Positions 1-64,000 of a stretch of DNA of 64,000 bases are shown here, piece after piece. The notes beneath the pieces are model-generated. The model saw only the letters and a list, made by a program, of their open reading frames with translations, was not told where the DNA came from and did no database searches. A program made the translations under genes and the position numbers. Source of the stretch: Thuidium tamariscinum. Its lineage: Eukaryota; Streptophyta; Bryopsida; Hypnales; Thuidiaceae. Numbering within the stretch: the first letter of the stretch is position 1; each line of letters opens with the position of its first letter. Location of the stretch: contig OX344749.2 of NCBI GenBank assembly GCA_947034885.2, forward strand, positions 32,421,182 through 32,485,181, written 5' to 3'.

Positions 1-501
1 ATTGGCGGGTGAGTATTACTATCCAAAACTAGAATGAGAAGAACATCTTTTACTTGCATTGAAATTAGGCGTTACTGTTAGTCAAATACTTGAAGAGAGA
101 ACAATAGGTGTGTCTAAATTCTGTGGTATTAGAGAATATATGGAAAACACCTATATACAATTTTACAGGTTGTACTTGAAGAACACTGTAGTCCATCGTC
201 TGAACAATAGCCTATTCTCATATTGGGAAGATAAGGAAACGTTTATTTCAGTTATGTGGAATTGGAATATAAAAAAAACTTGGGAATGTTTTTAATCACA
301 TAGTATTTATCTTGTCCGACTTAATAGTCTCGTACTGAAATAATGCTTATCCTCATGTATTTGGTGAATCTTGAAGACAATTTTTAGAAAGTGTTGATAA
401 TGCATGCTATAGCCATGAATATGATGTGCATTGAATTGTATGCAGTTGAGTTACTATCGCATGCAACTAACAATTCATTTTTTGTTGTACTCGGAATGCA
501 G
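1..501. other. No recognisable gene; probable transposase intron or flank
   Basis: AT-rich sequence with only short open frames that match nothing I recognise. It precedes an acceptor-like site (TGCAG at 497-501) where the TNP2 exon begins. The same exon boundary position recurs in the second TNP2 copy at 23,508, so the end of this stretch is probably TNP2 intron. Confidence 0.4.
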
Positions 502-3114
502 AAACTTCCATTTAGAAATTTATTGGATGTTATGCATATTGAGAAAAACATATGTGAAAGTTTATTGAAGATCCTATTTGGCATCACCGATACAGCAGCT
601 TCTCGTTGAGATATGGAAGAAGAACAAATAAAGCCACATCTTTGGGTTCGAAGAAATGGGGTTGATAATGGTAATTTTGTAAAACCACCGGCTCCATATG
701 TTTTGACGAAGGACGAACAATTTCAGTTGTTACAACAAATAGAAGGAATAGCGGTTCCTACAGGTTACTGTGGAGATATGAAGAAACACATTTTGAAAAA
801 CAAATTAGGAAACATGAAGTCTCATGATTTCCACATCCTTCTTCAGTGTATATTGCCTATTTGTTTGAGACACTTGATGCATCCCGGACCACGCACTGCT
901 ATTATAAGATTGGGCCGACTGTTTACAATGTTGTGTAAGAAAGTACTAAGCCTGGAAGAACTTGACAATTTAGAGGTGTATGCAGCGGAAACTTTGAGTT
1001 TATTGGAAGTCTGGTTTCCGCCTTCAACATTTGACATCATGTGGCATTTGCCTATGCATTTGCCGAAGCAAATTAAACAGTGTGGGCCTGTCTCAAATTC
1101 TTGGTGCTATCCAATATGGGATTTTTGAAAAGGTACATCAGGAAAAGGTCTAGACCCGAGGCTTGCATAGCAAATGCCTACATGTATGAAGAGGCTTTGG
1201 GATTTTGTACGGAGTATTTCAAACTGTACACACACACAAAAAGAAGAGTGTGGGACGAAGATGAAGAACCCGGTGATTGTGGTGAAGTGTTGATGGGACA
1301 AATGAAGCAGAAAGTGTTGACACCAGAAGAACGTCGAGCAATACATTCTTGGATTATACGGAATTCAACTGCCACCGCCGATGCTTGGAGGTATTTAATG
1401 TATTTACGTGCATGTTTTGAAATTAAGTAAATACAAAGCATTTTGAAGGAACATGATGAAGAATACAAAGATTTGGTAATATTATCCGAGAGCATGATTT
1501 ACAAAGAATTCGTTAAAAATATAGTTTTAACTCAATAAAAATTGTAATATTGTTTTAATTTATTGTGTTGTATTTTGGTTTGGCAGAGAATACAACCGTG
1601 AACACGACATCCTGAGAATGCGAAGACAATTATATGAATAAGAAGCAAGAGCAATGGGATTGTCAAGAAGGGAGCAATTAAATTTCCCACCTGACATTTC
1701 AGAGGATCTTTCAGATTTCGCAGAATGGCTAAGTATTTATACGTCTTCTCTTGTACGCATGCAGGGATTAGGAAATGTAGATGTTGAATTACGAAGACTA
1801 TCAGAGATGCCAAGTGTACAAGCAGAGTCTTACAAGCACATGTGGGCATACAGAAATCATTATCGAGTTCACGAAGATGATGTTGAAAATGGATATGTAA
1901 CACAAGACTATGGAATTGCTTGTGTCTTTGGAGGAGAAGAAGGTCGAAATGCAGGTTTGAGCATGGTTGGTGTTCTAAAGGACATTGTAGTAGTTCGGTA
2001 TTCTGCAAGAAGAAGGGTTGTAATGCAAGGATCTTGGATTCGCAACACTGGTGGTGAGAGGTCATCAACAAGGCTAGATAACTACGGTTTCACCACTGTC
2101 CAATTCAAGGATAGAGTTGCAGCAGCTCGTGAACCATATGTTCTTCCAGCAACCGTACGTCAGGTTGGCTAACTGGAAAAGTTAAAATTATGTGCATGTT
2201 CTACATGTAGTCATTTTTTTTTTTTTTCTTCATTAGGTAAAGTTTTTTTACAGGAAAGCATAGAGAAATGTATGTATTAAAAGTGAAAGCAAAGGTGTCA
2301 TTGGAACACTTAGTCATGTCACACAGAACTAAAGGTGTAATTATCTATTAAACAAGAACAGAAATATGTAGCAATTGGATGTTAATTCAGTAGCTACAGT
2401 GTCGGCTTCTTCAGTGAGGAATTATTAATTTCTGAACATTTCATGTGAAGTGGTCGAGTGTGGGTGAAGTAGTAGTACAGAGGGAAATTGAAGTGATTGC
2501 AGACGCACTCAAAATCTGGGAATGAGTGACGGAATTTTTTTTAAAGATAAGTGTACTGCATAATCTTGGGTGTGTGAAAATTCACTTAGTCCATTTCGCA
2601 ATTTCTTGGGAGGTAGACAGCCTGGGTTATTGTACTGTAGTGAGTAGGTAAGGAATAGAATATTAAAGGACGAGCATGGACAGACAAAACGTTGGAGTGG
2701 TTTCAGCAAAAAAGGAGTGTGAGTGACCCTCTGCGCAGTTCAAATTGTTTCTATAGATTACTATTAAAGTTTATTGTTCTTCGAGGCAATACTGACGACG
2801 AACGTACTAATTGATTTCTACAGGTTTTCTTCATTGACGATTGGAGACAGCCTGGTTGGAAAATCGTTCTACACAAAGAACCGAGATCCAGACGTGTCGT
2901 GGATAGAGAAGACGAACAAATCCTTGGAATTCATGCAGACGGATTGAACTTGCCGTTGGACCTCAATGCTCCTGAATTTAGACCTAGGATTAGAGTACAT
3001 GGTGAACGTGTTCCGGACGCCGAAATAGCTCGTCTGAACGCACTGGTGAATGGAGAGCGACCACCAAATGTACAAGGTTGTCGTAGGCATAGGCGAGGAG
3101 CACGACGAATGTGA
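502..3114 (+). pseudogene. CACTA (En/Spm) TNP2 transposase, 3' part, decayed
   Basis: Three exon-like blocks encode the C-terminal half of a plant CACTA transposase. Block 502 to about 1430 begins with the family hallmark LDVMHIEKNICE and continues through the DUF4218 region (PPAPYVLTKDE, KSHDFHILLQ, WFPPSTFDIMWHLPMHL, RRVWDEDEE). Block about 1587-2160 and block 2824-3114 carry the DUF4216 region (QDYGIACVFGGEE, DNYGFTTVQF, then VFFIDDWRQPGWKIVLH). They are joined by a plausible GT-AG intron (CAG/GTTGGC to CTACAG/GTTTTC). It is broken: TGA at 607-609, a frameshift with a few residues lost near 1118 after NSWCYPIW, TAA at 1428-1430 and TAA at 1639-1641. The catalytic N-terminal part is not in the window. 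This is a dead transposon gene, not a host gene. Confidence 0.9.
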
Positions 3115-6100
3115 GCAGTCACTGTAATTGTGGGCAAGCAATACATGTAACATGAATGTCGGCGAATTGTGAGCAACGTCGGAGTTTCAAGAAGAACTAA
3201 TGCATGTGCAGGAAAGGAGGACGTGAACCGAGGATTCACTTAGTTCTCCGGTTGAAGTTGTTGTGAAGATTCAAATCGAGCTTGTAGAGAATGTTTGTTT
3301 CCTTGTTTTTCAGAAATGTAAAGTGTTACATGAGCTGCAATTTTAATGTCAAAAAGTATGCTGGGTGAATTCAAATTATTTGTGCTTGGACTTACAATGA
3401 CGGAAGAGGTATAGATCGGGATTTGCAGTGCTTTGATTAGTTGACCATAAATTTCGATTCGAATGATTTCCATGTCTAGAAGACCAAATGGCAGTAGCCA
3501 CATACAGATTGAAATTGATGCAGAGGAACTTCCGAAATGACTGTAGTTCACGCGTTTGACATGATAGTAGTGTAGTTGGAGCACGTTCTGGAGAAACACG
3601 TAAATGTTTTCGGAAGAAGGAAACGTAAATTTCCGAAGACGTGAAGGAAGGGACTTCAATAAAATGTTGTGGCAATGGAGAGTAAGTACGAGTTATCGTG
3701 ATTTGTGTCTTATTTCGTTGCCTAATATTCCTGAGTACAAGTATGAGTTCCCTTCAGTGTATTATAGGTAATCGCATGTTTTTACATAATTTTTATTATT
3801 TCTTTCACAATGACGGCAGTGAGAGTAAGTACAATGCAGTGATGAATGCAGGTGGTAGTATTTGGTTTTTTGAAATGAAAAGAGTAAAGAATTCCTGTTG
3901 CTTAGACCGTAAAAGTTAGTTTTCAATGATGGTGGTAGGATGAAATGAAATTACTATCTCGTAGAGGGAAGTTTGTTTCCAATGTCTTTGTAGGTTTCAA
4001 GAATGTAAACATTGTTGTCAATTGTAAAGAAAAAGACAAAGAAACTAAACATTGAAGTGTTCAGAGGATATGACGAAATGAGAAGTAGTGTAATGCTCAT
4101 TTTATGCTTCATTTTTTTACAATCGTAGTCGACATTTCATTGGATCTAGCAGGTACAAGTCGTGTATCAGGGTTGTCTATCCAGATGTGACATGGGCATT
4201 TTACGTCATGATGTCACGTCACGTCCGTCATGACGCGTCATGGATCCTGACATCCCTAACCCTAACCCTAAAATTTCAGAAAATTTTGAACTTTAGTTTC
4301 ATTTTTTCTTACAAATATTAATGGAATATCAATTGTACTACCCCTATTGAACATATCAGTCCAATGTACAACCTTCTATGTAAAGAGTTTTGCAAAATTC
4401 CTTCAAATTTTTAAAATATTCCATCATGACGTCGTTCATGTAAAACGTCACGTCACATCCTGACGTCACGTCCGTCCAGACATGACGTGACACGAACAAC
4501 CCTGTCGTGTATGCATATCACATTGTGGCAACGAATTCAACGCAGGATTAGAAAAATCTTGTTTTCTGATTTAGCTTATCTACACTGCCCGAGAATCCAT
4601 TATCCATTATTCTTGCAGTATTTGATATTTGGCAATAATTTTTTTTATGTCTTTTTCGAAGGAGGTCGTTCATGTAAATGCATCTGTTGTGAGCATGTAC
4701 AAGTGCAGGGCTTTATATGTGTTGTCTGTCTTAAAATTTGTGACGACACAAACAAGCAGAATTTGAAATGAATCGCTAAATGAAAAACCCCGAGTATGTA
4801 AGATTAGAAAGGCAGAACGGAGTGAAATAAAGCAAAGGCCTAGTGAATCAAAAATAGAAGAAAACGTTCATTTCGCAGTAACTGTATAATTTGTTCGGTA
4901 ATTTAAGAAAAGTTCGGAGAGTGAAGAGATCAAATTATAAGATTCAGTGATTTCTATGTATTCATGGCTCCAGACTCAATATCTGTGGAGACAGCTATTG
5001 GTCTAATTGAATGACAAAGATTTCCAGGAGTAGGAGCACGGATGGTGTTTTTTCTTTTTGTTTTGGAAACCACAGAAGGACGGGATACCTTTTTTCATTG
5101 TCGACTGTGAAGGGCTCCTGTTGCTTTTCAAGAGTGACATATTTCGCAGAACTCATTGTTGGTAAAACATGCCCCTATGTTCATCATACAGTACGCTGGT
5201 TGTGGGGATGCCAACGACAATGGAGGATGAATAATTGGACAAGGTAAGTATTGCATTTAGTTCTTTGCAATTAATTTCTTCTCTGAGCAATGGGTCTGTA
5301 GTTGAAGAACAGAGCGGAAGCTACGTAGGGGATTGTGTAAGACACAACGACAATGCAATTGTTTGACTTCTGTGGTTGCCAGGAGGGAGAACTGCTACAG
5401 TATGGGAATGTTGGAAGAGAAGCCTCTGAAAAAAATATTAACGAATTATGGAGCATATCTAGCAGAATACTAAAATAGTTTCCGCTAAGTAATTTTCGTA
5501 AAGGATTGATAGTTCAGGATGATAGCAGTAGAACACGTAGTTATGGTCTTCACCGATCTTTGATGTGCGTTTTATCGGGAATTAACCGACAAATTATGCG
5601 GGGACGCGTGCTGTTGTAGGTGCTCACGCAAGGTGTTTTTCCGCTTTCTGGCTTTGGAAGGCTAAATCAAGTTTTCTTGATTTAGCACCGTTGGAGTCGT
5701 AGGCGTCCCGTAGGGTAAGATATTATTGTAGTCTTCTAATCTTAGCGTAAGGTGCGTCACCTGGAATTGCTGATAGAGTGCTTTTTTGACGCCGCTGCAA
5801 ATATATAATTTTAGTACTGCAAGTAGGTAAGCATTTATTAGTGGGAGGCGGATGGTCAGGCGAGGAACTAGTACTCCAGAAAAGTGGGAAAGAAGCTTGA
5901 ACATCGCTTTTGAAGTCGTCCTTGGAGAAGCGCTGTGGAGGAGTTCATGTGCGACAGAAGTTTCGGCATGTGGGAGGATTTGGAATTCGGAGTTCATTGT
6001 ACTGAAGGTAAGCAAGTCGTGGTTGCAGTAGTTGAAGTCTGCAATGTCAGTGACACAATTTGTAAACAAGTCAAGTGAGACAAAGGAAGGAGATGTCCAC

Positions 6101-8891
6101 GGATTGCAGAGTCCACTGATTTTATGGAATTAGAGGACTGTGCATGCGGTTTATGGTGTGAGTGTTTCTCTCGTCGGAAACCCTCAAGAGGATCTCATTT
6201 TTTCATGGAAGGTACTGCAAGTAGGTATGTGAATGGTTACCAGTAATTTATGTGTATGTGGGTCGTAGTTGTATGAGAAATTGAGTAATCATGTACACGC
6301 ATGTGTAAGGAGTATGTTGGAGTTTATAGTATGAGGTGTGTCTAGCAGGACTTCAGATTGTACCTCAAAATGTGTCGACGATGTTGTAGTTGCGTATTTT
6401 TTTGTTGAGCACATGTTATTATTTTTTCGAAAGTGTTATTCGCCAAACATAATTTTTATAAGTCGGCATGGTTTTCACTCTATTTCCAGAGCGAAAGTGT
6501 GTTTGTTTTTGTTTTAAGCTCACAGTCTTCTTTTTAGGGTTTATCAACTTCGAGCGGATGTTAGTTTCTTAGTCCCGTATATTCTGAGTTTTAGAAAGCA
6601 GGGGGGGATTCTGTTGAGCGCTATTAAAATAGAAAAAAACATTGCAATTGGCAGTAATCTCAAGCTATGCGAAAGAATTAATTTCTTCTGAAATGTAGGA
6701 ACGAACTTGATGTGTTGGACTGGGGAAATTGTACGCAAGCAGGACGGTGCCATGACACGCAGGAGAATGAGGGATGCATATGAGAATTTCTTATCAGTAC
6801 GACCAGCCTTCATCATGGGGAGAAGAACGAGAAGAACAGGATTGCATGGTACACGAATTTCTTAGGAAGGTGACATGTTTATAGTCGCAGGATGTGCGTC
6901 TGATGTGGATGTGAGAATTGTTTTCAGGAAAAGCGCAAGATCATTGTTTCTGTATGATCTGAGTTAGGTTATTTGCACAGCAAAGTAAATGCACATGCTG
7001 TTGTGAAACTTATGGAAGAATACGTTTGAATGGAGTAATGTTTTGAGTAATGTGAATTAGCGTTTCTGTTCATAAGGTTGAAGTTGTATATGTTTGTTAT
7101 GGAGAGTGTTGCATTTGAGCTGATGTTTGTTTTCTGTGGTTGCTGTAGTCTGTAATGAATTCATTTGTATAATCTACCTCAGCGATGTTTGAGGACAGCA
7201 CTTCGTGGAGGACCGTTCGGGAATTCCCTCGAAGAATTGAATGACACGCACGAAGACAGTTGGCACATTATTTCAATTTCAATTAATGATGGTTTTGTAA
7301 TCTCCGTGAAGCAAACGGAAATGAAGAATGTCGTCGATGTAGGACCTTGGGCGTCGAATGTTTGTATTGCGTGACAGTGACAAGAAGTCATCAGTGTAAG
7401 CCCTTCTAATTTTCCTGCACTTGGAAACGGAAATGCACATACTTCTGGCGTAGAACATGTATGAGATGTCAGGTTTCCTTCAACACCGATATCAGTATAT
7501 GATGACGGACATGACAAGCAGAAGAGCAGAGGAAGTTGCAAATGGTGAAGACTTGGCGTCCTGAAAGATGAAGTACAAAACATTCGGAGACTTCAGGAAG
7601 TGGAGGCCTTGCAGGGAATACTCAAGTAATTTAACTTGTCAGTTGTAATGCATTGTTAATGGCAATTCTGTAAAGATTTTTTTGTTTATGTTCATTCTAG
7701 TTGAGTAGGTTGTAGCGCTTGGAAAACGGTAAAGATAGTGAAAACATACTGTCGACCGAAAGTGATCCTTTAATTTGTCAAATGCAATTCATTGACTGAG
7801 AACTAAATCAGATGAAGATGTTATTTGTCATTGATGCAGGTACCACAGAAATACGTAACGTAATGATTAGATTGTCAGGAAGTGCAGAAGTAACGAAGAT
7901 GACGGTGAGATGAGCGATATGTAGTCATTTCCAAATGAACGTCATCAGATAGCAGAGGCAAGAAAGAAATTAAAATATAAAATGTCTAATTATGAACTTA
8001 ATTGCTTGTTGGAAATGGAATTCACATTGTAGTTCAGAGGTCGAATGTTTGGTACATGCAAAGAAGTAGTCAGAATTCATTGTGAAGGAAGTACAGGAAA
8101 AGACATTGAAGAATGGACTTGTAGTGACTAAATAAGGATTAGCGCCATCATAAATGAATATGTTAAGCATGAGACGGTGAGGAATATGTTAGGAAACTGA
8201 GATGGTCTTCGTGTTATCCATGTTCAGCACTTACTTTGGAAGTTTAAAAACCTGGAATAAGAAGCGGCACTGAAAGATGCAGTGTCTATCATCGTGGATG
8301 GAAGTTGAAGATTTGAAAAGCCGTAATATAATTTGGCGTTCAAGTGCCACAGAAATCACAATCACTAAATTGTGGGAGAATAAAAATTAGTGTATTTCAT
8401 ATTTATTTCTCGATAGCTAAGTAGAAGTTCCGAAATGGCCGTGAACTATGTTGACTGAATTTTTGTTTTCACTAAGCGTGTAAATGAAGAAACAGAGTAC
8501 TAGGAGAGTTTACCATTTGCACGGTCTTGGTCCACCGTCAAAAATGTATAGGACCTAAGTTCAGATGCAACTGGGCGTACTGGTTGCAGGTGCGTCAGAA
8601 CCGGGAAGCCATGGAAGAATGATACGACGTATGCGTAATCCAATGTGAAGTTTGTACAGAGTTTTAGATTTCCACACATGTGTTTGAAATAAATTTTATT
8701 GGTACTACTGCTATTCCTTTGTAGAGAGGACTGACTAGAACTCCATTTCATTGAGTATGAAGATGTTGTCATTGATTTCCTCAGAACGCGGTCTATGTAG
8801 TACAGCAATATAGCCTTTTTATGTATGTCACATTGCGTGCTGCTTTGAATTTAGAAGTAATTGTTGGTTCTGATAGTTTTTTTATTTTGAA
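3115..8891. other. Unrecognised non-coding stretch after the CACTA gene
   Basis: Apart from the hAT MITE at 4168-4504, nothing is recognisable over 5.8 kb. Open frames are short and occur on both strands without conserved motifs. Decayed transposon sequence is likely, but no terminus was found. Confidence 0.4.
4168..4504. mobile_element. 337-bp hAT-type MITE, copy 1
   Basis: Terminal inverted repeats CAGGGTTGT and ACAACCCTG are flanked by a perfect 8-bp duplication TCGTGTAT (4160-4167 and 4505-4512), which is diagnostic of hAT insertion. It has no coding capacity. The arms are rich in ACGTCA/TGACGT words, and there is a short telomere-like CCCTAACCCTAACCCTA run. An apparently identical copy lies at 29331-29667. 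Confidence 0.93.
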
Positions 8892-9314
8892 ATGGCAGAG
8901 TTCCCACCGACCACGGAGGAGCTCCGCAGCTATCTCGCGCATTTTGATGCAGCTATTTCCAGAGCAGGAGTGGAGTGCGAAAGCGACGTTGTGAGGGCGC
9001 TGCTGCATGTCCACAGTTCGGGCGATGTTGAGTGGACTGAGGAAGGGAAGGAACAGTTTGAAAGAATGGAGCTCATATCTGAGGTATTCTATGCGTGCAA
9101 CGGCTATGGAGAGAATGCGGACAATTGGATGGGAGATGGTCTTGATGAAGATGTATAGAACATTGATTTTGATGATGATGATATCAATGACAATGCAATG
9201 TATGAGCCGTGGACTGAGGTTCCTGGTTATTATGGTATAGTGTATGAGTCGTGGAGTCAATTTCCTAGTGCGAATAATGCGAGGTATGATCCAAGCTGCT
9301 TCAAGCTATACTAA
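8892..9314 (+). CDS. Small acidic protein of unknown function with one in-frame TAG
   Basis: ATG at 8892 opens a frame beginning MAEFPPTTEELRSYLAHFD. After 88 codons it meets TAG (9156-9158), but the same frame continues with strongly acidic, non-random sequence (NIDFDDDDINDNAMYEPW, then VPGYYGIVYESWSQFP) to TAA at 9312-9314, 140 codons in all. I do not recognise a domain. Tyrosine/tryptophan-rich short motifs repeat in the second half (YEPW, YESW). The TAG fits the window-wide pattern of TAG-only interruptions. It could be a single exon of a larger transposon-borne gene or a fragment of one. No TATA box or splice signal decides this. Confidence 0.4.
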
Positions 9315-12300
9315 TTCGATGAAGGTTTTAATCATGAGGGAGAGACAAAAGTCAGCAAAGTTGAAGTGGCACACGTTGAATCATTGAGTTGTGGCATCAT
9401 GTGCAGTGGTCGTTCAGTATGTTAACAACTATTTTCGTGATTTCAGAGACTAAGAACAGTGAATGCGGTCATTATATTATGTATAGTTGTTGTGGGAGCG
9501 GTGTGTACGCTATTTTGGTAAAATTGTACTCTGTAGTCAAGCAGGCAGTAATGGAGGCAGGGGTTTATATGTTTACACTATAAGAGAAAACCTTCTTGTG
9601 TTTGAATTTGTCAATCTCGGAATGCTATAATGTTTTGGACATTTTAGGCAGCAATGAAGCAATGCTTTGTTGGTGTAATGGACTAAGGATGCCTTGTTTT
9701 ATAGATGAAAGGATGTATGAATGTAATTATGAAGATTTTGGAAGCATGGATGTAGTGAACGAAGGCGCTGTCGTCGGAATGAGCGTCCCAGTATCGTTTA
9801 TTTGAAGAACTTATAGGAAGCAGTTCTTCAAAATGGGATCAGTATTAACGCGTGGAGAAGTGGTGTGGTTTATGTAATTCTTGCCTTTGTACTGAGAAGT
9901 GCAAGAGCAATGGAGTAGTGAAGGAGGATACAAAATGTACTGCACGTGGTACTTAAACCTTCTCTTAATGTAATTGAATACTGAGCCGTGATTGTGGCGA
10001 AGTCGTGTGTGGAAGTTTGCAATGCATGTCATTAAAAGATCGGAATTGAAGAGATAAAATTAGTACTTTAGAAGTTCCACTGTTTTGAAGTTGCGTGTGC
10101 ATGTTTTGCGGAGATTGCGGAGTGTCCGGATTTTCATCTGGAAAAATTCGTGTATACAAATATTGATTTCAGTGACAGTTTCCCCATGGAAGCGGAGTTG
10201 AAGATGTACGGCACAGTCGCTGAAGAAGGTTTGAATTTCATACATGTTCAAATTTATTAGTGGCAAATTACGATAGCATTATTTCTTTTGTCGTTTTTTC
10301 ACGTTTTGTGTTAAGTGCATTGTAATATGTAACTTCGTGTTATATGATATTTTGTTCATATTAGCACTACTTTAGGATTCAACTGAACCAATTCTGTATG
10401 TCAAAGCGAGGAGCCTGGGCAGAGCTTGCAAGCACTGAAGTCATCCGGGCTGCATTATGTTAACAGGACAGTAAGATGACACGTTAGGTAAGAATATTGA
10501 GTACGTGTTTCATCGAAATCCTTCAAAATTAAACCGTAATGAAGCGTACTCATTAGCAGAACTTAGTAAATGTTTCTGTTAAAAGGAATGCCATGTAGAA
10601 ACGGTGATGTAAGCCGCATGTGGGTCTAAAATGTGTACGCCATGCAGAGAGTGGAATTGTTGAAATGTGCAGTATGTCTGGAGTCAGTATGAAATAAGTA
10701 GGCATGGAAGACGTATGCGTGTTTTCTGGTATCCTGCGAAGGTTCCAATCAAATACGCGTGTAAAGTGACGTCGACTATGTCAGTGCGGTAGTGTATGGC
10801 AGGAATGTACAGGCCTCACCGAAGCAATTGTAGCAATACTATACTTGCAAGGGAAGAAAAGCTATGATAGGGAGGTGCACTCTGAACTTTCTGAATCAAA
10901 CATTGATTGTTTTCTTGCATGCATCTCAGTTACTGATGATGAGTGGAGAGGTCAGCAATGACGTCAGGGTATTTCTTGGAAATCAATAAATACAGAAGTA
11001 GGAAGACCTTTTTCCTTTTTTTTTTGGGTAACGTCTAGCGGATATGTCGACTCTTTGAACATCAATGTGAATTTCTGGTAGTCGAACATCATTTTATGCT
11101 GTGCGGCAAAATGTATAGCACGTACATGTGGAGTGTAAGGCATGTCGATTTGACGTACAAGTCATTGGCAAACCTTTTGAAGTAAAAAATGTTAGGATGT
11201 GTACTGTAGAGGGTGGTACATCTTTACGTTTATGCAGAGGACAAGTCCGCAACTACTTCGAACCAAAGGCAGGACTTTAAGCTCTGCGCGGTTGAGGTCA
11301 TTGTCTTGTTTTCGAAGAAGACAGGGAATATTGAAAGGCAAGTGTATTTCACGTATAATTGTATGCTTATTGTGAGCATGGTTGATGTAGAGAGCATTTA
11401 AGGGCGACAGTGGACTTTTTTTTGTTAAGTAGTACATGAAAAGGAGTTCTGAATAGTGCAACTCAACAGTGATGACGTTGTTGAGTTGAGCATGCAGATT
11501 CGAAGGAAGAACATTGAAGAAATGCACATGCCACGGAGTACTGCTGTGAGGCACTCCATATGCAGATGCATACAGGAATTGCAAAGTGGAATCGAAGGTA
11601 CTATGTACGTGTTGCATTATTGCATTATTGACTACTTTTGTGGAACTTGTAATTCGCACGTGATTGCTGCGAATGCCGTACATTTCGATTTTATAACTCA
11701 GAGAGGAACAGTAAGAAGTGACGGAAATGTTTTTGAACATTTCAGTGATGTATGTCAGGAAAAATTTCGATTTTCAATATCCACAATGAAGAGGAGGTGT
11801 AATGCATGGAAGCGGTCTTCAATGTCCTTTCTGTGTAGAGGAATGTGGCATACGTTAACCGTGGTGTAGGTAGGCAATTGAACTTGGAAATGGCAGTGGG
11901 TGGGGTTCTCATTTGTTTAACTTTTCTCTTCAGCGACTGTGCTACAGTTCCATGTTTTGGTCAGGTACCGCATTTCTGGTCACCTTTCAGAAGAATATAT
12001 GTTGAATCAAAATATGGGAAGGTGTTGGGTGCATGGATTTCATGATTCAGTTTGAGTCAAAGTAGGTACGTCTCCATCAATTGTATAGACCTGGGCACAT
12101 TCAAGTTTGAGTGAAATTATTGTAAGAATATTGTTGCTTGATAAAGACAGAGACAAAAGTCGGTAGTTAGTGAAATGTTGCTGCGTCTAAGGTAAGTGCG
12201 GAGTGTAAAATGGAGGTTAGCAATGAAACTGTATGAAATTGTAGGTCGGAGGTAGTCTGAGTTTGAAGGATGATTTGGAAAGTTGTTGTCACAGTCCGAA

Positions 12301-12370
12301 AATATCATGTAAGTAAAATAGGAAGATAGTATATAGAATAGCCCAATTTTTCAAAATTTTAGGGTTAGAT
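9315..12370. other. No recognisable gene
   Basis: About 3 kb of AT-leaning sequence. Frames up to about 180 codons exist on both strands, but they overlap each other and show no domain or biased composition. I see no repeat or element terminus here that I can support. Confidence 0.4.
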
Positions 12371-12672
12371 ATGGGGAAAAGAAGACAATTAGAGTCTTTT
12401 TCCCTTGGGATCCGTCTGAACCGGATTGAGCAAGGAGAATTTCCGGATTATGGGTATAAGTTTCCGGATCTGGATTCTCCAGTCTCCGGAACAGAACTGT
12501 CCGGAAGACGGAACTTGTCAAAGACGGATCCGGTATACCTAAAGACGGATCCGAGCCAGTTCTGGATGGTCGGCACCTACGGGTCTACGCCGCCGACCTA
12601 CGGAAACTAGCGTAACGGCCGGGGAACGTCGCGCCATTCCGAGGGGAACTGGGAACGTAGGGTATCGACTGG

Positions 12673-12680
12673 TATATAAA
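12673..12680 (+). promoter_or_regulatory. TATA box
   Basis: TATATAAA in a GC-rich context (GGTATATAAACCCC), about 175 bases upstream of the ATG at 12855. This is the right distance and orientation for a Pol II core promoter with a leader of roughly 150 bases. Confidence 0.65.
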
Positions 12681-12854
12681 CCCCTCCACTCCACTTCATT
12701 TTTCCTTTTCGATTTGGAAAATCGAGGTACGGCTTGTGTGCAGGTTCTGGAGCGCGTATAGAGAGAGAAAGAGTGGTGAGCAGTAGAGATCGGTTCCGGG
12801 TTTAGTTCAGGGTCGGTGCCGACCGCACCGACAAGTTCCGACTTGGGCGGAGAG

Positions 12855-14840
12855 ATGGCGAGTTCCTCCAATCCGAAACGGGCGGTAGTGATTGCCAAGG
12901 CGATTTTGCCACTCATCTCTTCCGATCCGCAGCATCGGAAGGAGTTAGAGGATGATTTAGTCTTCCTAGGGTGTCACGGGTTGATCAAGCGCCCGTGGAG
13001 TGTGAAGAGTGACGAGATGGTGCAAGAAATCCTCTCGGGAGTTCCGAATCAGTACCAACTCACAGTGAGGGGTAGACCGAGTGCTTGGTCGCCGGATATT
13101 TGGGCGGATGTATACGGGTTTGATAAAACCGGATTAGGTATGGCTCCCCGAACGGACAAGTTTGGTGTTAACAAGTTCCGGAATCCGCCCCACCCTGAGG
13201 ATGGATATTCAGTTCCGGATTGCACGAACGACCGGCACAGACGGATGTTGGAATTCTTGATTTCCATCCTCTACCCGGAAAAGCCTACCCGTGTCACGAT
13301 GACGGTAGCAAACACCATCTTTGGGTGTTTTGAGAAGCGGATAGTCAACTGGAGCCTAGTCCTCCAGTATGTAGTTAATCGGCTAGCCGATCATGTGGGA
13401 CGGGAGAAGACCAGCACCATCAGCGCGTACCTATTCTACCTGTACCACCACAATGATGTACTGAGTGGCCCGGAAATCCTCCGCTATGAGACGGGAGTTT
13501 AGATCCTCAAGTACGGCTTGACGGATGAGGTGGAGAAGGAGCCGGAGGACCCAGAGGACAAGCGGATGGACGAAGACCTCGAAGAGCAGAAGCCGGCCAG
13601 CCAGCCGGAACGGAAGAAATCTACGACGCCGGATAAGACGGGACATCCAGACCCGGATCCACCCGGATCCACCCTAGGGAAGAAGAAGCGGAACCACTTC
13701 GACACCATCATCCGACACGCCATGATGGCACACACGGATAGCAACAACTGCGAGGCGATACTCGAGCAGATCGTCACCAAGCTAGGCATAGTGAAGATCG
13801 AGGATATTCCGGAAATCCTCGATCGTCTTCCGACTCAAGAGGTGTTGCGGAAGAAGGACGAGGAGATCCGGAAGTAGGAGGACGAAGCCCGGATCCAGAC
13901 GGATCGGACCCGGCAAGCGGAAGATCTGACCCGGATAGCTGAAGAAGGACGGCGGAAGGCGGAAGAGGAACGGAATAGGCTCCGTAATACGGTGACGTAT
14001 CTGGAGAGTGATCTTAGTGTCGCCAACGGGAAGATCGGCGAGGCCACTACCTTGGTTCAGAACCTGCAAGAGTTGGTGGCCCAGCCGGCGGAAACAATGA
14101 TGAGGGCCAAACTATTTTCCGCCTGGCTGATGACGGAGGGGCACGTCACCGGATCGAAAGTCTTCACCATCTTGGTGGATTACCAGGCCAAGATGGAAGG
14201 GGTACTGAAGGAGATGAGGGCCTTCATTGGGGCTCTCAATCCGGAATTGGGGGAAGGCCTATCGAGCTTGCTCAACCAGCAGGTTTATACGGACTTCAGC
14301 CCCGGAGCGCAAGGACGGATGTCGACGGATCGGAAGCTACTCGGAAACTCGCCGGTCGTGAAGAACCTCGGCGAGCTCGGATCGGATCCGAATGCGGCCG
14401 GACCGTCCAACACACCTACGGAACCGCAAGAGAAGAGGGCATCACCACGGATCGACTTGGAGATCCGGATGAAGGCCCTAGCGAATCCGGCCAGGGAGAA
14501 TCCGGAGAAGTTCGCCCACATGAACGAGCCAGATAGGATTCCGGGCAAGGATCCGCGCAGCAAGACATTCATCTTGGATGACTCGGACAGGGAAGACAAT
14601 CCGCCCTTCATCATCCGTGATGAAGCTAGGGAGCAGGGCGGATTCCAAGAACTGGAGCGGTCGGAAAGCTCCAAGGCGGATTCGAATGAGACCTCGACGG
14701 AAGACAGCGGAACGCCACCGGTTCCGATTCAGAAGAGGCAAACCCGATCCGCCACCAAGAAGGCTCCCCCTCCCAAGGCAGTGACGCGGAGGAGTTCGGT
14801 TCCGCCCGCGAGTACTACATCGAAGCGGGCACGTAAGTAG
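12855..14840 (+). CDS. Unknown coiled-coil protein, probably TE-encoded; two in-frame TAGs
   Basis: A single frame runs 661 codons from ATG 12855 to TAG 14838-14840, interrupted only by TAG at 13500-13502 and 13875-13877. There is no frameshift. The N-terminal third is globular (RPWSVKSDEMVQEIL, GRPSAWSPDIWADVYGF, NWSLVLQYVVNRLADH) and reminiscent of plant-transposon accessory or Gag-like proteins, though I cannot assign a family. The middle is charged and coiled-coil forming (KKDEEIRK, TAG, EDEARIQTDR), where glutamine would suit the TAG. The last about 150 residues are disordered, with acidic clusters, and end in a basic, NLS-like tail (SKRARK). A TATA box lies upstream and the flanks share its unusual GGATCC density. 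No integrase, RT or transposase is adjacent. Confidence 0.6.
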
Positions 14841-15900
14841 GATAGAGTTGAGTAGTTAGGTAGGATTTTGAGATTTTGGGATGGAAGTTTCCTGGACAGG
14901 TTTCCCGGATGTGGGCCCCGATCCGGAACTTTAGGAACAACTGGCCGGACCTTTCCGGATAATCCGGTTGGGCTCCAATTGGTTGTTTCGGATTTTCTTT
15001 TGCCTTGTTGGCATTCCGTTTCTGTTTTTAGGCTTTGACTTTCGTTTTGTTTTGAGCTTTTAAGGGGCAGGCAAGTTAGTTGGCCTGTCATTCCCTCCTA
15101 GTGCATATTCCATTGTATTTCATTCCCTTCTTTAATCTGAGCCGGCGGATGAACATTCTAGCTCTGACTTGTGTTTGAGTCTCTCTTGGTGTGTTTGTTG
15201 GAGTGTTGAGAGGCAAGAAGGACGGGTGAGGAGGAATCCGGATACTTAGGCGACTGAGATCTGAACTGAGTGACCAGTTTCTTAGAACTTGGGTTTAGAG
15301 TTGTGCGTTTGTGCGTGGAGCCTTTAATTCGCCGGAACGGTGATCCGGTGTGAGTGTGAAGGAGGTTCCGGAACCACGGGGGTGGATCCGTGCGGAGCTA
15401 AGCAGCCGCCAGGAGGAAAGTTTTTGTCCACCGGAAGGTCTGCCAACCACTAAGTCGATCCGCCGATCTACGGAAGTACGTCCTTTTGGGCTTTGACGTC
15501 TTTGGATCTGTCGTTGTAGTAAGGGCAAGTGAAGTAGTCCTGAGTGACCTGCTAACCGGATTGGCCCAGAGCTATCCGGAAAGTTGTGAGGATCCGGATC
15601 CGCCTCTAAATGCGACATCGGATATATTTGGGTGTCTTTGTGTGTTTTGTTTGAGAGGAGAGAGTGTGAGCCTGTGAGGTTTACGAGTGGTAAGTCCCTA
15701 CCCCTCTAAAGATCAAGAGAGGAATCCCTGAGGATAAAACAAGGGTATCTAAAACCGATTATTGAGTGACGGAACCGGATTCCGGATTGAAACGGATCCG
15801 GAAAGAGGTGACGGATCCAAAGCGGATCCGGACACAAGGTTGTGTTCCAGAAGAAAGTAATAACTTGGGGGTTTTGGGGGTGAAAAGCCTAGAAACCGGA

Positions 15901-17877
15901 AAACGCAACTATTAGTAACGTCTGGAATCTCCTAGGACGATATTTCGTGTCATATTATCACGTTTGGGTGTGATAAAGGTGCTTTCTACTAGACTGCGTG
16001 TACAACAGTTGTGCTTCAACTGAGGTAAACCTGTCATTACTAGGGAGTGGTACATTTCCAAGAATGAAGATGGCAAACAGATGTGGCGAAGCAGGTACAA
16101 GAGTATTGAAGAGAAGAATATCTTGGAAGAAAAGCTGGAAGCGAATATGGAGTGAACTTCTGAATTGAACGTTGAATTTGAACTGTGTGTAGATCGTGTT
16201 CGACAACACTTGCAAGTTATTGAACATCTCCAAAAGGACGGAGGGGAGAAGGTGGTGCGGATGCAGAAGTGCGTCGTGACTATTGAAAAGCAGTGACATA
16301 GACGTTTATAATTTCTCTGACATCTTAAATTACCGTAATTTTTTCATGTGAAGTGTTCTTACGGAATTGGATTCCGGCAGAGGACCGCCGGAATTAGTCT
16401 ATAGCGGTCCATTCTCTGTACATGTGTTCTTTTTTTTTAGCGTCAAATTGCTTGTGGGTCTGAAGGCAAGTCCGTCACATTTCAGTTCTTCATTTTCTTG
16501 TCTGCAATTGCTCACATGTTTGAGAGGTAGATGAGATCCCATTTCAGCTGTGGTCGTCACATTCTGTATAAAGAAATGCATGTACTTCTGCTTCATCCGT
16601 ACTTGGCAAGTGCGTAATGGAAAACAAAGTTATTTAGCAGGCACAACGGAAATTTCATGAAGGAAGATGAGTTTCGTATGATAATGAGCATTAAGTATTT
16701 GATTGCTTGTCACGTATGCAATGAAACACGTATTTCATTCATGTTTTACGCATGGGATTGACCTAAGTGAAAAAGTTAATTCACATGTATGCACAGGAGG
16801 AGCGCACACGATGAAAATTTGTAGAGTAGTCCATGTGATTTCAGGAATGCATGTCCCCAATGTGCAGTAGTACGTGGAAGCGCATGTGAGAAACATGTTT
16901 GCATGATGAACCGTCTTATGCGTGATTGAGTGCACCCTAAACAACATCTTCAATTGAATGAATGAATGAGAACGTATATATGTACAACGAATGCGTGGTG
17001 CACATGAATGATTGAATTTCAGATGTATGATTGTGTGCTCACTTTGTGAAATGTGCGCGCATGTATAAATGACTAAATCTGCGCACGAGTCAATATGTCT
17101 CACGGAATTCACGTGTCACATAAATTAAAAAAGCATGTACGTATAAAAAATAAAAAATGTTGAATTGAATTTCAGTGGACATGGTATTATGAAAGTGTAC
17201 AAATTAGGAAGGAAATATGAAATGTATGTAATGAAGTACGTCTTTATTATATATAATGATGTATGTATTGAACGTATGCATTCGATGGACAAATGTAGGT
17301 ATGAATTGAAAGCACATACGTACAGTGCGCATGTACTGAAGAGGAATTGCATATGTATATATGTATGCCTGAAGTCAATGAAGAAACATGTAAGTATGAA
17401 AGTAATTAATTTTTTGATGAACCAACATTGCAAGCACTGCATGCAAGTAGACATATATGTACACAGTCAATTAGAATCCTAATTAAGAAAATATATGAAA
17501 GCCCTGAAAGTAGTAATGACTAAATCAAACTAGCTACGTACGTACGTGCATATGTATGTGAATGACTGTATTCATATGAATGATATGATGAAGCTGTGCA
17601 TGCATGTCAATGTGCTAATTTCAGTGTAGACGAAAAAAGTGGAAACAAGTGTTATGAACTATAGTGTACTAATTAAATAATTAATTAATGAAACCCACGT
17701 GCACACATATATGGGTATATATGTGGGTATGCGTAATCTAAAGAAAGCAATGTACGTCGGTACGTACATGTAGAATAGGAAAAACGACAATGCAAAAATC
17801 ATGTGACAACTGCCCAGATTTGAGAAAATAATGTGCGCATCGTAGATGGCAAAATGCTGAAAAAAAGGTGGAAAAAA
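15901..17877. other. Non-coding, partly simple-sequence DNA
   Basis: No gene seen. From about 16,900 to 17,800 the sequence is dominated by loosely repeated ATGTATG, ATATGTAT and ACGTACGTACG words, typical of degenerate microsatellite DNA. Frames that cross it are low complexity. Confidence 0.5.
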
Positions 17878-17930
17878 AAACCGTAATCATTTTTCACTAC
17901 GGTTTTTTTCGACCATGTTTTGTTATAGTG
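17878..17930. mobile_element. Right end of a CACTA MITE (333-bp family), remnant
   Basis: The last 31 bases match the terminal arm of the elements at 28062 and 31547 (TTTTTTTCGACCATG followed by TTTTGTTATAGTG, ending at 17930). The left part is decayed and no partner terminus was found. Confidence 0.6.
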
Positions 17931-18059
17931 CTAGTACATCTGTATTCAACAAAACAATAGCCAGTACTCAGGAAGATGTAGTGCAAACTGAGTAATCAGA
18001 TGAAACTTACGCATACAAATCCTACATAACTGAGGCATTTGTAAACACGTATTGATGGG

Positions 18060-21000
18060 TGTGAGCGCTCCTAACTCCACCCTCGAGCTAAGAGTTTTTT
18101 ACACGGGTCCTGTGTCTAATTGAGTTTTTTTTCTAATTGGGTGAAAAAGAAAGCCTTCCAAGCAATGAACTCTTTTAGTCACGTCTTTTGAGTGTTTCTA
18201 ATCTAATTTCGTGGTTATAATTCTTTCTATTCTATTCTAAAATTCAACCCAACGAGGCCCTATTCTATTCTATTCTATCAAATGATGTTACCTAAACCTA
18301 ATTCCAGGCATTTGGTAAAAAGAAACTTAACAATAAAACGATGAGAATGAAAATCAAATGTGAGCGGTTTACCTCCTCTGCGTAAATCTCCATGGTCCCG
18401 TTGTCAAACATCATCATGTGTAAATATTCCCCCGCGACCTCGCCATCGAAATCACCCCGACTCTCCATCTAATCCATAATAATTCTCACGTTGTTGGTCA
18501 ATTAATTCTGTCCTGTTTTAAAAGAAACTAAATGTTATGTAGGGTTAATTTAATTGCGTAATTATTTTAATTCCTACATTCCCGGTAATTAGGAACTACT
18601 ACAATTAAATTAGTCTACCTAGTTGATAAGGTTATCAGTGAAAATCTAATGGTTCAAAGTTTGTTGGTTTTAGTTTTTAATTTAATCCTAAATTGATATT
18701 ATAATATTCCAACGAATTCTAATTGAATTAGATTAATTTGGATGGGAAATTTCCTTTCAAATCTTTTCAAATCCAATTAATTTTGAAATTGTTTCAATTC
18801 CAACGAAATTGGTTGTCAATTTGTTTGTTTTGTTTTGGCTTATTAGAATATTTTAATCAAAAAACTATCATCAAATCTTTTCAAATCTAATTGATTTTAA
18901 ATTTGCGTTAATTTGAAAAGAAATTAGTTGTCAATTTGTTTGTTTTGTTTTGGCTTATTAGGCCTAATAAAACAAAACCCAACAAAATCCAAACCTTCTA
19001 AGAATCTAATTAATGACTAACGACCAAAGAATGTAGAAGATTCTAAAGACCAAGAACCAATTCAATAGTAAGATTCTTTAGAAAATAGTTTTTAATTGCC
19101 AAAGGTCACGGCTTAGAGAATAAAGAACCTTATTCAATAGTGAGATTCTTTGAATATTGGTTTTTTAATCTTAATTCCTTCACGTGTGTATATTCCGTGG
19201 TCTTAATTCTCCTAATTCCTTCCTTCCTTCTTCATTTAGTTTCAAGATGTTTTGCAATTTTAGTGAAGAAGGTGACGGCTATGGAGTTTTGAGATGATAG
19301 GAATCGAAGCAATATTCCTTGTTGTTGCAATTGTTAAGTTTTTGGTGAAGATTTAAATTTGGGAGTTGTAAGTTTCTTTAGCAACTCTTATTTATTTTGA
19401 CCAAAAACTAAATGATTGCAATGGCAAATTTTTGTGAGGATACACTTACTTGGAAAAAGTTGATTAGGTGGTTTGTGAATGTTGTCTATATGTGAGAATG
19501 TGTGTTTAGTTCATGAGAGCTCCCAGCCCTTGGACTCCCCCCGTTCTGGCTCCCCGCCCCAGCGCCGCTCTGGTTCAGCCAATCTCCCCGCCCTAAGTGC
19601 CGCTCTGGTCAGCCAATACCTCGCCCCGGTGCCACGTGGCAGTCCCGGGTGGTCAGACCCCCGGCCGGGCCCCGTCAGCACCTGCCACGTGGCGGGGCGC
19701 GATTGGTCGGGCGGGGGGGCTCCGACTGCTCCTTACTGGCCTCCTTGCGAGCTCCGACTGCTCCTTTACTGGCCAACCTCGGGCTCCTTTGGCTGGTCCT
19801 TCTGGCCTTGGTTTTTGGATTAAAAGGAACAATTTTTAGCACTTGGTACCACGAACTCTACTGCATTTTGGCCATGTCCCAACATTGGTGTAGTGCTAAT
19901 GAAAGGATTCGTTGAACTTGGGTATCTCAACCAATGTGAGAGGGTTTAATTTCAACGTACTCTTGTATTTTAACACGATGCTAAAGAATTAGGTGGCCTT
20001 GGCTTTTGTCTTTGGTAAACTTGTTTGAAGGAAGTTCAAAGCTTCGCCGTCTTGAATTTTGTCAATAGTATTTTAAAGATTTTATTCACAAAAGGAGGTA
20101 CACATGACAGTGTTTGAACCTAACTTTCACTTTAAATGCTCAAAATGTCTTAGTATTTCAAGATTTCGCCACCAAAGGAGGTACACATGACAGTGTTTGA
20201 ACCGAACTTTGGTACTTAATACTTGAAATTTCCACGGAATGGATGTAGCGAAGATTAAGGCTTAGCCTTTCACAATAGAGAAAACATGAATCAATTGAAG
20301 GGCCCTAACCTTCAAGGTTGTAACAACAAAAATTAAACAAAAACTTGGCCAAGAAATTTTGGTCCAAGTGGTGCTCCAACCACGTTGGTAGCACGGAAGC
20401 GGAACAAAGTGTCGGTGTGAGAAATAAGGGTACTGGCAACCTCGAGGGGGGCCCTTATATACCCGTGGTCGGGCCCCTCTCGATAATTGCTAGTGAAAAC
20501 ACTTTGTTACTTCCTACCCTAAACTACCCTAATGTAATTCCAAAATATTAGTTGTTTAATGGTGAAAATTTCTAAAAACATCCCCATTTGGTCAAAGAAA
20601 TCTTGGCCAAATCAAATCCAAGATCTTAACCCAAAATATTTTGGAATTAACCCTAATTTACGTAGATATTTTGCAAATTAACCAAAAGTTATTTCGAAAA
20701 TTGTCTTTCTTTAGCCCAAAGATGGCTTTTTACGCAAGAAAGAGATCTTGACCAAATCCAATCTTTGATTTTCCAAGAGATATTTCCAAACTCACTTCTA
20801 ATTAACCGCAATTAACGATTAAAAAGTCAAACTAAGAGCTGACCCTCTCTATCTTTTAGGGAACAACTCGAAACGGAAAACCGTCTGCGCCATTGTCTTC
20901 AGAAGACCCCAATTAGCCTAAGGAACCCCATACCCCTCACTCCTAGGCCATTTGCGCGCCCAAATTGGAATTACGGTAACTCCAATTAAAAGTCAAAACT

Positions 21001-22024
21001 CTAACTTTTAGGATTTGCGCATTTTGATGAATCTGTCAGGCCAGGGTTGTTAGGAATGTCCGTGAGAGTAAGGAATGACTCCTTATTTGCGACAATCGGA
21101 CATCATTCGCTCCTGATACGCCGGTCAACCCGCCGCCAACTTGTAACTTCCAGTGAAATTCGATGTCGATGCCGGTTCTGGTAGTTGGGAATGTCGGAAT
21201 GTCTTCAAACTTGACTGGGCGCTTATTAAGCACACAAAAACCTATCCTAATTTTTAGTGAGATTTTACCGCATCATAAGTAATTTCTATGATTTTACGAA
21301 CATTTCTATGTGCGGTTGACTTCCCATGGAGTCAATGTGGAATTTCGGAAAAATCCGAAGTAAATTGTGTAACATCTAGGGCACTCCTAGATTCTTGGTG
21401 TAAGTCCCACGCAACCTTGCACCTTTCTAATTTTAGCAATTTGGAATTACTTTGTCCAACTGGACAATTTAATTCCCGATGCCCGGGAATCTTGGACAAT
21501 TGTTTGATTCTTGTTCGCTCTTGGCATGCTCCTACCCTTGGAACACCTCTCTGTAGTCTTCAATCTCCAATCCTCCATCTTTTGTCATGTGAAATTCGAA
21601 TTCTCCAAATCCATTGTAGTGGTTTACCCTTTAAATCCAACTTATTCCAAAATTGAACTTAATCCCTGGTAACTCTTCTAGGCTCGTAGTAGACTCTTTT
21701 AACTTATTCAGTATGTCGTGTGCATCCTTAAAAGGTTGACTTTGCACAGACATTCGCTAAGACTGACTAACTCTCTATTCCTTATTTCTCTCGGAATTAC
21801 TACATCTTTACATAAACTTGCTTTGGAGACTTAGAATGATTCAAATTCCTAGGATTAGGAATTTTCCACCTTCTAAGTTGGTTTTCTACCATTTTGGCAT
21901 AGATTGACACCAAAACTCCCTCAACACTCTTTTTATGTCTTTTTCTTGAATATTTTGACTAATTTTCGATATTTAATCGTGAAAAATGGACCCAGAGTCC
22001 TGAGTGCCATCTCGAGGGCTCACA
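18060..22024 (+). mobile_element. 3,965-bp LTR-like element (solo LTR?) inside TNP2
   Basis: It starts TGTGAGC and ends GCTCACA, with a perfect 5-bp target duplication ATGGG at 18055-18059 and 22025-22029. TG...CA ends, 5-bp duplication and no transposase suggest a solo LTR of a retrotransposon with very long LTRs. An internal TATA motif (20455) lies in a hairpin also kept in the copy at 42429. Inside are a tandem duplication near 18760-18960, a GC-rich patch at 19520-19810, and two copies of a 30-odd base motif containing GGAGGTACACATGACAG (about 20093 and 20176). The longest frame (19479-19823) is composition-driven. Orientation is assigned by the TATA motif only. Confidence 0.75.
20455..20461 (+). 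promoter_or_regulatory. TATA-like motif in the LTR-like element
   Basis: TTATATA sits in the loop of an imperfect hairpin (AACCTCGAGGGGGGCCC on the left, GGGCCCCTCTCGATAATT on the right). The same hairpin and motif are preserved in the second copy at 45339-45345, suggesting a retained core promoter. Confidence 0.45.
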
Positions 22025-22500
22025 ATGGGCAACGTCTCGGAGCTCAGGGGTCATAACATATGGCTTTCCAGCACCTTGGAGGACCTCTTCCGCTTCACCA
22101 TATTCTTTGTCTTCGTCCCACACTCGTCGTTGTGTGGCTTCAAATTTATGGAGGTGCTGAGTAATGAAGCCTATGCACTCGTCCTTGAGGTAACCCTCAG
22201 CCATGCAAGCCTCTGGACGTGCCAAATTGCGCACGTAATTTTTTAATACCTTCATGTATCTTTCGATGGGGTACATCCACCTTGCACTCACAGGTCCACA
22301 GAAGTCTAACTCTTTGGCAAGGTGACAGAGAAGGTGAGTCATGATGTCAAAAGTTGAAGGCGGGAATTCTATCTCCAACAAGGCCAAGCTTTCCGCAACA
22401 TCCGCTTCTAGTGATGGAAAGTCCATAGGGTTGTAAACCTTTGTGCACAAGCGTCGGAATACCTTGCACATGCGCATGACAGCCAAACGTGGGCTGGGCT

Positions 22501-23131
22501 GTAGGGTAGATGCATACTACGCTGTACCAATATGGACTGTCACAGTCCTTAATCCAGTAGGATGTTTTGGAATTCCTATAATTTCAAATAGAAACAAATT
22601 GTGCAATATAAAAAAGGATTCATTTTCATGTTGTATACTTGATTATCTATGCATTGCAAAAGAAATATTGTACAAATAGTTTATATTCTATTTGTAAAGG
22701 ACTTTTATATGGATTCTTTATATACTGTCACAGTCCACAGCATTCACCATAAAGACTCATTGTTCAATAAAGAATTCAAATATTTTGCAAAAGAAGGAAT
22801 TATATTTAAATAGGGTTATATATGATAAAATGCTTAGGTTTAAAATATGTTGAATTAGACACCTAAATTTGGAGATATGGACTATTATCTATCTAGAATT
22901 GCCATTAAATTTTGGGGATTGATTTGACACATTTAAAGTTAAAATTTTAATATGTTGTCTTCACTAAATGTTCATACAAGTGTTTATCTAGAATGGTATT
23001 TTTTTTCAAATCATTTTCTTATCATCTTCAACAACTTATAGACAATTGAATCCATCCAATGTATAAAATGCCATTAAAAATGGACTAAAATGATGCCAAA
23101 AGTGGCATAGCATAGTATGCATTTGCCCTGC
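22501..23131. mobile_element. About 630-bp non-autonomous element with 23-bp inverted ends
   Basis: The ends 22501-22523 and 23109-23131 are inverted repeats of each other with four transition-type differences; the shared core is ATGCATACTA. The segment interrupts the TNP2 coding sequence between LMQ and PSPRLAVMRM, where the family reads straight through. No clear target duplication beyond a possible 3-bp CTG. No coding capacity. A cryptic intron is a less likely alternative because the left end lacks a GT donor. Confidence 0.7.
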
Positions 23132-23614
23132 ATGAGACCTTTAAGCACTAGCGGCATTACCTGCTGCATTAAGACGTGGTAATCGTGACTCTTGAGCCCG
23201 CCAAAATTCTTCTTCCGAATGCATTTGCCCAAGTTTGATCCATAGCCACTCGGTGTCTTCAGCGGCTCTATGGTTCTTGCAAACTTGTCAAACTCATCAT
23301 TCGTTAGCACATACGACGCTCTAGGCTTGACCATCTTTCCTGGCCTTCGAGGATTAGGAGTCAACCACAGGTGCGGCCGCATATTCTGCCTTTGCAAATC
23401 TCGCCTGACTTTGATAGTGTCTTTCTTCACAGTTATGGTCTTCAGCAAATTCTTGGCCAAGTTCATTTCACAGTGCATTCCGTCGAGTGTGTAATGGATA
23501 AGGAGATGCTATTAGGAAAATAACAACTTAGACGGTCAGAGATCTTGAAGTCCTCATGGAAACACAGAACACATTTCATTAATCTTATGGGCGTTTCCCT
23601 CCAACTTCACAACA

Positions 23615-24245
23615 ATATGCGCAACCGTGTTACACGGACGACACTTAGCAGTCGTCCTACAATTCCTACGATAAAGTGTGACTTGTATATGACTTTCACA
23701 GCACTTCTACAAGACTAGGAGATGACTTTTACATGTGCCTACAACTAGTACATGACTTCTCGGCTTGACACTTGTTCCACTTGTATGGTGTGGGGACAAC
23801 GACTTAGTCTACAACCTAGACCAAAGTGCCAATAGAAAATGGAGTGCTCCAATTTTGTGTACAAGTTTCTTTATCTATATTTCCATGTTGTGTATGTTTC
23901 CTACTTAAGGGTCATTCAAACGCGCTAAACAATCACGACCACCCATTATGCATTCTTCACATAGACCACCTGCAATCTAGTTGGTAACTCGAAAATCCAT
24001 GCACAACACGCAATTACCAATTATGGTTATGCTGAAATTCTGACTTATTGTTGAGGCCTTAATTTCATGTAAGCATCTTCCCTGGTTACTACTTTAGATA
24101 AATGCGTAGTCTGTTACAGTGACAATGCTTAGCAATCGTCCTATAGTCGCGTAGGAAATGCAACATCTACATGATTCTTAAACCACTTCTACAAGACTTG
24201 AATGTTACTTCACTGATCTTATACGACTGGTAAATGACTTAGGCG
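23615..24245. repeat. Diverged direct repeat in the TNP2 intron
   Basis: Two units of roughly 150 bases (about 23615-23770 and 24105-24245) share the order TTACA, ACACTTAGCA-like, TCGTCCTA, CACTTCTACAAGACT and ATGACTT words. They lie in the intron between the two TNP2 exons (23509-24261). The TGACTT words resemble the clusters at other positions in this CACTA region. Confidence 0.5.
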
Positions 24246-24900
24246 TCCACGGAAGGCTCACCATCCAATATGGCAATGTGTGCAGAATGCTCAGGCGCTT
24301 GACTCCATGTACTTTTGAAGGGTCTCCATTCACGCCATCGATGTTGCCATTTTCTTTCTACGCCATGTAGTCCGCTACATGCTGCATCTTCTCCTGAATT
24401 GAAACAAAATGCGGTCGCTGGCGGTTTTCGATTTGACCATTGAAGTGCTATTTCATGGCATCTGATCTATAAGGGTGCTGTGGTAGCAACCAGCGCCTTG
24501 TGCCACCGTAAGTGCACTTCCCAAACTCAACAGAATGCTCTGCACCCAAATCTGCGCTATACCATGGGCAAGCGGCATAACCTTGATGTGCAAATCCTCC
24601 TACTGTTCCATAACCTGGGAAGTCATGAATAGTCCAAAGGAGCATGGCACAAAGTTCAAATGACCTCTGATGCAAGTCCTTCGTAACGTCGTATGCTGGA
24701 ACGCCGGTCCACAATTCCTGTAGCTCGTCCACCAGTGGTGCCAAGTACACATTAAACACCATAGAAGTTACGGACTCCTTGCCGGGAATTAGAAGTGCGA
24801 GTAAAATGAAAAACTTCTTAGTGGTCAGCCATGGGGGGAGATTATAGTTCAACAATAGAAGTGGCCACGTGGACCATGAAGACCAATTCTGCTTGAACGG

Positions 24901-25613
24901 TGTCGTAAGACTTGCGGTCTATCTGGAAAAGCATGGGGCTCCTGGCTGTAGTAGTATTTGTGGAAAGCTAAAGATGGAAAGAATAACTAAAAAGTCTCGT
25001 CTTCACTACTAAACCCAACTATAAACCAACAAAGTAGTTCTCAATTCATCACCTCTTCTTCTAGTCCTATCAGCTACAGCAGTACTTGAACCCACCAAGT
25101 TTGCCCACTGCACCTTCTGGACTAAAAAAAACAGCCTTTTCCTCTCAAAAGAACAACCCTCATAACTCAAAAGAACAAACCCTCATAGCTTAGAAGAACA
25201 AACCCTCACAAGTCAAAAGAACAACCTCCCAACTAAAAAGAACAAACTCTCGCAAAGTACACAAAAGTAACCAAGCCAAAAGATAGTCTCTAGTTCCAAG
25301 TTTTGAGAACCTCCAAAGATACAAACTAAATGAGATAAGAAAAGATGAAACCAAAGATGGAAGCCCAGGCCCTAAATACCCACAGACGGGTTCCAAGGTG
25401 GCAAACCATATGGTTTAAATACCCAAACCTAACTTCCTGACGAGACAACTTCAAGACCTAACCCCCCTGACGAGACTAAATCTTGACTGTCTAACTTCTA
25501 CAAGAAGCTAACCATCTGACCCCGTAAACGGCTAACCCTCTTTTCGGCTTGGAACTATGTTTTAGAGTAGTAAGATGTCTATGTTAATATAGTAGACGGC
25601 CCACATCACGACA
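24901..25613. mobile_element. 713-bp solo-LTR-like insertion in TNP2
   Basis: It begins TGTCGT and ends ACGACA, with 4-bp duplications ACGG at 24897-24900 and 25614-25617. Removing it together with one duplication restores the TNP2 frame exactly at VNP/FKQNW. TG...CA ends and the short duplication suggest a solo LTR. The inner ends also pair weakly beyond the first eight bases, so a small inverted-repeat element remains possible. No coding capacity. Confidence 0.75.
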
Positions 25614-26856
25614 ACGGGTTCACCCCATCAGCTGCCAATGCTAAGTGAACATTTTTTGGATCATTTCTAAAAGTGAGATCCACATTTTCGTGAAAATACT
25701 TCCATGCCTTCGAATCACATGGGTGTCTCACAAGCCTGTCCCCTCCATTTTGGTCACTCCGATTCTCAGCATGCCATACCTTCAACTTTGAAATCGCTGG
25801 ACTTCGAAACATACGTTGAAGCCGCGGTATGATTGGAAAGTATCTAAGAACCTTCAAGGGAAAGCAACGCTGCTTCTCATCTTTGTAACGACGTCCATCG
25901 CACTTGGGACATCTAAGAGCATTCTCGTGTTCACCACGGAAGAACACACATCCTCGCTTGCATGCATGTATGCTATTGTAAGTCAAACCCAACTTTGAAG
26001 TCAAAGTTTTTGCGGCATGGTATGTCTTCGGCAAAGTGTTTTGCTCCGGGAGGATATGCTGGTGAAGGACGCTAAAGAGTTCGTTGGCGCAGTTGTTTCT
26101 CACCCCATGTATAGTGCAAAGATTCATGAGCAGCACGGTGGCAGCTAATTTGCTGGAACGGACACCATCATATAATACTTTCATGGACTCCTTCGAAGTC
26201 GTGGCATCAAAGCAGCCTTCGTCAGGACCTACATCTGCATTCATTTCACCGCATGTTTGGAGATCACCATCTTCGTCATTGCCCTCATCCATCAGGCGCT
26301 TATGAATGGATTCTGCTATTGCAAATGCATTGGCGACCTCCCGCTGTACCCTCTCTACGGCATCTTCTGAGTTGGGCAGATCTTCTATTGCTTGGTCGAC
26401 CATGCCTTGAGTATGTACATCAACATCCACCTCTGTTTCCACGTGCTGTATTGGTGCCCAGAACTGATGTTCCCAGTTGTCATCAGAAGAGTCCTTGTCG
26501 CCTGGTCCTCTCCACGTCCGACAACTAGGATGCCTTCTGTTTTGGATGAGATGGGCTCTCACATTCCGAATTAACCTCTTCCTACGTCCATGACATTTTG
26601 TGCAAGGGCAGTGCATTCTCTCCATATTGCATTGTGTTGCACGTTGATGCTCACGAATCCACAATCGGTCATCACGTAGTCGTTGCCTTTGAATGTCTAA
26701 GAGAGGTAGGTGTGCTGGCATCATGGTCTCTACGTCTGCTCTTCACAAGGACATTTCGGATCGTCATAACTGATTCTTGACTTCTGTGGATCGTTCCACA
26801 AGGACTCCAAATCTTCATATAACGTGAGTGCGATTTGAACAGAATTCCAACATACT

Positions 26857-26921
26857 ACATGATGACTTCAATATAACTTTAATATGACTTCAATATGACT
26901 TAAAAATGACTTCAATAGGGC
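26857..26921. repeat. TGACTTCAATA-type short tandem repeat upstream of TNP2
   Basis: About six copies of an 10-11 base unit (ATGACTTCAAT and variants) lie 130-200 bases upstream of the TNP2 start codon. Such subterminal arrays in CACTA elements are typically binding sites for the TNPA protein. That role here is inferred. Confidence 0.6.
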
Positions 26922-27571
26922 TTACTGCAATGGAGGATGACTTCTATATATCTTAGGAATGACTCCAACGTCATGTGTGACCGCTGAAGCATTGTTGACA
27001 AAGGTAGAAACAATGTTATCCAATTTCTACTGAGTGAAGACTCTACCACCGGAAACCTTTTGACAGAATGCTATTCATTGCATATCTTCTTTGCAGCATA
27101 CACATGCAATTTGTCCATAGTGAAGGCAAGGATAGAAAGTTGTTCGATAATAAGGTCAAAATGTATACTTCTCACATGCACTTGGAAGAAGGAAGGGAAT
27201 ACAAGTTCTCTGTAATCTAATTCTGTATTCCTACATCCCTGCACACAGAAAAATCTTCCTTGAAATTCAGAGAAAGCATCGCTTCGGGTTGACGTGCTAG
27301 CACCTACAAAATCCCTTTGAACTTGCATGGAACTACCGCATGTACTTTGACATGTGCGGTTTCTACATTAGAACCTATAGTGCACTCCAAGTGTGGGGTG
27401 AATGCTCCATCGGACTGAAGCACGCAGCGGGTCTCACATGTCCACAATTCCTGTCATGGTGCTTCCCCCACTTGCCTGAATAATGGACAGGGTCCAAATT
27501 GTTCAAGTTCAACATCGATGAAAACATGTGTGAGGCTGTGTGCAACACCTTCCATTCTTGTGATGTGTATG

Positions 27572-27800
27572 CACTATAAGAAAACCTTGTTTTAGATGAC
27601 GGATTGACATCAAAAGGAACAGATTTTAGGTGACATCCAAGTTGATACCAAAAAAACAAACCCATGTTTTTATGTCAACAATGATGTCCATAGATGTTAT
27701 ATTGGACATCATTGTTGACATAAAAACATGTGTTCGTTTTTTTCAATGTCACCTAAAATCCGTTCCTTTTGACATCAATAAATTGTGGTTTCTTATAGTG
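27572..27800. mobile_element. 229-bp CACTA MITE
   Basis: The termini CACTATAAGAAA and TTTCTTATAGTG are flanked by a 3-bp duplication ATG (27569-27571, 27801-27803). The arms remain complementary over most of the element (for example ACATCAAAAGGAAC and ATTTTAGGTGACAT occur in both arms), so it can fold into a long hairpin. Confidence 0.93.
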
Positions 27801-28061
27801 ATGTAATCACAGGAGTACTACCAGGAAGCATGGACTGAGGACTAGGTACAGCAAACACAGAGTTAATGTGTACCAAGGAAGTTTTCGTTGCAATTTTTCC
27901 TATATTTTGGAGTGAAGGACTTGATAGGCCTGCTTCGTTGTCCAAATCGGCTGTTCCAATTCTTTTTCTCTTCTCTAAACACAATGGACCGGCCTTCAGA
28001 ACTTCCCTCTTCAGCATAATTGGCACTATACAACACGAGCTCCACGGGTGACTTCTTCCAC

Positions 28062-28394
28062 TACTATAACAAAACATGGTCGAAAAAAACTGTAGTCAAA
28101 ATTGAGTGTGGTTTTTTTTGCCACGTTTTTGTGCATGCGCGCATGGTGGACAGCCAATGTTTTTTGCAATTTCCCACTGAATTTTTTTGAATTTGGAGGC
28201 ATATAATATACCATTGGAAAGGTATTGAAAATATCTTTTCAATGGTATATTACACGCCTCTAGATTCCAAAAATTGCAATGGAAAATTGCAAAAAACATT
28301 GACTGTCCACTACGCGCGCATGCACAAAAACGTGGCAAAAAAAACCGCACTCAATTTTGACTACGGTTTTTTTCGACCATGTTTTGTTATAGTG
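28062..28394. mobile_element. 333-bp CACTA MITE, copy A
   Basis: It has long inverted arms ending ACTATAACAAAACATGG and CCATGTTTTGTTATAGT, with a 3-bp duplication CAC (28059-28061, 28395-28397). The first base of the left end has changed from C to T. The same length as the copy at 31547, which lies in the opposite internal orientation. Confidence 0.9.
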
Positions 28395-29330
28395 CACGAA
28401 TCCACAATCAATTTTGGAGAAGTATTATTACTTAGAAGCACAGACTTCCCAATGCCTCAAAATTGGTGCCTAAACTTGTATCCTTAGTATAGTCTTGAAA
28501 CAAAGGTTAAGGATCTCTTTCACCAACACCACATTGCAAGCACTAACAGTTGCAAGTGTGTTTCACTGACATTTCTACTGAAGCTTCAAATGTGACTTCA
28601 ATGTGACTTCCAAAGGAGTCACTAGTACATCGCGCACCAGACTTATGACTATAAAATGACTGTCACATGAAGCCGAAGGACAGATTGTCCATGTATAGGA
28701 AGATGGACTTACCCATAGGGCTCTGCCTTTCCAAGTTGTGTCTTCTTGTACGCCTAATACTCTGCCATGCTCCACATATGGGGTTCAGTTTGGAACACGC
28801 TTTCATTCCATAGGCTGAAACTGCTATTGTCTAAGCATTTCACGTTATTGTATGCATGATCATCTCAAATTAGCATATTCTACTCATGCATGGTTGCTCT
28901 ATTACGCATTTAGGGAGAATACCTATGACACGCCTTCAACCTTCCATGATTATTCTCTGTAGTTAACTTAGTGTGTATGAGACCTCCGCATATGAATCCA
29001 GGTAACAGAGTTTCAACGCTTTTAGAATAAGCCTACACTCTGCTTGCAACATGTTGTTCTTGCTATGGTCCGGTCTGTGAATTGGTTTATAAGTTCCTGT
29101 CCCAATTGTAATCAACTCGGAATAAGGTTCACAATCATTGGAGGACTGGGCATAAATTACAATGGAGAGCATTGGATGATGCACCCACAGGAGTAGGAGC
29201 ACTTGCATCTACTACACACAAACTCAGTACGCAAGATTTCTGAAAGTCACTTGCGAGTAACAAAACTCTTATCATGACAGCCAAATGACTACATAAAGTT
29301 ATGTTAGAGTGGAGGACTGCGCTCAATGAC
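28395..29330. other. No gene; TGACTTC word cluster
   Basis: No coding sequence supported. Around 28574-28665 there is a cluster of GTGACTTCAATGTGACTTC-like words and AGTCAC inverses, similar to those upstream of TNP2. Confidence 0.4.
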
Positions 29331-29667
29331 CAGGGTTGTCTATCCAGATGTGACATGGGCATTTTACGTCATGATGTCACGTCACGTCCGTCATGACGCG
29401 TCATGGATCCTGACATCCCTAACCCTAACCCTAAAATTTCAGAAAATTTTGAACTTTAGTTTCATTTTTTCTTACAAATATTAATGGAATATCAATTGTA
29501 CTACCCCTATTGAACATATCAGTCCAATGTACAACCTTCTATGTAAAGAGTTTTGCAAAATTCCTTCAAATTTTTAAAATATTCCATCATGACGTCGTTC
29601 ATGTAAAACGTCACGTCACATCCTGACGTCACGTCCGTCCAGACATGACGTGACACGAACAACCCTG
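29331..29667. mobile_element. 337-bp hAT-type MITE, copy 2
   Basis: By eye identical over its full length to 4168-4504 and in the same orientation, with its own perfect 8-bp duplication TCAATGAC (29323-29330, 29668-29675). Two copies with different duplications and no visible divergence mean very recent movement. Confidence 0.95.
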
Positions 29668-29675
29668 TCAATGAC

Positions 29676-31546
29676 TTCATTGTGACTGATGGCTGACTTT
29701 TTTTTGGAAACCACAACTCCAGCTATACGTCAAGTCATGGGTATTCAAAACTACAGGTCTGCCGGCGAGCGTACCATGTACATTAAACTCCATGAAGACA
29801 GCTGGGACTCCATGTACCAATCATCATTGTTAGAAAATGATTGTAAAAGAGTAAGAGTAAAGGAATATAGCGGAGATGAGCACTCTGTTGTTGGACTCGT
29901 CCAAGTTTGCTCTGAAGGGTCACCCCAGTTGCGCCGCCAAAATTTGGACTTTATGATCGACTGTCAACGACATTCTGAAACATAATGACCATTCCCTTAG
30001 CCAACGTAAATGAAAGCTACATTTCAGGCACTTACTAGTCTTTAGCATTTCTCAAAACCTTCGCGTTAGATCGGAATTCACACTTGTTGGAGTACTTGCT
30101 TCCTGACTTGCTGTCGCATCATAGTAGAGTAACTCCAGTTCATTCTTGTAGGAACGTCTCCGATCGATAGTCTGTGCCTGGACCCCTATGTTCCTAATTC
30201 AGTGCATGCTTTCAGAGGAACTACAGTCTAACGTGATGGAGGCGCTGCCCCCAAGCCCGCCCCATCCGAAGACTGCCTATCATTAGAAAAAAATTGAACC
30301 CTCAAAGAAGCCTTGAGTTTTCTTACTAATTTTTAAACTAATTGAATGGATACAAAAGTGGCCACATCCTCATTAGTACCACCACTTGGCATGTGCTCCA
30401 TTCTTCATGATAGAACCATCATGAGATTTGTAAAATCTTAAAGATGAAGTAAGTAATGGTGACAATTTTTTGAATTTATCATGCAATTCTTGGTTAAATT
30501 AGTGAGTTGAGAAGGCACTTTCCACCTAAAAGCATGAGATCATGGAGATGGATTGGATAATGATGATGAATTTTTGAATTCATCATGCAATTCTTGGCCC
30601 AATTAGTGAGTTGAGAAGGCTCTTTCCACACAAAGTTTTGCATTGCAAAGAGGCCTCTTTTGGGGTTCAATTTTTTCCTAATGGAACTCTTCCGCGACCA
30701 AAAGAAGGCGGAGATGTTGAAGGCCTTGGAACCCATTCTTCGTGCAAGACAAGAGTTGTGAGTTGCAGGCCACCAAGTCTTAGCAATTGTCCAATTCCAA
30801 CCTGTTGTATCATGCATGGAGCTTCCCTCCGTGGTCTACGATACCGGATTTTGTCTCCTGCTCGTACGCAAACAATGTTGTTGTCTTCTACGAAGTGGAG
30901 ACCGTCGGGCCTTCGTACCCCAGTCCATGTCTTCATGATTTGACTAATTTGATCAGGAGGTGCAACAGTCCTGGCGACCTAGGGTTCTGTACTGTGCACG
31001 CATTAATTCTGCTGCCGTCTTCTGTCTCAGGTTTCACGAAGTTGTAGAGGAGTTGGCGACCCGTCACGTTTGCAAAGTCATGACTCCATTGTCACTCTTG
31101 TGAAGTTGTAGTGAAGTCATTTTTGAGTCGTGCGTACTTAGCCGCCAATTTAGTTTTTAACATTGCCGGTCCACGTGGTACCCACTGTTGATGGGTGTGC
31201 ACTTGCAGGAGCAGCCATCCTGCAACTCCCCAACAAACCCTAATGGACCAATCCGGCAGTGGGTTTCATTTTTAGCGCGATTCTTCATGGCTGGCGCTTG
31301 TCCGCAACGTTGGTCATTTCGTTTCGTGGCGCCTGCGCGCACTTGATCAAATGTATACATTCATTATAGTGTTGCGCGCTGCAGGGACAAGGACGAAGTA
31401 GGAAAGAAGCCACCCCGTGCTCCAATTGCTGAGAGGAAAAAATATTTGTTTAGGCGGACCCTTCCCCCGCGGCGAGGCCTTCGAGGACGCGGAGTGAAGA
31501 AGCCTCCACGCACACGCACGAGTGGACGCACAGAAGGAGATAAGGA
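29676..31546. other. No confident gene; short duplication
   Basis: Upstream region of the TNPA-like gene. A unit of about 58 bases (TCATGCAATTCTTGG followed by TTAGTGAGTTGAGAAGG) occurs at about 30478-30527 and again about 107 bases downstream. A 98-codon frame at 29689-29985 is not strongly coding. TGACT-type words recur near 31075-31130. Confidence 0.35.
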
Positions 31547-31879
31547 CACTATAACAAAACATGGTCGAAAAAAACCGTAGTCAAAATTGAGTGCGGTTTT
31601 TTTTGCCACGTTTTTGTGCATGCGCGCGTAGTGGATAGCCAGTGTTTTTTGCAATTTCCCACTGCAATTTTCGGAATCTAGAGGCATATAATATACCATT
31701 GAAAAGATATTTTCAATACCTTTCCATTGGTATATTATATGCTTCAAAATTCAAAGAATTGCAGTGGTAAATTGCAAAAAACATTGGCTGTCCACTACGC
31801 GCGCATGCACAAAAACGTGGCAAAAAAAATCGCACTCAATTTTGACTACAGTTTTTTTCGACCATGTTTTGTTATAGTG
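31547..31879. mobile_element. 333-bp CACTA MITE, copy B
   Basis: Termini CACTATAACAAAACATGG and CCATGTTTTGTTATAGTG, with a 3-bp duplication GGA (31544-31546, 31880-31882). Nearly perfect long inverted arms. It ends only 13 bases before the ATG of the TNPA-like gene at 31893, so it has landed in that gene's leader or core promoter. Confidence 0.95.
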
Positions 31880-31892
31880 GGAGTTCAGCGAA

Positions 31893-34800
31893 ATGGCAAG
31901 CGAAAGCAAGTCCTCCTCCAAGACAACAAAGTCCAATGAAGAGGCCATTGCTCAAGGTATGATGCATCTTGCAATAGCTTGTGACCATATTGAGCAGCAA
32001 TCTCTCGAGGGCGTGGAGGGCACAGGTAAATTCCGTGACGTTCATGGTATGTTCCGCAATTAGGGTTCTAAGCACGAAATTGGGTGTGCGTTGTAAGCAT
32101 GGCAGCCAGTGGCTGCTGAGGCACCTCCGTTTTTGTAGTTAGTGACGTGAATTTCAGATAGAGATTCCTTCAATTATGTGCTTGGTTGTCCATCCAAGCC
32201 TTCCGAGACCCACCTTTTTGTACGTGACATTTGTGTCACAAATCTGACACTTGCGGTGGATTCCACTTTCATTGTGCAAACGTTGTGGAGTCACGAGAAG
32301 ACTCCAGTGACGAAGACATGGAGGAAAACGAGCCTCTGTTGGATCGTAGGCTTAAGCGTCGGAAGGTTGCTGGCAGCTCAAAATCGCCGGCGAAGGTGGC
32401 CAAGCTCGCTGACGTAGGTGCTGTACCTCGTGCGCCACCGTATGCACCTGGATGGACTTGGCAACCAGCGCAGTAGATGCCAGAAAAACCCTCGCAACTA
32501 CCACCGGCTTGGAGCGGACCTCAACCTCCCCCGTTTGGTGCACCATGGCCGGAGACTGTTGTAGTGCCTTCACAAGACAGTGAGGACAGGGCCTCCCGGT
32601 GCCAGAGACGACATGTGTATGAAGTAGGGAGTCGCGATCGTGGAACCGAAGGCAAGAAACCAAATTACATTACAATCTGCGACGGTAGTGAAGTGGATCT
32701 AGCATGTAGAGGGGAAAATGCTTGGGATGAGGCAATTCGGGATTATACTCCCCGCATCTTGGATATGTCGTGTACTAGTTGGTCGAAGCAGGACCTGTTC
32801 GCTGTTCGCAAACTCAGGGACGCTCTAGACCAAGAGTTTGAGTACAGAGGGCAACCCCTTAGCATGGTTGCCTTCAAGACCGGCATCATCAAATTCATGA
32901 AGTCAGAGCGCTTTTGTTTGAAGGTGAAGTGGCTGGCAGGAATGGTTGATTGCCCGGACTATATAAATGGGACATAGTGGGGGAGACTGAAGGATTATTG
33001 GGAGACACCTACCCAACATTTGAAGGCGTTGAAAATGAAGACCGCCAAGCAAAGTGTGAAGGCATCCCCTGCAATAGGAAGGAAAGGGAAAACCGGCAAG
33101 GAGGCAACCTTTGTAATTGACTGTACTTGCTCCCTTTTGTTTTTGTCTTGTCTTGTTGTTTTGCCTTTCTTTTTTGGATGCAAGTCTCATAGAGTGCGTG
33201 GGCTTGCAGCGGCCTAGTGCGTACCACTTCTAATTTACTTCACGTGGGCTTGACTGGCGCAGAGAGAATCTCGGAAGACAACTCCAAGGATCAATGACAT
33301 TGCCGATGGATTGAACCGAACTCACACTTCTGTGGGGACAATAGTGAGTCTACTTCCCTATGCACGCTGTAGAGGTCGAACTTTGGCAATACAAAATTCA
33401 GAGCAATTGTACTTGTGTTCTAAGTTTTGAAGAAGCACTACATGTCTGAGGAATGAATTTTATGTCACCGGTGTGCGACACTGCAATGATCATGCTTAAA
33501 CGGTCAACTTGTATTTTGCGAGCAAGTCACTCTGCAGTCACACATGCTTCTAGTGAGTGCCCGCGCAGTCATGTTGGGAAAGTACATGACTACAACATGA
33601 CAGAACTGATGGCCATGCTTTTGTCTTGTATATCATTGGAACCGCTGAATGACAGTCCCAGTGTTTGACCTCCTAATTTCTCTGTGCAGGTTTTTGAACT
33701 CTCTCATTTTCAAAGAACATGATTACATGGAAAACCGATTTTGTGTGCATGACGATGAATTGCTCTATAGTAGGCATTGTCGAATGTTTGTCTTTAGTGT
33801 GTACGTGTGGTGTCAATATTGGCTTGTCGCACTTTAGCATTAGTGTTTGGGCATAGGAGGAAAGCATCTTTCCTTACTATTCCGTATAAGTGAATGTGTG
33901 ACTGTAACGGTAGTTAATGCCGATCTTGTGAAGTTTAGGAGTCGTATTGAAGTCACTTCTGAATAGCGTGGTCATTGTTCAATTGCTGTGTAGTCATGTC
34001 GAAGTCGTATTTCTATATTAAAGTCACTGGCCAGTCAAGTTACCGTTTGGATGACTCAAAGATGACTCTAGAGGAAGTTCTCGTTTAGTAGCACACATGT
34101 ATGACTAATCCTTTTAATTTGTCATTGGCGGTCCATAGTCTGTTGACGCAGGTGATGGGACCTTGAAACTAGCGGTAGACTCTTTGAAGCGGGAGGTGGA
34201 CGAAAAATTCTCGCAAATTGTTGTAACGGCCACAGTGTAAGCGTCTGCAATTAACGACTTGAAGCTCATGTTTGCGGAATACATGGGAAGGTCGAAGAGG
34301 AGTGCTTCAGGTAGCCTGTCCCTCAATGAATCCCCTCTGGAGAATGAGGCTTTGCAAAGGCCACTCTGCCAGGTTCCCGAAAGCAGACAGGTTGTAAAAA
34401 AGATGGTGGAGAAGCGTGCAAACAAGCACAGAGAGAAGAAAACAAGTGCTGACGTAGGGGACCAATTGGTTGCAAGGGAAGCAGTGACTTTGTCTAATGA
34501 CGATGAGCTCCCTCCCATGGATAAACGACAGCCCCCATCACCACGCTGGAAGAGAGCCGACCATCCAGCATCTCCTCTTCCGTTGCCCTCGGAGGTCATT
34601 GCTGCTGAAACACAGCATGTGCCTGAAATTGTAGAACCCGCTTCCCCCAACCCCTACCTTACATCACTTGCTAAAACAACAAGTCCTTCTCAGGCAACCC
34701 GTGCCGAAGATTTAAGGCCTGCACACTTGATTGTTGACTTAGAAGCTCCTGTCGACGTGGAAGCTCCTGTCGTGGATGCTCTTGTCGACGTGGATGCTCC

Positions 34801-36656
34801 GGAGATAGGAGAGGCAGTCGGTGTCACATTAGAAGTTCACGGGGCGGAAGGAGAAGCCACCATTGCAGTTGACGTCGGTGCGGCCCAGTCCTCCAAGGAG
34901 CGCACACTTGAATGCGTCGATGTGGAGGTCAGTCCCGATGAAGGAGGCGAGGGAGGTTTGCAGTACTGCACCTAATGTTGCAGCAACGCAGTCAAGGAAG
35001 GCTAAGAAAGCTCCCAAGTCTCCCTCTAAGGTTTGTGTCTCCCAGCACTCAAGTCTACGTGCGTCCGTTTCCGGGGTCCCTTTTCTTACCTTATAGGGGC
35101 TTGTGACTAGTAGGATGGGTGGCAGTACGGCACATGGTGAAAAGCTTATCATTTTCAATGTTCAGGGAACCCTTCTAGATTGTAGTCTACTTTCAACTCC
35201 AAACTTAAATTGTAGCATCTGTCCGAGCTTGAAGACAAAGTCCCGTAGAGTAGTTTTCCGTCCGTGGTTGAAGCACTTTTTGGAACGTTGCTTCTTGCAC
35301 TTTAAAGTTGCATTTTGAGGTAGTAGGGCTGCTCCGTACATGCAGGATGTAGTTCCTGAAATGTTGGCCGGATTTTATTCTTGTGCGTGCGATAAAGATC
35401 CCCTCTTTTGTTGATCCTGTGCCTCTGCTGAGGGAAGTGGAGCGGAGCCTGATAACGGAAATTCGGGGCAAAAAAATTTATCCACAATGTATTCACGATA
35501 CCCTCAATTCACTTCTCAAAACACATTCATTGTAGACAATAAGATCTCTAGGGTCATTGCCAATGCATAGGAGAACGTCCTCATCACCCCTCTTTTCTAT
35601 GTCAAGTGGTTGTGTACCTTGGCTGACGACAGGGAATATTTGAAATCATACCTGTGGCTTGTATTGGAAGCTTTCTGGAGATGCCCTGACGTGACCACCT
35701 TCCGAGCAAAGTACCCGCAAGTGGTGAACGAGTCCAAAACTGAGTGGCTCCTGAACCGCATGCATAGAACTGGATACAATTTCATGGACATGGTGGGAGG
35801 TGAGGTGGCAAGCAGTCCAACTGGTTTGAACAACCCTGCGCCCTTCACCTTCATTTCTTTATGATCGCTAAATTCTGCTCATTGTCTACGGCTCTACGCA
35901 AGGAAGGACAGTGAAGTAGAACACAAGATCAAAGTCAGCCTCTGCCGCGGAGAAGAAACGTGATGGTGCTTCGCCAAAGGTGTGTTTGGTACACTCACTT
36001 GCCTTTGTGTGATGCGTGGTTGACGTTCAGTCGCGTTGTTGTCGTGTATAAGTTGCTCGGAACTCACGTTGCAGTCATGACTACTTTTGAAGTCACAATG
36101 TAGTGTCACAGAAGTCGTGAACTCTATCCATGACTGCCTCATGACTTCATTACTCTGGAATGTGGGTTGGAACCGAAAGGGCGTAATATCTGTATTCGAT
36201 TTTCCTCCGTGCATTACTGTAGCAATTTTCATTGTTGATTCTTGTATTTTGCATTCTTAATTGTTCATTGACCCTCTTGAGGCTACAATCACCGAGCTTT
36301 GATCTGATTGTAGTGCGTGGCGACAATATTTAGGCCAGAAAATGCTTTCTCAAAACTGCATTGTGTCTTGAAAAACCCAGGGTTTCAACGTCGGGGACGA
36401 AGTGTTCCTAATGAACCCACAAGCTGTTTGCCAAAAGGTGGCCCATGGAACGGTTAGCGGCATTCTCGGTTCTCACAAGTATCATGGTCGCGACATTCCG
36501 CCATCTTGGTTGAAGGTAGACATCCATGAAGCTCTTCAAGTAAGGGTTCAACTCATATTTCTGAATGCAGCAGCAAACATGGAGTTTGTAGAGCATACAA
36601 ACGGATCTTCTGCAATTTGGGACCAAAAGTACATAAAGCAAGCTAATGGTACTTGA
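31893..36656 (+). pseudogene. TNPA-like gene of a CACTA element (Ptta/En/Spm plus TNP1-type domains)
   Basis: Exon 1 (31893-31956, MASESKSSSKTTKSNEEA, donor CAAG/GTATGA) is followed by a basic, NLS-like stretch (LDRRLKRRKVAGSSKSP) and by the plant transposase Ptta/En/Spm domain (AWDEAIRDYTPRILD, KTGIIKFMKSERF, then WGRLKDYWETPTQHLKAL). Further exons are at about 33262-33341, 34141-34975 (repeated EAPVDVEAPV/DVDAP), about 35493-35862 and 36382-36656. The last has a TNP1/En/Spm-type module (VGDEVFLMNPQ, AHGTVSGILGS). In-frame stops are TAG 32474-32476, 32975-32977 and 35568-35570 and TAA 34238-34240, plus a probable frameshift near 34950. Several exon limits are approximate. Family role: binding subterminal repeats. 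It is divergent from the TNP2 gene, separated by MITEs. Confidence 0.7.
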
Positions 36657-36969
36657 TTTAGATTATCCTTCTTTTTGGCTGAGGTACCTTCTACATTTTT
36701 TTTCTCCTAGGTACTGTGCTTGAGAACAAGGTTCTAGATGCCATATATATTGTGGTTGCAGTTCGTAAAACGCTGCAATTCTTGTGATAAAAGCAAAACT
36801 TTGTTTCTAACCCCATACTTGTGAGTATCTAATGTTGGTGTCAATAGAAGAGGGCTCATCTTCATTTATGAGTATTCACCCCTTTAGCAGCATTGTTGTT
36901 CTTATTGTTGTCGTTGTCAAACCATAAGTACATTTCTAGCATTTATGTCATGTATTGTCCTACAACCTT

Positions 36970-37430
36970 TTTGAATGACTAAAGATGACTTCTACGTGAC
37001 TATAGCACTACTAGAGGAATCCTGCATGAGTCACTGTGACACACTGACACTACTCCACAGTGACTAAAGCACGATTTTTACGGAACCCTAAGACCCATCT
37101 GACATTCTTCCACATCACATTAAACCGCGACTGCATAATGACAGCCACATGACTCCATTGAGGAGGTCCACGTCAGATTTAGGAGGTGTCAATCTCAACT
37201 TCGATGCAACTGGAATATCACTACGTGAGTGAGGTCCACATCAGATTTTAGAGGGGTAAAACGCAACTGCCATATGACTGCAATGCAACTACATGTAGAA
37301 TGTCCACGTCAGATCTTAGAGGGGTGACACACAACTCTAGCGTGACTGCAATGCAACTCCGTTCAGAAAGTCCACGTCAAATTAAAAGGGGTAAAACGCG
37401 ACTGCAAAATGACTTCAACGCGACTCCTAC
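36970..37430. repeat. CACTA subterminal repeats, about 69-bp period
   Basis: Four units beginning GTCCACRTCAGATTT or a close variant start near 37170, 37232, 37301 and 37370. They contain GGGGTAAAACGCRACTGC and TGACTGCAATGCAACT words. A fifth unit start (GTCCACGTCAAATTT) reappears at about 37947, beyond the hAT MITE that split the array. This fits the subterminal region of the CACTA element ending at 38246. Confidence 0.7.
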
Positions 37431-37434
37431 TGGG

Positions 37435-37936
37435 CAGGGTTGCTTCCGTCACGTCACGTCCGCCCGTCAGGATGTCCGTCCATCTGCCTGACGGGAAGCC
37501 AAGCGTCCGTCAAGATGAAATCAATGACAAAATCGACAACGGAGGATGAAAAAGCGTCGATGACGCGATTGGAGGACAGTCCTGCCGGGGACGCCTTGGA
37601 GGGACATGCCCAGGCCGTCCAAGCAACGTGCTTAGGCCGTCCAAGTAATGTGCCGAGGCCATTGAAGCAATGGCTAGGTCATCCAAGCAATGGCCATGCC
37701 ATCCAAGCAATGTGCCCAGGCCGTCCAAGTGACGGCTAGGCCGTCCAAGCAACATGGACAACCCGCGGACTCACTGGCCGTCCAATCGACGGAATGGATG
37801 TTCATGCGCAGTCAACAAAATTCATCCACGCTGTCAGCATTCGAGACAAGCTCCGACGTGTCATGACGCGTCATGACAGACACGTCATGACATCCGGACA
37901 GGAAAAGCCCACGTCATGTCCGGATAGATAACCCTG
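37435..37936. mobile_element. 502-bp hAT-type MITE
   Basis: Ends CAGGGTTGC and ATAACCCTG, with an 8-bp duplication CTACTGGG (37427-37434) and CTATTGGG (37937-37944), one transition apart. It shares ACGTCATG/CATGACGT-rich arms with the 337-bp family. Its centre (about 37610-37765) is a tandem array of roughly 21-27-base units around GGCCGTCCAAGCAA. Confidence 0.85.
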
Positions 37937-38226
37937 CTATTGGGTAGTCCACGTCAAATTTTTGGGGGGTCAAGTGCCAATCCACCTACGCCAAAAAAGC
38001 ATGCCCTTTCCACCTGGCAGGTAGCCTCCTTCTTTTCGAAGGTGGTCTTTCTTTATCAAGCCTCTTCTCATCCAAACTTACATCCGTTCACGTATCGTTA
38101 GGTGATAATAAAATAAGAGCCGTGACTTGTAAATGACTTGTTCGAAGTGACTCCAGCTCCAGGAGTCACATTTCTGTTTATAACTGCAACATGACTGTTT
38201 TGCAGTCATTTAGCGCAGTCACAATA

Positions 38227-38246
38227 AGCCCCATTTTCTTGTAGTG
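38227..38246. mobile_element. CACTA element terminus
   Basis: On the reverse strand this reads CACTACAAGAAAATGGGG, the classic plant CACTA terminal sequence, preceded inward by subterminal TGACT-type repeats. The matching left terminus was not found. It probably bounded the element holding the TNP2 and TNPA-like genes, whose left side is truncated. Confidence 0.6.
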
Positions 38247-38540
38247 AGAGTCCCTGTCACTTGAGGTTCTCTGCGGATCAAGGGACTCTACCCAGTCACT
38301 CGCGACTACTTCAAGGAGTGAAGGAGCCTTATCCGGCAGCTTCAGTGCACAATAGGACTACCTCATCACTCCTCGATAGTGCTGCATAACCGCTTCTAAC
38401 CAATAGGGTTCACGTATAGTGTCCTCAACTACCTTCAGTTGGACTTTGTGAAGGTATGATTTGTGAAAGCACATAGAACTTATGCCTTCTTGCATTTACT
38501 TTCATGCTTCTACAGCTTTGACGACAAAGGATAATTGGCC

Positions 38541-41500
38541 ATGGAGTCTTCCAAAACGAAAGGGAAGAAATTAGTTAGCTTCGGAGGTCCGCGGGATACA
38601 GGACACTCACGTGCCACTAAGGCCAGTTGGGCAGAAGGGCAAATGGGAAATATTGATGATGGGGATGATGCAAGAGGCGCTCAAGGACTTACCAAGACTG
38701 TTTAGTCCAAAGGCAAGAAAAGGCAGCAAAAGGCAATTTTAAGGGAGCAGAGCAGGAGGACACGGACCCCGTCTGGAAACCGCTGGAACGATGACGGGAG
38801 ACATAACGTGGGAACAGGAGAAGAAGAGGTTCAAGTGACCACCAAAGATGCTTTCTTGGAGACTCGAAAGAAGGACAAGGCTGCTACTGAGTCACGCAGC
38901 GTTCCACAGGGAAGAGACAAGCGCCAAGATGCGACGAAGGTTGCAAAAGTTGCACCTGAATCCCCTATCTTTGGGCGGACGCATCAGTCTAAGGGAAAAA
39001 GGCAGCGGCAGGCCACCTCAAACGACTCGGACTCTCAAACCGCTGAGGACTAGGACAATACAACAGAAGTGGAAAACACTGCTTCAAATAAGGTGAGTAT
39101 AATCTGAGTTTTCGGAAGCAGTGGAAGTATTTTACTTCAATGCCACACGATGGTACTCTGTATTTGTCGTGATCACTCTTGTTATAAACACTATATCAGT
39201 ATTATGCGATATAAGTACTGTAAGCAACCGAGGTGCTTGAAGTACTTCTTGGGTTTTTCTGTATATTTGTAAGGTATACAGTGTGTACGTGATTCCTTGT
39301 CCTTGTAGTACTCATAGGATTGTCTTTTGCTCCATCGTACTCCTTGTAGTACTTAGACGCACGCCACGTCTCCGTGAGGGACATGTGACATGTTCAGCTT
39401 AGGTTTAGGTGGAGCGTGACATCACAGTAGTTACTGCCATTGACTTGAAGGACTCTAAAGTGTGTTCTTTGTTCAGAAGGACCAGAAGAAATATAGCAAG
39501 TAGGACTGTTTGCGTGCACTAGCAGATTTGAAGACTCCGTGGAAACTCCCTCCACGTTGTCTTACAAAGGAGGACTTCATAAAAGAGTTCAACCTCAATA
39601 GCGTCGGCGTCAATCCGCACAAACTGAAGATTGGTAAGCACGTCACCGACAAAGATATGGAGGAGGTCTTCAGAAGCGACAAAGGACAAAATGGCTACAG
39701 CATTGGGTTGAAGTTGTCAGACAAAAATCGTCAGAAGCTCGAGTCCCTGAACAGCATTCTGTACCAGAAGGAAGCGCCCCCGAGCTTCGTTGCGAAGGAG
39801 TTGGCGATGGGGTGGTTCTACGAGCATGTGCGAGGAAAGGAGGTGGACTAGGCTGAATTTGCGACAGAGACAAACAATCTACAGCAGTCCAACTATAAAG
39901 TGAGGGTGCGGACGTGGCTCACACGACTACATGCAGTTGGCGACAAGAACGTTGACGTCGACCGTGATGTGGACGTCTTCTTGAAGAGCTCGGATGGGGG
40001 ACCCGCTCTCGTTGCGGGGGGCTTCAAGCGTCCCATGGCTGTTGTGGTGCATGGTCAGGACAAGAAGCCTTCGTCCGTCATGCCGTCCCTGGACTTCGAC
40101 ATGCTAGCAAACAGGTGTAGTGAATTGCCACGTTCCGCATTCTTTTTTCCATTCATACTCGGTGATTTGTTTTGGTTTAGGGTCCGTACATAACAACATG
40201 TGCTTCCACGAGCTTCTACTCGTGGTTTCACGGGTACTCATGTATTGAAATGTACTTGCAGGAGTGCCGACATAGTCGGAGTGGTCTGCAAAGTGGAGGG
40301 TAAAGTGGCTGTATTGTAGGAGGAAATTGATGACCTGAAGAAAGCATTGGCCGAAGTAGATAAGGACTGTTATTTCTGCTTGGGCATGGTGGAGCAGCTA
40401 GTCAAACAATTTGCAAAGTACAGAGAGGAGTACACGGTTCCCAGAGTTGACGACGAGGACTTCATAATAGATGTTGCTGGAGATGGACCCATGCACGACA
40501 TGCTTCGCAACAACGTCGTGGAACTCAAAAACCTCCTGGCAAAGAAAAGAAGTCTTCAACAGGTGTTTGACGATTTGTTGGTGCGACTCCAAGGCTCCCA
40601 ACAATACCTAAAGGCACTACAAAGTTATCAGGATTCTCTGCAATCCGGTGAACTTCATTACATCATGCACCCAAATCCAATGCCTATGGCCACGTCTGAG
40701 ACTGAATGCATGGCAGACTTTGGTGTTTTTCTTGCGCCTTCCCTTTGTGCAGTGTGCTCAAAGGGTTTTCCGTTTTGGCATGCTCTCATTTGCAGTTGCC
40801 GTCACTTCTACCATCCATAGTGTGCTGCTTCGTGGTTCAGGGACTCGTTGGATTGTGCTTCACCAAACTGTGGGCGCGTGCATCCAATGTGGTTGAAAGC
40901 TTGCGACTTTTCAAGCGTCAGCCAAAAAGATGGCAGTGGTGCTACCAACAATGAAACACGATGTACCGGCGAGGTTGCAGAAGGATTTGGTTCTCAAAGC
41001 CGTCAGTCGGAGCCTCTAAAGAACTGCCCTCGTAAGTGATGCTCAGCCATGACTGATTCAGGTTGCCGTCGATGTGGTTCCTACGCTTCCGTTCTTTCTC
41101 TCATTTGTCAACCTCATCTTCATTTAGACAGTCATTGAAGAATGCAGAATTTCAGGTCACATTTGTGCTTGTTCAGTGTACTGTTACTATTGCGATGTTC
41201 AGTAGTGATTGAGAATATAGCTGCCTCAGTCCCCTTCAGAGGAAAAGTCACTTTACACTTCAGGGTTGACGTTTAGTCCTTCAGTCACTTGTACATAATA
41301 TGCTCTAATCTCTTGTATTCGGCTGAACGTGAAGGGGACAAAATGTCTTTTACAGGCCTTTGCACTTTGAACCGTTGAGCCCAGATATAGGGTGTACAGG
41401 ACCATGTGTATACAAACATGTGCACCGCCTTTGTGTGATGGCAAGCACATTCTTAGTACTACGTAGGACTGTGTGCAACACCTGCTTGTGTTGACAGGCG

Positions 41501-42382
41501 TATTCTCAATACGTTATAGGACTATGTGCACCGCTTGCTTGTGATGCCAAGCTGACTACCACTGTGGATCTATCCTTCCTCAGTCTATAGAAGTAAATAG
41601 TTTTTTGGCATTGTGTTGGGATAGGTCCTCCAACAATTAGCGAAGGAGCTAGCAATGCCTCTGTATGTGGAAGTACGTTTTCCAAGTGCATGACAGATAT
41701 TGGCGACGGAGGGCGAGTTTTGGTCGGACAACGTGCTTCTCAAACGTGGACATTGGAGTTCTCAGCAAAGGACCCGCAGATGAATCCAGGGTCCACGCAA
41801 TCCCAAGCTCCTAAGTTCGCCCAATTTCCACAGGCATTGAAGACTGTCAAAACAATGCCTGAACCCGCGAATACTAAGAAGGACAACAACGCAGCACCAG
41901 AGGAGAAAAACAACAAAGAAGACGGAGAGGGACCATTGTCGTCTTCTCCTGTACCGCAAGACCTAGGGACCGAGGAGGAGCACGCTGTACAGGACGTCCT
42001 CGGAACTGAAAAGGACACTGCTGAAGAGGCATGTCGAATTCCTGAACCACAGGCAGCGGTTACTGGCGACACCGGTAAGGTAGATGACGTTGTTGACAAG
42101 GAGTGCAGCGAAGTGGATGAGCAGTCAGAGAATGACGTCAATCACGAAGACGTGATGCCTGTCAACAAAAACCCCACCGCTACAGAGCATTGTGCGACAC
42201 AGGAAACTGTAGCTGAGGAGCATGAGGGCGACCAAGTCCTCACCGCTGAGGACCATGAGGGGGACGAGGTCCTCACCACTGAGGATCAGGCTATTTTATA
42301 TGCTGTGTCCATAATAGACCTAATGCAGGTGGATTCCTACTCATTGCCCAGAGTTTTTATAGCCGATTTCAATAGCCGCTAA
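38541..42382 (+). CDS. Four-exon gene with RING-like finger; six in-frame TAGs
   Basis: Exons 38541-39092, 39477-40114, 40262-41031 and 41646-42382 have GT-AG junctions (AAG/GTGAGT, TTCAG; AG/GTGTAG, TTGCAG; C/GTAAGT, GCGAAG) and consistent phases: 899 codons with final TAA. The last acceptor has a weak pyrimidine tract. Interruptions are TAG at 38703, 39051, 39501, 39849, 40317 and 40818 only. Exon 1 is basic and disordered. Exon 2 has a globular region (LTKEDFIKEFNLNSVGVNP, FVAKELAMGWFYEHV). Exon 3 has a coiled coil (EEIDDLKKALAEVDK) and a zinc-binding module (CAVCSKGFPFW, HALICSCRHFYHP, TAG, CAASWF, CASPNCGRVHPMW). Exon 4 is acidic, with a repeated AEDHEGDEVLT-like unit. The family is not recognised. 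It may be a TE accessory gene. Confidence 0.6.
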
Positions 42383-44070
42383 TGACTTTTTTATTGATTG
42401 ACGCGCTACCTTTTTTCTACCGCTTGAGTGTGAGCGATCCTAACTCCACCCTCGAGCTTACGAGCTAGGACTTAACACACAGGTTCTGTCGGCAAAATAC
42501 AGAAATGATTAAATGGGTTAAAAGTAAGCGCCTTCCAAGCAATGGACACTTTAATTGATATTAGTTTGTGAATTTTAGAATGAATTGAGCCAACAATTAA
42601 TTTGTTAATGTTTAACGTTTTAAAGATGTTCCAATAATTTATTGGAAATTCAACTTTTGCCAAAATCATCCACTAGCATATTCTTCATTCTTCCCAAGAT
42701 GGTAAAGCAATGTGAGTTTGGACTTTTTATGCAAAAGTTATGCTTGGATGAAAATTGGTTATGGAACTAGTGCCAAAACTTCATCCAAAGGTAAAAATTA
42801 GCAGAGCTAATCAAATTAATTTTAAATTTCAGTGATTAAGCTATAGTGATATTTGCTAATTTCCAACTAATTTTTGTGAATTATTTGAGAAAATCATCCA
42901 AATTTTAGATCAAACTTCATCCATTCCTTTCTCACTCAATTTTAATATTTTTGAGAAAGAAAAGAGATTCTAGAATCTCTAAAAGAGACTTTATTTTGAT
43001 TCTAAATTTGAATAATTCTCTCAGGTTTTAAAAGATTTTTGTTCTTAAAATAATTCCTACTACTTTAATTCTATAATGGTTCCTTCAATTTTTTGATGGG
43101 GTTCTTAATGTTTTCTTTCGAAGCCAATTTATTTTTTCTCAATTTAAGGTTCCAGCAATAATTTTTAAAATCTAAGCATCAAAAGCAATAATAAATCAAA
43201 GTAAAGCAATAAAAAAAATCTAAAACATTAAAAGCAAGTTTTTAGTTGAAGCCTACCTCGCTAAAGAAATTCTCGATCGTGCCATCGTCCAGGATCACCA
43301 ATTGAATCGTCTCATACGGGCCGTCGATCTCCATGGTTCCTAGGTCATTTTTGTATTGTCGTTAGATCGTGGTTGTAGTTGCATTTTCCTTAATTTCCTA
43401 ATTTCTAATTGTTTGGGAATTTTCAATTATTTTGGTTAGTTTGGAATTAATTTCCAAATTTTTCAAAAAAATCTTATTCCAATAGATCCACCCAAATCCA
43501 ACCATGTGTTAGTATTTTTTTTAATTCTTAATTAGTTTTGGATTATTAGTTGGCGGCTTTGTCTTTTCCTCTTGTTTTTTATGCCTAATAAAACAAAAGT
43601 CAACTATAATCCAAACTTCCTAAAAACCTTACGGAATCCTAATAACTAACTAACCAACAAAGAAGGGAATAATACCACTATTTGTTCAATAGTGATATTC
43701 TTCAACAATTAGTTTTTTATTCAAGGTTCCTTCACGTGTGCAAATTCCTCCCCAACTCTCTCTCTCTTTATTCTTCTTCCTTCCTAGTCCCTTTCATTTG
43801 TGTTTTTGAAGAAAGCTTAGAAGGAAGAGATGTTGTTGGAGATTGGAGAGATATTGGATTTTTGCTTTTAAAACTCAAAATTGGGTGTGTGGCGAGCAAC
43901 GGCCTTCCCAAGGTTTCCAATGGAAATCCTTTGAATTTTTAAAGTTTGGTATGTGAGGATATGTACTGGTAATGAGCTTAAGGTCGCTGGACTCTGGTTT
44001 CGCTACTGGACTCTAGCTCCGCTCTAGTTCCGCTGCTGCTCTGGCCCATTGCCTGGCCCTTTGTCTCGCG

Positions 44071-44300
44071 ATGCCACGTGGCGGCTCCCGGTTGGTCGAA
44101 CCCCTGCTGTGTTGCCTAGTCACCAACTCCTTGATCGCCAGTCAACGGACACGTGGCGGCTCCCAGTTGGTCGAACCCTTACTATGTTGCCCAATCACCC
44201 GCTCCTCGATCGCCTAGGCAGCGGACACGTGGCGGCTCCCGGTTGGTTGAACCCCCTACTGTGCTGCCCAGTCACTCGCTCCTTGATCGCCAGTCCGTAT
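44071..44300. repeat. Three-copy tandem repeat, about 76 bp
   Basis: Units begin near 44075, 44151 and 44226, each with CACGTGGCGGCTCCC followed by GGTTGGTYGAACCC-like sequence and CTCCTTGATCGCC. CACGTG is a plant G-box core, so the array may be part of the LTR enhancer. Confidence 0.8.
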
Positions 44301-45338
44301 ACTAGTATCCCAATTCAAAACCTCTTCTTTGGCCGATTCAGGCCTTTTCTTGGCCTTATAAGAAAACGGGAAAAAAGATAAAAAAAGAAAAAAACAAAAG
44401 AAAAAGAAAACAAAACTAAAGATATAAAACAAACCACCACTCAGAAAGAACACCTAAATGCTAGGTTGTTTTTCCTTTAAAAATGGATTAATATATTGTT
44501 TTGGGGTTTTGATGTTGCCACCTTTGAATAGAATTTTCGAGTAGTAGGTTGTCCGCAATTTTGAAGATGTTTTAAACTTCCATTATTTTGGAGTCAAAGC
44601 TTCGCCGTGCGGGGGCAACCCCAGGTATAGACTTTAAAATTTGGCTAGTAAGAGTATCTTGGTCTTTTAAAATTTAAAGGAGGTACACATGACAGTGTTT
44701 AAACCGAACTTTAATTTTAAGTCTTCAAGATGTTCACAAATTGCTAGTTAAAAATCAAAGGAGGTACACATGACAGTGTTTAACCAAACTTTGATAATAA
44801 TTTCGCAAATCATAACCAGATCCCAACTTAATTGTTGAAGGAGGTACGCATGACAGCATTTAAATCGAACTTAAGCAATTAACTTCTCAAATTTTGTTAT
44901 ACAACGAAATTTGAGGCCAAATTAGTACTAGTATACTTTTGGCAGAGTCTAGCTCCGCCGCCTTAAGTATATTGGTACCAATACTGTTACAAGTATCACA
45001 ATTCGTTAGTGTAAGCAATTCTAAGTCTTTGACAGTCTATTTTTCTAAATTCCAGGGCTAGAACGAGTGTAAGACTTAAGTACGTTGATAAAAAATACAA
45101 CCAATGTTATTTTGAAGGAACCCTCCAGTCCTTCAAAGCAATGAAACAAGAATGAGAAGTGCCCCAACTTAGTTGGTGACACCCAATTGTGAGCAATAAT
45201 GTCCCAATTTAGTTGGTGACACGGAACAAGAGTACTCCGACTTAGTCGGTAGTACAAAATTGAAAGAATGCAAGTACGAACAATGAAATAGAATGAAAAG
45301 CAAGTGTGAGGGTCTACCGACAACCTCGAGGGAGGGCC

Positions 45339-45345
45339 TTATATA
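45339..45345 (+). promoter_or_regulatory. TATA-like motif in the LTR-like copy
   Basis: TTATATA lies in a hairpin whose arms are ACCGACAACCTCGAGGG-like and CCCTCTCGGTAATTGTCGGT-like. It matches the 20455 motif in the sister copy. Confidence 0.45.
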
Positions 45346-46925
45346 CTCGCCAAGGCCCCCTCTCGGTAATTGTCGGTGGGTTTACATTTTCAATTCTAAC
45401 CTAGATATTTGTCTAAACTACCTAGTTGTAATTCAAAATAATCTTTGTTTATTGTGAAGGAAGGTCATCAAGCGGGTTCCTTTGGAGGCTCAAATTAGCC
45501 TTGGAATCCCACCTAAATCAAATCCAACCTTTTCCCATAGATATTTTGAAAACTACCCTAATTAACGAAGATATTTTGCAAATTAATCTTTTAGTAATTT
45601 CCAAATTGTCTTTCTTTAGCTCGTAAGGTGGCTTGCTAAGTGTGAATGGAATCTTAATCAAATCCAACCTTCGATTTTCCAAAAGATATTTGTAACATGA
45701 CTAGGGATTAATCACAAATTACTAACAAAAAGTCAAACTAAGGGCTGACCCTCTCTATCTTTTAGGGATCAACTCAAAATCAAAAACCAATTGCGCCATT
45801 GTGTTTGGAAGACCCCAATTAGCCTAAGGGACCCCCTTACCCCTATTTACTCCGCCATTTTTAAGTGCCAGTTTGAGTTACAGTAACTTCTAACAAAAGT
45901 CAAAACTCTAACTTTTGGAGATTGCACTTTTTGATGAAATTGTTTGGCCAGAGTAGCTTTGAATAATTTTGGGAGCAAGAATTGACCCTTGTTTCACTCC
46001 ATTTGGACACCGTCAGCTCCTGGTATGCCGGTCAACCCTGTAAATTCTTGGTGAATTCGATGTCGGCTTCCGTTCTAGTAGTTAGGAATGTCGGAATGTC
46101 TTCAAACTTGTCAGGGCGTTTTATTAGCACACAAAATCCTACTCTAATTTTTAGTGAGATTTTACCGCACTCTGGGTAATTTCTAGGAATATACCATCAG
46201 TTTGAGTAGAGGTTGACTTCTTATGAAGTCATCATGGAATTTTGTAAAATCCCGAAACTTTTTGGGTGACTTCTAGGAAGTTCCAAAAACTCAGAGGCAA
46301 AACCAAACTTCCAATTGTATCATCCAAAAGGAGTTTAAAATTAGTAACTCCTTTATAATTTTCACCCGGAGGGAAAATTATTATAATGTTGGGGAAAAAC
46401 TGGATAATCGAAGATTCTTTTGTCCTCCTGGCATGCTACAACCTAGAAAAGCACCTCTCTGTATGTTTCAATTTCCAATTCTTCCATCTTGGTCCGAAAC
46501 CAACCCAAATTCTCAAAGTTACCTGTAAAAAGTCACAAATCCAACTCTTTCTCGAAGTTGATGTTGACTTAGTATGATTCCTAAACTTAAATATACTCTG
46601 TTGGCTAGTCAAATTGTCACATGCACTTTCAAAGTCGTGGTTTTGTACGGACAAGACACTAAAACTGATTAACTCTCACATCCTCACATCTCTCGAAATT
46701 ACTAATTTCACACTCAATTTACCAATGAGTTATAAAATTAGTGAAAACAGAACCTTATATGTTTTCAACTCTTCTAATACTAAGACTCCTACTTTGGTAG
46801 GAACTTCTACCAAACTTCTTCACTAACACTCTTTTTATGTCATTTTTTATAATAATAACCTAAAAAACTATAAAAAATCGCAAAAAATATATCCAAAGTT
46901 CCAAGTGCTAATTTGAAGGCTCACA

Positions 46926-48964
46926 GGAACCGTTTTTGAAAGTTTCATAAAACATCCCAAACTTTTCTAGGGTCAAAGCTCTGCCGTCCGAGAGGTCCTC
47001 TTTAAAACACACCAAACTTTTCTAGATCTTAAGTCAAAGCTTTGCCGTCACTTGGCCGAGGTGGTCACATATATAGTGCTTGGGGTCAAAGCTTCACCGT
47101 TACGTGGCCAAGGGTGCCACGTTTGCACTGCTTAGGTTCAGAGCTTCGATGTGAAGGAGGTAAGAGGCCTCCAACCGTAAACAATCACTTAACACGAGAT
47201 GACCTTGGTCTAGCTATTCCCACTAGCCACGACCGAAAAGACTTACGAACCACAATCCTTCTCTCTCATGCACTAGTGGCCCCCCAAAGCGGCATCACCA
47301 AGGTACGGTGGGGGGTGTCACTAGGATTAGTACTCTCATTCTCTCTCAACCTTCCCCACAACCCCAAGGAAAGAATACCCAATATCACCACGGTGGGGAT
47401 AAAAGTGCTGCCCCTCGAAAGTGGGACCCAAGCAAGCTCAAGCATCCACAAGTTTACAACACAACTCTTGAAAACCATGAGGTTTGGCTAATCCAACTAG
47501 CCACAACCAAAGGCAAGAAGACAACAACAAGAAGTGCCAACAAAAAGTACTCAAATCATTGTTGCAAGTTTATTGGTTGACATGCCAAGAATGCCAAAAC
47601 AAATTGGACCCAATGAACCCACAACCAAATGAAGGGGAGTGACTATAGAGAGGGAAGTGGAGCCCTTAAATAGGCATCCAAGGACCCCACTTTTCCCCCT
47701 AAAGACCTCACAATAATCTTATCGACTCGAATTTCCATCCTTATCCTCCAAGATTTTCATCCTACTCCTACAAAACTAACTTTCTACCCTACGTTGGACC
47801 AACATCCTAACTTTGGGAGTTTAACTCCAAATGCCAAACGAATTGCACCATTGGCTCTAGAACAACATTTTTAGTCCATGATCCTTCTACCCCCTATACC
47901 AATACCAAAAACCTAATAGAAGCTAGCATAGATTAAAAATCAAGTTGGGTAAAATTCCCAAAATTCGGAGGTTCTCTAATTCGGAAAAGTTAACTAGCAT
48001 GTGGTCTCCAGTAGGTGCAAAGGAGTAAAAAAAGACTCCTTATTGACTTCGGTTCACTGTCGGATGCTCCCGATATGCCAGTCAATGCCACGGTAATTCT
48101 GATACATGTTTAAATTCCGAAGACTGTGGCCGGTTTGAATACTTGCCGCTATCAGAATGTTGCTAAACTTGGTGGAGCGCATTGTTAGCATAAAACAAGA
48201 TAGCATAATTTTTAGTGAGAATTTAGCATACCCCAAGCAATTTCCAAGAAATTCCTACGTGGAGATTGTTACGATTTACCGCCCGTGGAATGTTCTTCTG
48301 CAAGTCAGAAAATGTCGGGAAATTCCATCTGACTTCTCATGGAGCCACATCGAATGTGTGCAAGTTTGGTTGGCACCTGGCATGCTCGGTCGGTGTAGAT
48401 CGTCCACGGCTGTTCACATAGAGTCGTTGGCAAAATAGGGAATCTTTTGATGGCAAAGGAATCTTGATGAACCGGATTCACATTTAAACTTCTAGTCGGG
48501 GAATTACCTTAGATACCCTAATGGGTCCTGTAGATTCCCCCCTGACCTCCATCTTCAGCTATGGCACCTGCAGGCTCACAATCGAGGTTTCTACCAATTC
48601 ATCGATCCAATGGGGAATTCGAAACCTAACTCTAAGATCCGACCTACTGGCCTCGTTGTGAATCTCTTAGACTGACCTAGCCATGAATTGCCACATTCAT
48701 AGGGGTAATCATTCCCTAAAGGGCCACTTGACTCAACCCTACAAAACCAGCCTCTAATGATGGTTCTTAGCTAAACTTAGACTAGAATTGGGGGAGTTCT
48801 ACATGTACAATCAAATCTAGACCAAATACTATAGTCGGTATGCTACAACCCTATTTTGGTTATACACTCTTTCTATGGTTTTTTGTATACTTTTAACTAC
48901 TCTAAATCACGGTTTAAAACAAAAGAAAATCTATGAGTCCCAAGTGACAACTTGGGAGCTCACA
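46926..48964 (+). mobile_element. Partial or diverged third copy of the LTR-like family
   Basis: Sequence resembling the 3' half of the family (CAAAGCTTYGCCGT words, a GACTCCTTATT... CGATATGCCAGTCAA block near 48030-48090, and an end at GGGAGCTCACA, 48964) directly follows the 42429 copy. The 5' half is absent. A TTAAATAG motif near 47670 may correspond to the TATA site. Confidence 0.55.
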
Positions 48965-49453
48965 AACCTACCCTAACAAAACAATGTACCATGCTCATGA
49001 TGCAAAGGTAGGGATTTGACCATTGCATATTTCGTTCATGCATGTATTTTAATACCAACCTCACAGCCGTGCCCAACCCAAGCACCACCAAAACACTTGT
49101 GCAATCCCCAAATACATCAGTCTCCAACATCTCATGCACAAGTTATGATAATTGAAAGATACAATATTCTAGAAAGTTGCAACGAAGGATATAAACTAGA
49201 TAAGCTCGAGAGCCAAGAGGTATGACATAATTCCTGGTCAAAAAATACATATATTTTAATAAAAAATATTCATGTTTGTACTTCTCAGTTAATCTAAGGG
49301 TTTAGTAAGAGGAGGAGATATTTTCTTATGACACTCTTCTAATGAGTTACCGACTAAGACAGTGACACAGTTTCCAAACACATCATTCATTGGCGCACTA
49401 AAGCTCTCTTTTAGTTCCTAACAAGAACATATCAAAAGTTGACCAATCTAATA

Positions 49454-49534
49454 CTCCCTCTATTTCTGAATAATACCATTGTTTCAATAGTATTTTACAA
49501 AGGAAAAAATGGTCTTATTCAACAACAGAGTGAG
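49454..49534. mobile_element. 81-bp Stowaway-like (mariner) MITE
   Basis: It begins CTCCCTCTATTTCTGAATAA and its reverse complement begins CTCACTCTGTTGTTGAATAA. The element is flanked by TA on both sides (49452-49453, 49535-49536). CTCCCTC ends and TA duplication are the Stowaway hallmarks. Confidence 0.8.
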
Positions 49535-50168
49535 TAATAGGAACTACACTCAATGACAACAACAAAAAAGCTAGTTTGGGGGTCTCCTTGTCTTTTCACT
49601 AAAAATAACAATTGTTCAGTCAACAAATGGTAAGGTGGACAAAGTTTCTATAGCCACTTTCAAGGAATGAACATTATTATTTTTTAGAATTGACACGATG
49701 GCATCAACATACCAAAAACCATCCAAGTCCATAAGAAGTTTCGAAGTTCAATTGTACAAGGAGTGTCAAAGTGTAAGTTGTATTCAAGTACACCAACTAT
49801 ACATTTTGGACCAAGGCATAGCAATGGTATCTATATTTAGATGATCAAATTGAGGTGGAGGCCGTATTTAACCAACTTCAAGTCAAAATTTTTAGCCTCT
49901 TCTTGAAGTTCAAAATAGAGATGCTCTGAAACCATCTCCACCTTCAATTGCTCACTACATGTCCGTTAAAATCTCTAACAAACACTTCTACGTTGAGGGA
50001 CGCTTTCAGAGTAGGGAAATTCTCACCGCTTCCCACATAAAAACACATAAGGTTTTCAAAAACATGACATGGTTTTCTCAGAGCTAAAAGGAAAAGCACA
50101 TCATTCAGTGACGCAAAAAAGGCGGTTGTACACACAATGGGCGACAATGGTGATGACTCTTCCAGCGG

Positions 50169-51560
50169 TGCTAGATTGTGAGCCTGCGAGCTGCGAGCAG
50201 GATTCTACGAGCGTTAAGTTCAAAAAAATTTAAAAGTACTTAAAAAGTTGAAAATATTTCTGAAAATAGAATACATCTAAAGTTTTTGATCAAAATTTTC
50301 TATTTTTAGTAAATTTTAGTATCTATTACCATAGACCTATTACTGTGAACCTATTACCGTGGTTTTGTATAATTCAAATGAAAATTAGAATTTTCTGTAT
50401 TGTTTAAAATAATAGGAGTAGACATTATGAAAATGATGAACTCAATTGATGTGAAAGATGAATGGAGATGGAAATAAGTTCATATAAAATAATGATTGAT
50501 TACTAACCTATAGCAACGTGGGTCCTCTCAGGGTTGAATAGTTGATGGGAGGGTGCCAATAATTTTCTCTTAATGTCTTGTTGTTGGAATTCTTTGAATT
50601 TTAGAAAACAAATTTGTTGATAAAAATTATTTTTATATCTAATGATCTTTGTTACATTGAATTTTATTTTGGTTGATCATCGTCTTGTAGCATCATGGAT
50701 CCTCTCAAAGTCAATGGAGAAGTATCAATACTTCCGCCTTGATTTGTAAGTTTGTAGCCTTGTTTAGATTTTAGAAACAAAAAATTGTTAATAGGATTTC
50801 ATAATATGTAAAAATAGCTTAGGTGCACCAAATTTCATTTTTGGTGATCACTATTATGTAGTAGTTTGGATCCTCTTGGGGGCCAATGGTAGGTACCTAT
50901 ACATCTGTTTTGATGTGCTAATAATTGGACTTATTAAGATTTTGGAAGAAAATTTTTGGTTGATAGGGGATTATTTCTACAAGGATAGAGCCTAGTCACA
51001 CCAAATTGTTGATTAGTTGATCATTGTCCTCTTGTGGGAATTTTTAGCACCAAAAAGAAGGTTGAGCACTCACTCCCCTCTTCTAGTTGAGCTATCCTCG
51101 GTGCCGAGGCGAGTTTTCTAGCTGTGGAAAAAAAAAAGTTTTTTAATTTTTTTAATTTTTTTTTTAATTTTTTTTTTTAATAAAATTTTCATTCTCCTCG
51201 GCGCCGAGGAGAGCCAAACCCTAAGTTCTCCTTGTAGCTTGGGGGCTTCTCTCAGTGCTAGAGCCCAAGTCTTGGAAGGGAGTAATTGTTAAAATTAAAA
51301 TCTCAATGAAACAACTTTAGCTGATTTCAAATGAATCCTAATTAATAACCAATTTTTTTTTCTAAAATTCTAGCAAAGTCCAATAAGTAGCACATTAAGG
51401 TTGTTGAAGGAACCACGGTAATAGGGTCACGGTAATAGGTTCATGGTAGTCGATATTAAAAGTTTCCAAAAATAATAAATTTTAATCAAACTTTTTTTAC
51501 TAGAATCTCTAAAAAAATCATAGGCTCATAGGCTCATGCTCGCAGGCTCACAATATAGCA
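50169..51560. mobile_element. 1.4-kb element with long inverted arms
   Basis: The termini TGCTAGATTGTGAGCCTGCG and, inverted, TGCTATATTGTGAGCCTGCG match. Similarity of the arms continues inward for roughly 200 bases (repeated CTATTACCGTG words at about 50330-50370 and inverted at 51409-51455). No clear target duplication and no transposase. Long arms suggest a Mutator-like non-autonomous element. Confidence 0.6.
51096..51211. repeat. Two short palindromes around a poly-A/T patch
   Basis: CCTCGGTGCCGAGG (51096-51109) and the 18-base palindrome centred on CGGCGCCG (51194-51211) flank an 80-base run made almost only of A and T. Confidence 0.5.
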
Positions 51561-52147
51561 GGGTTGCTAGCAGGCGAGCGGGGGAGCAGGAGCCTGTGAG
51601 CCTGTGAGCTTGTGAGCGGGAAATTAATTTTGAAAAAAAATTGAGTTGACCACCTATGATCGTGGATTTTAGGGTAACAAGAATTAGAGTTTAGTACCTA
51701 TGATCGTGGACTTTAAACGTTTAGGCGACAAAGAAGATATGATGTCTATTTCAAAGATGTGACTACAGAAGTCACTTTTTGTTTTCTTCTTCATTTTCTC
51801 TTTGTAGACACTTATGATCATGGACATTGTATACACAAGAGTAGGGATATAAAATCTAATTGTGAGAACCAAAGCACTTAGGTTTATATTGTCGATTAGC
51901 TGTAATTTAGAATATTAAAACTCTTTTAGGGTTTAGGGATAAATTAAGGAATGTGAAGGCAAAATGAAAACAACAAAGAACATCTCATAAATACCCAAAC
52001 CTTGAAATCACAAAAGGCATCAATTTGAAATACTCTAATTTGATGCAACTCATTCACTAAATAAGTCAATCTAGGTGTTGTGGAAAGAAGATTGATTTTG
52101 AGATGTATAATGAAGAGAAAGAATTGGATGGTTTAGGGTTAGGGTTT

Positions 52148-52159
52148 GTCGGATCCGAC
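52148..52159. promoter_or_regulatory. GTCGGATCCGAC palindrome 1, downstream of the ParB-methyltransferase gene
   Basis: A perfect 12-base palindrome followed by GGAATTGTACATG and a TGCCTTCTT word, shared in part with the intronic site at 54011. It lies about 235 bases beyond the methyltransferase stop codon. Function is inferred only from recurrence. Confidence 0.55.
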
Positions 52160-52394
52160 GGAATTGTACATGTTGCCTTCTTGCCTCAAAATTTATTTAT
52201 TTATTATTTTTGGTGTAGGTTTTGGGAGAACTAGCAAGAGCCATTGCCTTAGATGTTTTCAAAACAAAAATCAAATAAATAGAGAGAGAAATTTGAGACT
52301 TCCAGAAGTAGCCATAAAACACACAAATCCAATCCAAATAAAATCCAAACAATACAAAATAGTAAGACTCAAGAGATTAGTCAATCTCAAGAAT

Positions 52395-55300
52395 CTAAGT
52401 GGCTGTGGACTCAGTCACTGAATCTAATCCTGTAGAGGACTCTGAGGACTCCCGTCCCTCAGATGCAGAAGCATCTATAAACTGTAAGACATTGAGGGCA
52501 TAAGTGTCTTTGCGGCGTTTTGATTTGGAACAACCAAAATTTGCAAAGGCACTTGCCATCTGCTCAGCATAGGGTGGTAGCTCAAAAGGCTTCTCTGGAC
52601 TAACGACAAGCCTTTGCTTTTGTTCCATGACCTCTCTCAAGATCAATCCACAACCTCTGCAAAAATGGAAGACATTATATTAGTCTTTGCAAATGTGATA
52701 TGAAGAAAAATAATAAAGAATGAAAGAAGTTTCCACTTACTTACTGGATTTTTCCTTGCGAACAAACTTGCGAGGCACAATAGGCGCGTCTTGCACATCC
52801 ACTGTCAAGTCTACTGTTCTCTCGGGGGTTGGAGCCACTGCCATTGAGGGTGATGACTTCTTCATGGGCTTCAAAATGGCATTGAAAACATCTTTGTCCC
52901 CCTCAAAAGCTAGAATGTTGCGGCCAGTTCCTCTACAAGCCAAAATGCAAGCACCTAGGGCATTCATGTAATGAAAATGTGTTAGAGAGATGACAAAATT
53001 GTTACAATGACATAGAAGTGTGAAATATTTAAATTGGAGACAAACCTGTGGATGCCGTGCAGTCCACAATGACATCGCCTTCATTGCTTGTGGCTTCAAG
53101 GAGGAGGGTGAAGAACCTCGGATCTTTTTCACGTGGGCCTCTCCATGGCTTCTTCCCATTCATGGAGATGTCATCTGCATGCATGTAATTCATGAGCATG
53201 TCATCATTCTCGACATCCACCCCAGCCTTCTTCATCATCTCAGTACGCTTGAAAGCAAATTTGGATTCGCCTTTTGCTTTGAGGTCCTTGACAAGGAGAG
53301 TGACTCCAAACTTCTGTGTCTGCAACATATATGACACAAGAACATTAGAGATCAATGAATAGAACTTTAAAAGAAGATAGGTGACAAAAACTTAAGCATT
53401 TGTACAGAAATTACCGTCTTTGTGGTGTCCGTTGGCGAGGTGAGATGCATGCGGTTCATGCCTAGCCAGTCCTTCTTCTTCTTGAAGTCAAATGCTTCGC
53501 AAACTCCTGCTAGATCTTCCCTGGATGCAATGCTGAAGGAGTGAAACATAATGATGCATCCATCATCGTGCAGATGCTCTACTGCAAAGGTGCATGTGGA
53601 TTGCAAAGCATTCGCTTCTAAATCCGCATTCCAATTTGGCACCTCCTTCGACGTAAGAGAAATGCCTGGCACAGGCAAGTTCTCTGGACAGTCAATGAAG
53701 ATGACATCAACACCAGCCCTTGCATTGGCCACACCTTCAAACATGCGAGTTTGGCCCACTGCCATCTGCAAAAGCACATTTCAATAGAATTTCAGTATAT
53801 TAGTATTGCATACTTTTCTACCTTTCAAAGCAGATTCATAATATTTAGTACAACATTAGGAATTCTAGGGTCATTTAAATAAAAGTCTGAGCTGAAAAAG
53901 AAATTACATTTGTCAAAATGTTCAACAATTTTTAGAGAAAAAAAAACCATATGAAAGTATGTAACGTTCAGTAGGAAAAAAACCAAAAAAAAAGTAGTTT
54001 AGGTGATTCCGTCGGATCCGACGGAATTGTAAATTCTGCCTTCTTTTCTTACTAATTTTTTCAAATACAACAATTCTAAAATACAAAATGTAATTGTGGA
54101 CCACATAGAAATTTTGCTTCAATGTTTCATTTTAGCAACTTTGGTACATTGCATCCATATCATTGACAACAAGTAAAATAAATTTGAGCAAAGATGTTCA
54201 AATAGATCACCTTAACCAAGTACTTCAAGACCTCGTCATAGGCACCCTGTCTTTTGTCCTCCATATCCATGGCAATGTCCTCAATGCAAATATTAAGGAT
54301 TAAATCCTCAGTCTCTGGCACATCATCGTCGGAGAGGACCATGGCTTGAGTGACTCGTGAAATGACATCTTCAGTGAGCTGTGAGATGGTGACTTTCCTT
54401 GGTACTCCGCCTTGTGTTTGATCCACAGTGGAGGAAGCCAAGACTTGCCCTTTCTCTTCCACTTTCTTCTTTCCCTTGGCCTTAGTCTTCTCTTCCTTCT
54501 CCTTCTCTGCTTCTTTCTCCGCCTTCTCGGCCTCTTTCTCCGCCTTCTTTGCTGATTTCTCCGCCTGCTTTTTCTCCTTGGCCTCTACGATGAGTTGATT
54601 CTTCACTTCTTTCTTTCGGTCCAGTGCATCCCTCTTGTTGATGGCCCTCTTTCTAGCATCATCATCCATGCCGATGAACTCGTCAACATCCTCCAAATCT
54701 ACTACCTCCTTGCCTTCCAATGATGCCCTCAGTTTAGCCTCCGAATTATGGGTGAACTCCAGTGTGCAGTCCAAGTACCAACCCGCGCCAGAGAGATGAG
54801 CAGTAGTGTAGGTGCGCAATTGATGTGGGCTGAACATGCATGAACTCGAGTTGCGGTCGAGGAAGCGTGGAAGGAATTGAGGGAGGTCCAGTTTTGCAAT
54901 GGCCCCCTTTGCTTCAAGCTCTAACTTGAAGTACCTGTAATTCAATCATAATGAGTTATATGGAGCACTGTTCAATCTCAAAATGAAAGAGTAAGAGCAA
55001 TATATATCATGGAAGTTGTAAATTACAGTTTTTTGAAGGGTGGAAAAAATGCCAAGACAATACAAATTCAAGATTTATAATGAAGTAGAAGATGCTATAG
55101 AATTTCGAAAATTACAAAGTATACAATGATGCCACAAAATTCCAAGAACTAAAGAAAATGACATACCGATAAAGGACTCTACGCACTACAGCGTTAGAGC
55201 CTTCGTGAGATGAAAAAGTTTGGCCCCTCTTGAAGTACTTCGAGCCCTTGAAGTAATTCATGAAGCCATGTTCCCAAATCTTCTGCCTCCATCCTTCAAT

Positions 55301-57103
55301 GTACTCTGGTAGCCGCTCTGGTTCTGGTTTTACGTTGTAGTCGATGGAAAGGTTGTCTTCCTTTACAATTTTGTCGAAGAACTCCACTGCAGCATCTTCT
55401 ATCTGAAAAATGGGATATAGTGAAAAAGCTTAGTGGTATTACCAAATATTTTAATGAAAAAAGCTACCAAGTGTTTTGTTATTCAATGAAAGGAATTAGA
55501 TATTAAACACTTACCCCAGCGTACCAAGTGCACTTCACCAGAAATTGAGGAAGTAAGAGTTCAGAGACAGGTTTTGGTGGCAACTTCCTTGATTCGCGGT
55601 TTGGGGTAGAAGAGTTCCACCATTGAAGTATCTTTGTCTTGTGCTTTGCAGTCATCTTGCAAGTGGCGACCAACTAGAGCTTCTCCAAAGTCATTTCAGG
55701 CACCTCGTAGTTGCCCCAATGCTTTTCCACCTACAAGAAGATTTCAGTTAGTTTTTCAAAACGGATTTGAACTGACTTTTGAAGAATTTAAGTGAAGTTG
55801 GAGATAAAATTCTGAATTGTACCTCTTTAAGGAAGTCCACTCCGTTTGCTGGGTTGGCCACCGCTAGCAATTTGAACATCTTGACCATGGCTGCCTTTGT
55901 TCGTTCCCTTGCTCCCAACTTCATTGCTTCTGCTGCTTGTAGTGGTACACTTCCAGTCTCTTGTGTGGCCTCCATGTACCTTCTTACAACTGCATCTGCA
56001 GATTGTGAAATTTCTTGCTGCACAAGAATCCCAAATAGATGTGAAATCAATATGGACATTGATGGTTTTTTAAAAATAAAAAAAAATTTACCAAAAACAA
56101 GTTGAAGGAGCTTACCCGGAAGATGAAAGATGTGAAGACCTCGGGTTGAATTGAGTACCACTTTTTAGTGACCTTGTGCTCAAGGCACCTCTTCCTCTCT
56201 GCAGGCCTAAGTAGAGCTGCAAACTTTGCTATGGGAAGCATTCCGTACTTCTGAATTTGGTACAAGGTGTGTACCAAGTTCGTCTTCACGTGGGAGTCTT
56301 CTACAGACCTGAAAACCATTCAATGCAACATAAGCCGAAGATCTAAACTACCTCCAAGAAAGTACAACATTCAAATTGAATATTTTTTGGAAAAATAAAA
56401 ACAATAAGAAAGAGAGAACTTACTTGTTTACGTCATGCATGACTTGCATGACAAGTTCATTCCGACCTTTCGTATCTAACATGATAGAATCGACACTGCA
56501 ATGCTCCTCCGAGTGCTTAGAGATGTAGTTCATCCACGCAATTCGTCTGTGGTTCCCATCGCAAATGAAGATCTTCAAGTTCTTCAAGAACTGAAGCTCT
56601 GGCTTGGACTCGAACTTCTGTTTGAAGACTTCATTCTTCTCCTTCCAAATGGGGTCCCAACTATCCATCTCCTGTTGGGTGAACTCTTCAGTGTTCCCAT
56701 CTTCGTTTGTAGCTGACACATAGAATACCGCAGCACCATCTCGGTACCCTCCACCTGCAAACTCTTGCTCTAGCTGCAGGATATCAGATGCCAATGCGGG
56801 TCTGACCATTGGCATTGCCACAAGCCTACACAAAGGTATGTGCATTCGAAATACCTCCTCAGGCTTCATCCGAAGTTGCCCCAAAAGCTTCACAACATCA
56901 CCTTTTTGAATGTGCCGGAGTTCTTCCTCGGACATCACCTTCTCCTCCTCACGGTCTTGAATGACAATCTCCATGTCTTCTTCTCCTTCATCTCCATCTC
57001 CTTCTCCTTCTCCTTGCTCAATCTCTGGCTGTCTCTGGTTTTGAGGGTTTGGCGTTTCCAAGATTGTCTCTTCATACGTGGTTTTTGAAGGGGAGATGTC
57101 CAT
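52395..57103 (-). CDS. ParB-like domain / DNA N6-N4 methyltransferase-like protein, ten exons
   Basis: Exons: 56424-57103, 56116-56308, 55823-56017, 55515-55730, 55167-55402, 54211-54934, 53415-53765, 53046-53319, 52741-52954, 52395-52656. All introns are GT-AG and all phases agree: 1,115 codons with the final TAG. Residues about 85-210 are ParB-like, with box CDGNHRRIAWMNY (DGNHRR 182-187). The middle is helical, with a Lys/Glu-rich coil at about 630-665. Residues about 749-1000 are a beta-class methyltransferase fold in permuted order: motif IV-like IDCPEN (773-776) precedes motif I-like VDCTASTGACILACRGTG (about 950-967). One in-frame TAG at codon 375 (55674-55676) stands where Gln would fit; a start of that exon just after it is a weaker alternative. 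Bacterial and phage ParB-methyltransferases have this architecture. DCPE replaces the usual DPPY, so activity is uncertain. A TAG acceptor directly before the ATG suggests an upstream leader exon. Confidence 0.75.
54006..54027. promoter_or_regulatory. GTCGGATCCGAC palindrome 2, intronic
   Basis: The 12-base core at 54011-54022 extends to a perfect 22-base palindrome. It lies in the intron between the coiled-coil exon and the motif IV exon of the ParB-methyltransferase gene. The right flank (GGAATTGTA, then TGCCTTCTT) matches site 1. Confidence 0.6.
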
Positions 57104-57327
57104 CTAGGAGTATAAATTCAAATTTAATAAATAAAATATTCACAGTGAACAAAAACAGTAATATAATTTAATATAAACAAATTGATACATTTGTAAGAAA
57201 ATGCTTTACTTCAAGTAAAGAATAGTACTTGCAAAGCGAGGATCAAGCACATTTACAATATAAAACTAGCCTTCGTGAGGGTACATCCTGGAATAGTATT
57301 TGCTATTCTTAAGGTTTCCAAGTCTAT

Positions 57328-59634
57328 CTAATCTATGATCTGCACATCATCATCCTCATCCTCATCAGAGCTGAGGATGATGATTTCATCTGACTGAAAC
57401 AGGTCCATATTTGACACCTCACTCTCCCCTGTGTACAAATCAAAAAACTCTACACTGCTGGAGTTCGAGGGCTCATAATCAGAGGGATACTCCTCCTCCT
57501 CACTGAAAGATGAGAACCACGGGCCATTGCCCCTAGTCCCACTAAACATAGTAGTTTCGAATGCATCAACGGCTCGCTCTGCAGCATCCATGACGTCGTC
57601 GAAACTCACCAAGTTTTGATGCAAATTGCCTTCATCCGTAGAGAGGGAAACACCAGAGTGTGGAGATTTCTGGCGCTTAGAGGATCCACCAACTTCCATA
57701 CTTGGGACACCTTGCACCACAGGACCTTGATTCTCTGTAGATAATACCTTTTGGCGTTTGCCCCTTCCTTGGTCACTCTGGACAATGAAGTACAACACTT
57801 TACAATCAATCTTGAAGTCATATTTGGAAGTAAATGAAATTTGGCCAATTTTTTGAATGTATAATACATCATTCTGCCAAATGACTTAGCTATTCCAATC
57901 ATGAGAGAATTTAGACACTTCTTCAAGAAAATTGACAAGTGTAGGATGGCATACTTGTTGTTGAAATTCTTCACTGCCTTCACCCACGTTGGTAGCTCCA
58001 GCAGTGGCCTAATCCAAAAACAATCAAGGTTAGCATCTATAGATAATAGGATTGTATGTTTAATATACTTTCAAGAAGCACAGTAGAAAGTTTGAACTTC
58101 AAGTGAAGTATTTTGACAACTGAAACTAGAGTTGAAAATGACAATGAAATAGAGTTCCAATGATAATTATGGAACATCTAAGAAACAAAACGTTAGAGAA
58201 CGTGGGGGTAGAGGATAAAAAAGAACTTTCATCGTTCTGAAAATGATTTAGTACTGCCAAAGCAAAATATTCTTGACCAGTTCAAGTGCGAGAATCATCC
58301 AAGTTCCAAAAAATGGTGAGATTTTGGGGTACTACGAGCTGCAGCAGAAAACCAAGTCGGATCCGACTTGGTTTTCTGCTGCAGCTCGTAGTACCCCAAA
58401 ATCTCACCATTTTTTAGAAATTTCCTTAAATAAGTGCATGAGGGCTGTGCAAATCTTCAAAATTTCTCTCTCATACCATTACTTCTAGAGTGACAGGCTA
58501 AATTATGGACTTCTAGCAAGTCTTGACATCCACGAAGACAAATCTGTATCCATGAACTGAAAACAGCAGTGTATGTTTTATGTGAAATTCTCGGACTTAG
58601 TGTCTTGATACTTGAGGTTCTCAATAAGTTTCAGTACCGAATCAGTCACTAAAGTCTCCCCTGACTACAGGTCAGTTGAATCAAAATCCAAACTAGAACT
58701 TGAAGTTTGCGTGGTCAACAGGTTCAAATTCAAAAACGGAACTTCCAAATGCTACCGAATCAGTCAGTGAACTCTCCTCTCTCCGCAGGTCAACAGGCTT
58801 GAAGTCAAAAACGAAACATCCAGATGCCTCCAAGTCGGCAAACAAAGAACTGAAAGTGAACAACAGATTAACTGAATTAAGAAAAGACGGCACTTTCTTG
58901 AGTACCACGAGGCATCGCAAAAAACAAAGTCGGATCCGACGGGGTTTCGTGCGGTGCCTCGTGGTACCCCCGAAATGCCGTCATTTGAAATTTGTTTCAA
59001 AGCATCGACCTGGAAAGGAACTGCACAATAAAATGAGTTCAGTTGTGAACTTGATCAACCTGGACCTCAAAGTCAAAACCAGACGCCGCCACGACATCGG
59101 AAATGCAGAAATTGAAATCAACCAGGTGCCTACTGAACTTGAAAAAAATTGCAAGATCTGATTTTGAACTTCATCTGTGGGTAGTACGAGCCAACCGGGA
59201 AAACCACGTCGGATCCGACTTGGTTTTTCAAGCTGGCTCGTGCTACCCACACTCTGCATTCACAACGGTCAAAAATTCTCAAAGCACGATGCGGGGGCAC
59301 GATCGCGCGCTGGTGGCGCGCTGGTGACGCGCTGGTTGCGCCGGGAGCGTGGGGGTAGCGGGCGCGCCGGGCGCGCTGGCGCTCTGGGCGTGGTGGCGCT
59401 GCGGGCGCGGTGGCAGCGCGAGCACGGGCGCGATGGGCGTGGCGTGTCACGAGGCGCGCGGACACAGGGGGAAAGTGAAACCATTCCAGATTGCAAGACA
59501 AGCCTGTACTCACTCCAAGCGGCTCAGAGAAACAAAAAAAAATTGAATCAGTGAGGCCGAATCACCTCATGCTGCGCCACCTGCTCCTCAGGATTCTCTC
59601 CGAGTCGTGCACGGCTCCGTGTAGTCCTCGCCAT
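57328..59634 (-). CDS. Small acidic nuclear-type protein with SUMO-interaction-like C-terminus, three exons
   Basis: Exons 59566-59634 (MARTTRSRARLGENPEEQ), 57955-58008 (ATAGATNVGEGSEEFQQQ) and 57328-57777, all phase 0 with GT-AG introns (GAG/GTGATT to GGATTAG; CAA/GTATGC to TGTCCAG). The product is 191 residues. It has a basic start and two KRQK boxes, a helix (VMDAAERAVDAFETTMF) and a Glu/Ser-rich tail ending IIILSSDEDEDDDVQIID. The hydrophobic run followed by SSDEDE is the classic SUMO-interacting pattern. The stop lies 224 bases before the ATG of the ParB-methyltransferase on the same strand, so the two may be co-transcribed or this may be its 5' part through alternative splicing (a GTGAGT lies in phase in exon 3). 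An acceptor-like TTGTTGCAG directly precedes the ATG. No known family recognised. Confidence 0.6.
58308..58415. repeat. Perfect 108-bp palindrome centred on GTCGGATCCGAC (site 3)
   Basis: Every base from 58308 to 58361 pairs with 58362 to 58415, with no spacer. The arm includes GGTACTACGAGCTGC and the core is at 58356-58367. It lies in the first intron of the small acidic gene. Confidence 0.95.
58620..58830. repeat. Diverged direct repeats between the hairpins
   Basis: Two or three units sharing ACCGAATCAGTCA, CTCTCC, GCAGGTCAACAGG and AAAAACGRAAC words (near 58635, 58690 and 58750). They alternate with the hairpins, so the intron seems built from a repeated unit. Confidence 0.5.
58886..58982. 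repeat. Imperfect hairpin centred on GTCGGATCCGAC (site 4)
   Basis: Arms of about 48 bases (GACGGCACTTTC, TACCACGAGGCA and their complements) with scattered mismatches. The core is at 58929-58940. The conserved ACGAG word sits at the same distance from the core as in the neighbouring hairpins. Confidence 0.85.
59177..59250. repeat. Imperfect hairpin centred on GTCGGATCCGAC (site 5)
   Basis: 74-base palindrome with arms GTGGGTAGTACGAGCC and GGCTCGTGCTACCCAC, with the core at 59208-59219. Third member of the same hairpin family. Confidence 0.85.
59285..59470. repeat. GC-rich GCGCGCTGG-type simple repeat
   Basis: Low-complexity GCGCGCTGGTG/GGCGCG units next to hairpin 3, in the first intron of the small acidic gene. 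Open frames here on both strands result from composition. Confidence 0.7.
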
Positions 59635-61211
59635 CTGCAACAACACTAAATGAGAGCTCTGGGAGGAGTGAATGGGATGTGAGTGCCGCAGAAGATGATT
59701 TTTGATAGAAAAATCAAATCGAAAGGAAGGCTTGGAGCGCCAAGCCGCTTAATTTCAAGCCGCCACCATTCCAGCGAATTTGTCATCTGAAAGTATCTTC
59801 CACAGTCCTTCCCGATTGATGGTGTCCCGTAGTTGCAGGAGAAAGCAAGCACGGCGCGCTAGAATGGTGGCGGCGCCACTGAGGGCCGAATCTTGCCCAG
59901 ATTTCGAGCAAAACTTTCGGCAGTCGTTGACTTCCGAAATGCCAATGAAGGCACGCAATAGGGTAGCCGCTGATATACTGTGGGGTACTTTTGGAAATTT
60001 GTGAGAGAATTCAATTCGGTAGGTGCGATAGCTTGCCTCTTCAAAATTTGAGAAAGTACGGTGGAAATTCTCCCAACATTCCTCGAGGAATGTTCTTGAT
60101 CTACGCTATTTTTGATTTCTGTACGCTGGCATGGCTTCACCTCGTGGATCCGAAATTGGAAAACTAATTTTACTTGAGTCCAGGATGCTAACAAACCGAA
60201 CAGCTCTGGATTGATCCGGGTTTACGGTGTATTTCTTGACCTTAAAAAAAATTTAGTATATTTTTTACTTTAAGAGAAATGAATCAAGAATCTAACACAA
60301 GTTATTTCATAATTTTTTTATCATTATTGAATTAGTTACGAATTCTCAAACACAAACTTGGCTAGAATTCCTGTTTGTGATCATTTGCACTTGGGAATGC
60401 ATCTATGCATATTTAGAGAAGTATGAATTATAAAACTGAAAAATGGCATTGCTCTATTTATGAAGTCATTGAAATGGTTTCCCGATGTGCATCTTACTTC
60501 CTCTAAAGTGAATGCTTGAATTCATATTTTTAATTATTTTGAGTGTGTAGTTATTTGACCTATTTTTAATTTGAAGTAAATTGGTAGACATCTAGACACT
60601 TAGCTAGGAATAAAATAAGTATTGTTCTCCAACCATTTATTGAAGAATAAAAAAAATGACATGAAGCTCCATCATTAGAGAGAAGTGACTTTTCTAGAAT
60701 TCTCATGTCCATTTTTGAGCCCCTATTGCGTTGTTGGAAATGGTTGGTTTAATATTCTAAACCCCAAACCTTCCCTAATACTGAATTCTCTCAATTTTCA
60801 CTACAGGTTCCAATGAGTATAGGAAAATCTCTCTGCTTTGTCGACATAGTACTCAAAGAATTTCTTTTATTTATACAATTGAATGTCTAAGCTTCTCCTC
60901 CGACCCTAAGTCTCAATCAGAACTCACTGTTCATATGATTTACCGTTATTCGCAATCATTCCTCTCTGTCATTTCTACTCTAAGCAATGTCCTGACAATG
61001 CTCTCATAGTTGGCATTCAAACATGCACAAGAATGGCTCCTCTGTTTCTACTTGCTACTATTGCATCCCCTTCAATAGCTCTTATTAACAGAATAATTGC
61101 GCACAACTACGCCGGCACCTAAAGACCTGTTGTTCACAGAATTGATTCAATGTTTACAACTCTAACAACTTGGAATGCACGAGACTAGATAGATGCGTGC
61201 GATGGACTTAC
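59635..61211. other. No recognisable gene
   Basis: AT-rich DNA upstream of the small acidic gene. A 111-codon frame at 59859-60194 (-) has no recognisable motif. Leader exons of the 57-59 kb genes could lie here. Confidence 0.4.
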
Positions 61212-61406
61212 AATATACGTTTCCGGTGACTTAGTGCCCTCATCCTCGACATGCGCCTCCTCCAAGTACTCTTGCACAGAATCAGCATTCTGGTCCTCAG
61301 TATTCTTCGAATGATCACCTCCCTCTCCCTCGAAAGAATGAGACCTCTGCGACTGACTTGATTGACCACGACCTCACTTCGACACAGTCTTCTTCGCACG
61401 AGTCAT
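61212..61406 (-). pseudogene. First-exon-like fragment resembling the start of the small acidic gene
   Basis: ATG 61406 starts MTRAKKTVSK, TGA (61374-61376), GRGQSSQSQRSHSFEGEG, then NADSVQEYLEEAHVEDE, ending at a GTAAGT donor after 65 codons, phase 0. The basic start and acidic Ser/Glu-rich continuation resemble the exon at 59566-59634, and its phase would fit the acceptor before 59634. It may be a paralogous relic or an upstream exon of the same transcript. Confidence 0.4.
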
Positions 61407-61717
61407 CTTCGCTCTCCTCAAAGCTTTCCTAGAAGAATAGAAGAAAGAGCAGTGTTTCCTATGACTCTTACTTTGCTCCGAGAGGACAGGAAGTGCACTT
61501 GAGTGCTCTAAAATCATGAGTATATAGAACAAGTAGGTACTCCTGCTCTACACAAAAACGAAAGCTCCACTCAGAAGGTGACAATGAAATGAACTCCAGT
61601 GTTCCAAGAATCCCTTGTATACTTCTCTACAAGGCGCCGCCTCTGTACTTCACGCGTGTCATATGACATATCAATTCCGGCGCCACCAATTCGCAAAATT
61701 TGAAGGATGCACTACCC

Positions 61718-61918
61718 GAGGCAACTTGAAGAGACAGCTCTGGCAATTCTTGGAATTTGAAATTTGCACTGCTCGAGGCAACATGAAGAGACAACGCCGT
61801 CAATTCTTGAAATTCGAAATTTGCACTGCCTGAGGCAACATGAAGGGACAACGCCGTCAATTCTTGAAATTCGAAATTTGCACTGCTCGAGGCAACATGA
61901 AGGGACAACGCCGTCAAT
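61718..61918. repeat. 57-bp tandem repeat, about 3.5 copies
   Basis: Units start at 61718, 61775, 61832 and 61889 with GAGGCAACWTGAAGRGACA and carry TTCTTGRAATTYGAAATTTG. Later copies are nearly identical and the first is diverged. It lies about 460 bases upstream of the gene at 62381. Confidence 0.9.
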
Positions 61919-62299
61919 GTCAGTAGAATTATAGATTTGTATATTGAATGAGATCTACTGGAGACTTGGAGCCGTTTCAACTGACTCGCCAGGATAATAA
62001 TTATTTTGCCAACTGCCACAAATCCAACGGCAAAATATCTAAGTCCGCTTCAATTCAATACAAATAAGATCATTCTATAATTTAACCTAATTAGTACATA
62101 TAAAATTACGGGCGCTTCATTTTACTACACTAAGTAATTATTGTTGTACAGACTTTGCATTCACTAACTCTAATGTAATGTTCACATGTAAAACTATTGT
62201 TTAAACTTTATAGCTCCTCTACCCTTAAACCATCCACCCTTAATCCATATTGTCCTAGCTTCCATCATTTACAGATAATCAATGCCCCCTTCAAAGCCC

Positions 62300-62306
62300 T
62301 ATATAG
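62300..62306 (+). promoter_or_regulatory. TATA box
   Basis: TATATAG in CCCTATATAGATCC, 75 bases upstream of the ATG at 62381, implying a leader of about 45 bases. Confidence 0.65.
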
Positions 62307-62380
62307 ATCCATATGTCTTTTCTTCACTCTCTCAAGCCATTTCTACCCACATTTCTATCTTTTAGGCAATTGTGAGCGAC

Positions 62381-64000
62381 ATGGCAAGCATTCGCGTAGA
62401 TGGTCATCAGGTTCCGTTAGTCTTTCCTTTAGACCTAGAAGGTCGTGCTACTGTATTCAGCCACTTGCTTCATGTTCGATTTAAGTTTGTAGAGTCATCT
62501 ATCTACGTTGAAGAAGAGCTCTATTCTGAGTCTGGTGAATTACTTCAGTCAATCCCGCTTTCAAAATGTCTCTCTGATGAAGGGCATTGCTGGTATCTAG
62601 GTCTTGGGAACTATAGGGCTTACGGTCTCCCTTTGTCCATGTTAGCTTCGTCCACTGAGATAGCGAGTCGCCAGTCTGATAATTCTACAGTAAACAGATC
62701 TTCTGGACCTGAGAGTGCTAATCCTACTACTCCTGTAGGATGCTTCCCTACATTAGTACGAAATGAATTGCCTACTGAAGCAAAGGTAGAGTTGTTAGGG
62801 ACTATTGTTGAACTATCTAGTGAGTCTGAAGGCGAGTTTCCTTCCTTGACTCCTGACATGGAACCTTCCTTCGTCAAGAAAGAGTCCAATGACATCAGTC
62901 TTACGTACTCTATACAGAACACCTCCACTAGTACTTCTGAGCAACGTACCTTTTCACAACAAGTTTGTCATTCAAGTGTGGCGAGTATAACCAGTATAAT
63001 GAAATGCTTGAAGGGACTTTCTGGTCTTCACCGTTCAAGAAATGAACTCTCAACATTAGATATGAACGCTGTGAAGCACCACCAAGTGGAGTTCCTACCA
63101 CCGACTTACGACGGAGATGCCATCTTTGAACTACCGCCGTGTCGTGCCTCTTCTTCTTCATCTGCAGCTAAGAACTTGGAGGGAATGGACAAGCGGTACG
63201 ACGGACATGGTTGGTGCAAGCTAGTGACAACAAACATCCACAACTCGGACAATTTGAAGTTTCGTAAGTCATTCTGTGCTGGCCATCTTATTTGTGAAAA
63301 CCCTAGCTGCGAGTACTTGTCTAGGACTTCTAGGAAAAATGAAACAGAATGGATAGGTTCTACAATACTTCCTTTTGCAGTAGGAGTCGTTCCACCAAAA
63401 GATTGCAAACTAGTTTGTAAAGTTTGCAAAACAATACCTACATGCCTGAGCACCTGTGATGCTAGAATTTACTACTGCTACAGTGATAACGCAAATATGA
63501 CTAGGGCTGCTATTCACCTAGGAAACCACACTCACCCAGTAGCAAAAGGCATGTATAGAGATTCTACAAAAGAAATTACCGAACTCATAGCAAAACAAGT
63601 TGCCAAAACTCCTTCAGCTACAAACTCCGCCATAGCTTTATCTGCTAGCAAAGACTTCCTTACAAACCACCTTTTTCACCACGGAGAAGGAGAGAAGAAG
63701 ATATTGAAGGGAGAAGAAATGGAAGAGGTCATGGATCGCTTTCAGTTGCTAAGTAGTCCTAGTATACGAAATATTATCTCCTCTTTCCGATCAAACAACC
63801 AAGGAGGGGTCATTGACAACATCATGACCATGAAGAAGGAATCAAAGTTCGAGTTCATACACGATAGTGTCTTCCCAGGCCAAGGCAAAGAGAAGGTTTA
63901 TGTATTCAAAATGCTTATTGAAGGGCCTGGAAGTGGAGTGGACTTGGTAAGGCGCATGCAACCTGAAGGTGATCTACAAAATGCGTGGATGATGTTCGAC
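62381..64000 (+). CDS. Zinc-binding (WRKY/GCM1/FLYWCH-like) protein, 3' end beyond window
   Basis: The frame is open without a stop for 540 codons from ATG 62381 (MASIRVDGHQVPLVFPLD) to the window end. Residues about 85-200 are Ser/Thr-rich and disordered. From about 273 a domain begins (YDGHGWCKLVTTNI), followed by C299, C305, C310, C342, C346, C349, C355-x3-C359 and H383-x-H385 (LGNHTHP). The Cys pairs followed by HxH suit the WRKY-GCM1/FLYWCH zinc-finger superfamily, which is also used by MULE-type transposases and their derivatives. The downstream part (IRNIISSFRSNNQGG, VFKMLIEGPGSG) is helical and unassigned. No relation to the neighbouring genes is visible. It is probably TE-related, but intact here. 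Confidence 0.65.
   Translation, partial: MASIRVDGHQVPLVFPLDLEGRATVFSHLLHVRFKFVESSIYVEEELYSESGELLQSIPLSKCLSDEGHCWYLGLGNYRAYGLPLSMLASSTEIASRQSDNSTVNRSSGPESANPTTPVGCFPTLVRNELPTEAKVELLGTIVELSSESEGEFPSLTPDMEPSFVKKESNDISLTYSIQNTSTSTSEQRTFSQQVCHSSVASITSIMKCLKGLSGLHRSRNELSTLDMNAVKHHQVEFLPPTYDGDAIFELPPCRASSSSSAAKNLEGMDKRYDGHGWCKLVTTNIHNSDNLKFRKSFCAGHLICENPSCEYLSRTSRKNETEWIGSTILPFAVGVVPPKDCKLVCKVCKTIPTCLSTCDARIYYCYSDNANMTRAAIHLGNHTHPVAKGMYRDSTKEITELIAKQVAKTPSATNSAIALSASKDFLTNHLFHHGEGEKKILKGEEMEEVMDRFQLLSSPSIRNIISSFRSNNQGGVIDNIMTMKKESKFEFIHDSVFPGQGKEKVYVFKMLIEGPGSGVDLVRRMQPEGDLQNAWMMFD

Follow-up and report, generated by a model that had tools for sequence, protein, structure and literature searches.

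A Mutator-like plant transposon carrying a methyltransferase-derived accessory gene and a set of palindromic sites

The window analysed here, a 64,000-nucleotide stretch of a 363-Mb plant genome, contains part of a Mutator-like DNA transposon, which spans 15,556 bp in all (G000:C1:32472740-32488295) and continues for 3,114 bp past the window end. The element is bounded by imperfect terminal inverted repeats of about 43 bp and by a 10-bp target-site duplication, the second copy of which lies directly beyond the far end, outside the window. It carries an accessory gene, the last exon of a third gene and a transposase-like unit divergent from the accessory gene. A tRNA search of the window found none, and an Rfam search gave no match. 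The features are as follows.

51549..51558, no strand: 10-bp target-site duplication CACAATATAG, window-side copy
51559..64000, minus strand: window part of the Mutator-like DNA transposon
51559..51601, no strand: terminal inverted repeat CAGGGTTGCTAGCAGGCGAGC..., matched imperfectly by the far end CAACGACGCTAGC...
52148..52159, no strand: simple palindromic site GTCGGATCCGAC, downstream of the accessory gene
52395..57103, minus strand: accessory gene of ten exons, encoding a ParB-motif and methyltransferase-like protein
57103-56424, 56308-56116, 56017-55823, 55730-55515, 55402-55167, minus strand: accessory gene exons 1-5
54934-54211, 53765-53415, 53319-53046, 52954-52745, 52654-52395, minus strand: accessory gene exons 6-10
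52860..53765, minus strand: beta-class methyltransferase-like domain (exons 7 and 8 plus the beginning of exon 9)
54011..54022, no strand: simple palindromic site GTCGGATCCGAC, intron 6
55674..55676, minus strand: in-frame TAG stop of the window copy, exon 4, codon 375
56426..56848, minus strand: ParB-like stretch, residues 86-226 (limits set by eye), with IFICDGNHRRIAWM, a GxxR-type P motif
57328..57777, minus strand: last exon of the third gene, acidic protein ending EIIILSSDEDEDDDVQIID
58301..58422, no strand: long palindromic dyad with GTCGGATCCGAC at its centre (58356-58367)
58882..58986, no strand: long palindromic dyad with GTCGGATCCGAC at its centre (58929-58940)
59176..59251, no strand: long palindromic dyad with GTCGGATCCGAC at its centre (59208-59219)
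62381..64000, plus strand: transposase-like exon 1, whose reading frame stays open beyond the window to about 64540
65191-66576 (extended coordinates): transposase-like exon 2, SWIM-like zinc finger, one stop in the window copy

The CDGNHRR box of the accessory protein has 123 matching places in the genome, and the gene exists in many near-identical copies; the window copy and others examined belong to a transposon that has terminal repeats and is flanked by 10-bp duplications. Of nine copies with both ends read, eight have the duplication, the sole exception being the C8 copy (L031); this count leaves out two further copies, for each of which one end was not found. The accessory gene belongs to a high-copy DNA transposon of roughly 15.5 kb, in which it is the second large gene, and the element is Mutator-like by its duplications, which fall within the 8-11 bp of Mutator-like elements (MULEs), as well as having terminal inverted repeats. 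The preliminary description had seen here a bacterial-type gene long resident in a eukaryote, perhaps driving 6mA on selfish DNA or controlling a mobile element. A bacterial-type methyltransferase domain in an intron-rich plant gene is indeed what we find, and control of a mobile element comes close; however, the gene is the transposon's own and not a resident host gene acting on selfish DNA, because it lies in a transposon that is present in many copies, contains a transposase-like gene and has terminal repeats and target-site duplications. The introns and the bacterial-type domain would suit a host gene, but the many near-identical copies within such an element leave that view practically no credence, and we regard it as ruled out by this context.

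The transposase-like protein had no match among the Pfam MULE models, and its SWIM zinc finger match (E 0.12) fell short of the cut-off. Alignment to MULEs of the same genome was insignificant, and hhalign paired the second-D and CxxH regions of the transposase-like protein and MULEs with a probability of 0.14%, from shallow alignments. The third-gene last exon is present in 19 copies, window included, and EIIILSSDEDEDDDVQIID, at the C-terminal end of its acidic protein, resembles what we take to be a SUMO-interacting motif.

The ten exons of the accessory gene have concordant phases, as first described, and are separated by nine GT-AG introns on the minus strand. In 15 of the 18 rows aligned, with the window among them, every one of these introns is GT-AG, so this exon structure is not due to chance. 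The gene starts with an ATG at 57103 and ends with a TAG at 52397-52395. The window copy does not, however, encode an open protein of 1,114 residues, since an in-frame TAG, which had been missed, stands at codon 375 in exon 4; with that TAG counted, 1,112 codons precede the final stop. Among 17 rows compared, only the window and L032 have a stop at this place. None of the 18 aligned rows is intact: 17 are interrupted by a stop or a frameshift, and in the remaining one two splice sites are altered.

Near the N-terminus the CDGNHRR box is present as reported, with the GxxR of a P motif, and is unchanged in 14 of 17 rows. The pattern DG.HR..A, which was picked after the fact, is expected 0.00025 times per protein of this composition, and GxxR by itself 2.8 times. 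A ParB-like domain, as proposed earlier, had no profile support: ParB/Srx (PF02195) gave no match in Pfam, PHROGs, NCBIfam or PADLOC, tblastn of the N-terminal half against phages returned nothing, and comparison with PDB sequences lent no support either. A purpose-built ParB HMM gave -0.5 bits, a score that 813 of the 2001 sequences made by shuffling or reversal also reached. What remains is the GxxR-type motif alone. A long middle region and a coiled coil are further parts of the protein.

By contrast with the ParB prediction, the permuted methyltransferase motif order noted earlier was supported by profiles. PADLOC PDLC03371 matched at E 1.9e-10 (residues 18-240 of a 243-aa query, model positions 29-253 of 260), and phrog_67 (E 6.9e-7) and PDB DpnA (E 7e-4) matched over the SAM-binding part; the anticipated Pfam N6_N4_Mtase match (PF01555) was sub-threshold, at E 0.013. 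Judged by these matches and by the order of motif IV followed by X/I, expected of beta-class amino-methyltransferases (N6_N4_Mtase), the C-terminal part has a bacterial-type fold of this class. At the motif IV position, 11 of 17 rows have DCPE and the other six one-residue variants, never DPPY; the catalytic D/N/S-P-P-Y/F/W motif occurs in none of the 17. The SAM-binding motif I of amino-methyltransferases is FxGxG; at its position, spanning the exon 8/9 junction, we found DCTASTG instead, reading DCTASTGAC in most rows. Because of the DCPE-type motif IV, the protein is probably not an ordinary enzyme.

Scans for relatives outside this genome, of viral_contigs with each protein half and of genome_contigs with the methyltransferase half, found none, and tblastn of the methyltransferase half against phages gave only weak matches, in 447 records with the E limit at 10 and with 0.03 as the lowest E listed. 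Within this genome, an exon-by-exon search for N6_N4_Mtase or ParB_N at E 0.001 or better returned none, and PDLC03371 found one weak place (E 5.5). Among the papers listed by our literature searches, none was on a MULE or plant transposon with ParB or an amino-methyltransferase.

Comparison of copies shows that the accessory protein was under purifying selection while the element multiplied, since shared variants are mostly silent (125 synonymous, 53 nonsynonymous, 1 stop) and private ones are not (110, 220 and 15, respectively; p 1.2e-16). Selection is clearest in the ParB-like stretch (20 synonymous, 1 nonsynonymous). For the methyltransferase region alone it is only suggestive: 14 synonymous and 9 nonsynonymous against 25 synonymous and 43 nonsynonymous plus stop (p 0.054), and p 0.84 with all variants present in at least two copies. 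The strong bias of shared variants to silent changes already disfavours the idea that the gene is a plant gene captured as a passenger, Pack-MULE-like and of no use to the element. Although MULEs often capture genes (PMC6446971), and although elements lacking the gene would have been missed because the copies studied were located via it, we consider such a passenger very improbable. Private variants are nevertheless not entirely neutral, since the nonsynonymous to synonymous ratio of private transversions is 2.38, less than the 5.10 of neutrality. Private changes are C>T or G>A in 324 of 478 cases, with 0.30 per site at CG, 0.30 at CHG and 0.11 at CHH; by this measure, single copies decay after spread mostly through C-to-T changes at CG and CHG sites, a pattern that would reflect host methylation and silencing of the element.

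The palindrome GTCGGATCCGAC occurs 655 times genome-wide, against 1 for the control, and a 28-mer 101 times against 0; the 20-mer CCAAGTCGGATCCGACTTGG is absent from viral_contigs. On C1, 39 of the 50 sites listed lie at most 16 kb from an intact CDGNHRR box, compared with 0.75% of random positions. Within the element the sites lie outside resolved exons, in introns and between the divergent transcription units. Part of them are built into symmetric dyads of 76-122 bp, whose variable arms stay self-complementary. Between the C5 and C6 elements, the direct matches above 80 bp in the non-aligning stretch between gene units are the dyads. The intron-6 palindrome is intact in 14 of 18 copies, whereas noncoding 12-mers are intact in 10.8 on average if they lack CpG and in 7.8 if they have one; for the 17 windows that contain two or three CpG the average is 15, and these probably overlie the intron-6 palindrome itself. 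As this concerns one site only, its conservation is merely suggestive.

The dyad arms covary, with 199 of 256 and 255 of 320 paired (shuffle maxima 136 and 179), despite drift of the spacer-arm sequence. Conversion within palindromes would give the same result, and the dyads could then be a by-product, hairpin-forming repeats with arms kept alike and no binding function. We consider this unlikely, given that the blocks at plus/minus 1-14 and 22-36 are fixed and constantly spaced and that the 12-bp core recurs in short simple sites in other parts of the element.

At its centre the palindrome reads GGATCC, and the match of the methyltransferase part to a type II methyltransferase model is full-length, as might be expected if the protein were an active 6mA or 4mC methyltransferase marking GGATCC or GATC in the palindromes of its own element. 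The motifs, however, make such self-marking improbable: 6mA activity is doubtful because all 17 rows have DCPE or a one-residue variant at motif IV, and motif I lacks FxGxG. An SPPY to APPA change abolished 4mC addition by the rotifer N4CMT (PMC8885841).

We tentatively favour, at somewhat below an even chance, the reading that this selected accessory gene encodes the element's own sequence-specific DNA-binding factor. Its ParB-like module and its methyltransferase-derived domain, the latter devoid of the canonical catalytic motif, would recognize the palindromic dyads; loaded on element DNA, the protein may counter host silencing or control transposase expression. The sole link between protein and palindrome is that they share an element, and the palindromes could instead be sites of the transposase or of some host factor. 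In that case the accessory protein would help transposition otherwise, like mudrB of maize MuDR, which is apparently required for integration. Palindromes between and inside both gene units, one of them between the two transposase exons, fit this alternative, as do the MULE accessory proteins of unknown role described in PMC6446971; but the terminal repeats, where a transposase would be expected to bind, contain no palindrome, and we find the alternative somewhat doubtful. A more specific version of the element-owned binding factor, which we rate as rather unlikely, is a phage-type ParB-methyltransferase taken over by the transposon as a parS-like system that loads on the symmetric dyads found throughout the element and keeps its chromatin open or organized, an anti-silencing device not related to VANC by descent.

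To our knowledge, there are few elements for which the escape from host silencing is understood in molecular detail. The present plant element, of high copy number, combines a selected methyltransferase-derived protein with a set of palindromic sites that is highly specific, and since it carries both, the protein-site pair is directly testable. It would also exemplify a DNA-modification domain of bacterial type that belongs to a plant transposon and not to the host.

The element shares with MuDR/Mu (mudrA transposase, mudrB) and other MULEs, as outlined in PMC6446971, target-site duplications in the 8-11 bp range, terminal inverted repeats, a putative SWIM-like zinc finger and an accessory gene. 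It differs in its divergent units, in a transposase that the MULE comparisons above did not place, and in a methyltransferase-derived accessory protein; the word 'methyltransferase' is absent from the main text of that paper. In phage ParB-CTPase/N6_N4 methyltransferase fusions (PMC12704722), a PF01555-type methyltransferase likewise follows a GxxR motif region, whereas the moss-borne protein, lacking profile support for a ParB fold, has a long middle region, a coiled coil and an altered catalytic motif, and belongs to a plant transposon. The main text of PMC12704722 contains 'plant' and 'transpos' 0 times, and its tree includes eukaryotes. The bdelloid rotifer N4CMT is also a bacterial-type amino-methyltransferase in a eukaryote and linked to transposons, but it is a chromodomain fusion with SPPY that deposits 4mC at transposons (PMC8885841), whereas in the present case the gene is the transposon's own and its motif reads DCPE. 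The Arabidopsis VANDAL/Hiun elements are likewise MULEs with three genes (VANA, VANB and the anti-silencing protein VANC) and with short motifs scattered over their noncoding parts, in introns and upstream regions (PMC5735166 and PMC10398659). VANC, however, has DUF1985/DUF287 (PMC5735166) and not a methyltransferase fold, the motif here is a palindrome built into long dyads, and an anti-silencing role is here a proposal by analogy. On the reading that we favour, the accessory protein would be a functional analogue of the VANC proteins, made of different parts.

The accessory gene is a gene of a transposon. The gene structure proposed in the preliminary description was confirmed: on the minus strand, ten exons separated by nine GT-AG introns run from the ATG at 57103 to the stop codon at 52397-52395. 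GC content is 0.53, 0.36 and 0.54 at codon positions 1, 2 and 3, and 0.29 in the introns. The open protein of 1,114 residues claimed for it did not hold, however, since an in-frame TAG at codon 375, in exon 4, had been overlooked; this stop was found only in the window and in copy L032, among the 17 aligned copies printed for that place. The source genome comprises 363 Mb in 19 contigs. A 1,006-bp part of the gene has at least 40 scored matches there at 96-100% (of 260 candidates, window included), and the 1,584-bp 5′ part has at least 40 at 93-100% (of 318 candidates). A degenerate pattern of the CDGNHRR box, near the N-terminus of the protein, occurred 123 times (60 forward, 63 reverse), against 2 and 0 for the control. 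LEAFY (PF01698), a family known only from land plants and their close relatives, gave six matches in the same genome (best 1.6e-27).

Similarity among the copies ends sharply at window position 51559, and the far end was found by extending two copies by 10 kb. The element starts with CAACGACGCTAGC and ends with GCTAGCAACCCTG; the window copy spans G000:C1:32472740-32488295 (contig C1 of the source genome; 15,556 bp), the last 3,114 bp of it past the window end. A 10-bp target-site duplication, judged by eye on printed flanks, borders 8 of the 9 copies with both ends read, including that of the window; none was found at copy L031, the ninth, and in two further copies one end was not found. Between 24.96 and 25.64 Mb of contig C6 the copies form a segmental array, lying as inverted pairs ~26-28 kb apart, with four pairs ~190-230 kb apart. 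Contig C11 (17.5 Mb, less than 5% of the genome) holds 16 of 42 left-end matches, among the matches listed, two short pieces included; our guess is that this chromosome is rich in repeats and may be a sex chromosome.

The element also has a transposase-like gene of two exons, which includes a SWIM-like zinc finger and is oriented divergently to the accessory gene. Its dN/dS, with exon 1 of the C8 copy omitted, lay between 0.12 and 0.20 in the seven comparisons of distant copies; the two comparisons that pair the window copy with its near-identical C6 counterpart gave 0.35 and 0.87. The element is best classed as Mutator-like, but its transposase is too diverged for either Pfam or hhalign to prove this. 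A 57-bp tandem repeat (3.7 copies, window 61708-61918) lies immediately upstream of the transposase-like start. Between the two genes is a third reading frame:

57328-57777, minus strand, last exon of this frame, which encodes an acidic protein with the C-terminus EIIILSSDEDEDDDVQIID

This ORF is present in 19 copies. Over its full length the variant counts (18 aligned copies) gave no clear constraint: 23 synonymous, 11 nonsynonymous and 1 stop for variants in three or more copies, 21, 37 and 1 for those in two, and 19, 24 and 3 for private ones. By eye, its last 90 residues are nearly invariant across the 19 copies.

Elsewhere in the window are two 332-bp near-perfect palindromes (28063-28394 and 31547-31878; 94% alike, inverted orientation), an identical 339-bp direct repeat (4168-4506 and 29331-29669, 25 kb apart) and remnants of CACTA-type transposon sequence with ORFs at 610-2172 and 21959-26742 (DUF4218 and tnp2; DUF4216 below cut-off). 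The repeat at 12287-15032 has a 91% match inside copy L015, where it breaks up the element.

The accessory protein was under selection as the element multiplied, and single copies decay after insertion. We sampled 20 of the 40 listed places matching the 1,006 bp, taken at 10 kb, and aligned 17 copies with the window, omitting L015, L020 and L022 as interrupted or rearranged; variants were counted in 17 rows, with L027 dropped. Not one of the 18 aligned rows keeps an intact gene; stops or frameshifts disrupt 17 of them, and in L031 two splice sites are altered. Mean pairwise dN/dS was 0.21 (range 0.09-0.81, 12 copies). Private transitions had an N/S of 1.95, just what neutrality predicts for transitions here; for private transversions it was 2.38 against 5.10 expected, and some constraint therefore shows there. 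N/S fell to 0.90 (3 stops) for transitions in two copies and to 0.26 (61 synonymous, 16 nonsynonymous, no stop) for those in three or more. Variants were counted as shared when carried by at least three copies, or by both members of a pair that had at least six variants in common (a definition fixed once the pattern had been seen). Shared variants so defined numbered 125 synonymous, 53 nonsynonymous and 1 stop, against 110, 220 and 15 for the others (p 1.2e-16); simple cuts at two and three copies gave p 8.7e-12 and 8.2e-13.

Synonymous to nonsynonymous counts of shared variants were 20:1 in the ParB-like stretch, delimited by eye as residues 86-226 (p 2.5e-6), 59:25 with 1 stop in the middle part (p 2.3e-9), 14:9 in the methyltransferase region (p 0.054) and 9:6 in the C-terminal part (p 0.12). 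All variants seen twice or more gave no selection signal in the methyltransferase region (p 0.84). The conflicting pairs there are mostly C-to-T changes common to otherwise unrelated copies, and therefore likely stem from recurrent deamination, a weakness for selection in this region. Across the alignment of the gene region, C>T or G>A accounts for 324 of the 478 private changes, with per-site rates of 0.30 at CG, 0.30 at CHG and 0.11 at CHH; such a CG/CHG bias is expected of cytosine-methylated plant transposons.

The methyltransferase assignment was borne out, the C-terminal part of the protein having a beta-class amino-methyltransferase fold. At the catalytic position, 11 of 17 rows have DCPE and the remaining 6 have one-residue variants of this motif, certain of which are common to two copies; motif I is DCTASTGAC in most rows; judged from sequence, this methyltransferase-derived domain is probably non-catalytic. 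The ParB assignment stems from the CDGNHRR box, which fits the GxxR P motif of ParB described in PMC12704722. An HMM built from Spo0J/Noc, P1 ParB and a pair of divergent ParB-like genes did not support it, since 813 of 2001 shuffled or reversed sequences reached an equal score.

Palindromes are concentrated in the element. The window contains five sites with the core GTCGGATCCGAC, all of them in the element and none in a resolved exon. The genome contains 655, versus 1 for the reversed control; the 28-mer AAAACCAAGTCGGATCCGACTTGGTTTT occurs 101 times, versus 0. Of the 50 core places listed, all on C1, 39 have an intact CDGNHRR box no more than 16 kb away, 43 are near a box or gene match and 7 have no marker among those listed. 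Simple sites lie in intron 6 of the accessory gene, downstream of that gene, and in the interval separating the two transposase exons; a second kind, long dyads, lies between the divergent transcription units. We collected 36 dyad units (32 distinct 72-mers, from related copies), choosing those in which 27 or more of the 36 position pairs about the core are complementary. Within each half, two blocks are fixed, lying 1-14 and 22-36 bases away from the centre; the spacers (15-22 and 37-46) vary in sequence among units while largely keeping self-complementarity. Spacer positions were paired in 199 of 256 (15-22) and 255 of 320 (37-46) cases, against maxima of 136 and 179 in 2,000 shuffles; the selection of units is biased toward pairing within 36 bases and unbiased at 37-46. 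When the C5 and C6 copies are compared, direct matches longer than 80 bp in the inter-unit stretch are confined to the dyads.

The accessory protein, rather than the transposase, may read these palindromes, and the outcome would be anti-silencing or control of the divergent promoters. Our literature search, in a limited set of papers, found no Mutator-like or other plant transposon with a ParB or amino-methyltransferase part, and we know of no report of such a combination. In function, the closest model is VANC, the anti-silencing protein of Arabidopsis VANDAL elements (PMC5735166, PMC10398659); in molecular make-up, it is the fusion of ParB with a methyltransferase seen in phages (PMC12704722).
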